32,219 nt of DNA from an uncultured beta proteobacterium (lineage in GTDB: Bacteria; Pseudomonadota; Gammaproteobacteria; Burkholderiales; Casimicrobiaceae), in the NCBI GenBank assembly GCA_903912485.1, contig CAIWHR010000404.1, positions 1 through 32,219 on the forward strand, given 5' to 3'. The notes below the pieces were generated by a model. That model was given only the letters and a program-made list of their open reading frames with translations, had not been told where the DNA came from and ran no database searches. Shown one piece after another: positions 1 to 32,219 of the stretch. The stretch's first letter is position 1. Every line of letters starts with the position of its first letter. A program made the position numbers and the translations under genes.

Positions 1-49
1 CGGCGGCGGCGGCGACGCCGGCGCGGGTGAAAGCGGACTTGAGCGACAT
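1..49 (-). CDS. Partial CDS, N-terminus of a probable exported protein
   Basis: Only the first 16 codons lie in the window. They read Met-Ser-Leu-Lys-Ser-Ala-Phe-Thr-Arg-Ala-Gly followed by an alanine run. That is a short basic segment leading into a small-residue hydrophobic stretch, as at the start of a signal peptide. The ATG is preceded at the right distance by AGAGGAG, a strong Shine-Dalgarno sequence, which supports the start. The product cannot be named because the gene leaves the window. The gap to the next gene (50-154) should hold its promoter, but I found no convincing -10/-35 pair. Confidence 0.5.
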   Translation of the reverse strand, partial: MSLKSAFTRAGVAAAA

Positions 50-154
50 GGGACTCCTCTCCACGATTGACAAAGGGAAACAGCCGAGTTTCGCACGCAC
101 ACGGGCCTTGGTACAAGCGTCGGCCGCGAGCGATCGGGCCGGCCGGCACCGGGC

Positions 155-664
155 TCACGCCCCCCGGGGAGGCCGCGGCGCCGCCGCCGGCACGTCGACC
201 ACCCGCGGGACGTGGCCGGTCGCGGCGAGAAAGCGCCCGAGACCGGCGTGCGGGATCACCATCGTCGCGTCGTTGGTCAGCGGATGCGCCTGCACCGCCG
301 GCGCTTCCCACAGCTCGCGGTCGATCACCAACTCGACCGCGAGCGCCGTGTCGTTGACCAGCGCCAGCAGGCTGACCGAGCCCGGCGTCACCCCCAGGTG
401 CTTCGCCAGCCGCTCGGGCGAGGCAAAGCTCAGCCGCCCCGCTTCCAGCAGTTCGCCCAGCAGCGCGAGGTCGACGGGCCGCGCATGAGGCACCGTCACC
501 AGAAAATGCCGCGCCCCCTTCCGGTCGCGCAGGAACAGGTTCTTGGTCTTCGCGCCCGGCAGCGGTGGCACCAGTCGTTCCGATTCGGCGACCGTCATCA
601 CCGGCGGATGCGCGTGACGCGAACCGTTCACGCCGTGCGCGGCGAGGAAGGCCATCAGATCCAT
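155..664 (-). CDS. YbaK/ProX-type aminoacyl-tRNA deacylase (prolyl-tRNA editing)
   Basis: The 169-residue product matches the free-standing YbaK/ProX editing domain, which hydrolyses mischarged tRNA (typically Ala-tRNAPro) in the cytosol. Recognisable features are the Lys-Asn-Leu-Phe-Leu-Arg-Asp segment after a Gly-Ala-Lys-Thr turn, the following HFLVTVPHARPVDL-type strand and helix, and the Leu-Gly-Val-Thr-Pro-Gly-Ser-Val-Ser core. Size fits the ProX/PrdX family (about 160-180 aa). I chose ATG 664 (MDLMAFLAAHG) because the open frame upstream to 754 is arginine-rich and overlaps the gene before it. It lies 52 bp downstream of the midcut-type gene on the same strand and may be cotranscribed with it. 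Which mischarged tRNA it edits cannot be read from sequence. Confidence 0.85.
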   Translation of the reverse strand: MDLMAFLAAHGVNGSRHAHPPVMTVAESERLVPPLPGAKTKNLFLRDRKGARHFLVTVPHARPVDLALLGELLEAGRLSFASPERLAKHLGVTPGSVSLLALVNDTALAVELVIDRELWEAPAVQAHPLTNDATMVIPHAGLGRFLAATGHVPRVVDVPAAAPRPPRGA

Positions 665-716
665 CGCCGCAACGCGCCTGGGGCTCCGCTGCGAGAGCCG
701 GGATGCTCGCTGCGGG

Positions 717-1193
717 TCAGGTTGTCGGGCAGAGCTTGCAAAGATGTCCGGCATCCAGGTGCATCCCGGTCGCGCACTCGAAGGGGCCAGGCGGCGGCGC
801 GCCGTTGATCGGCGTCACCGTCAGGTCGATGCCTCCGCTGACCGTCGTGTTGAGCGCACGCGGCACGGTGCAATACAGGATCATCGAACCGGACGGCGTC
901 GCAATGGTGTCGGTGGCGACGGGCGGCGCCGGCGCATCCTGCGCGTACAGACCCAGGCCACCCACCAGAACCGCTCCGAACAGCAGCGTCAGGGCACGCC
1001 CTGCGCGGGCGCGCAGGAACCCGTACGCCGCACCGGCAAGCATCAGCGCGAGGACGACGGCGACCCAGGGGCTGAGCGGCACGGCGTGACCCGTCGACCA
1101 GTCCACCTGATAGCCCGGAATCTGCTCGGCCAGAAGCTGACCCGAGACGCACAGGGCCGACAATCCCAGGACCCATCTGCGAAACGATTCCAT
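717..1193 (-). CDS. Midcut-by-XrtH-type protein (internal IPTL-CTERM-like sorting signal)
   Basis: The 158-residue product has an N-terminal hydrophobic signal (about residues 5-22). A sorting-signal-like block follows in mid-protein: VPLSPW at 38-43, a transmembrane stretch at 44-60 and Arg at 61 and 63. This is the architecture of IPTL-CTERM signals recognised by exosortase H, but placed internally, as in the midcut family. A second hydrophobic segment spans 67-83. The C-terminal part is soluble, with Cys 108, 140, 152 and 155 and a Cys-Lys-Leu-Cys near the end. ATG 1193 is preferred over the upstream TTG 1220 because AAAGGT sits just before it. No exosortase gene is in the window. Processing by XrtH is inferred from family knowledge. 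Confidence 0.7.
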   Translation of the reverse strand: MESFRRWVLGLSALCVSGQLLAEQIPGYQVDWSTGHAVPLSPWVAVVLALMLAGAAYGFLRARAGRALTLLFGAVLVGGLGLYAQDAPAPPVATDTIATPSGSMILYCTVPRALNTTVSGGIDLTVTPINGAPPPGPFECATGMHLDAGHLCKLCPTT

Positions 1194-1279
1194 CGATGAC
1201 CTTTGGGTTGGGGAAGACAAGCCCGGATCTTAATGCCTTTTCTTCGCGGCGACATCCAGTTCGCGGCTTCGGTCGGCAT

Positions 1280-1300
1280 CGGGTCCGGGTCCGGGTCCGG
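1280..1300. repeat. Short tandem repeat, (CGGGTC)x3 plus CGG
   Basis: Three exact hexamer copies plus a half copy lie in the 247-bp divergent intergenic region between the midcut-type gene (minus) and the glycosyltransferase (plus). The region should carry promoters for both genes, so copy-number change here could alter spacing. No convincing -10/-35 pair was found beside it. Confidence 0.6.
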
Positions 1301-1440
1301 GGGGCCGTCCGGCGCAGCGAGATCGACGGGCCGCGCCCGCGGTGGCACAATGCCCCGGCCACGCCTGCGGCGCGGCTCCCGCGAGTGCGCCCCGAACCGC
1401 GGGCCTTTTTCGTTCGGCGTGGGCCGATGGTGACGCTGCG

Positions 1441-2823
1441 ATGCCGCAACCGCAAACGACGCCGGCGATGCCCTCAGGATTCCAGCTGGCTGCCTTCCTG
1501 CGGCGGCGCGGCGGCGTCTACCTGAACCGGTCGCGGCGATCGGTCTGGGTGCACGCGCGCCACCCCCACGAATTCGCTGCCGCGCTCCATGTGCTGAAAT
1601 GGATCCGCGGAGCGGTCGCGACCGATCGCCTGCTGCTCACTTCGGCGTCGGCGCAGACCTGCCGCTGGCTGGCCGCCCGCTATCCGAACGACAACGTGCT
1701 TCCGCCGCCCTGGAGCGCGAAGCCTCTGGTCGGCCGCTTCTTCCGCCAACTTCGGCCGCTGATGCTGATCGGCGTCGGCGACCTCGCGTCGATGGGCCTG
1801 CCGCTGCTCGAACGTGCCCGCCGCGAAGGCGTGCCGGTCGCGCTCGTCGACGCGGCAGATGCGCCGGCGCCGCAGATTCTGCCCTACGTCGACGTCTGCT
1901 GCGTCCGCACGGCGGCGCTCGCCGCCGAGATCGCGGCGCTGGGCCTGCCGCGCGCGCGCATCCACGTCACCGGCAGACTGGGTCAGGAAGGCGCAGCCGA
2001 TGCCGGGCGCTGCGACGACGGCTCGCGGCGGACGATCGCGGCGCTCGGGCCGGCGATCGCGTCGATCCCCGCGCCGCCCGCCGGCACGACGGACCGGACG
2101 GCACCCCGCCGCATGGACCGGCTGGCGCGCACGAACATCGGCCGTTTCGTCGTCGCGACGCGCCAGGGCCGCCGCTGCGACGGTTGGGACGCGCTGAACA
2201 CGCGGCTCGGAAATCCCGCGACGATCCTCTGCCTCGGCAACGGCCCGAGTTCGGAAGATCCGCGGCTGGCGGATGTCGCGCACGACGCGCTGTTTCGCGT
2301 CAACTGGCGGTGGCTGGAGCGTGGCGTGCTCACGCGGCCGGACATGGTGTTCGTCGGCGACCTTCGCACGACGGCCCGCGTTCGCGGCTGCGTGTTCGGA
2401 TTCCGGACCCTGACCTGGGAAGCCGAAGTGCTGCTGCGCCAATTGCTCCTCGTCGGCAGCCTGCGCCGGCTCGAGCACTTCACTTACGAGCGCGCATCGG
2501 CCTTCCTCAGCGACGCGTCGTGGCCCGCGCATCCGACCAACGGCGCTGTCATGGTGGCGACCGCCGCCGCGCTGAAGCCGCGGCGGCTTGTCCTTTCGGG
2601 CATCGACCTCTACCTCGACCCGCGCGGGCGCTACCCCGGCGACGCGGCGCCGGAAAACGATTTTCCGCAGATGCACTCGCGCGAGGTCGAACTCGAGATC
2701 CTCGAGCGCGTGCTGGCGGATTACGTGGGTGAGCTGTGGATCATGAACGATTCCTTGCGCGAGGCGCTCGCGGCACGGCGCAGCAAAGGCGCGGCGCAAC
2801 TCTGGCGCGGACCGGCGCCGTGA
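1441..2823 (+). CDS. Two-domain glycosyltransferase: Kdo-transferase-like N-half plus sialyltransferase-like C-half
   Basis: The 460-residue product appears bipartite. Residues about 25-185 resemble the N-terminal domain of Kdo transferase (WaaA/KdtA): a VWVHA strand, Glu44 where WaaA has its catalytic SVGE glutamate, an LLLTSAS strand, an RPLMLIGVGD segment and a closing VTGRLGQE where WaaA has VTGNLKFD. From about residue 260 the sequence switches to a Rossmann-like unit, LCLGNGPSSEDPRL (near 266) followed by FRVNW and MVFVGD. This resembles GT42/GT29-type sialyltransferases and related GTs. The canonical WaaA C-domain is absent. The start is uncertain: the frame is open to 1342, and ATG 1441 or 1471 are plausible with no clear SD. 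The stop overlaps the GTG of the next gene (GTGA), so the two are translationally coupled. Likely role is LPS or surface-glycan assembly. Confidence 0.65.
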   Translation: MPQPQTTPAMPSGFQLAAFLRRRGGVYLNRSRRSVWVHARHPHEFAAALHVLKWIRGAVATDRLLLTSASAQTCRWLAARYPNDNVLPPPWSAKPLVGRFFRQLRPLMLIGVGDLASMGLPLLERARREGVPVALVDAADAPAPQILPYVDVCCVRTAALAAEIAALGLPRARIHVTGRLGQEGAADAGRCDDGSRRTIAALGPAIASIPAPPAGTTDRTAPRRMDRLARTNIGRFVVATRQGRRCDGWDALNTRLGNPATILCLGNGPSSEDPRLADVAHDALFRVNWRWLERGVLTRPDMVFVGDLRTTARVRGCVFGFRTLTWEAEVLLRQLLLVGSLRRLEHFTYERASAFLSDASWPAHPTNGAVMVATAAALKPRRLVLSGIDLYLDPRGRYPGDAAPENDFPQMHSREVELEILERVLADYVGELWIMNDSLREALAARRSKGAAQLWRGPAP

Positions 2824-3603
2824 GCATTCCCGTCTCGGTGGTGATGCTGACGCTGAACTCGGCGAAGACTCTGGCTCGCACGCTCGATTCGGTTCGCGCC
2901 TTCGACGAGGTCGTCGTGGTCGACGCCGGCAGCGCCGACGCGACCGCGAGCATCGCCGCGGCCTACCCGAACGTCGTCTGGCACGAGAACCCCTTTCGCG
3001 GATTTTCGGAACAGCGCAATTTCGCGCTGCGGCAGGCGTCGTGCGGCTGGTGCCTGATGCTCGACAGCGACGAGGCGGTCACGCCGGAGCTCACGTCCGG
3101 GCTCGCGAGCCGGGCCTGGAATGAGACCGCGGCGCCGCTGTACTACGTGATGCGAACCGACTACTTCATGGGAAAGGAGCAGGTCAGCGGCTACGCGCGC
3201 AGCGTCTCGCACGCGCGCTTTTTCGACCGGCGCCGCGTCGAGTACCGGGGCCGCGTCCACGAGAGCCCCCCACGTCGACGGCAGGAAGCCGCGCCGCGAC
3301 AGCGACTGGGTGGGTACGCTCCCTGCCGACTGGCGGATCCTGCACCATCCGGCCAACGACATCGACGACGAACTCGCGCGCATCGGGACCTACTCGCTGC
3401 TCAAGGCGCGGGAGAGAATCGAGGCGGGGGAGCGCGTCGGCGCGGCGGGCATCGCACTGTCGCTGCTGAGGGATCTCGTCACCGTCTACCGCCTGGAGTG
3501 GAGGAATGGGCGGCGGGGCGTCATCCGCACGCTGCTGGTGTGCTGCCACCGCTGCCTCGTCTACGTCACCATCTACGCCGAGCGGGTGCGGCGGGAGCGC
3601 TGA
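2820..3603 (+). pseudogene. Glycosyltransferase family 2, WaaE/KdtX-like, broken by a +1 frameshift
   Basis: GTG 2820 overlaps the upstream stop. The first frame gives a GT-A domain: VVMLTLNSAKTLARTLDSV, VVVVDAGSADAT, a FRGFSEQRNFAL acceptor-region segment, and the DxD-type Leu-Asp-Ser-Asp-Glu at 81-85. WaaE/KdtX-like proteins share this layout and add glucose or heptose to the LPS inner core. Homology continues in the next frame to the TGA at 3601-3603 (helical C-terminus ending near VYVTIYAERV). The switch falls at a run of six C (3266-3271). Removing one C restores a 260-codon frame, the usual family length. Either a real frameshift or phase switch, or a sequencing indel, could explain it. 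The IS701 element begins 13 bp after the stop. Confidence 0.75.
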
Positions 3604-3616
3604 CCTTCCCGCTTAG

Positions 3617-3640
3617 TACCACCGTGTTAGAAAATAGCGC
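3617..3640 (+). repeat. Left terminal inverted repeat of the IS701-family element
   Basis: It starts TACCACCGTGTTAG directly after the putative target TTAG and pairs imperfectly with 5059-5082. The outer edge was set from the YTAR target rule and could shift by up to four bases. Confidence 0.5.
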
Positions 3641-3678
3641 ACTATGGCGGCTTCTTCAAGTATTTTGTGAGGAGCGCC

Positions 3679-5058
3679 ATGGGGCTGAGTCTGGAAGCGC
3701 GGTTCGCGAGGTACTGTGACACGATGGTGGCGACGATGATGCACGCGGATCGGGAGCAGCCCGGGCGCTGGTATCTGAAGGGGTTGGTGCTGCCGGGCGG
3801 ACGCAAGAGCGTGGAGCCGATGGCGGCGCGGGTGCAACCGGAGCGGGTGCGATCGGCGCACCAGTCGATGCATCACCTGGTGGCCGAGGCGCAGTGGAGC
3901 GACGAGGCGATGTTGGCGGCGGTGGCGAAGGAAGTGCTGCCCAAGTTGATGCAGGAGGACGCGCCGGTGTTTTGGATTTTGGACGACACGGGCTTCCCGA
4001 AGAAGGGTAAGCACTCGGTGGGGGTGGCGCATCAGGATTGCGGGCAGACGGGCAAGCAGGACAACTGCCGGGTGGCGGTGACGCTGTCGCTTGCCACGCA
4101 CGAAGGAAGTCTTCCGGTGGGCTTTCGTATGTATCTGCCGCGCGAATGGACTGACGATGAGGCGCGTTGCCGCAAGGCCGGGGTGCCGAGCAAGGTCGGC
4201 TTTGCGACCAAGCCGCAATTGGCCTGGCAGCAGATCGAGGCGGCATTGGCGGCCGGCTACCCACGCGGCACGGTGCTGGCGGACGCAGCCTATGGTGACG
4301 AGACTGCTTGGCGCGAGCAGCTGGCCGAACGGGGATTGACGTACGCGGTCGGCGTGCGGCCGGCGACGACGGTCTGGTGGGGCGAGCATCAACCTGCCCC
4401 CGAGCCGATGCGCGAGCGCCGCGCCGGGCGAACGCGCCACCGATTGCGCCGGGATGCGCAGCATCAGCCGATTTCGGTGGCGGACCTGGCGCGCGCACTG
4501 CCGGCGCGCAGTTGGCGCACCGTGACCTGGCGGCAAGGGGTATCGGCGCCCCTGAGCTCGCGCTTCGCGCGGGTGCGCGTGCGCGCGGCGCACCGCGATC
4601 GGCCGCGCGCCGAGGAATGGCTGCTCATCGAATGGGCGCGCGATGCCGATGAGCCCGCGCACTACTGGTTCAGCAACCTCCCCGCGAATGTGCGTTGGCA
4701 GCCTATGGTTGACACCGCGATGGGCCGTTGGCGCATCGAGCGCGACTACCTCGAACTCAAACAGGAACTCGGCCTGGGCCACTTCGAGGGACGCAACTGG
4801 AGAGGGTTCCATCATCATGCCAGTCTGTGCATCGCGGCCTTCGGCTTCCTGATGCTGGAGCGCCTGTCCGGCGCTAAAGAAAACTCCGCTCGATTCAAAA
4901 CACCTGCCGTACCCGCCGCCTTCCGCCCGCGCGGGGCTGGCGCCGATGCAGCGCCACATACCCTGGTCGATCGCGACCTGCCGCTTCCGCTTGGCGCGCG
5001 TCGTCGCCCGAGCCCTGCGGCAGTGCCCGTGCTGCGGGCGGACCCGGGCACGTTGTGA
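3679..5058 (+). CDS. IS701-family DDE transposase, C-terminus frameshifted
   Basis: The frame encodes 459 residues; ATG 3679 follows an AGGAG Shine-Dalgarno. The DDE core is visible: WILDDTGFPKKGKHS (Asp 102/103), KQDNCRVAVTLSLA, VLADAAYGD (Asp202), and the glutamate-bearing RWRIERDYLELKQELGLGH block at 351-369, then the HHHASL segment. The last 45 or so residues are not family-like. In the adjacent frame from 4940 to the TAA at 5063-5065 the sequence reads RHIPWSIATCRFRLARVV and then RQCPCCGR, the normal IS701 C-terminus. Removing one G from the GGGG run at 4933-4936 restores a 461-codon frame. Catalytic residues are intact, but the Cys-rich tail is lost unless the extra G is an error. Confidence 0.85.
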   Translation: MGLSLEARFARYCDTMVATMMHADREQPGRWYLKGLVLPGGRKSVEPMAARVQPERVRSAHQSMHHLVAEAQWSDEAMLAAVAKEVLPKLMQEDAPVFWILDDTGFPKKGKHSVGVAHQDCGQTGKQDNCRVAVTLSLATHEGSLPVGFRMYLPREWTDDEARCRKAGVPSKVGFATKPQLAWQQIEAALAAGYPRGTVLADAAYGDETAWREQLAERGLTYAVGVRPATTVWWGEHQPAPEPMRERRAGRTRHRLRRDAQHQPISVADLARALPARSWRTVTWRQGVSAPLSSRFARVRVRAAHRDRPRAEEWLLIEWARDADEPAHYWFSNLPANVRWQPMVDTAMGRWRIERDYLELKQELGLGHFEGRNWRGFHHHASLCIAAFGFLMLERLSGAKENSARFKTPAVPAAFRPRGAGADAAPHTLVDRDLPLPLGARRRPSPAAVPVLRADPGTL

Positions 5059-5082
5059 TGGGTAATTATTAACCCAGTAATA
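5059..5082 (-). repeat. Right terminal inverted repeat of the IS701-family element
   Basis: Read inward on the minus strand it begins TATTACTGGGTTAATAATTA, imperfectly matching the left end. The restored transposase frame would stop at 5063-5065, inside this repeat. Confidence 0.5.
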
Positions 5083-5847
5083 CTAGCGCCAGTGCTGCGT
5101 CACGTACGGGATGTCGACCTCGTGCGGCTTCGGGGCGCCGTGGAAGACCATCACCCGGCACCCGCCCGGCAGCTTCCTCCTGCCGTGCTTCTTGTAGCTC
5201 ATGACCGTGCCCGCAGGAAAGCAGTGCGAGCCGATCTCGGCAGGCCCGTAGACCTGGCGCGACGTCCATTCCTGATCGCCGCCGTACCGGCGATCGCCCT
5301 CCCAGTAGACCACCTTGTCGCGGCTGCCGAGATAGGCGTCCCACTCCCGGTACTTGACCAGCCGGCCCTCCGCCAGCTTGCGGCGGAAGCTCTGGATCAC
5401 GTAGCGATGCCGGTTCAGGTGAAAGCGCATGACCGACGCGTTGTACTGGGGATCGTCGCGCCGGTACCAGTCGACGACGCCAATGAAGGGATCGTCCCTG
5501 CGGGTCGCGAGGAGCGGCGTCAGATCGCCGGTGATGACGACGTCCAGGTCGAAGAACAGCCCGACGCCGTCGACGGGCAAAGGGTCGAACAGCAGCAGCT
5601 TGTTCCAGCAGTACTCGAGGTCGGTCTGCGGGAACGGCAGCACCTCGATCCCCGGCTGCAATCCGGTGCTGTCGTCGGTGAGGCAGAGGAAGCGGTGCGC
5701 CAGCGGAAGGTTGCGCGACACCATGTTGCGAAGACGATTGACGTAGTCGGCGGAGTACTTGGTCCCCCATTTGACGCAGAGAACGGCGAGTTCCAAGGCG
5801 TCACCCGATCCGATCGGCACGAGCGTGCCGGCCGGCGGCAGCGCCAT
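5083..5847 (-). CDS. Glycosyltransferase-like protein with a DxD motif (GT-A type)
   Basis: The 254-residue product starts its conserved part at about residue 20 (LAVLCVKWGTKYSADYVNRL). It carries LFFDLDVVITGDL around 97-109, where Asp100 and Asp102 form a metal and nucleotide-sugar binding DxD, and later GDQEW. This pattern is typical of GT8-like or related GT-A enzymes of surface polysaccharide clusters. The exact family and sugar are not clear. The ATG at 5847 overlaps the preceding GT4 gene by 47 bp. GTG 5820, or TTG 5796 just after that gene's stop, are equally plausible starts. The TAG stop lies in the CTAG flanking the IS701 element, so the stop was probably native at the target site. 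Confidence 0.7.
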   Translation of the reverse strand: MALPPAGTLVPIGSGDALELAVLCVKWGTKYSADYVNRLRNMVSRNLPLAHRFLCLTDDSTGLQPGIEVLPFPQTDLEYCWNKLLLFDPLPVDGVGLFFDLDVVITGDLTPLLATRRDDPFIGVVDWYRRDDPQYNASVMRFHLNRHRYVIQSFRRKLAEGRLVKYREWDAYLGSRDKVVYWEGDRRYGGDQEWTSRQVYGPAEIGSHCFPAGTVMSYKKHGRRKLPGGCRVMVFHGAPKPHEVDIPYVTQHWR

Positions 5848-7006
5848 CGGCCGCGCGCTGCGGGTCCGAAGGCGGCGGCGCCGCGAGCAGGCGGGCGAGA
5901 AAGTCGTCCACGCGCGGGGCGTTGGCGCGTAGGTCGAAGGGCCTGCTCACCTCGAGCGGGAGGCGCGACCCGCACCGCGCGCGGGATTCGGGTCCGGAGA
6001 GGAACGCGATCCAGTCTTCCGCCGCGTCGCAGCGGACGATCTGCGGGTGCTCGACGACGGGCAGCCCCCGCAGCCCGAAGTGCGTCGAGAGCACCGGCAT
6101 GCCGTGGTAGATGCTCTCGGCCGCCTTCACCGACACGCCCGCACCGAAGCGCGTGGGAATCACCATCCAGTCGCACGCCGCCCAGATCTGGCGCAGGTCG
6201 TCGACGAACCCGTGCGCGACGACGCGCGGATGCGGGGGAAGCGTCTCCCGGCTGCGATGCCCGAAGACATGGAGCCGGACGTCGCCGCGAACGCGGTCGA
6301 GGACTTCCTGCACCAGCCATTTCGCGCCGTCGCGATTCGGCCACCAGGCGAAATTCGCGAGAAAGCCGAGTTCGAGCCGCGCTGTCGGGGGCTTCACGAT
6401 TCGCTGCGGCGGCCCGGGGAACTGCGGCGGCAGCACCATGTGCTGGAGCCCCGGAATCACGCCGGAGAATGCGGCGGCATCGGATTCGGAAAGAAAGATC
6501 GCCGCCTGCGCCTTGCGCAATCCCGCCAGTTCGAACTCGTCGAGCCGCCCGCAGTCGCGCAGCAAGCGGCGGCGCAGTCCCGCCGCCCGCGGAAACGTGG
6601 CGGCGACCTGGTCGCCGAAGATCTGCGCTTCGCGGTTGTGAACGATGGCGAGCGTGCGGCATCCCGGCGGCGCGTCGTCGAGGCACCAGAGCAGGTCGGA
6701 GCCGTTGACGACGACCAGGTCGAACGCCCCGCGATCGAACTCCCGCCGGATCCGGTCGCGATACGTACGACGGCGCAGAAAGCGGATCTTTGCCGGCACG
6801 TCGGTCCACTGTGCCGCAACGATGGACACCGCCTGGCGGAGGGCGCGCCAGCGCGGCTCGGGTGGCGCGAGCACCGTCACCTCCGCGTTCCAGGGATCGC
6901 GACCGATCATTTCCATGAACCCGCGGGTCACCGTCCACGCGCCGCCGCGCCGGACGCCGGGATCGACGATCGACGGCATGAGGACCCGCAGGCCGTTGCG
7001 CGGCAT
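5801..7006 (-). CDS. Glycosyltransferase family 4 (group 1)
   Basis: The 401-residue product has GT-B features. The N-domain includes DLVVVNGSDLLWCL and an AIVHNREAQIF segment around 120-130. The C-domain contains LGFLANFAWWPNRDGAKWL (213-231), LHVFGHRS, VVAHGFVDDL and the nucleotide-sugar signature RFGAGVSVKAAESIYHGMPV at about 286-305. GT4 enzymes of this kind add a hexose to surface glycans at the cytoplasmic face. No secretion signal is seen. The start at 7006 has no strong SD; MPRNGLRVLMP gives the first beta strand, so it is a reasonable choice. It lies 21 bp downstream of the lipoprotein gene and overlaps the next GT, so the two GTs are probably coupled. Confidence 0.85.
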   Translation of the reverse strand: MPRNGLRVLMPSIVDPGVRRGGAWTVTRGFMEMIGRDPWNAEVTVLAPPEPRWRALRQAVSIVAAQWTDVPAKIRFLRRRTYRDRIRREFDRGAFDLVVVNGSDLLWCLDDAPPGCRTLAIVHNREAQIFGDQVAATFPRAAGLRRRLLRDCGRLDEFELAGLRKAQAAIFLSESDAAAFSGVIPGLQHMVLPPQFPGPPQRIVKPPTARLELGFLANFAWWPNRDGAKWLVQEVLDRVRGDVRLHVFGHRSRETLPPHPRVVAHGFVDDLRQIWAACDWMVIPTRFGAGVSVKAAESIYHGMPVLSTHFGLRGLPVVEHPQIVRCDAAEDWIAFLSGPESRARCGSRLPLEVSRPFDLRANAPRVDDFLARLLAAPPPSDPQRAADGAAAGRHARADRIG

Positions 7007-7027
7007 CAGCTGGCGCCGGTCACCGGC

Positions 7028-7624
7028 TCAGCGGTCCTGCACCCGCCGCAGCACCACCGGCGTCGTGAACAGTTTCGCGCCGTCGCTTTTCAGGAAATTC
7101 TCGATCTCGGCCGACCCGGCGGTGATCGCGGTTTCCGACGCCAGCCCGTCGCCGCGGGTGGTGCCTCGAATCCGGCCGGCGCCGATGGCGGCCTTCAGCG
7201 CTTCTTCGTTCATCGTCGAAAAGCGCAGGGTGTTGGCGTCGATCAGCGTGTACCGGACGAACAGATATCCGACCGGCCTGCCCTCGTCGACCTGGACCAC
7301 GTTCAGGTAGCGCTGCCTGCCGATCCGGGATGCGTAGGCAACGTGCGCCTCGTCGGTGATCCCGTTCGGCTTGTGATCGACGAGGACGATCCGGGTTCGC
7401 GGGTCCGCGGCGGCGGCGGCGCCCGCGCGCAGCGAGAACTCGGGACCGATGTGCACGTACGTCAACTCGCCCTTCGCCCGATGCCGCCACAGCCCGTAGA
7501 GCGCCGGGTCGGGCTGCGCGCTCTCGAGCGGCGAGATCGGGTTGACCGAGTCGATCTTGCAGGCGGCGAGGCACATCAGCAACGGCAGCAGCAGCAGAAC
7601 CGACATCCTGCGTCGACTGATCAT
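7028..7624 (-). CDS. Putative lipoprotein of unknown function
   Basis: The 198-residue product starts MISRRRMSVLLLLPLLMCLAAC, a lipoprotein signal with lipobox Leu-Ala-Ala-Cys. Lys follows the cysteine, which favours outer-membrane sorting. The mature part begins around LYGLWRHRAKGELTYVHIG and ends in a beta-rich region; I do not recognise a named domain. ATG 7624 is preferred over 7636 because GGAGA lies just upstream of it. It sits 27 bp after the carboxylesterase stop on the same strand, so the two are likely cotranscribed. Confidence 0.75.
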   Translation of the reverse strand: MISRRRMSVLLLLPLLMCLAACKIDSVNPISPLESAQPDPALYGLWRHRAKGELTYVHIGPEFSLRAGAAAAADPRTRIVLVDHKPNGITDEAHVAYASRIGRQRYLNVVQVDEGRPVGYLFVRYTLIDANTLRFSTMNEEALKAAIGAGRIRGTTRGDGLASETAITAGSAEIENFLKSDGAKLFTTPVVLRRVQDR

Positions 7625-7651
7625 TCGCGTCTCCATCGTTGCACAAGCGGG

Positions 7652-9334
7652 TCAGGGGTACAGACGACCCCAGAACGCGCACCGATGCCGCGTGGCGGCG
7701 TCGTAGGGACCGACGTTGCCGGGCTCGAAGAGCATGACCTTCGTTCCCCCTTTGACGTAGCGGGGCCAGGCGGGCAACCCGGCCGGAGCGGGCGCGCCGG
7801 TGGCAGCGAAGGCCGCCCAGTAGGCGACCATCTGGTCCGCCATCGCCTGCGAGGCGGGTGCCAGGTCGGGCGCGTCGATCGCCGCGGTGTTCGACAGATT
7901 GGGAAAGAAGTAATTGAGCTCCGACGAGTGCACGGCACCGAGCGCGAACTTCGGGTCCATTCCCCGGGCGATGCCCACGCCAAGCACCGGGGCGTTGGCA
8001 TCGGCGAACTCCAGCTGGTAGATGGCCGGCATCCAGCTCAGGAAGGCGTCGGCGGTCTTGAGGTAGAGGCAGTTGTTGATGCCGACCGCGCTCTGGTAAT
8101 CGGACAGCATCGAGCCGACTCGCGCACCGTCCAGCCCCTTCGCGGCGTCGTATTGCCTGACGATGGCGTCGTACCGGGTCTGCGCCGCATCGGCCGGGTC
8201 GGGAGCGTCCTTGCCGTAGAAGCCAGGCAGCCAGAAGCTCCTCAGCCTGGCCTCGCTGTAGTCTGCGACAAACGGCGAGAACAGCTTGTAGTAGGCGACG
8301 TAGAGCCTGAGTTCGTCGCGCGTGCCGCCCATCATAAGCGGCAGCCTCATCAGTTCGCCCGACCTGGCGGCGGCAGCCCCGGCAGCGGGCACCGTTCCGT
8401 TTTCCACCACGGGGCTCAGCGTCATGACGCCGACGCTGAACTTGTCCTGGGCGGCGAGCAGCTTGTCCACCGCGGTGCCGCGCAGGCACGCAAGCACGTC
8501 GGCCGCGTCGCCGCATCCGACCTCGGCCGCCACCTTCTTCCACAGCGGCGGATTGTCCTTGTCGCTGTCGTCGATGGCCTTGGCCAGCGTGGGCATCTCC
8601 TGCAGGCAGCCCCCGCTTTGTACGATCGCCTTGTGAAAGAGGCCGTCGACGCGCCTGGGGCTCAGCAAATGCATGCAGACGGAGCCGGCGCCAGCCGATT
8701 CCCCGGCGACGGTGACGTTGTCGCGGTCGCCGCCGAAGGCCGCGATGTTGCGCTGAACCCAGCGCAGCGCGTAGCGCTGGTCCTCGAGACCGAAATCCCC
8801 GTTGAAGTCCCGGTCGACGCCCTTGATCGCCATGAATCCGAGCACGCCGATCCGGTAGTTGACCGAGACGACGACCATTCGCCCGCGGCTCGCCAGCCGG
8901 TCGAGCCGGTACAGGCCCGAAGACCCGCCGACGAACGCGCCGCCGTAGATCCAGAACAGCACCGGAAGCTTCTCTCCGGAGGCGATGTCGGCCGGCACGC
9001 TGACGTTGAGCGTCAGGCAGTCCTCGTGGGTGCTGGCCTCGGTCAGCTCGTAGCGCCTCGTCTGTGCGCAGGCCTTCCCGAAATTGCCCGCGTCACGAAC
9101 GCCCGGCCAGGCAGTCGCCGGCTGCGGCAGCGCCCAGCGAAGCTTGCCAACCGGCGCGGCGGCATACGGAATGCCCCGGAACTCGAGCGCGCCGTTGCGG
9201 ACGACACCGCGGATGTCGCCGAGGTCCGTCCGGACCTCGATCCCGGCCGCAGTGGCGCCGGCGGCGGCCAGCACCAGCGGCGCCGAATGCGCCAGCAGCA
9301 TCCACAACCGGGCAAGACTCCTGAGCCTGCGCAT
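7652..9334 (-). CDS. Type-B carboxylesterase, secreted
   Basis: The 560-residue product has a signal peptide (hydrophobic core 10-25, Ala-rich end near 30) and then the carboxylesterase/cholinesterase fold. Seen are GIPYAAAPVGKLRW (55-67), the Cys106 region EDCLTLNVSVP, the oxyanion-hole YGGAF (130-134), the nucleophile elbow GESAGA with Ser213, and late in the protein GAVHSSELNYFF with the likely catalytic His. These enzymes hydrolyse carboxylic esters; with the signal this one should act in the periplasm or outside. The ATG is preceded by GGAGACAGGGA. The lipoprotein gene follows 27 bp downstream and may be a partner. The substrate cannot be predicted. Confidence 0.9.
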   Translation of the reverse strand: MRRLRSLARLWMLLAHSAPLVLAAAGATAAGIEVRTDLGDIRGVVRNGALEFRGIPYAAAPVGKLRWALPQPATAWPGVRDAGNFGKACAQTRRYELTEASTHEDCLTLNVSVPADIASGEKLPVLFWIYGGAFVGGSSGLYRLDRLASRGRMVVVSVNYRIGVLGFMAIKGVDRDFNGDFGLEDQRYALRWVQRNIAAFGGDRDNVTVAGESAGAGSVCMHLLSPRRVDGLFHKAIVQSGGCLQEMPTLAKAIDDSDKDNPPLWKKVAAEVGCGDAADVLACLRGTAVDKLLAAQDKFSVGVMTLSPVVENGTVPAAGAAAARSGELMRLPLMMGGTRDELRLYVAYYKLFSPFVADYSEARLRSFWLPGFYGKDAPDPADAAQTRYDAIVRQYDAAKGLDGARVGSMLSDYQSAVGINNCLYLKTADAFLSWMPAIYQLEFADANAPVLGVGIARGMDPKFALGAVHSSELNYFFPNLSNTAAIDAPDLAPASQAMADQMVAYWAAFAATGAPAPAGLPAWPRYVKGGTKVMLFEPGNVGPYDAATRHRCAFWGRLYP

Positions 9335-9373
9335 TCCCTGTCTCCGTGAACTGGCGCCGACTTCGCGACCGCG

Positions 9374-9775
9374 CTAGCGCGGGCCGCCCCGGACGAAATC
9401 CACCGCCGCCTGGAACAGCGGGAGGTCCTTCCCGTAATCGGCGGCATCGGCGCGGTCGATCTGGATCCACTCCCTCGTGCTGACCAGGCCGCCCGGCTGA
9501 AACGGAACGACGTTGTCCCGGGAAAACTGGAGTTCCGTCGCGGTGGCGATCGGCAGGCGCAGCCCGACGCCGCTGCCGCTGATGCAGGCGAACATCCTGT
9601 CCGAGACGAAATAGGCGTCGAGGCCGTTGATCTTTTTCGTACTGACGCCGGGGAGCGGAAGAAGCAGGGCGTCGAGCTGCAGCTTGCGGCGGGACTGTGG
9701 CGTGTCGGCAGTCAAGGAGAGGCACCTCGTTCCGTTCAATCGAGCGATGGCATCGACGGCTGCAGTTTGCGCCAT
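9374..9775 (-). CDS. Small protein resembling the TfoX N-terminal domain
   Basis: The conserved part (KLQLDALLLPLPGVSTKKINGLDAYFV, then MFACISGSGVGLRLP, then VPFQPGG and REWIQI) matches the order of strands in TfoX-N/YjbR-type domains: a Gly-rich MF strand, then LRLP, then a PF-PG turn. Function of stand-alone members is unclear. The start is uncertain. ATG 9775 gives 133 aa and ATG 9859 gives 161 aa, and neither has a good SD. It lies 39 bp downstream of the esterase start, but the esterase is downstream in transcription, so cotranscription is possible. The gene diverges from the hemerythrin gene. Confidence 0.55.
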   Translation of the reverse strand: MAQTAAVDAIARLNGTRCLSLTADTPQSRRKLQLDALLLPLPGVSTKKINGLDAYFVSDRMFACISGSGVGLRLPIATATELQFSRDNVVPFQPGGLVSTREWIQIDRADAADYGKDLPLFQAAVDFVRGGPR

Positions 9776-9990
9776 GACGCGCTCTATCGCCAGCGACCGA
9801 TCCTGCGCGGCGGATGCCGGCACCTGCCCGTACCGCCCTCGTTCTTTCCATCCGGGCATCGATAAACTACCATGGGGCATGGGTGCGATCCGCGACCGTC
9901 GCGAGGCGCTCGCCGCCCGCATGCCGGATTCGACGCGCCAACGATGCGCGCGAAAGGCGTGAACGGACGTCGGGCCGCAAGGAGGGCAAC

Positions 9991-10443
9991 ATGTACATCC
10001 GTTGGGAACCCGGACTCGAACTCGACAACGATCTGATCGACATCCAGCACCGGATCCTGGTGATGCTGTGCCGCAAGCTCGACGTCGCCATCAAGACCAA
10101 GGAGGCCGAGCCGACCATCCTCCGCGTCATTCTCGAGTTGAGGAAGTTCACCGAGTTCCACTTCATCAGCGAAGAGAACCTGATGAGCGAGATCGGCTAC
10201 CCGGGATTGCAGGACCATGCGGCGATCCACACCGAACTGCTGGCGAAACTCGACGTCGCGCTGGCGCAGATCAACCAGCGCAAGGAGTTTCCCGACGACT
10301 TGCTGTACTTTCTGAACCAGTGGGTGACCGAGCACGTGGCGACGGAGGATCTGAAGATCGCGGACTTCGCGCGCAACTCCAGAAAGCGCCCGATCGGCGA
10401 GGACCTGTACAGGGAATACCTGTTGTCGTGCAGAACGAAGTAG
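9991..10443 (+). CDS. Bacteriohemerythrin
   Basis: The 150-residue product is a single-domain hemerythrin, a four-helix bundle with a non-haem di-iron site that binds O2. Ligand motifs appear in order: WEPGLELDNDLIDIQH (first His), FHFISEENLM (His and Glu), DHAAIHTEL (His and His), and WVTEHVATEDLKIADF (His and Asp). ATG 9991 is fixed by AAGGAGGG seven bases upstream, one of the best ribosome-binding sites in the window. No signal peptide is present, so it is cytoplasmic; likely roles are O2 storage, delivery or sensing. A divergent promoter region of 215 bp lies upstream. Confidence 0.92.
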   Translation: MYIRWEPGLELDNDLIDIQHRILVMLCRKLDVAIKTKEAEPTILRVILELRKFTEFHFISEENLMSEIGYPGLQDHAAIHTELLAKLDVALAQINQRKEFPDDLLYFLNQWVTEHVATEDLKIADFARNSRKRPIGEDLYREYLLSCRTK

Positions 10444-10445
10444 CA

Positions 10446-10474
10446 GGCGGCATCGCGTCGACGGCGCTGCCGCC
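10446..10474. terminator. GC-rich hairpin between convergent genes
   Basis: GGCGGCA (10446-10452) pairs with TGCCGCC (10468-10474), giving a seven-pair stem between the convergent stops of the hemerythrin and coiled-coil genes. There is no T-tract on either side, so intrinsic termination is only a guess. Confidence 0.35.
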
Positions 10475-10489
10475 CCGGAGCAACCGCGC

Positions 10490-10774
10490 CTAGATCTGCG
10501 ACTTGAAGTAGTGGAACGAGTGCGTGAATGCGTCGCGCAGCTTTTCCATTTCCGCGACCATGTTGTCCCAGGTGTCGTCGCCGGCGGTCCGCAACTCTTC
10601 CAGCTTGGCGATCGTGAGCCTGGATTGCTGATGGAGCTTGTCCATCTCCTCCTTGTACGTGGCACGCGCGTCCTGCTTCGCTTCTTTCGCCCTGGCTTCC
10701 AGCTTTCCCATATTCGCATTCAACTCGTCGAGCTGAAGCTTCATCTTTGCGACATATTCGTCCCGGACTGACAT
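10490..10774 (-). CDS. Small coiled-coil protein
   Basis: The 94-residue product is almost wholly charged helix: KMKLQLDELNANMGKLEAR through KEEMDKLHQQSRLTIAKLEEL, with heptad-like hydrophobics. It ends in a conserved-looking aromatic tail, FTHSFHYFKSQI. No signal or membrane segment is present. ATG 10774 with GGGAG upstream is preferred over the TTG at 10780. It lies 222 bp downstream of the PHA synthase-like gene on the same strand. Coiled-coil proteins beside PHA synthases can be phasin-like, but this one has no phasin signature, so that role is only a possibility. Confidence 0.75.
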   Translation of the reverse strand: MSVRDEYVAKMKLQLDELNANMGKLEARAKEAKQDARATYKEEMDKLHQQSRLTIAKLEELRTAGDDTWDNMVAEMEKLRDAFTHSFHYFKSQI

Positions 10775-10996
10775 GGTCAAGACTCCCTGCTGTTGAGAAG
10801 TACTCCGCTGAAGCGGACGGGCCGATGCACATCGCCATTTCCGGCCGGGCCGCGTTCATGTCAAGAGTAGCTTCGCGCGGGCAGGAGGTCTGTGCGGTGT
10901 CGTACCGACCCGCGCAACCAGGCCGGCTCCGGCGGGTTTACGGTTCAGTCGTGGTACGGACGCGCCGCCGCCCAGGGCAAGGTCAGTCCAAATTCC

Positions 10997-11983
10997 TCAT
11001 ACCGCTTCGGCGAACCACGTCGCCAGCTTTTCCTTGACATGGACGAAGCCCGGCTGGGCGAATATGAAGTGGCCGCCCGGGAAAATGACCTGCTCGAAAG
11101 AGGCAAATTGCCGAGGAACTTCAGAGCCCCATTCCACGATCGACGCCGATGGCATGACCAGCATGTCGCTGTCGCCGACAAGGTTGAAGAAGTGGATGTT
11201 CTTCACGTCGCCTTTGAAGTGAAAGGCTTCCTTGTCGCCGCCATGGCTCGTTGCGAACGCTTCCTCCAGGATGTCCATGAAGGCCGCAAACGGCACCCAC
11301 CTGTCGTCCAGAGTGAGCTCGATCATGTCGGAAAGGGTTGTCGCGCCTTCCTCCTTGAACTGGCGCCAGCTCCAGTCCAGCATGGCGCTGCTTATCCCCT
11401 GCGCCAGACACATATCCAGCGCAAAGAGAGAGATTCCCGTGTCGTGCAGCGGCCGCCGATACGGCTGCATCTGTCGGTAGAAATTCTTGAAGCTCCTTGC
11501 CATGCCGAGATCACGGGCGCCGAGGATCGGCGATCCGTAGAACGCGATCTTGTGAAAATTCCGCGCGTAGCGCTTGTCTTCCTTCAACTTGCGGTTGATC
11601 AGGTGGGACGTGATCAGTCCACCGATGCAGATGCCGAAGACGTTGACGCTGTCCACCTTGTATTCTTCCAGCAGCGGCATGATCGCCTTTTCGTTCAGCG
11701 CATCGGCCAGGTGGTCCAGGGTCCAGCCGCTCAGGCTGAAGAGCGTGTCCTTGCCCCAGTCCATCAGGTAGACGTCAAACCCGTGCCTGTTGAAATGGTC
11801 GATGAAATTGTCGCTGTTGCAGCACGTTCCGTAAGCCCTCGTCATGATCGAATAGTTCAGGACGATCGGCCGTTTCTGCTTCCGGGCTTTCTCCGTCGTG
11901 GCAGGAAACTTCCAGATGTTGAAATTCTCGTCCTGGTAGTAGGCTTGCGCCCGGGACTTGGCGAAAAAATACGAATCAAGCAT
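10997..11983 (-). CDS. Class III-type polyhydroxyalkanoate synthase-like protein (PhaC-like alpha/beta hydrolase)
   Basis: The 328-residue product has the PhaC nucleophile elbow GICIGG with Cys119 in place of serine, the typical VYLMDWGKD strand (71-79), LTLDDRW near 225, a LVGDSDMLV acid segment (Asp 271/273), and GGHF with catalytic His305. Class III PhaC is about 355 aa, so the size fits. It would polymerise 3-hydroxyacyl-CoA in cytoplasmic granules. The usual partner PhaE is not in the window, and several regions differ from textbook PhaC, so a related acyltransferase cannot be excluded. ATG 11983 is set by AAAGGAG upstream. It diverges from the TTHB210-like gene across 242 bp with no clear promoter. 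Confidence 0.75.
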   Translation of the reverse strand: MLDSYFFAKSRAQAYYQDENFNIWKFPATTEKARKQKRPIVLNYSIMTRAYGTCCNSDNFIDHFNRHGFDVYLMDWGKDTLFSLSGWTLDHLADALNEKAIMPLLEEYKVDSVNVFGICIGGLITSHLINRKLKEDKRYARNFHKIAFYGSPILGARDLGMARSFKNFYRQMQPYRRPLHDTGISLFALDMCLAQGISSAMLDWSWRQFKEEGATTLSDMIELTLDDRWVPFAAFMDILEEAFATSHGGDKEAFHFKGDVKNIHFFNLVGDSDMLVMPSASIVEWGSEVPRQFASFEQVIFPGGHFIFAQPGFVHVKEKLATWFAEAV

Positions 11984-12225
11984 GTCTTCTCCTTTCCATT
12001 CGCGCCGACCGAGGCCCGCGTTCAATGGGGTGTTTCCATCATGCGCGCATTGAACAAGCTTTCGGCTTGCGCCCAATCAAGTCCTCGACAATTCATCGTG
12101 GCTGCCGCGGCCACGCAGAAGCGGCGAAGTTATGCCATCATCGCGGACGTCGCAATGCCGGAGCGCAGGCGGCCAATCGCCTCGGCACGACACCCCCTGC
12201 CGATCGAGTCCGAGGGAGGAAACCC

Positions 12226-13014
12226 ATGATTCGAACCGACGTGCCGGTACGCTGTCGCCCGTTGCTCCTGCTTGCGACGCTCGGCATGCTGCTCGCGGCA
12301 GGACCGGCCCTGGCCCAGGGCAAGGCCGCGACCTACGAGGGCAAGGCGGAGCGCATCGGCCGCGGCACGGCGCACACCGTCGTCCGCACCGACGGCAGCG
12401 GCAAGCCGATCTCGATCGGCATCGTTTTCACGCCGCGCGTGCTCGACGGCCTGCCGAAGGCGGCCGCCGGTGCCGACCCGGATTTCCCGTATCCGCTGTC
12501 GATGCCGACCAAGGGTCCCAGGACCGTCGTCGATCACGTCGTCGTCAGCTGGGAGTCCTCCGGTCATCCGCCGCTTCACGTCTACGACGTTCCGCACTTC
12601 GATTTCCATTTCTACCTCGTCAGCCGCGCGGCGCAGATGAAGGTCGCCTTCAAGGACGAAAAGGATTCGGGGGATCCGGGCCAGCAGCCGCCCGGCGAAC
12701 TGCTGCCCGCCGGCTATGTCGTGCCGCCCGGAACGGCGGTTTCGAGGATGGGGGTGCACGCGATCGATCCGTCGGGACCCGAATTCCGCAACCAGCCCTT
12801 CACCGCGACGTTGATCTACGGCTATTACGAGCAGAAGCAGACGTTCATCGAGCCGATGGCGTCGCTGGCCTACCTCAAGTCCAGGCCGTCGTTCTCCGCG
12901 CCCGTGCCGCGGCCCGCTTCGTACACCAGGCCGGGCGCCTATCCTTCGTCCTACAGCGTCAGGTACGACGCCGCCCGCGACATCTACGAGGTGACGCTGG
13001 AGGAATTGAAGTAG
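12226..13014 (+). CDS. Secreted TTHB210-like (DUF5602-like) protein
   Basis: The 262-residue product has a signal peptide (hydrophobic core LLLLATLGMLLAAG, cleavage near ALAQ). The mature part contains WESSGHPPLHVYDVPHFDFHFYLVS, a His- and aromatic-rich block typical of TTHB210/DUF5602-like proteins, followed by MGVHAIDPSGPEF and IYGYYEQKQTFIEPMA. The several histidines suggest metal binding, which is inference. ATG 12226 follows GGGAGGA at a good distance. It lies 40 bp upstream of the IPTL-CTERM gene on the same strand, so the two may be cotranscribed. Confidence 0.75.
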   Translation: MIRTDVPVRCRPLLLLATLGMLLAAGPALAQGKAATYEGKAERIGRGTAHTVVRTDGSGKPISIGIVFTPRVLDGLPKAAAGADPDFPYPLSMPTKGPRTVVDHVVVSWESSGHPPLHVYDVPHFDFHFYLVSRAAQMKVAFKDEKDSGDPGQQPPGELLPAGYVVPPGTAVSRMGVHAIDPSGPEFRNQPFTATLIYGYYEQKQTFIEPMASLAYLKSRPSFSAPVPRPASYTRPGAYPSSYSVRYDAARDIYEVTLEELK

Positions 13015-13054
13015 TCCGCACCGCGCCGAGCCGTGCCTCCGGAGTCGCCCATCG

Positions 13055-15418
13055 ATGAACGCGCCACCCTTCCCAACCCGCCGCCTCGTATTCGCCTTCC
13101 TCGGAATGTTGTGGCTGGCCCCTGCCGGCGCTGACGCCGCCGTCGCAACGTGGAGCGGCGGCGGCGCCGACACGAAGTGGACGACCGCCGCCAACTGGGG
13201 CGGCACCGCGCCGGGTGTCGGCGATGTCCTGGTGTTCCCGTCGGGCGCACCCAACAAGGCGACCTCCAACGATTTCGCCGCGGGGACGCTGTTCGCCTCG
13301 ATCCAGATCGACGACAGCGGCTATGCGTTCGGCGGCAACGCGATACGACTCGGCGGCGGAATGACGGCCGCGTACACGTCGGGGTCGGTGACCTTCCCGC
13401 TGGACACGGCACTGGGAAGCAGCGCGTCGTTCGCCGTCGCCGGAGGTGGAACCCTTCGCCTGGCGGGCATCGTCTCGGAAGTCTCCGCCGCAACGGGCCT
13501 GTCCAAGAGCGGCGCCGGCACCCTCGAACTCGATGCCGCCAACGCCTACACCGGGATGACGACGGTCAACAACGGCACGCTCCGGCTGAACCGTGTCGGC
13601 GGCGCCGCGATCGCCGGCAGCCTGACCATCGGCGACGGCGCCGGCGCGGCGGGCACGGCGGCGGCCATCCTCCTGGACGACGACCAGCTGCCCGCGACGG
13701 CGGTCGTGACCGTTCTCGGCGATGGTTCGTTCGCGCTGAACGGCTTCGGCCAAACGATCGCCGCGCTGCACATGACGGGTGGCGAGGTCGCGACCGGCAC
13801 CGGCGTGCTGACGCTGGACGGCAACGTGAACGCGACGTCGGTGACGCTGGCCGGCTCCGGGCTTCCGGCGACGATCTCGGGCAACCTGCACCTCAGCGCC
13901 GCCGGCGAGGGCACGCGCACGTTCGCCATCGACGCCGGTCCCGCCGCCGTCGATCTCGACGTCGCGGCGACGATCACCGGCGAGTCGCTGGACAAGGAGG
14001 GCGCGGGGACGCTGCAATTGAGCGGTTCGGCGGCGGACAACACGTTCCGGTATCTGTTCGCGCTGGATGGTCGCGTGCTGCTCTACAAGACCGGCGGCCA
14101 CGTCGCGGTAAAGGAATTGGCAGTCGGCAGAGGCTCGGACAGCAGCGTGTTCGGCACCGTCCGCTTCCTCGCCGGCGACCAGATCAACCCGACGAAGCTG
14201 CTTCACGTCTGGACCAGCGCCGTGCTGGACCTCAACGGATTCAACCAGACCATCGCCGATGCAACGTTCCAGGGCGGAAAGCTCACCACGGGCGCCGGCA
14301 CGCTCACGGTGACGGGTTCGGTCAGTTCATCGATTTTCATGCAGGAGGCAGCGACCATCGAGGGCAATCTGAACCTCGGCGGCGGCGTGGTGAATTTCCT
14401 GGTCGCCGACGCGCTGTCACCCGGCACGCCGGAATTCGTCGTCACGGGCATCATCGCCAACGGCGGCCTGCGGCAGGACATCGCACCGGCCGCGCTGGCG
14501 CCGGGCACGCTCGACCTTAGGGGAGCCAACACCTACGGCGGGACCACGACGGTCGACGCCGGGACGCTGCTGGTGAACGGCTCGATCGCCTCGAACACGG
14601 CGCTCTCGCCGAACGCCCGCCTGGGAGGCTCGGGCAGGATCGCCGGATTCGTGCATGCGACCGGCAGCACCATCGCGCCCGGCAACAGCCCCGGAATCCT
14701 TCGCGTCGGCGACGTTGCGTTCGACAGCGCCGCGACACTTGCCATCGAGGTGGGCGGGACCGCGGCCGGAACGCAGTACGACCAACTCGACGTCGCCGGC
14801 ACCGTCAGCCTGGGCGCCGCGGCGCTGGACGTCAGCCTGGGTTACGCGCCGCAGGGTGGCGATTCGTTCACGATCATCAGGAACGACGGCGCCGATCCGG
14901 TCACCGGGACCTTCGCCGGCCTGCCGGAGGGAGCCACGCTGACGGCCAACGGCGTCGCGTTCTCGATCAGCTACCGCGGCGGCGACGGCAACGATGTCGT
15001 GCTGACCGCGAAGAGGGATCAGACCATCGCCTTCGCCAACCCCGGGCCGCAGGGGCTTCGCGTCGGCAGCGTCGACCTCGGCGTGTCGTCCAGTTCCGGC
15101 CTGCCGGTCGCCATCGCCAGCAACAGCCTGGGCACCTGCACCGTCAGCGCGGCCAGCGTCACGCTGCTGGCGATCGGCATCTGCGACCTGACGGCGACCC
15201 AGGCGGGCGACGGCGTCTACAACGCCGCGCTGCCGGTCGATCAGTCGTTCGCGATCGTTGCCGAACCGTCGGCCATCCCGACGCTGGACGGCCGGGCAAT
15301 GGTGATGCTGAGCTTGCTGCTGGGCGGCTTCGCCTGTGCCCGGTCGCGGCGGCGGTTCCGCTGGCGGCCTGCGCAGCAGCGCGGGTCGGAGCTCACCGGC
15401 CGGCGCCGAAGACGCTGA
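13055..15418 (+). CDS. Large beta-strand-repeat surface protein with IPTL-CTERM sorting signal
   Basis: The 787-residue product has a signal peptide (to about residue 28) and a long beta-helical region with autotransporter-associated beta-strand repeats, such as KSGAGTLELDAANAYTGMTT and LDLRGANTYGGTTTVDAGTL. It then has a region near GSTIAPGNSPGILRVGD and an Ig-like module beginning DQTIAFANPGPQGL with a CTVSA/CDLTA cysteine pair. There is no autotransporter beta-barrel. Instead IPTLDG (741-746), a transmembrane stretch and SRRR form an IPTL-CTERM signal for exosortase H. Unusually, about 20 Arg-rich residues follow and overlap the glutaminase 3' end by 26 bp. It is expected to be exported, cleaved and attached to the surface or matrix. 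No exosortase is in the window. Confidence 0.85.
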   Translation: MNAPPFPTRRLVFAFLGMLWLAPAGADAAVATWSGGGADTKWTTAANWGGTAPGVGDVLVFPSGAPNKATSNDFAAGTLFASIQIDDSGYAFGGNAIRLGGGMTAAYTSGSVTFPLDTALGSSASFAVAGGGTLRLAGIVSEVSAATGLSKSGAGTLELDAANAYTGMTTVNNGTLRLNRVGGAAIAGSLTIGDGAGAAGTAAAILLDDDQLPATAVVTVLGDGSFALNGFGQTIAALHMTGGEVATGTGVLTLDGNVNATSVTLAGSGLPATISGNLHLSAAGEGTRTFAIDAGPAAVDLDVAATITGESLDKEGAGTLQLSGSAADNTFRYLFALDGRVLLYKTGGHVAVKELAVGRGSDSSVFGTVRFLAGDQINPTKLLHVWTSAVLDLNGFNQTIADATFQGGKLTTGAGTLTVTGSVSSSIFMQEAATIEGNLNLGGGVVNFLVADALSPGTPEFVVTGIIANGGLRQDIAPAALAPGTLDLRGANTYGGTTTVDAGTLLVNGSIASNTALSPNARLGGSGRIAGFVHATGSTIAPGNSPGILRVGDVAFDSAATLAIEVGGTAAGTQYDQLDVAGTVSLGAAALDVSLGYAPQGGDSFTIIRNDGADPVTGTFAGLPEGATLTANGVAFSISYRGGDGNDVVLTAKRDQTIAFANPGPQGLRVGSVDLGVSSSSGLPVAIASNSLGTCTVSAASVTLLAIGICDLTATQAGDGVYNAALPVDQSFAIVAEPSAIPTLDGRAMVMLSLLLGGFACARSRRRFRWRPAQQRGSELTGRRRRR

Positions 15419-16490
15419 CGCCGAGTTCGCCTGCGATGTATTCGATCGCCCTGGTCGCGCGGATGCTGTTGCCCGCCTGATTGAGGCGCGGAGAGAAGCC
15501 GACGATCGCCATCCGGCCGGGAACCACCGCGACGATGCCGCCGCCCACTCCGGTCTTGGCGGGCAGCCCGGCCCGGTAAGCCCACAGCCCGGACTCGTCG
15601 TAGAAGCCCGCCATCGTCATGATCGCCAGCAGCTTAGGCACGTGGGTCGAATCGAGCACGCGCTTTCCGGTCAACGGATTCACGCCGCCGTTGGCCAGCG
15701 TCGCCCCCATCACGGCGAGCTGTCGCGCGTTCACCCCGATCGCGCACTGGCGGGTATAGACGTCGACCGACTCCACCGGGTCGGCGTAGATGCGCCCGTA
15801 CTTGGCGAGCAGCGCGGCGATCGCCCGGTTGCCCCGGTTGGTCGCCGCTTCCGACTTGTAGATTTCGCTCAGCATCGTCAGCTTCTGTCCGGCGAAGTCG
15901 CCGTACCAGCCTTCGATCAACCGGTACTTCGCCTCGGCGTCGGGCGCCTCGACCATGCTGACCGCGGCGATCGCCCCCGCGTTGACCAGCGGGTTGCCCG
16001 AGCGCTGCGGCTGCAGCGCGATCGCCTCGATGGCGTTGAACGGAAAGCCCGTGGGCTCGACGCCGATCTGCTTCTGAAGCGCCTCGGCGCCGCGCTGCTG
16101 CATGACCAGCGCGGCGGTGAAGGGCTTGGACACCGACTGGATCGAGAATGCGTACTCGACGTCGCCGGCGACGTAGGCCCGGCCATCGACGGTGACGATC
16201 GCCACGCCGTAGAGTTCCGACGGAATCCTGGCGAGCTCGGGGATGTAGTCGGCGTTCGCGCCTTCGGTGAGCGCCCTGAACTTCAGGTGTGCCTCGTTCA
16301 CGAGCTTCTGCAGGTCCGTCTCGCGCGCGGGCGCCACGGCGGTCGCCGGCGGGTCGACGGCGCCCGCCGACGCGGACGGGGTCGCCGCCGGCGGCATCGG
16401 CGCGCAGGCCGCGAGGATCGACAGGACGGCGGCGATCCCAGCGGAGGCGAACCCCCGGCGCGGCAATTCAGCAGCTGATCGACTGTTCAC
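15393..16490 (-). CDS. glsA: Glutaminase A family enzyme with lipoprotein/Tat-like signal
   Basis: The 365-residue product contains the serine-dependent glutaminase domain from about residue 60: YGVAIVTVDGRAYVAGD, the FSIQSVSK nucleophile motif (Ser-x-x-Lys), SGNPLVNAGAIA, and ESGLWAYRAGLPAKTGVGGG near the end. It converts glutamine to glutamate and ammonia. Typical GlsA is about 310 aa and cytosolic. This copy has an N-terminal extension with Arg-Arg-Gly-Phe (11-14), a hydrophobic stretch and lipobox Leu-Ala-Ala-Cys (Cys29), implying export as a lipoprotein, perhaps by Tat. The start is GTG 16490, preceded by AGAGGAAA; the upstream GTG 16541 would bury the signal. Its 3' end overlaps the IPTL-CTERM gene. 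Confidence 0.88.
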   Translation of the reverse strand: MNSRSAAELPRRGFASAGIAAVLSILAACAPMPPAATPSASAGAVDPPATAVAPARETDLQKLVNEAHLKFRALTEGANADYIPELARIPSELYGVAIVTVDGRAYVAGDVEYAFSIQSVSKPFTAALVMQQRGAEALQKQIGVEPTGFPFNAIEAIALQPQRSGNPLVNAGAIAAVSMVEAPDAEAKYRLIEGWYGDFAGQKLTMLSEIYKSEAATNRGNRAIAALLAKYGRIYADPVESVDVYTRQCAIGVNARQLAVMGATLANGGVNPLTGKRVLDSTHVPKLLAIMTMAGFYDESGLWAYRAGLPAKTGVGGGIVAVVPGRMAIVGFSPRLNQAGNSIRATRAIEYIAGELGVSVFGAGR

Positions 16491-16558
16491 GGCTTTCCTC
16501 TTGCGGTCCGCAGACCCGGTGTCGCATCGATACTGCAGCACTGCAAAGCATCGCGGGG

Positions 16559-17797
16559 TCAGCGCCTGGCGTCGCGGAGCAGCGTCGCGCGCGCCGCCAC
16601 GGCGGTGTCGGGGAAGTCGGCGAACACGGCGTCGACCCCCAACCGGAAGAACTGCAGGAGTTCCGCCTGGGGATCTCCCCGATAGTCGAGCGCCAGACGC
16701 CGCTGCTCATTGCGGAACGTGAACGGGTGCACGAAGAGGCCGGCCTTGTGCGCGTCGGCCACCAGCGTCGTCGCCGGCTGCGTCGAGGCGTCGCGCAGGT
16801 CGATCTTTCCGTCGCCGTTGACGTCGACCAGACGCCCTTTCCAGTCGATCCGACCCTTCAGCGGCACGATGTACGCCTTCCAGGGGCCGATGCCGTCGGC
16901 GTAGGTCCCGATTTCGGCCAGGCCCGCGGGGGTGACCATCGCGGAAAAAAGCCGCGAGTCGCCCGATTTGGCCCAGTCGTAGGGCCGGTCGAGGGGCATC
17001 GCGTAAGTGACCTCACCGGTCTTGAGGTCGATGTCGCTGCCGTCGACAAGCTGCACCATCCGGGCCTGCAGACCCTTGGCGCGCATCTCCTTGAGGCTGC
17101 CCGGCTCGAAGCTCTGCACGAAGACCGGCGCCGACCGGCTGTTCCAGCCCGCGGCGTCGAGTGCCGCGATCAGCCTGTCTTCGAGCGGAAGACCCAGGTC
17201 GCGATGGTAGCTGGGCTGCTTGGTCTCGGGATAGATCGCGATGCTGCGTCCCAGCTTCGCGCTCTGCGCCTTGGCCAGGTCGATGATCTCCTGCAGCGTG
17301 ACGACCCTGAACTTGCCGTTGTTCTGCTGCGGCCGCTCCGGATCGGTGACGGTCGCGCCCAGCGTCCTGATTTCCGCCAGCGTGAAGTCGTGGGCAAACC
17401 AGCCGGTCTGCTTCTCGCCATCGACCGGCCAGTCCACGCGCCTGCGGCTCGCGAATTCGGGCCGGCTCGCGACGTCGGTGCTGACGGCAAGATCGACGTC
17501 GTGGCGGGCGACCAGCACGCCGTCCCTGGTCGATATCAGGTCGAACTCGATCACGTCGGCGCCCTGGTCGATGGCCAGCTGAAAGGCCTCCAGGGTTTCC
17601 TCGGGCAGATAGCCCGATGCGCCCCGGTGCGCGACCACCAGCGGCGGCCTGCCGTCCTGCGTGGGCACCGAATCCCGGCCCGCGGCATTCGCCGAGACTG
17701 CGTTCATGGCCAGCACGGTCGCCGCACTCGCCGTCAACGCCAGCGTCACGCAGCGCAACGTCTTGCGAAAATCGCCGGGCTTGAACAACTCCACCAT
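16559..17797 (-). CDS. glpQ: Periplasmic glycerophosphodiester phosphodiesterase
   Basis: The 412-residue product has a signal peptide (core TLALTASAATVLAMNAVSA, cleavage near ANAA). A GDPD TIM barrel follows: VVAHRGASGYLPEETLEAF with His57 and Arg58, DVIEFDL with Glu84 and Asp86, and LVARHDVDL with His99, which supply the metal and catalytic residues. It hydrolyses glycerophosphodiesters to glycerol-3-phosphate and an alcohol. An EF-hand-like VDVNGDGKIDLRDAS loop lies in the C-terminal half and may bind Ca2+. ATG 17797 follows GGGAGG. The open frame upstream to 18418 is ignored because it lacks domain homology and overlaps the next gene. Confidence 0.9.
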   Translation of the reverse strand: MVELFKPGDFRKTLRCVTLALTASAATVLAMNAVSANAAGRDSVPTQDGRPPLVVAHRGASGYLPEETLEAFQLAIDQGADVIEFDLISTRDGVLVARHDVDLAVSTDVASRPEFASRRRVDWPVDGEKQTGWFAHDFTLAEIRTLGATVTDPERPQQNNGKFRVVTLQEIIDLAKAQSAKLGRSIAIYPETKQPSYHRDLGLPLEDRLIAALDAAGWNSRSAPVFVQSFEPGSLKEMRAKGLQARMVQLVDGSDIDLKTGEVTYAMPLDRPYDWAKSGDSRLFSAMVTPAGLAEIGTYADGIGPWKAYIVPLKGRIDWKGRLVDVNGDGKIDLRDASTQPATTLVADAHKAGLFVHPFTFRNEQRRLALDYRGDPQAELLQFFRLGVDAVFADFPDTAVAARATLLRDARR

Positions 17798-18117
17798 GCG
17801 CTGCCTCCCGAAATCGAAGCGGACATCTCGAAAGCACACACGCCTCGACATGCTGCGGCGTTGCGTGCCGGGCTTGAGCCAACGACCGCCGGATTCGGCG
17901 TCGACGACCCCCGTACTGGTATCGACATCGAGCTCCTTGAACCCGGGCTGTATTGTCGCCAGAAAGGCGATCCCTGCCATTAGGCGCTCGCTGTCGAACC
18001 CTGCGTTGCCCCAAGTCAACCAGACAGCTTTTTCCGCGACCGCCACGGGTCGGATGGCCAGGAGGTATAGTTTCGAACCTGCAGTCCCCGACTGAACGAT
18101 CGACGAGGGAGCAGGCT
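17798..18117. other. Divergent intergenic region
   Basis: This 320-bp stretch lies between the divergent glpQ-like gene and the small ORF before the PrpF-family gene. I see no coding homology on either strand. A possible extended -10 TATAGT for the plus strand lies at 18066-18071, with no good -35 box. No operator repeats or T-rich terminator were seen. Confidence 0.4.
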
Positions 18118-18204
18118 GTGAGCGCGACGGGCCGCCCCGAGCGCGAATTGGCCTTGCAGGCCCTCCCGGAGGGAAGGCGCGCAGCGCCAAGGGTGCACCA
18201 ATGA
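18118..18204 (+). CDS. Small coupled ORF (28 codons) upstream of the PrpF-family gene
   Basis: GTG 18118 is preceded six bases upstream by GAGGGAG, a very good Shine-Dalgarno. The 28-residue product reads Met-Ser-Ala-Thr-Gly-Arg-Pro-Glu, then an Arg/Ala/Leu-rich stretch. Its TGA overlaps the ATG of the downstream gene (ATGA), the usual layout for translational coupling. No homology is recognised. It could be a leader peptide controlling the downstream gene, a small protein, or a chance frame. The good SD and exact ATGA junction argue against chance, but only by inference. Confidence 0.45.
   Translation: MSATGRPERELALQALPEGRRAAPRVHQ
18151..18178 (+). promoter_or_regulatory. Hairpin within the small ORF, ahead of the PrpF-family start
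   Basis: GCCTT (18151-18155) pairs with AAGGC (18174-18178), and CCCTC (18161-18165) pairs with GAGGG (18169-18173), around a three-base loop with a five-base bulge. It lies 22 bases before the downstream ATG and just before its AAGGG ribosome-binding site (18189-18193). There is no T-tract, so a translational role is more likely than termination. This is inference from sequence alone. Confidence 0.35.
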
Positions 18205-19490
18205 GCTTCTTGCGGCATGACCGAAACGGGGAACAATTCCTGGTGCCCATCACGATCGTGCGTGGTGGCAGCAGCCGAGGATTCTTCTTCGAGGGCCGCA
18301 ACGTGCCGCCTCCGGGGAAGGGACTGGAGGAGTTCCTCCTGGCCGTGCGCGGAAGCCCCGATCCGATGGGCATGGACGGCCTCGGCGGGAACACGGTGCT
18401 GCAGTCGAAGGCAGCCATCGTCTCGCCTTCCTCGCGTTCGGGCGCGGACGTGGACTACACCTTCGTGCAGATGTTCCCCGATCAGCCCGCGGGACTGACC
18501 TACGGGATGAACTGCGGCAACATCGCCGCCGGCGTACCGGTGTTCGCGCTGATGAAGAACATGATCCCGAACGTCCCTGACGGCAGGGTAACCGTCCGCG
18601 CCTTCTCGGTGAACACGCAGAAGATGATGTCCATGACGCTCGACGTGCTCAACGGCGAAGCGCGCGTCGCCGGCGACACGGCGATCGGCGGGGTGCCGGG
18701 CACCGGCGCACGGATCCTGGTCGATTTCTCCGACCAGGCGGGAGGCTTCACGGGGAAGCTGTTTCCGACCGGCCGCCTCGTCGATGCCGTCGCGATGGAC
18801 GATGGCAGTTCGATCGACGTGACCATCGTCGACATGGTGAACGTGTGCGCGTTCTTCGACCCGGCGTCGTTCGGCATCGGCTGCACCGGGCTCGAACTCC
18901 CGAACCAGGACGGCGGCGTCGTCACGCCGCAGGGCATGGCGTCGCGGCTCGCGGAACTGCGGCTGAAGGTTGCGAAATTCATCGGCTGGAAGCAGTATTC
19001 GCTCGATTCGATTCGTCGCGCGGCGCTTCCCATCGCCGTTTCGGTGACTGCGCCCTGCGATTACACCGATCTCGACAAGGCGCGGGTTTGCGCTCGGGAC
19101 ATCGACCTGGCGGCGCGCTTCTATGCCGAGTCGATCATGCACACGGCGGCGCCCGGAAGCGGCGCAACCTGTCTGGGCGCAGCGGCCTCGATACCGGGCA
19201 CGATTCCGAACCGCGTGCTCGCCCCGGGCTCGCTCAAGGACGGCAAGGGCGGCCGGTTCAGCTTCGGCCACCCGAGCGGCCTGTTCGAGCTGACATGCGA
19301 ACCCGTGCCGGGGAAATCCCCGAACGAAACGACGTTTTCCTGCCTCGCGTTTCCCCGCACGGCGCGGATCATCTGCGACGGTACGGTCTACATCAGGAAC
19401 ATCCGACCGCCGCCCGGGACCGGCAGCAGCGGGCCCGACGCCATCGACGGGGCGTCGTTCTTCCTCCACGCCGACGGGGTCGGCGTCTAG
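18201..19490 (+). CDS. PrpF-family isomerase/tautomerase
   Basis: The 429-residue product matches the PrpF fold, two diaminopimelate-epimerase-like halves: IVRGGSSRGFFF near residue 20, MDGLGGNTVLQSKAAIV at about 58-74, and GMNCGNIAAGVPVFAL around 100-117 with the catalytic Cys. The second half has GCTGLELPNQDG and the LCKAASIPGTIPN-like GAAASIPGTIPNRV. Members include 2-methylaconitate isomerase (propionate pathway) and 4-oxalomesaconate tautomerase (gallate pathway). The substrate cannot be chosen: no methylcitrate-cycle or gallate genes adjoin. The start ATG 18201 has AAGGG seven bases upstream and is coupled to the small ORF. Its stop overlaps a convergent membrane-protein gene by four bases. 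Confidence 0.85.
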   Translation: MSFLRHDRNGEQFLVPITIVRGGSSRGFFFEGRNVPPPGKGLEEFLLAVRGSPDPMGMDGLGGNTVLQSKAAIVSPSSRSGADVDYTFVQMFPDQPAGLTYGMNCGNIAAGVPVFALMKNMIPNVPDGRVTVRAFSVNTQKMMSMTLDVLNGEARVAGDTAIGGVPGTGARILVDFSDQAGGFTGKLFPTGRLVDAVAMDDGSSIDVTIVDMVNVCAFFDPASFGIGCTGLELPNQDGGVVTPQGMASRLAELRLKVAKFIGWKQYSLDSIRRAALPIAVSVTAPCDYTDLDKARVCARDIDLAARFYAESIMHTAAPGSGATCLGAAASIPGTIPNRVLAPGSLKDGKGGRFSFGHPSGLFELTCEPVPGKSPNETTFSCLAFPRTARIICDGTVYIRNIRPPPGTGSSGPDAIDGASFFLHADGVGV

Positions 19491-19957
19491 ATCAGGAGCG
19501 CGGCGACCGCAAAGTAGGCCATCATTCCGGCGAAGAGCAGCGTGCCGACGGCGCTGCTCCACAGCCTGGCCGGTGAGCGCTTTTCATCGGTGAAGTACCG
19601 GTATCCGTGCAGCATCGCGGCCTGGAACAGGTACAGCGAATAGCCCAGAACCACGAGGGCCTGCGCTCGGATCCCCCACCTGGCGAAGACCGCCAGCAGC
19701 CCCATGAAGCCGAAGGCAAGGTTCGCGAAGCCGACCTCGAACATCCAGTCCGGCCTGGCCGTTTCCCATCCGAGCCTCTCGGCATCCGATCGCCAGAAGA
19801 TCACGTGGCGCACGAAGGCCAGCAGGCCCACGATCCCGACGGTCGTCGCGGTCACGATGGCAAGAGACGCCGTCGGGTCGCTGCCGAGGCGGTAGAACCC
19901 GAGGAATATTCCGACCGCACCCACTCCGATGCCGGCAATGCTGATCCACTTGGCCAT
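19487..19957 (-). CDS. Five-TM membrane protein (DUF6790-like)
   Basis: The 156-residue product has five predicted transmembrane segments at about 4-24, 31-55, 73-94, 99-120 and 132-156. WMFEVGFANLAFGFMGLLAV (71-90) and VVLGYSLYLFQAAMLHGYRY (102-121) look like the conserved part of DUF6790-type membrane proteins. That assignment is from memory of the pattern and is tentative. ATG 19957 has GAGAGAG upstream. It lies 65 bp downstream of the start-side end of the binding-protein gene (20023), on the same strand, so it could be cotranscribed with it. Confidence 0.65.
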   Translation of the reverse strand: MAKWISIAGIGVGAVGIFLGFYRLGSDPTASLAIVTATTVGIVGLLAFVRHVIFWRSDAERLGWETARPDWMFEVGFANLAFGFMGLLAVFARWGIRAQALVVLGYSLYLFQAAMLHGYRYFTDEKRSPARLWSSAVGTLLFAGMMAYFAVAALLI

Positions 19958-20022
19958 GCGATGCTCTCTCGCAGGCGCGGATTGACCGCAAGGAAGCCCG
20001 GAACCGTGCGGAGGTCGCCGCG

Positions 20023-20793
20023 CTATTTTTCGAGTTTCTTCTGGGCTGCGTCGAGCAGCGACTTGACCCTGCCCTCGGCGACTTCCTGTTTGAGGCTTGC
20101 AGCGAAGGCCGTCTTCAACTCGTTGCACTTCGACTTCTTGGAAAAGCCGACGTACATCCCGAAGGAGTCGATCTCCTTGGGCATGAATTCGACCTTCGAC
20201 CCGATGCCGAGCCGTTTCACTTCGAGCCTGCCGGGGTAGAGGCCGATGATCAGGTAGTCGGCGCTCTTGTTCAGCAGCGCCTCGAACGCCTTGTCGACCC
20301 CCTGCGCGCGCGCCACCGTGAGGTTCTTCGCCATGAAGCCGTCGAACGCGGTGCCGAAACTCTCGCCGACGTTGGTCACGCCCTTGCGCCCCTTGAGATC
20401 GTCCCATTGTGCGTAGGCGAACCCGTCGCCCTTGCGCGCGACAACCGACACCGGATCCATCATGAACGCCGGCTCGACGTAATCGAGCCATTTCGCGCGC
20501 TCGTCGTTCCTGTAGATGCCGAAGATCACGTCGGCGTCGCCGCGCGCGACGGCCGCCTGGGCCTTCTCCCACGAACCGTAGTCTTTCGAGGTGACCGTCT
20601 TCACGCCCAGTTTTCTGGCGATCCCGGCGACGAGTTCGGGTGCCGCGCCGTCGATCTTGCCGTCCGCCGCCCAGGCGACGGGCATGTAGGTCGTGTGGCC
20701 GGTGATCACCAGCGCCGTGCAGGCCGGCTGCGCGGCGGCAAGCGCCGGGAACGACAGGAGCGCCGCGAAAGCTGCCAGGAATTTCGTCTTCAT
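20023..20793 (-). CDS. Family-3 solute-binding protein (amino-acid type), orphan
   Basis: The 256-residue product has a signal peptide ending near ALAAAQ. The SBP_bac_3 fold follows: MPVAWAADGKIDGAAPELVAGIARKLG, ARGDADVIFGIYRNDERAKWLDYVEPAF and GRKGVTNVGESFG. Members capture polar amino acids in the periplasm for ABC import. No permease or ATPase gene adjoins, so it is an orphan component or a sensor. The ATG is preceded by GAGAGAATCTCC-type sequence with a moderate SD. The substrate is unknown. Confidence 0.85.
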   Translation of the reverse strand: MKTKFLAAFAALLSFPALAAAQPACTALVITGHTTYMPVAWAADGKIDGAAPELVAGIARKLGVKTVTSKDYGSWEKAQAAVARGDADVIFGIYRNDERAKWLDYVEPAFMMDPVSVVARKGDGFAYAQWDDLKGRKGVTNVGESFGTAFDGFMAKNLTVARAQGVDKAFEALLNKSADYLIIGLYPGRLEVKRLGIGSKVEFMPKEIDSFGMYVGFSKKSKCNELKTAFAASLKQEVAEGRVKSLLDAAQKKLEK

Positions 20794-20899
20794 CGTGGAG
20801 ATTCTCTCGCGAGGTCAGGTGGAGCGTCCGGATATGCAGCGTCCCAGTATAGCAACCGGCGCCGCCGGGTCGCGGATGCCGACCCCTCGGGCCGCTGCG

Positions 20900-21568
20900 C
20901 TAGCGGGGCTGCGCGTTGACCTCCGCTTCCCACTTCTGCAGCAGGCGGCGGCGTTCCGCAGCCGAGCCGTACCTGGCGAAATCGTAGTTGATCAGCTTCA
21001 CGTCCGAGAGCCTGGGCATCAGCGGCGACAGCGGCGTGGCCTTGTTCGAAGGGATCGGGTACGCCTTGTTTTCGGCACCCAGCGCCTGCGCCTCCGGCGT
21101 CAGCGCCCAGTCATAGAACTTCCTTGCGTTATCGAGATTTCTCGCCCCCTTGATCAGACTCATCGAGCCGATCTCATAGCCAGTGCCTTCGCAGGGCGCC
21201 ACCGAGACCACCGGGAATCCGGCGACTTTCTCCGCCACCGCGTCATGGATGAATGCGACCCCCACGGCGGTCTCGGCGCGTCCGACCGCCTTCACCGGGC
21301 CGGCTCCGGATTTCGTGTACTGGTTGACGTTGCCGTTCAGCGCCTTGAGATACTTGAATGCCTCGTCTTCGCCCATCAACTGCACGACCGTGGCGATCGC
21401 TACGTACGCGGTGCCGGATGAGTTTGGATTCGCGATCTGCACCTCGCCCTTGTATTCGGGCTTGATCAGATCGCGCCAGCACTTGGGCACGGACAGGTTT
21501 CTCCTGGCGAGCAGCTCCGGGTTGTAGCCGAATCCGAGCGGACCGGCGTAGACGCCGACCGTCTTGTA
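20900..21568 (-). pseudogene. N-terminally truncated Fe(III)-type ABC solute-binding protein (FbpA/AfuA-like)
   Basis: From about 21568 downwards the minus strand encodes roughly 220 residues of a binding protein: VGVYAGPLGFGYNPELLARR, CWRDLIKPEYKGEVQIANPNSSGTAY, GAGPVKAVGRAETAVGVAFIHDA, VAPCEGTGYEIGSMSLIKGA, and a C-terminus ending LQKWEAEVNAQPR. FbpA-like proteins are about 330-345 aa, so the signal peptide and first 110 or so residues are missing. The open frame further upstream is Arg/Pro/Ser-rich and unrelated. No start codon with an SD precedes the homologous part. It looks like the remnant of a deletion or rearrangement whose break lies near 21565-21585. Confidence 0.75.
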
Positions 21569-21689
21569 GCCAGTTCTAGTACGCCGGGCCGATCGCTCAA
21601 AGGAGGTCGGTGTCGGCGGCGAGATGGGCGCCGAATGGGGACGCGCGTTGCGGGCGTGCGCATTGGGATGCGGTAAGATTGGACCGCCC

Positions 21690-23453
21690 ATGTCGATCGT
21701 GCACCGCTTTCTTGCCCTCCTTGCGCTCGCTGCGTGCGCGGGGCACGGAGCCGGCATCGCCTCCGCGCAGCCCGCGCCGGCCGCGCTGCCTGAAGGGTCG
21801 TCCGGATGGGTCGACAAGGCGCCGGTCGCGACCCGCGACTTCATGGTCGCAGCGGCGAATCCGCTGGCGGTCGACGCCGGCTATTTCATCCTCGCGCAGG
21901 GCGGCTCGGCGGTCGACGCGGCGATTGCCGTGCAGCTCGTGCTGGGGCTGGTGGAGCCGCAGAGTTCGGGCCTCGGCGGCGGTGCGTTCATGCTGATCCA
22001 CGAGGCGAAGACCGCCCGCCTGACCGTGCTCGACGGGCGCGAGACGGCGCCTGCCGCGGCGCGGCCCGACCGCTTCCTCGGTGGCGACGGCAGGCCGCTG
22101 GGCTTTCGCGACGCGGTGATCGGCGGGCGTTCGGTCGGCGTGCCCGGTACCGTCGCGTTGCTGGCCGAAGCGCATCGGCGACACGGCCGGCTGACGTGGG
22201 CGGAACTCTTCGCTCCCGCGATCGCGCTCGCCGAGGGAGGCTTCGCCGTGTCGCCGCGCCTGCACCGTGCACTGGCCCGCGAAGGCGCGATGCTGCAGCC
22301 CCGGGCGCAGGCGTATTTCTTTACCGCCGACGGCGCTCCGCTCAGCGCCGGTGCGCGACTCGCCAATCCCGCCTACGGCGCCACGCTGCGCACGCTGGCG
22401 GCACACGGCCCGCAGCCGTTCTACCGCGGCGCGATCGCGCGCGACATCGTGACGACGGTGAGCACGGCTCCGGTGAACCGCGGCGACCTGACGCTCGCCG
22501 ATCTCGCGCGCTATCGCGTCGTGGTTCGCGCGCCCGTCTGCGGCGGCTACCGCGGCTATCGCGTCTGCGGTGTGCCGCCCCCTTCGTCCGGAGGCATCGC
22601 CGTGCTCGAGACGCTCGGCCTTCTCGAGCGGCGCGACTTCGCCGCGCTGCCGCCGGGCTCGGTCGCGGCCACGCACGTCTTCGCGGAGGCAGGGCGGCTT
22701 GCGTACGCCGATCGCGCGTTCGTCGCCGATCCATCCTTCGTCCCGGCACCGATGTGGCTGCTCGATCCGGATTACCTTGCGCGCCGCGCAGCTCAGATCG
22801 CGGACGACCGCAGCATCGGCGTGGCCCTGCCCGGCGTGCCGCCGGCGCAGCGCGGCGCGCGCAAGCTTGCGATCGACGAGGCGCCCGCGCTGGAACTGCC
22901 GGCGACGTCGCACATCTCGATCGTCGATCGCGACGGCAACGCCGTTTCGATGACGACCTCGATCGAGGACGGGTTCGGCAGCCGCCTGATGACCGCGTCC
23001 GGCTTCCTGCTCAACAACGAATTGACCGACTTCTCGCTGGCGCCCGTCGAGAGTGCCAGGCCGGCGGCCAACCGCGTCGAGGGCGGCAAGCGCCCGCGTT
23101 CGTCGATGGCCCCGACGATCGTGTACGACCCGCGCGGGCGCATGTTCATGGTCGTCGGTGCGCCGGGCGGTGCGGCGATCATCAACTACGTCACCAAGAC
23201 CATCGTCGGCGTCATCGACTGGAAACTCGACCCGCAGGCCGCGATCGCCCTGCCGAATGTCGGCAGCCGCAACGGGCCGACGGAGCTCGAGGCCGGCACG
23301 CCGGCGGTGGCGCTGGAGTCCGGGCTGCGTGCGCTCGGACACGCCGTGACAGTGATGGACCACCCGAGCGGCATCCAGGCGATCGTCCGGACCGAGGGCG
23401 GCTGGATCGGCGGCGCCGATCCGCGGCGCGAGGGCACGGTGCGGGGCGACTGA
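21690..23453 (+). CDS. ggt: Gamma-glutamyltransferase (glutathione hydrolase)
   Basis: The 587-residue proenzyme has a signal peptide; both a lipobox-like Leu-Ala-Ala-Cys (Cys16) and a type-I site near ASAQ are possible. Family marks are DAGYFILAQGGSAVDAAIA (62-80), GLGGGAF, DGRETAP (Arg117), SVGVPGTV, the autocleavage site with nucleophile Thr406 (TSHISIVDRDGNAVSMTTS), NNELTDFS, RPRSSMAPTIV and the GAPGGA loop. It autocleaves to two subunits and removes the gamma-glutamyl group from glutathione and related compounds in the periplasm. Start ATG 21690 has a weak SD; TAAGAT just upstream could be a -10. It heads a run of five same-strand genes and precedes the phytochelatin-synthase-like gene by 44 bp, which points to thiol-peptide breakdown. 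Confidence 0.93.
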   Translation: MSIVHRFLALLALAACAGHGAGIASAQPAPAALPEGSSGWVDKAPVATRDFMVAAANPLAVDAGYFILAQGGSAVDAAIAVQLVLGLVEPQSSGLGGGAFMLIHEAKTARLTVLDGRETAPAAARPDRFLGGDGRPLGFRDAVIGGRSVGVPGTVALLAEAHRRHGRLTWAELFAPAIALAEGGFAVSPRLHRALAREGAMLQPRAQAYFFTADGAPLSAGARLANPAYGATLRTLAAHGPQPFYRGAIARDIVTTVSTAPVNRGDLTLADLARYRVVVRAPVCGGYRGYRVCGVPPPSSGGIAVLETLGLLERRDFAALPPGSVAATHVFAEAGRLAYADRAFVADPSFVPAPMWLLDPDYLARRAAQIADDRSIGVALPGVPPAQRGARKLAIDEAPALELPATSHISIVDRDGNAVSMTTSIEDGFGSRLMTASGFLLNNELTDFSLAPVESARPAANRVEGGKRPRSSMAPTIVYDPRGRMFMVVGAPGGAAIINYVTKTIVGVIDWKLDPQAAIALPNVGSRNGPTELEAGTPAVALESGLRALGHAVTVMDHPSGIQAIVRTEGGWIGGADPRREGTVRGD

Positions 23454-23497
23454 GCCGCGCCGACGCATCGACCGCGCCGCAACCCGAGGAGAAACCG

Positions 23498-24238
23498 TTG
23501 TCCCGTTCAGCCGTGTCCGCATTCGTTCGAAAGATCTGCCTCGTCGTCGTCCTGTGCCTGGGTCAGCCGGGCGCTTCGCACGCGTACCAGGGGGAACTGC
23601 CGCCGCCGGCGAACCTGCCGACACTGACCAGCGAGGCGGGCCAGCAACGCCTGCTGGAAACGGCGTACAGGCGTGCCTACTGGCCCTTGAGCGCGCAGTT
23701 CGAGACGCAGAAGAGCCAGGCCTATTGCTCCGTCGCTTCCTCGGTCATCGTTCTCAATGCGCTGGGCGTCGACCGTCCGGCAACGTCGCTGTACCCGGAC
23801 TATCCCTATTTCACGCAGCAGGATTTCTTCGTCAGGGTCGACCCGCGCGTCGCCAGTCCGGCGGGCGTCGAGCGCGAGGGAATGACTCTGGAGCAGCTCG
23901 CGCAGGTGCTGAAGGGGTTCGGCGTCGATGTCGCCACCTTTCCCGCAGCCGCAATGACCCTCGAGCAGTTCCGGAACCTGCTGCAGGAATCGCTGCAACA
24001 GGCGTCGAGCTTCCTGCTGATGAACTACGATCGCAGGGTGATCGGCGAGATCGGCGGCGGGCACTGGTCTCCGCTGGCGGCCTATCACCCCGCGAGCGAC
24101 AGCGTCCTCATCCTCGATGTCGCGCGCTACAAATACCCGCCGGTCTGGGCGCCGCTCAAGGATCTGTGGGCGGCAGGAAAGTCTCCGGATTCGGTCAGCG
24201 GAACCTCACGCGGATTGCTGATCGTCCGGCGCCCTTGA
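23498..24238 (+). CDS. Phytochelatin synthase-like cysteine peptidase, exported
   Basis: The 246-residue product uses TTG 23498, preceded by GAGGAG six bases upstream. An export signal (core KICLVVVLCLG, cleavage near GASHA) is followed by the bacterial phytochelatin-synthase domain: WPLSAQFETQKSQAYCSVAS with Cys77, GGHWSPLAAYHP with His189 and VLILDVARYKYPPVW with Asp207, the Cys-His-Asp triad of the papain-like family. Bacterial members of this single-domain type mainly hydrolyse glutathione to gamma-glutamylcysteine and glycine. It lies between ggt and a binding-protein gene, so both enzymes would act on glutathione in the periplasm (inference). The triad is complete. Confidence 0.88.
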   Translation: MSRSAVSAFVRKICLVVVLCLGQPGASHAYQGELPPPANLPTLTSEAGQQRLLETAYRRAYWPLSAQFETQKSQAYCSVASSVIVLNALGVDRPATSLYPDYPYFTQQDFFVRVDPRVASPAGVEREGMTLEQLAQVLKGFGVDVATFPAAAMTLEQFRNLLQESLQQASSFLLMNYDRRVIGEIGGGHWSPLAAYHPASDSVLILDVARYKYPPVWAPLKDLWAAGKSPDSVSGTSRGLLIVRRP

Positions 24239-24273
24239 GCGCGCACCGCCCGGCAGTACCTATTCGAACCTCG

Positions 24274-25125
24274 ATGACCCGTCGCCATTCCATCACTCGC
24301 CGCGACTGCCTGATCGCACTGATGCTCCTTCCGTTGGCTGGCTCGGCGCAGTCCGCGCGGACTCCCGCCGACCCCGGGCAGCTGGTCGAATTGGCCCCCG
24401 AGATCCGACGCATCATGGAGCGCGGCGCGCTGATCGCAGGCATGCAGGGCTCGGACATCGCGCCGTATGCCTACCTCAAGGACGGCAGGTTCCAGGGCGT
24501 CGACGTCGAGTTGGCGCAGGGATTGGCCGATGAGTTGCAGGTCGAACTGCGGATCGATCGCAGCGCGACCAGCTACAACCAGGTGATCGACACGGTGGCG
24601 CGCGGCCAGGTCGACATCGGCGTGTCGGCGCTGTCGCGGACATTCCAGCGCGCGCGCCGCGTCAGCTTCTCGGAGCCCTACGTCACCCTGCGCCATGCCA
24701 TGGCGCTCAACCGCGCGAACCTCGCCGAGCTGACCAGGGACAAGGATGCGCGCGCGGTGATCAAGGTCTTTCCTGGCTCGGTCGGCGTCCTCGCCGACTC
24801 CTCTTACGTCGAGTTCGCGCACCGGAATTTTCCCGCCGCCAGGATCGTCGAGTTCCGGCTCTGGGCGGAGGCGGTCGAAGCCACCAGAAAAGGCACGGTG
24901 GACGCGCTCTACAACGACGAGTTCGAGATTCGGTACCTGATGAAATCCGACGCGGCCAATCCGCTGTTCTTCAGGACGGTCTTCTTCAGCGATCTGGTCG
25001 ACACGCTGGCGATGGCACTGCCCCACGGCAGCCGCCAGCTCCTGAGCTTCGCGAACCTCTACCTGTCGGGACGGCCCAGAGCTCCCACGGTCGAAATGCT
25101 GCTGCAACGGAGCCTCAAGCGATGA
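24274..25125 (+). CDS. Family-3 solute-binding protein (amino-acid type)
   Basis: The 283-residue product begins MTRRHSITRRDCLIALMLLP, a possible Tat or Sec signal, with the binding domain from about residue 50: LIAGMQGSDIAPYAYLKDGRFQGVDVELAQGLADEL, ARGQVDIGVSALSRTFQRARRVSFSEPYV and ALYNDEFEIRYL. This fold captures amino acids or similar small ligands. ATG 24274 lacks a clear SD. Its TGA overlaps the ATG of the DAACS gene by four bases (ATGA), so the two are coupled. The pairing of a binding protein with a secondary carrier, rather than ABC subunits, is unusual. Confidence 0.85.
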   Translation: MTRRHSITRRDCLIALMLLPLAGSAQSARTPADPGQLVELAPEIRRIMERGALIAGMQGSDIAPYAYLKDGRFQGVDVELAQGLADELQVELRIDRSATSYNQVIDTVARGQVDIGVSALSRTFQRARRVSFSEPYVTLRHAMALNRANLAELTRDKDARAVIKVFPGSVGVLADSSYVEFAHRNFPAARIVEFRLWAEAVEATRKGTVDALYNDEFEIRYLMKSDAANPLFFRTVFFSDLVDTLAMALPHGSRQLLSFANLYLSGRPRAPTVEMLLQRSLKR

Positions 25126-26438
25126 GTCGCTTCCTGGACGTCTGGTGCGCCAAGTCCGGCAGCATCCCGGTCGTCCTGCTCAGCGCTGCCGCAGGCGTGG
25201 CGCTCGCCCTCTGGAATCCCGGCTACGCCAAAGCCCTGTCTTTCCTGGTCGACGTCTACATCAGCCTCCTGATGATGATCGCGGTGCCGTTCATGGTGTC
25301 GGCGCTGATCTTCAATCTGAGCGAGTTGATGCACTCGAAGGACTCGTCCAAGGTCTTCGGGCTCGCCGTGCGCCTGATCGTCCTGGCCAAGGTCGGCGTG
25401 GTGCTGCTGGCCATCGCCATCGCCGTCGTCGTCGGACCCGGACGCGACCTCTCGGGCACCACCCTCGACACGCTCGGCCAACTGGTCGGCGAGGATCTCA
25501 ACGGCGGGGACAGGATCGAGATGGCGCTGCTCGGTCCGCTGCAGCCGACGGATTCGATGAGCGTCAAGGACGTGATGCTCAGCATCGTGCCCAACAACAT
25601 CTTCGCCGCGCTCAGCCGCGGTGAAACGCTCAAGGTGCTGATCTTTTCGTTGCTGTTCGGACTCGTGGTCGGGCGTTTGCCGCAGGTATATGCCCAACCG
25701 TTGAACGACGCGTTGCGCGGGGTCTACCAGGGCTGCCTGAAGCTGACGATCTGGTTCAACTACCTGTTGCCCGTGGTCCTGACGGCCATGGTCGCCAACC
25801 TGGTTGCGACCAGCGGCGTCGGCCCCTTGCGCGGCATGCTCGGCTTTCTCGTCGCGCTGGGCGGGGGCTGCCTGTTCATCGTCGGGATGTCGCTGACGCT
25901 GATCCGCTGGGTCAGCGGCGCGTCCTGGAGCCGGGTGCTGAGCAGCCAGCGCGAGTCGTACGTGATGGCGGTGGCCACGCGCAGCAGTCCGGCCTGCATG
26001 CCGCTGATGATCGAAGGCCTGGCAAGGCAACTGCGATTGCCGGCCCCTCGGGTCGAGCTGATGGTTCCGCTGGGCGTTTCGTTGCTGCGACTGGCACCCG
26101 TGCTCTACTACGCGACGGCCGTGCTGTTCGTGGCGCAGATGTTCGGTCGCGAACTCGCCATCGCCGAATACGTCATCATCGCGCTCGGTGCGGTTCTTGC
26201 GTCGTTCGCGGCCACCGGCTTGGCCGGCGTGGCCGGGATGGCCCTGATCGGCGTGATCTGCTCGTACGTCGGGCTGCCGTTCGGAGCATTGCTCGTCCTG
26301 TTCGTGACCATCGAGCCGGTGACGGAGACCTTCGGCACGTTGTCCAATGTCGCCGCCGTCAACGCCTTCGCCGCGCTGGCGTGCCGGGGAGAGACAGCGG
26401 TCGAGGCCGCCGCGGGCACGTCGGGCGCCGGCGCGTGA
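25122..26438 (+). CDS. DAACS-family dicarboxylate/amino-acid:cation symporter, motif-divergent
   Basis: The 438-residue product has the glutamate/aspartate transporter fold: TM segments from residue 13, the hairpin-1 motif ATRSSPACMP (normally RSSSGTLP or similar), and hairpin-2 region GLAGVAGMALIGVICSYVGLP. It departs from the family where ions and substrate bind. The NMDGT position reads LRLAP. In TM8 the usual pattern Asp-x3-Asp-x2-Arg-Thr-x2-Asn-x3-Asp becomes Glu-x3-Glu-x2-Gly-Thr-x2-Asn-x3-Val. The arginine that holds the substrate side-chain carboxylate is therefore Gly and the Na1 Asp is Val (alignment by eye to GltPh). Different coupling or substrate is inferred. It is coupled to the upstream binding protein. 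Confidence 0.82.
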   Translation: MSRFLDVWCAKSGSIPVVLLSAAAGVALALWNPGYAKALSFLVDVYISLLMMIAVPFMVSALIFNLSELMHSKDSSKVFGLAVRLIVLAKVGVVLLAIAIAVVVGPGRDLSGTTLDTLGQLVGEDLNGGDRIEMALLGPLQPTDSMSVKDVMLSIVPNNIFAALSRGETLKVLIFSLLFGLVVGRLPQVYAQPLNDALRGVYQGCLKLTIWFNYLLPVVLTAMVANLVATSGVGPLRGMLGFLVALGGGCLFIVGMSLTLIRWVSGASWSRVLSSQRESYVMAVATRSSPACMPLMIEGLARQLRLPAPRVELMVPLGVSLLRLAPVLYYATAVLFVAQMFGRELAIAEYVIIALGAVLASFAATGLAGVAGMALIGVICSYVGLPFGALLVLFVTIEPVTETFGTLSNVAAVNAFAALACRGETAVEAAAGTSGAGA

Positions 26439-26481
26439 CCCGCCGCGCCACAGCGAGCCGCGCCCGATCGTGGCCGATCCC

Positions 26482-27180
26482 ATGAAAGTCATCCGCTGTG
26501 CCCGACTCGACGTGCCCGTGGATCTGGTCGCGTTGAAGGCGGACGTCGCGAAGCTGCCCGACCGCTGGAGCCCGCACTTCCAGAAGGCTCATCACGATGG
26601 CGGCTGGACGGTGCTTCCGCTCCGATCCCCCGTTGGAGACATCGACGAAGCGCTGCCGTTCGCACTGGGCAGCAGGAAGGCGGAGTACCGCGGAACGCCG
26701 CTGCTCGCGCAGTGCCCGGCAGTCGCGGGCTTCCTCGATGCGCTCGGCTGTCCGGTGCTGTCGGCGCGCCTTCTCAACCTCAATCGCGGCGCGGCAATCA
26801 GGCAGCATCGCGATGCCGAGCTCGCTTTCGAGAACGGCGAGGCTCGCCTTCACCTGCCGTTGTTCACCAACCCGGACGTCGAGTTCGTCATCGACGACGA
26901 GCGCGTGGTGATGGAGCCCGGCAGCTGCTGGTACATCAATGCCAACCTCATGCACCGGGTTGCCAATCGGGGCGACGCCGACCGCATCCATCTGGTCGTG
27001 GATTGCGTCGTCGACGACTGGCTCCGGCAGCGGTTTGCCGGCGCCGAGGTCTCGTACTCGGTGGTCCGGCGCGATCCGCTGGAGGTGCGGCAGATGATCG
27101 AGCTGCTGCGCGCCATGAACACGGCGACTGCGCGCACCCTCATCGCGCGCCTCGAAGCCGAGCAGTCCGACGCCGGGTAG
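26482..27180 (+). CDS. Aspartyl/asparaginyl beta-hydroxylase-type 2OG-Fe(II) oxygenase
   Basis: The 232-residue product has the double-stranded beta-helix with the iron triad: RQHRDAEL (His109, Asp111) and NLMHRVANRG (His158), then Arg168 in DRIHLVVDC, the likely 2-oxoglutarate anchor. Other marks are ARLHLPLFTNPDVEFVIDDE and PGSCWYINANLMH. Members hydroxylate Asp/Asn in proteins or free amino acids such as proline. The start is ATG 26482; GTG 26470 is an in-frame alternative and no SD is obvious. It follows the symporter by 43 bp on the same strand and may act on what the upstream genes import (inference). Confidence 0.85.
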   Translation: MKVIRCARLDVPVDLVALKADVAKLPDRWSPHFQKAHHDGGWTVLPLRSPVGDIDEALPFALGSRKAEYRGTPLLAQCPAVAGFLDALGCPVLSARLLNLNRGAAIRQHRDAELAFENGEARLHLPLFTNPDVEFVIDDERVVMEPGSCWYINANLMHRVANRGDADRIHLVVDCVVDDWLRQRFAGAEVSYSVVRRDPLEVRQMIELLRAMNTATARTLIARLEAEQSDAG

Positions 27181-27198
27181 GCGCCCCGCCGGCGGCGC
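27181..27198. terminator. GC-rich palindrome between convergent genes
   Basis: The 29-bp gap between the convergent stops at 27180 and 27210 contains GCGCC pairing with GGCGC around the palindrome CCGCCGGCGG. It could form a stem but has no T-tract, so its terminator role is only possible. Confidence 0.3.
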
Positions 27199-27209
27199 GC
27201 GGCCGGGAT

Positions 27210-27713
27210 CTAGGGCCGCAGCCAGTTCAGCATGTGCGGGTAAGCCGGCACGCCGTGATCCGCGGCGAGGCGGGGCTCGCAGGCCAGTCCGAAATACTGC
27301 AGCATCGGCACGCCGACGTAGCGGCCGACGGAAAAATTCTCCATCAGGCTCGCGGCGCCTCCCTTGTACCCGTCGGGATGGAAGAGAACCTCCAGCGGCA
27401 GGCCGATCCTGACCGCCGCGGCGTACGACCACGCGAGGGCCATCATCTCGAATCCGGGATCGGGATTGACGATCGGGACAGGCTGCTGCCGCTCCTCGCC
27501 GGTGAGGCCCGCGAGGTGGCCGCCCTCGTGCAGGAGATCCCCCGGGTATTTGAGCCTGGACGAATCCACGCGCAATCCGCCGCGGATCACCAGTATGCCG
27601 GGCAGGAACGCGTCGGCGGGGACCTCGCCCCACTCGATCCGGAGTCCGATTTCCTCGAGAAACGCCGCGATCGGGGAAACGAACCGTTGCGCGTCGGTGG
27701 GCGTTGCGGGCAT
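27210..27713 (-). CDS. HExxH-motif protein, putative metalloprotease-like
   Basis: From ATG 27713 the product is 167 residues. It carries LLHEGGHLAGL (His62, Glu63, His66), the HExxH zinc signature. The flanks include LVIRGGLRVDSSRLKYPGDL and FEMMALAWSYAAAVRIGLP. There is no signal peptide. I do not recognise a named family, so zinc binding is inferred from the motif only. The open frame upstream to 27794 could add 27 residues; no SD decides. It is convergent with the oxygenase gene and divergent from the DUF6916-like gene. Confidence 0.65.
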   Translation of the reverse strand: MPATPTDAQRFVSPIAAFLEEIGLRIEWGEVPADAFLPGILVIRGGLRVDSSRLKYPGDLLHEGGHLAGLTGEERQQPVPIVNPDPGFEMMALAWSYAAAVRIGLPLEVLFHPDGYKGGAASLMENFSVGRYVGVPMLQYFGLACEPRLAADHGVPAYPHMLNWLRP

Positions 27714-27777
27714 GCTGGCGGGGGCAGAAAGATCAACGGGGGTGTCGAGAGTATCCCGACTCCGCAGAGGCAGGTCA

Positions 27778-27816
27778 ATTCGAGGCCGCGACATTCGAGG
27801 CCGAGCTCGAAGGCCG
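27778..27816. repeat. Three iteron-like repeats upstream of the DUF6916-like gene
   Basis: ATTCGAGGCCG occurs exactly twice, at 27778-27788 and 27793-27803 (15-bp period), and a third imperfect copy GCTCGAAGGCCG lies at 27805-27816. They lie in the divergent region between the HExxH gene and the DUF6916-like gene. The layout resembles operator iterons, but no regulator gene is nearby. Confidence 0.35.
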
Positions 27817-27953
27817 AGCGCGGACGGAAGATCGTGTTCGATGCGGGCACGGCCGTGTCCGTTGGCGCCGGTCGCGGCGCTTGCGCTAGACTTCCGCTTG
27901 CGACCGCTCGACCTCCGGCAGAGGTTCGCCTTTCCAACCCGTCACCCACCGCA

Positions 27954-28295
27954 ATGAATGCAGACTTCGTCCCGATCCCCAGCGCGTTGACCTGCGCCGC
28001 GTTCGAACCGTTTGTCGGCGAGCCGTTCGGCGCCGTTTGCGGCGGCGCATCGGTCAGCCTCGACTTGATCGAGGCCAGGCTCACGCCGCTCAAGCCGATC
28101 GACGGCCGTGCGCTCGGCAAGTCGGGGTTCGTCCGGCGCGACCCGTTCGCGCTCCTCTTCCGCGGGCCCGCAACGCCGCAGCTCCGGCAGGGACTCTACC
28201 AGTTCAGGCACGCAACGATGGGGGAGTTCCAGGTGGGCATCGTTCCGGTCGGACCGGGGGAGACGGGGCTGCTCTACGAGGCGATCTTCAACTAG
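27954..28295 (+). CDS. DUF6916-like protein
   Basis: The 113-residue product has the pattern I associate with DUF6916: LTCAAFEPFVGEPFGAVCGGAS, an alternating beta segment LDLIEARLTPLKP, FALLFRGPATPQLRQGLYQF, and a terminal GIVPVGPGETGLLYEAIFN. There is no signal peptide. Such proteins are found beside phage-tail-collar (Mdp-like) genes and GNAT genes, as here; their function is unknown. Its start ATG 27954 has no strong SD. Its stop overlaps the convergent GNAT gene by eight bases. Confidence 0.75.
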   Translation: MNADFVPIPSALTCAAFEPFVGEPFGAVCGGASVSLDLIEARLTPLKPIDGRALGKSGFVRRDPFALLFRGPATPQLRQGLYQFRHATMGEFQVGIVPVGPGETGLLYEAIFN

Positions 28296-28785
28296 CGCCG
28301 CCGGGACGGTATTCCATCAGCCAGTGCGACGCGAGGTCCTCGACGACCTCGAAGTGCTTGCGCCGATAGAGGCCCAAGGCGGTGTTCTCCTTCTCGACGT
28401 GCAGGCGGGTCGGACGGCGGGTCGCCAGTCCGAGTTCGACGTAGCGGTCCATGACGTAGGAGCAGAGCCCGTGCCTGCGGTGCCCGGCGACGACCATCAG
28501 GTCGCCCAGCCTCACTTCGTCGTCGAACTCGATGATGATCAATCGCGCGACCGGGCCGTCGGCGTGTTCGACGATCGATATCTCCGCGTGCGGATAGTTC
28601 GAGCTGTAGTGCTCGGTCTGCGCGACGAGTTGCTGATCGATCAAGGCATCGATCTCGTCGGCGCCGAGTCCCGTCTGATCGAACGGCATCTGCGAGCGCA
28701 GCGTCGCGCGAAACAGCCGTCGGACGAACGCTGCGTCGCTGTCGGCGATCGGCCGAAAGCGGTAGGGACCGTAGTCGTCGAGCAT
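28288..28785 (-). CDS. GNAT-family N-acetyltransferase
   Basis: The 165-residue product has a GNAT fold: YRFRPIADSDAAFVRRLF (8-25), LIIIEFDDEVRLGDLMV (82-98), an acetyl-CoA loop HRRHGLCSYVMDRYVEL around 102-118, and LHVEKENTALGLYRRKHFEVVED near 130-150. It should transfer an acetyl group from acetyl-CoA to an amine. No signal peptide is seen. It lies 40 bp downstream of the first tail-collar gene on the same strand, so the acceptor could be a tail-collar protein or a surface sugar (speculation). Its 3' end overlaps the DUF6916-like gene. Confidence 0.85.
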   Translation of the reverse strand: MLDDYGPYRFRPIADSDAAFVRRLFRATLRSQMPFDQTGLGADEIDALIDQQLVAQTEHYSSNYPHAEISIVEHADGPVARLIIIEFDDEVRLGDLMVVAGHRRHGLCSYVMDRYVELGLATRRPTRLHVEKENTALGLYRRKHFEVVEDLASHWLMEYRPGGAS

Positions 28786-28825
28786 CGTCCGGCAGGCAGG
28801 CGCGCGGGGAGGCCGGCCTTGACCC

Positions 28826-29350
28826 CTAGTTCCGGGACGGAAAGATTCCCTCCAGCGCGATGCTGAAGCTGATCACCAGGTAAGGCTGGATGTTGTCGTG
28901 CGGCTGGCTGCCGCCGGAAAGGCCGATCGTCTGCGCATGCAACGCCGAGCCGTCGGACGTGGGACGGTACATCGCCGTCTGGTTGCTGCTGCTGGCCGCC
29001 AGGAAGTTGCCGTTCGGCGTGCCGAGGGATCCCGACGCATCGGTCGCCGACGCCAGGTGATTGTGCTGCGGCATCTCGGTGCCGAGCAGCGTGTGGCTCT
29101 CCTGGCCCGAGACCTCACCCAAGGTGCGGTTGCCCAGGCCCGGCCCCTGCCCCTGGTGGTTCCCCACGCGGCCGCGAAGATCGGGCAGCGTGAACGTCTG
29201 CACGCCGTCGCCGCCGAAGGTGGTGCCGAGCAGCGCGAAGAGCGCCGTGTTCTGCGCGATCGACAGGATCTGTCCGTCGCAGATGGCATAGCCTCGCGGA
29301 GCGAAGTTGAACCCTGCCATGATGACCTGGCCGAGAAATGGTTCTGCCAT
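28826..29350 (-). CDS. Phage tail collar-domain protein (microcystin-dependent-protein-like), copy A
   Basis: The 174-residue product opens with the tail-collar domain: FLGQVIMAGFNFAPRGYAIC, CDGQILSIAQNTALFALLGT, FGGDGVQTFTLPDLRGRV and HQGQGPGL, then EMPQHNHL. A Ser/Asn-rich middle and a conserved tail QPYLVISFSIALEGIFPSRN follow. This is the pattern of MdpB-like proteins, found in bacteria without phage. AGGAG precedes the ATG by eight bases. It lies 25 bp downstream of copy B, from which it differs at about 34 of 174 positions. No signal peptide is present; how it reaches the surface, if it does, is unknown. Confidence 0.9.
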   Translation of the reverse strand: MAEPFLGQVIMAGFNFAPRGYAICDGQILSIAQNTALFALLGTTFGGDGVQTFTLPDLRGRVGNHQGQGPGLGNRTLGEVSGQESHTLLGTEMPQHNHLASATDASGSLGTPNGNFLAASSSNQTAMYRPTSDGSALHAQTIGLSGGSQPHDNIQPYLVISFSIALEGIFPSRN

Positions 29351-29375
29351 GCTGAGTGCTCCTGTTCGAGTCCGG

Positions 29376-29900
29376 TCAGTTGCGCGACGGGAAAATGCCC
29401 ACCATCGCGATGCAGAAGTTGATCACCAGGTAAGGCTGCATGTTGTTGTGCGGCTGGCTGCCGCCGGAAAGGCCGATCGTCTGCGGACTCAGCGCCGAAC
29501 CGTCTGACGCAGGACGGTACATCGCCGTCTGGTTGCTGCTGCTGGCCGCCAGGAAGTTGCCGTTCGGCGTGCCCAGGGCACCCCCCGCGTTGCTCGCCGC
29601 TGCCAGGTGGTTGTGCTGTGGCATCTCGCTGCTGATCAGCGTGTGGTTCTCCTGGCCCGAGGCTTCGCCCATGACCCTGCTGGTCAGGCCCGGCCCCTGT
29701 CCCTGGTGGATCGCCACGCGGCCGCGCAGATCGGGCAGCCCGAAGGTCACGCGCCCGTCGCCGCCGAAAGTGGTGCCGAGCAGCGAGAAGAGCGCCGTGT
29801 TCTGCGCGATCGACAGGAGCTGGCCGTCGCAGGTGGCGTAGCCGCGCGGAGCGAAGTTGAAGCCGGCCTGGATGATCTGCCCGATGAACGGTTCCGCCAT
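29376..29900 (-). CDS. Phage tail collar-domain protein (microcystin-dependent-protein-like), copy B
   Basis: The 174-residue paralogue of the adjacent gene has the same domain order: FIGQIIQAGFNFAPRGYATC, LSIAQNTALFSLLGTTFGGD, LPDLRGRVAIHQGQGPGL, EMPQHNHLAAASNAGG, and SGGSQPHNNMQPYLVINF. About 140 of 174 positions agree with copy A, and stretches of DNA are identical, so the pair arose by a recent tandem duplication. AGGAG precedes the ATG by eight bases. Differences cluster in the central loops and last strand, as expected for ligand-facing parts (inference). Confidence 0.9.
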   Translation of the reverse strand: MAEPFIGQIIQAGFNFAPRGYATCDGQLLSIAQNTALFSLLGTTFGGDGRVTFGLPDLRGRVAIHQGQGPGLTSRVMGEASGQENHTLISSEMPQHNHLAAASNAGGALGTPNGNFLAASSSNQTAMYRPASDGSALSPQTIGLSGGSQPHNNMQPYLVINFCIAMVGIFPSRN

Positions 29901-30049
29901 TTGAGGTTCTCCTGTTGCCGTTGCAGTGAAAGTGTGTGTCCCGCGATCGCCGTCGTTCGTCGCCCCCCGCCGGTTGGCCCCGACCCGGCGGTTCGGGTCC
30001 GCTGCAGCCCCCGCCGGTCGTGGCGCAGCCGGGCCGCGGGTGCCGCGCG

Positions 30050-31300
30050 CTAGGCGGTCATGTACGAGGTAGTCCAGCCACGCTGCTTCGGCAATGCATC
30101 CGCGAGTCGCACGACCGCCGAAGCCGGGGTCAGCCCGGTCAGCGACTCTTCGCCGCCCGCACCGATGCGGCGCAGGAAAAGCGGAGCGCTGAGCTCGTTG
30201 GTGCGGGTGTCCATCGCCATCGCGCCACGCGCGCCGCTGAACCCCGTCCGGCGCAGGCTGTCGGCCAACGAGCGAGCGCCACCGGGCGCCGCATCCCGAA
30301 CCATGCGCGCGGTCTCGTGGCCGAGCATGGCGAACTGATCCGGCGCCCGGCGGAAGCGGTCGGTGAACGACGCGACAAACGCCCGGTTAGCGGCGACCGG
30401 AAGCTCCGGCGACCACGATGCGACGCTGGTCAGTTCGACGCCGGAGGCTTCGTCGGCCGTCACCATCGGTCCTGCCACGACGAGACGGCTCCGGCTCCCC
30501 GCAATCGACGCCCAGGACGCAAAGAATTCCCTCGCATCGGCGCCGGTGTAGTAACCGGCTACGACATCCGCGCCGCTTCGAGCCAGCGCGTGCGCCGCAG
30601 CGCCGGCGTCGATTGCATCGGTCGGGCCATCGCTCACCACGGAGAGCACGACCGTGCCGCCCGCAGCCTCGAAACCTGCGCGAAACGCCGGCAGCATGTC
30701 GAAGCCGCTTTCGTAGTGCGAGCAGGCAAGCGCGCAGCGGCGACCGCCCTGCTCCGCCGCCCAGCGACCCGATGCGTAAGCCGCGCGCGTGAGCTCGAGC
30801 GACGAGTACACGAACGACGGAGACACGGCATCGCTGCGGACCACGCGTTCGCCGGCATTGGCCACCATCAGCGGTATGCCGGCGGCCTCGAGGTCGCTGC
30901 GCATCCACAGCGCCGAGCGGGCGCCCATCATCGCCACCACGACGTCGGTGTCGCGGCGGGCGGCCTGACCGCGGGCAAAAGCCATCGCGCGACTGACTCC
31001 GCCGCCGATGTCGTGCACCTGCGCAGTCACCTGCCCTGCCGCCGCGGCTTCCAGGCCAAGCGCAAAACCGTCGCTGAATGCCGAAGCGGCGGCCGAGGCG
31101 CCGTCGAACTGCGAACTGGGCAGCAGCACCGAGACGCGAACGGCGGCACGCGCGCCGGCGAGCATCGTGGCAGGAGCGGCCGCCGGCGCGGCGCCACCGA
31201 AGCCGAACGCCATCGGCGGAACCGCGACGCCCGCGGTCGCGAGGCCGATGGCCTTGAGTACGGCGCGGCGGCCGTGATGGATTGAAGTCACTTTAGGCAT
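30050..31300 (-). CDS. Tat-exported periplasmic binding protein-like protein (Leu/Ile/Val type)
   Basis: The 416-residue product begins with twin arginines (GRRAVLKAIGLATAG, Arg 11-12), a Tat signal. The rest resembles the type-1 periplasmic-binding fold of branched-chain amino-acid receptors: VRVSVLLPSSQFDGASAAAS, DVVVAMMGARSALWM, IPLMVANAGERVV, GRWAAEQGGRRCALACSHYESG, ADVVAGYYTGADAREFF and FVASFTDRFRRAPDQFAML. There is no permease or ATPase gene nearby. It lies 24 bp downstream of the collagen-like gene and 149 bp upstream of the tail-collar pair, all on one strand, so it probably belongs to that group. The start is uncertain; no good SD was found. Confidence 0.75.
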   Translation of the reverse strand: MPKVTSIHHGRRAVLKAIGLATAGVAVPPMAFGFGGAAPAAAPATMLAGARAAVRVSVLLPSSQFDGASAAASAFSDGFALGLEAAAAGQVTAQVHDIGGGVSRAMAFARGQAARRDTDVVVAMMGARSALWMRSDLEAAGIPLMVANAGERVVRSDAVSPSFVYSSLELTRAAYASGRWAAEQGGRRCALACSHYESGFDMLPAFRAGFEAAGGTVVLSVVSDGPTDAIDAGAAAHALARSGADVVAGYYTGADAREFFASWASIAGSRSRLVVAGPMVTADEASGVELTSVASWSPELPVAANRAFVASFTDRFRRAPDQFAMLGHETARMVRDAAPGGARSLADSLRRTGFSGARGAMAMDTRTNELSAPLFLRRIGAGGEESLTGLTPASAVVRLADALPKQRGWTTSYMTA

Positions 31301-31324
31301 CGGGGTGGCAGCTGGGCATGGATG

Positions 31325-32219
31325 TCAGAACGCGTACCAATTGCCCGTACCGTCGCAGTACATCCTGCGGGCGCCACCCGAATTGCCGAATGCCTGGCTG
31401 GCGGCGTTGTCGATCTTGTCCGTTCCGTTCGGAAGAATCGTCAGCACGGGAAGCAGCGCATTGTTGTACTTCTCGATCTTGACGATGAGAATCTTCGCGC
31501 TGGCCGCCGCCGCACACACGGGCAGGTTTGCCGTGAAGTTGGTTCCGGCGCTCATGTCGATGCCGAGGATGTCCTGCCCGGTCGCCGCGATGGTGACCGT
31601 CGTGTTGCCGGCATTGGCAATCGCCTTGACGATGACCAGCGGCGCAGTCGCCCCGTTCGCGCCGGTGGCCCCCGTTGCCCCCGTCGGCCCGGCGACCGTG
31701 CTTGCCGTGCCCGTAGCCCCGGTGACACCTGTCGCCCCGGTCGCCCCGGTCGCCCCGGTGGCGCCCGTCGCCCCGGTCGCACCCGTGACCCCTTGAATGC
31801 CCTGCACGCCCGTGCCACCGGTGACGCCCGTGGCACCGGTGACGCCGGTCGCGCCCGTGGCACCGGTGACGCCGGTCGCGCCCGTGGCACCGGTGACGCC
31901 CTGTATGCCCTGCGTGCCCGTCGCTCCGGTCGCACCGGTGACGCCTTGAATGCCCTGCACGCCCGTGGCGCCGGTCACGCCCTGAATGCCCTGGGTGCCC
32001 GTCGCTCCGGTGGCGCCGGTGACGCCTTGAATCCCCTGCGCGCCCGTGGCGCCGGTGACGCCGGTCGCCCCGGTGACGCCCTGCTTGCCCGGCGTGCCCG
32101 TCGCCCCGGTGACGCCCTGAATGCCCTGCGCGCCCGTCGCTCCGGTGGCGCCGGTCACGCCCTGGATGCCCTGCGCGCCCGTCGCTCCGGTGGCGCCGGT
32201 GGCGCCGATGGCGCCCGTC
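31325..32219 (-). CDS. Collagen-like repeat protein, 5' end outside window
   Basis: The frame is open to the window edge, so the N-terminus is missing. The visible part has about 60 Gly-X-Y triplets, mostly Gly-Ala-Thr, Gly-Val-Thr and Gly-Ile-Gln, with only one break (a short TASTVA stretch). A C-terminal domain of about 105 residues follows the last triplet: [53 protein letters not shown], and an ending [16 protein letters not shown]. Thr at the Y position resembles BclA-like glycosylated collagen-like surface proteins. A trimeric surface fibre with a globular tip is inferred. The GTG at 32158 lies within the repeats and is unlikely to be the true start. Confidence 0.85.
31646..32219 (-). 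repeat. Coding tandem repeat of Gly-X-Y triplets
   Basis: A 9-base period (GGC-GCC-ACC type codons) runs for more than 570 bp, with higher-order units such as [15 protein letters not shown] (15 residues) and [12 protein letters not shown] (12 residues) repeated with little change. This layout allows copy-number change by slippage or recombination while keeping frame. It also makes assembly here unreliable. Confidence 0.85.

Follow-up and report, generated by a model that had tools for sequence, protein, structure and literature searches.

A putative glutathione-use cluster in an uncultured beta proteobacterium contains a conserved pairing of a substrate-binding protein with an SLC1-family carrier

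Arrangement and gene content of the cluster

The window, by which we mean the whole 32,219-nucleotide stretch of contig CAIWHR010000404.1 that was analyzed, contains five genes on one strand, in the order gamma-glutamyltranspeptidase (GGT), phytochelatin-synthase-like (PCS) hydrolase, substrate-binding protein (SBP), SLC1/DAACS-family carrier, and a gene of the Asp/Asn hydroxylase family (Table 1). A preliminary description of this DNA had named these genes and placed them on one strand with gaps of no more than 44 bp. All five identities were confirmed by Pfam family matches and coordinates, and the successive spacings were measured as 44, 35, -4 (ATGA) and 43 bp. A scan of positions 21300-27400 found no sigma-70-like promoter, and terminator-like sites over the same positions were no more numerous than in shuffles. 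PADLOC returned no result for the five cluster proteins. The source genome is a draft of 644 contigs with a contamination value of 4.92. GC content is 65-74% across the cluster and 57-71% elsewhere on the contig, which is of little help in judging whether the cluster was assembled recently. PCS and the carrier are missing from the three genomes of the same genus, all of them drafts; the putative operon may have been assembled recently.

Table 1 Features of the cluster and nearby binding-protein genes (positions in the window)
Feature	Position	Strand	Evidence and remarks
Gamma-glutamyltranspeptidase (GGT), precursor exported judging by N-terminus	21690..23453	+	ATG start; PF01019, E 4.6e-152
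Phytochelatin-synthase-like (PCS) hydrolase	23498..24238	+	TTG start after GAGGAG; PF05023, E 2.7e-61
Amino-acid substrate-binding protein (SBP_bac_3)	24274..25125	+	PF00497, 1e-17; Arg126, Asp215
ATGA overlap, SBP stop/carrier start	25122..25125	+	Sequence
SLC1/DAACS-family carrier, SBP-linked clade	25122..26438	+	PF00375, 4.5e-58; Arg323, Gly405
Asp/Asn beta-hydroxylase-family 2OG oxygenase	26482..27180	+	PF05118, 1.4e-18; least firmly linked cluster member
Binding-protein gene	20026-20793	Opposite to cluster	Neighboring-protein Pfam scan
Binding-protein gene	20903-21844	Opposite to cluster	Neighboring-protein Pfam scan
Binding-protein gene	30053-31300	Opposite to cluster	Neighboring-protein Pfam scan

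The first gene was assigned to the gamma-glutamyltranspeptidases by PF01019, by TIGR00066 (400 bits against a cut-off of 358) and by a Thr at the N-terminus of the small subunit, Thr406, identified as the catalytic residue in PDB alignments. The PCS protein belongs among the phytochelatin synthase-like enzymes, with PF05023 and a Cys77-His189-Asp207 triad that aligns with Alr0975, whose structures 6tho and 2btw were matched at 2e-53 to 3e-53. Hydrophobic, signal-like N-termini were judged by eye on GGT, PCS and the SBP, in agreement with the export signals predicted earlier for the two enzymes. Both active sites are intact, and the earlier suggestion that GGT and PCS cut glutathione at two different bonds is supported as a prediction. 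Each enzyme was found as a sole copy in the source genome, which also encodes a glutathione synthetase domain. PCS is rare among relatives, with PF05023 present in 2/60 of their genomes, 16/369 genomes of the class and 12/398 of the phylum, the source genome included each time. GGT was found at E<=1e-100 in 24/60 relatives' genomes, its own included, with 65% identity within the genus, and its inheritance looks vertical.

The hydroxylase scored 67.7 bits with PF05118 (cut-off 22.6) and was also slightly above the cut-off for Cupin_2. An HxD motif at 109-111 (H109, D111) and His158, the metal triad of the family, accompany the PF05118 assignment, L-proline cis-4-hydroxylase 4p7w was matched at 5.8e-6, and an alternative GTG start lies at 26470.

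The preliminary description had advised a search for conserved GGT-PCS-DAACS neighborhoods and had named a lack of conserved gene order as counting against its proposal. No such neighborhood was found. In 32 PCS stretches outside the window, tblastn gave no match to GGT, the SBP, the carrier or the hydroxylase; their flanks were at most 1.5 kb, some overlapping and some cut by contig ends, with wider stretches for 12, and one of the 32 (L047) scores under the family cut-off. At 12 GGT loci in relatives, no match to PCS, the SBP-carrier pair or the hydroxylase adjoined GGT, and none of 80 SBP-carrier loci had matches to GGT, PCS or the hydroxylase within the flanking DNA covered. Plasmid searches returned four carrier records and six PCS records; on a Salipiger plasmid, the neighbors of PCS are a c-type cytochrome, a multicopper oxidase and a GMC oxidoreductase, and do not include GGT. 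A single-protein scan of genome contigs with the carrier gave no match. A conserved glutathione-salvage operon was rejected, as its gene order was not found in any other genome searched, and any co-function of GGT and PCS with the SBP-carrier pair is thus deduced from a single arrangement, present in a single draft assembly.

The substrate-binding protein and its carrier

The SBP model matches amino-acid SBPs, and a match to PF10613 fell below its cut-off. Arg126 is present in 79/79 and Asp215 in 78/79 aligned SBPs, window included, and both are positions typical of alpha-amino-acid binders. The coupling of the SBP to the carrier by an ATGA overlap, noted in the preliminary description, was borne out, and the pair proved to be a conserved unit as well. 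The same -4 spacing was found in 11/79 related pairs, with start codons, and hence spacings, set by script. Three other binding-protein genes lie close by in the window, which makes an SBP near a carrier less striking there on its own. Across genomes, 80 loci were collected through similarity to the carrier, and in 79 of them the SBP gene was directly upstream, in fragmentary form in one case (L149); the 80th begins at a contig end. In an earlier draw of wide loci the SBP lay next to the carrier in 6/7, the seventh being cut at a contig start. In an order sample of 300 genomes, 3/3 carriers of this clade were paired with an SBP, window included, versus 1/27 loci of ordinary DAACS carriers (27 of the matches, with 1.5 kb flanks); an earlier generic set of 29 contained the same single case, its L010 being the same gene as L191. 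Over the 79 pairs, window included, SBP and carrier distances correlated with r 0.92, and 0/2000 permutations reached as high a value.

The pairs occur mostly in Pseudomonadota (78/80 loci, many families); the remaining two come from MAGs labelled Chlorobium and Akkermansia and are possibly mis-binned. The contexts of the pairs include type VI secretion (T6SS), NRPS, Nif11/NHLP RiPP-like and plasmid settings, among the last a cassette on a Gemmobacter aquarius plasmid (L174). A second carrier was found in 64/80 loci and a racemase in 58/80, mostly beside T6SS genes detected with TssK, VgrG and ClpB/ClpV-like queries verified with Pfam; the T6SS, racemase and second-carrier counts are lower bounds, with about 8 kb on both sides in only 58/80 loci. 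All ten racemases tested scored above the cysteate racemase cut-off. Taken from gene order and sequence comparison, the status of the pair as a conserved unit is well supported, and the two proteins are likely partners. No description of SBP-dependent SLC1 transport was found in the literature searched, and the pair may represent a kind of transport system that has drawn little notice. An amino-acid ABC importer was considered and rejected, as the Pfam scan of the five genes and 14 neighbors showed neither permease nor ATPase.

The carrier matched only PF00375 (197.6 bits; cut-off 27.9), and its AlphaFold model (pLDDT 88.1) was matched by Foldseek to SLC1 folds, with 9bgz the best at E 7.1e-15 and GltPh and ASCT2 also found; the SDF domain and the predicted fold place it in the SLC1/DAACS family. 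A TRAP or TTT transporter was rejected on the Pfam matches of the carrier (PF00375 only) and the SBP (PF00497), and TAXI-GltS likewise, as the families of both proteins differ. The SBP-paired carriers formed their own branch, apart from 24 generic DAACS carriers (SH-aLRT 100), in a quick-search tree of 76 of the 177 aligned rows picked for spread, which was flagged for long branches (GEN_L009 among others). The place of the carrier in an unusual SLC1 clade had been missed in the preliminary description.

Key residues were counted in 87 SBP-paired, 65 second and 24 generic carriers, the window apart and two short second-carrier fragments (L091, L118) dropped. Position 323 is Arg in 87/87 SBP-paired carriers and Arg (60) or Lys (5) in the second carriers, and neither Arg nor Lys in the generic ones; ordinary members hold the Met or Leu of the NMDGT Na+ motif there. 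The N310 and D312 equivalents are lost in SBP-linked carriers, and in the window L322-R323-L324 stands in place of NMDGT and V413 at the D405 equivalent, in contrast to Na+-coupled SLC1 carriers of the GltPh type. As residues that hold Na+ in GltPh are missing and an invariant Arg lies among them, Na+ coupling of the GltPh kind is probably absent, and we judge it rather likely that SBP-linked carriers work independently of Na+. The Arg for acidic side chains (R397 equivalent), reported to decide for acidic over neutral amino acids in SLC1 (PMC12668577), is present in 84/87 SBP-paired, 61/65 second and 24/24 generic carriers. The window carrier has Gly405 there and so lacks this mark of acidic-amino-acid carriers; its Asp398 and Asp402 equivalents are changed to Glu, and its Asn409 is shared by only 8/87 relatives.

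Proposed function and alternative explanations

We propose that the SBP and carrier would together make up a secondary transporter that depends on a binding protein and uses the elevator fold of SLC1, the glutamate-transporter family; a periplasmic alpha-amino acid would be caught by the SBP and handed to the carrier. Transport could be driven by H+ or exchange, or be uncoupled, with the SBP feeding the carrier and use in the cytoplasm. Glutathione could reach the periplasm by the cell's own leakage or from lysed neighbors. PCS would then take Gly off glutathione, and GGT would split the resulting gamma-Glu-Cys into Glu and Cys; in series the two enzymes would yield three free amino acids with no need for a Cys-Gly dipeptidase. 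Because the Arg for acidic side chains is lost, the window carrier probably imports Cys, cystine or Gly, the neutral products. The hydroxylase may modify an amino acid brought in from outside, unless it is a bystander. We infer both the link to glutathione and the substrate of the pair. As a whole, an SBP-dependent SLC1 carrier with local glutathione use is the best explanation, with about even chances of being right; the chance that the putative operon serves in glutathione salvage falls slightly short of that.

The main alternative accepts the SBP-carrier pair and treats GGT, PCS and the hydroxylase as independent genes that share a strand by chance, GGT being resident, its neighbors newly arrived and a common pathway lacking. 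The apparently vertical inheritance of GGT and the lack of the other cluster genes at the 12 GGT and 80 SBP-carrier loci favor it; against it, two signal-bearing enzymes for one tripeptide lie 44 bp apart and are followed by an amino-acid uptake pair with a site changed towards neutral substrates, and we consider it unlikely, if less so than the other alternatives. It could also be that PCS makes phytochelatins for periplasmic metal binding while GGT recycles gamma-glutamyl peptides, the carrier being unrelated or a supplier of cysteine. PF05023 with an intact triad would suit this, and the PCS of the cyanobacterium Geitlerinema produces phytochelatins under cadmium (PMC7411734); yet metal-resistance families are absent from the 14 neighboring proteins scanned (4 + 10, part of the window's genes), and the closest relative with a solved structure, Alr0975, gives gamma-Glu-Cys and glycine from glutathione at high yield (PMC12065762). 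We regard phytochelatin synthesis here as very improbable.

For the pair itself, the SBP might be a sensor or soluble scavenger that is co-regulated with the carrier and does not dock on it, the precedent being Bacillus subtilis, with its binding protein DctB next to DctP. The absence of fusions among the 80 loci is in keeping with this, as is the usual role of SBP_bac_3 proteins in ABC import or in sensors, BvgS for one (matches seen here). Neither a sensor kinase nor an ABC permease or ATPase was found among the five genes and 14 scanned neighbors, however, and pairing across so many Pseudomonadota families and such varied contexts would not be explained by one regulatory circuit; we regard this reading as quite unlikely. 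A decaying carrier, with transport lost through the Arg405 loss and two Asp-to-Glu changes, is very doubtful. Gly at an almost invariant Arg, the altered Asp398 and Asp402 and a longish terminal branch (0.72; median 0.32) point that way, but the frame is open, the model is good, Arg323 is retained, the uncommon Asn409 is present, and the sister L080 keeps the Arg on a similar branch (0.66).

Taking the preferred reading, a binding-protein-dependent SLC1 carrier, further, SBP-linked carriers might be a further class of binding-protein-dependent secondary transporters, freed from Na+ by the motif Arg and sited beside weapons or exported hydrolases (T6SS, NRPS, Nif11/NHLP RiPP-like; in the window, GGT and PCS), where they would import amino acids released from neighbors or glutathione. 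The usual cassette with a racemase would then serve short acidic amino acids (aspartate or cysteate of either hand), and the window copy would have switched to a neutral glutathione product. This broader scheme is speculative and somewhat unlikely in full.

Comparison with known systems

Until TAXI-GltS was proposed, the secondary transporters known to use soluble SBPs were limited to TRAP and TT, and it was suggested that SBP use may require an elevator carrier, which further classes would permit to be tested (Jaques et al. 2025, PMC12344293). SLC1 carriers are of the elevator type and numerous structures of them have been solved, so that a clade of them linked to SBPs would open this point to testing. 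An invariant Arg replacing the Na+ motif also bears on the loss of ion coupling in SLC1, the topic of PMC12668577, and PCS and GGT in series would amount to dipeptidase-free dismantling of glutathione outside the cytoplasm.

The window enzymes share families, active-site residues and expected reactions with Alr0975/NsPCS and bacterial GGT; we know of no case in which a PCS of this type and GGT are gene neighbors. The carrier has PF00375 and its fold in common with GltPh, GltTk, EAATs and ASCTs, and differs in the invariant-Arg sequence in place of NMDGT, the SBP partner and the separate clade. The ancestral and extant uncoupled glutamate transporters are likewise SLC1 proteins without an Na+ or H+ signature, often beside amino-acid enzymes (PMC12668577). 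They are from Firmicutes and are described with no SBP, and in the available text of that paper "binding protein" and "periplasmic" do not occur and the Arg trait is not mentioned.

The order of the SBP-carrier loci is matched by Bphy_5989-5992 in the T6SS-b cluster of Paraburkholderia phymatum, namely an amino-acid ABC transporter component, a symporter, a racemase and a second symporter (PMC8356804). That cluster is also reported from other Burkholderiales, with one Janthinobacterium lacking the racemase, and unlike the window the cassette is without GGT or PCS. The carriers were read as two sodium:dicarboxylate symporters, possibly dicarboxylate-sensing, and the text available does not propose one transporter with the binding protein (PMC8356804).

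The nearest published parallel is TAXI-GltS of Bordetella pertussis (BP0403 with GltS; PMC12344293), in the available text of which DAACS, SLC1 and GltPh have no matches as words. TAXI-GltS combines a TAXI-family SBP with a GltS carrier and exists in fused forms, whereas the window clade combines SBP_bac_3 with SLC1/DAACS, with no fusion found among its 80 loci. In both systems, an amino-acid SBP gene is translationally coupled to a presumed elevator carrier outside TRAP and TTT (PMC12344293).

Composition and distribution of the five-gene cluster

The preliminary description placed five closely spaced genes on one strand, and coordinates and families confirmed this arrangement, with gaps of 44, 35, -4 and 43 bp in gene order. 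They encode a gamma-glutamyltranspeptidase (GGT), a phytochelatin-synthase-like hydrolase (PCS), an amino-acid substrate-binding protein (SBP), an SLC1-family carrier and a hydroxylase, the last being the weakest member of the cluster. Because the spacing is short, a single transcript is likely; a sequence scan over the cluster found no promoter-like site and no excess of terminator-like sites over shuffled sequence. Judged from hydrophobic N-termini alone, GGT, PCS and SBP are predicted to be exported. The SBP N-terminus (24274-24350) carries a twin-arginine-like TRRDCL ahead of its hydrophobic part, and a similar stretch occurs in the SBPs of two loci from other genomes, L075 and L076.

Genes of the cluster in the window (Alr0975, nearest solved PCS relative)
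Gene product	Position	Strand	Features
GGT	21690-23453	+	Catalytic Thr406 intact
PCS	23498-24238	+	TTG start with GAGGAG ahead of it; Cys77/His189/Asp207 intact by comparison with Alr0975
SBP_bac_3 protein	24274-25125	+	
SDF/DAACS carrier	25122-26438	+	
Asp/Asn-hydroxylase-family protein	26482-27180	+	

Several other genes were noted on the contig. A glutaminase (PF04960; 15396-16541, minus strand), 5 kb from the cluster and with an N-terminus that looks exported or lipoprotein-like by eye, is another possibly periplasmic Glu-releasing enzyme. An SBP_bac_6-type gene (20903-21844, minus strand) overlaps the GGT start on the opposite strand; its product seemingly lacks a normal N-terminus (profile match from position 42) and is remnant-like. 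At 28829-29900 (minus strand) lie tandem genes for two phage-tail-collar-domain proteins, of which the first matches PF07484 and the second is much alike by eye; a DDE_5 transposase gene whose reading frame is open lies at 3667-5055 (plus strand).

The host genome is a 5.27-Mb draft in 644 contigs (completeness 96.13, contamination 4.92), of which the window is one entire contig. It has matches to glutathione synthetase domains, and the single GGT and single PCS found in it both lie in the window. When the rest of a 60-genome set was searched, GGT matched best in a genome of the same genus (65%), in support of the contig's binning.

As a conserved gene order, the proposed operon composition was not borne out, being absent beside the PCS, GGT and SBP-carrier loci searched elsewhere. 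Counting the window genome once in each set, PCS matched 2 genomes among 60 relatives, 16 among 369 of the class and 12 among 398 of the phylum. By tblastn, GGT, SBP, carrier and hydroxylase had no match in the flanks of 32 PCS stretches outside the window, 12 of which were additionally searched with wide flanks. GGT matched at E<=1e-100 in 24 of the 60 genomes, the window's own included, and none of 12 relatives' GGT loci searched had PCS, the SBP-carrier pair or the hydroxylase next to GGT; one of them, L232, held a weak SBP-like match 3.7 kb off. Matches to GGT, PCS or hydroxylase were likewise absent from all 80 SBP-carrier loci (the best 80 of 116 carrier relatives). GGT is thus the resident gene; its four partners were either gained next to it in this lineage or lost from others.

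Conserved pairing of the binding protein and the carrier

The SBP and carrier, whose coupling through an ATGA overlap was also proposed earlier, did recur in other genomes as a conserved pair. A three-row carrier alignment was searched against contigs of 84,980 species, yielding 116 relatives; among the best 80, which were kept, a same-strand SBP gene lay directly upstream of the carrier in 79 (including a fragment, L149), and the remaining locus, L144, starts at a contig end. Spacing had a median of 23 bp, 11 of the 79 pairs shared the -4 overlap of the window, and no SBP-carrier fusion occurred in these 80 loci.

Narrower samples gave a similar pairing. The 60-genome set held no close carrier relative, the best match outside the window having 30% identity. 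In 398 phylum genomes, 7 further genomes matched at E<=1e-35. Of the 7 loci read, 6 had an SBP with 32-40% identity adjoining the carrier, and the seventh was cut at the contig start. Three genomes of a 300-genome order sample, window included, had a clade-like carrier (>500 bits; best elsewhere 175), and all three had the SBP, whereas only 1 of 27 generic DAACS loci fetched did, with an SBP 26% identical and downstream of the carrier. SBP and carrier distances correlated over the 79 pairs (r 0.92; 0 of 2000 permutations as high), and thus the two have travelled together. More than one SBP-like gene adjoins one or two clade carriers at L077:3506-8043 and L078:6763-9720 (second SBPs judged by eye), so some clade carriers may be supplied by two or more SBPs.

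Ion site and putative substrate

In a tree of 76 rows, with long branches flagged, SBP-linked carriers and their tandem paralogues split from all 24 generic DAACS carriers (SH-aLRT 100%). The sister of the window carrier in this tree was L080, a Chlorobium MAG record, followed by Sulfuricella and Rhodocyclaceae MAG records. Numbering of GltPh, the reference Na+-coupled carrier (NMDGT: N310-M311-D312), was transferred via alignments and the residues named in PMC12668577. The NMDGT Met position was always basic in the clade, with Arg in 87 of 87 SBP-linked first carriers and, among 65 second carriers, 60 with Arg and 5 with Lys; the 24 generic ones had neither. Asn was retained in 1 of 87 and 1 of 65, vs 23 of 24 generic carriers, and Asp in none of either group, vs 21 of 24. 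Loss of these residues argues against GltPh-type Na+ coupling in the clade, where the Arg may take the ion's place.

R397 of GltPh, the Arg for acidic side chains, is linked to acidic over neutral amino acids (PMC12668577, in part). It is kept in 84 of 87 first, 61 of 65 second and 24 of 24 generic carriers; the window carrier has Gly405, with Asp398 and Asp402 changed to Glu. In the SBP, Arg126 is kept in 79 of 79 aligned rows and Asp215 in 78, window included, in keeping with an alpha-amino-acid ligand. The SBP model (pLDDT 81.6) matched amino-acid SBPs, with cysteine- and cystine-binding ones lower in the list. Together, Gly405 and the SBP residues and model make a neutral glutathione product our best guess for the pair's substrate.

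We infer a route from PCS through GGT and SBP to the carrier. PCS would remove Gly from periplasmic glutathione, GGT would then split gamma-Glu-Cys, a known GGT substrate, and the SBP would capture a neutral product and deliver it to the carrier. Alr0975 takes Gly off glutathione in vitro, according to an excerpt of PMC12065762.

The usual cassette and known systems

Among the best 80 of 116 loci, a second carrier follows in at least 64 and a racemase is present in at least 58; in all but one of those 58 (57 loci) the racemase starts immediately after the first carrier. Ten cassette racemases (L082:9242-9946 and nine others) all passed the NCBIfam cysteate racemase (CuyB) cut-off (211-233 vs 190 bits), but all ten passed the general amino-acid racemase model too, and the cysteate model may be broad; cysteate, a sulfonated amino acid, is a possible substrate.

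T6SS markers lay inside at least 63 of these 80 loci, and TssK, VgrG and ClpV were all present in at least 53, which suggests amino-acid uptake during competition or after lysis of neighbours. A Gemmobacter plasmid has the order SBP-carrier-racemase-carrier, with no T6SS gene beside it in the 11 kb shown. Three of the closest relatives of the window carrier also lie outside a T6SS-type setting. In L080 (2450-9781) the pair has an NHLP C39-peptidase ABC bacteriocin exporter pair on one side and, on the other, a Nif11-like leader peptide (RiPP precursor); in L084, a Rhodocyclaceae MAG record (1-12610), the SBP-carrier-racemase genes are flanked by an NRPS (1990-residue stretch; condensation, adenylation and PCP domains) and a thioesterase; and in L081 a phosphopantetheinyl transferase adjoins the pair.

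The cassette had already been noticed within T6SS-b, both in Paraburkholderia phymatum and elsewhere in the Burkholderiales; the cited part of PMC8356804 views it as a pair of dicarboxylate symporters together with an ABC component and a racemase. SBP-dependent SLC1 transport was not described in the literature searched, most subscription papers and all preprints being outside its scope. TAXI-GltS was proposed as a first class other than TRAP and TT, with a call for further ones (PMC12344293, in part). The window pair would likewise be an SBP-linked elevator carrier, but from another family than TAXI-GltS, with a putative functional dependence on its SBP.
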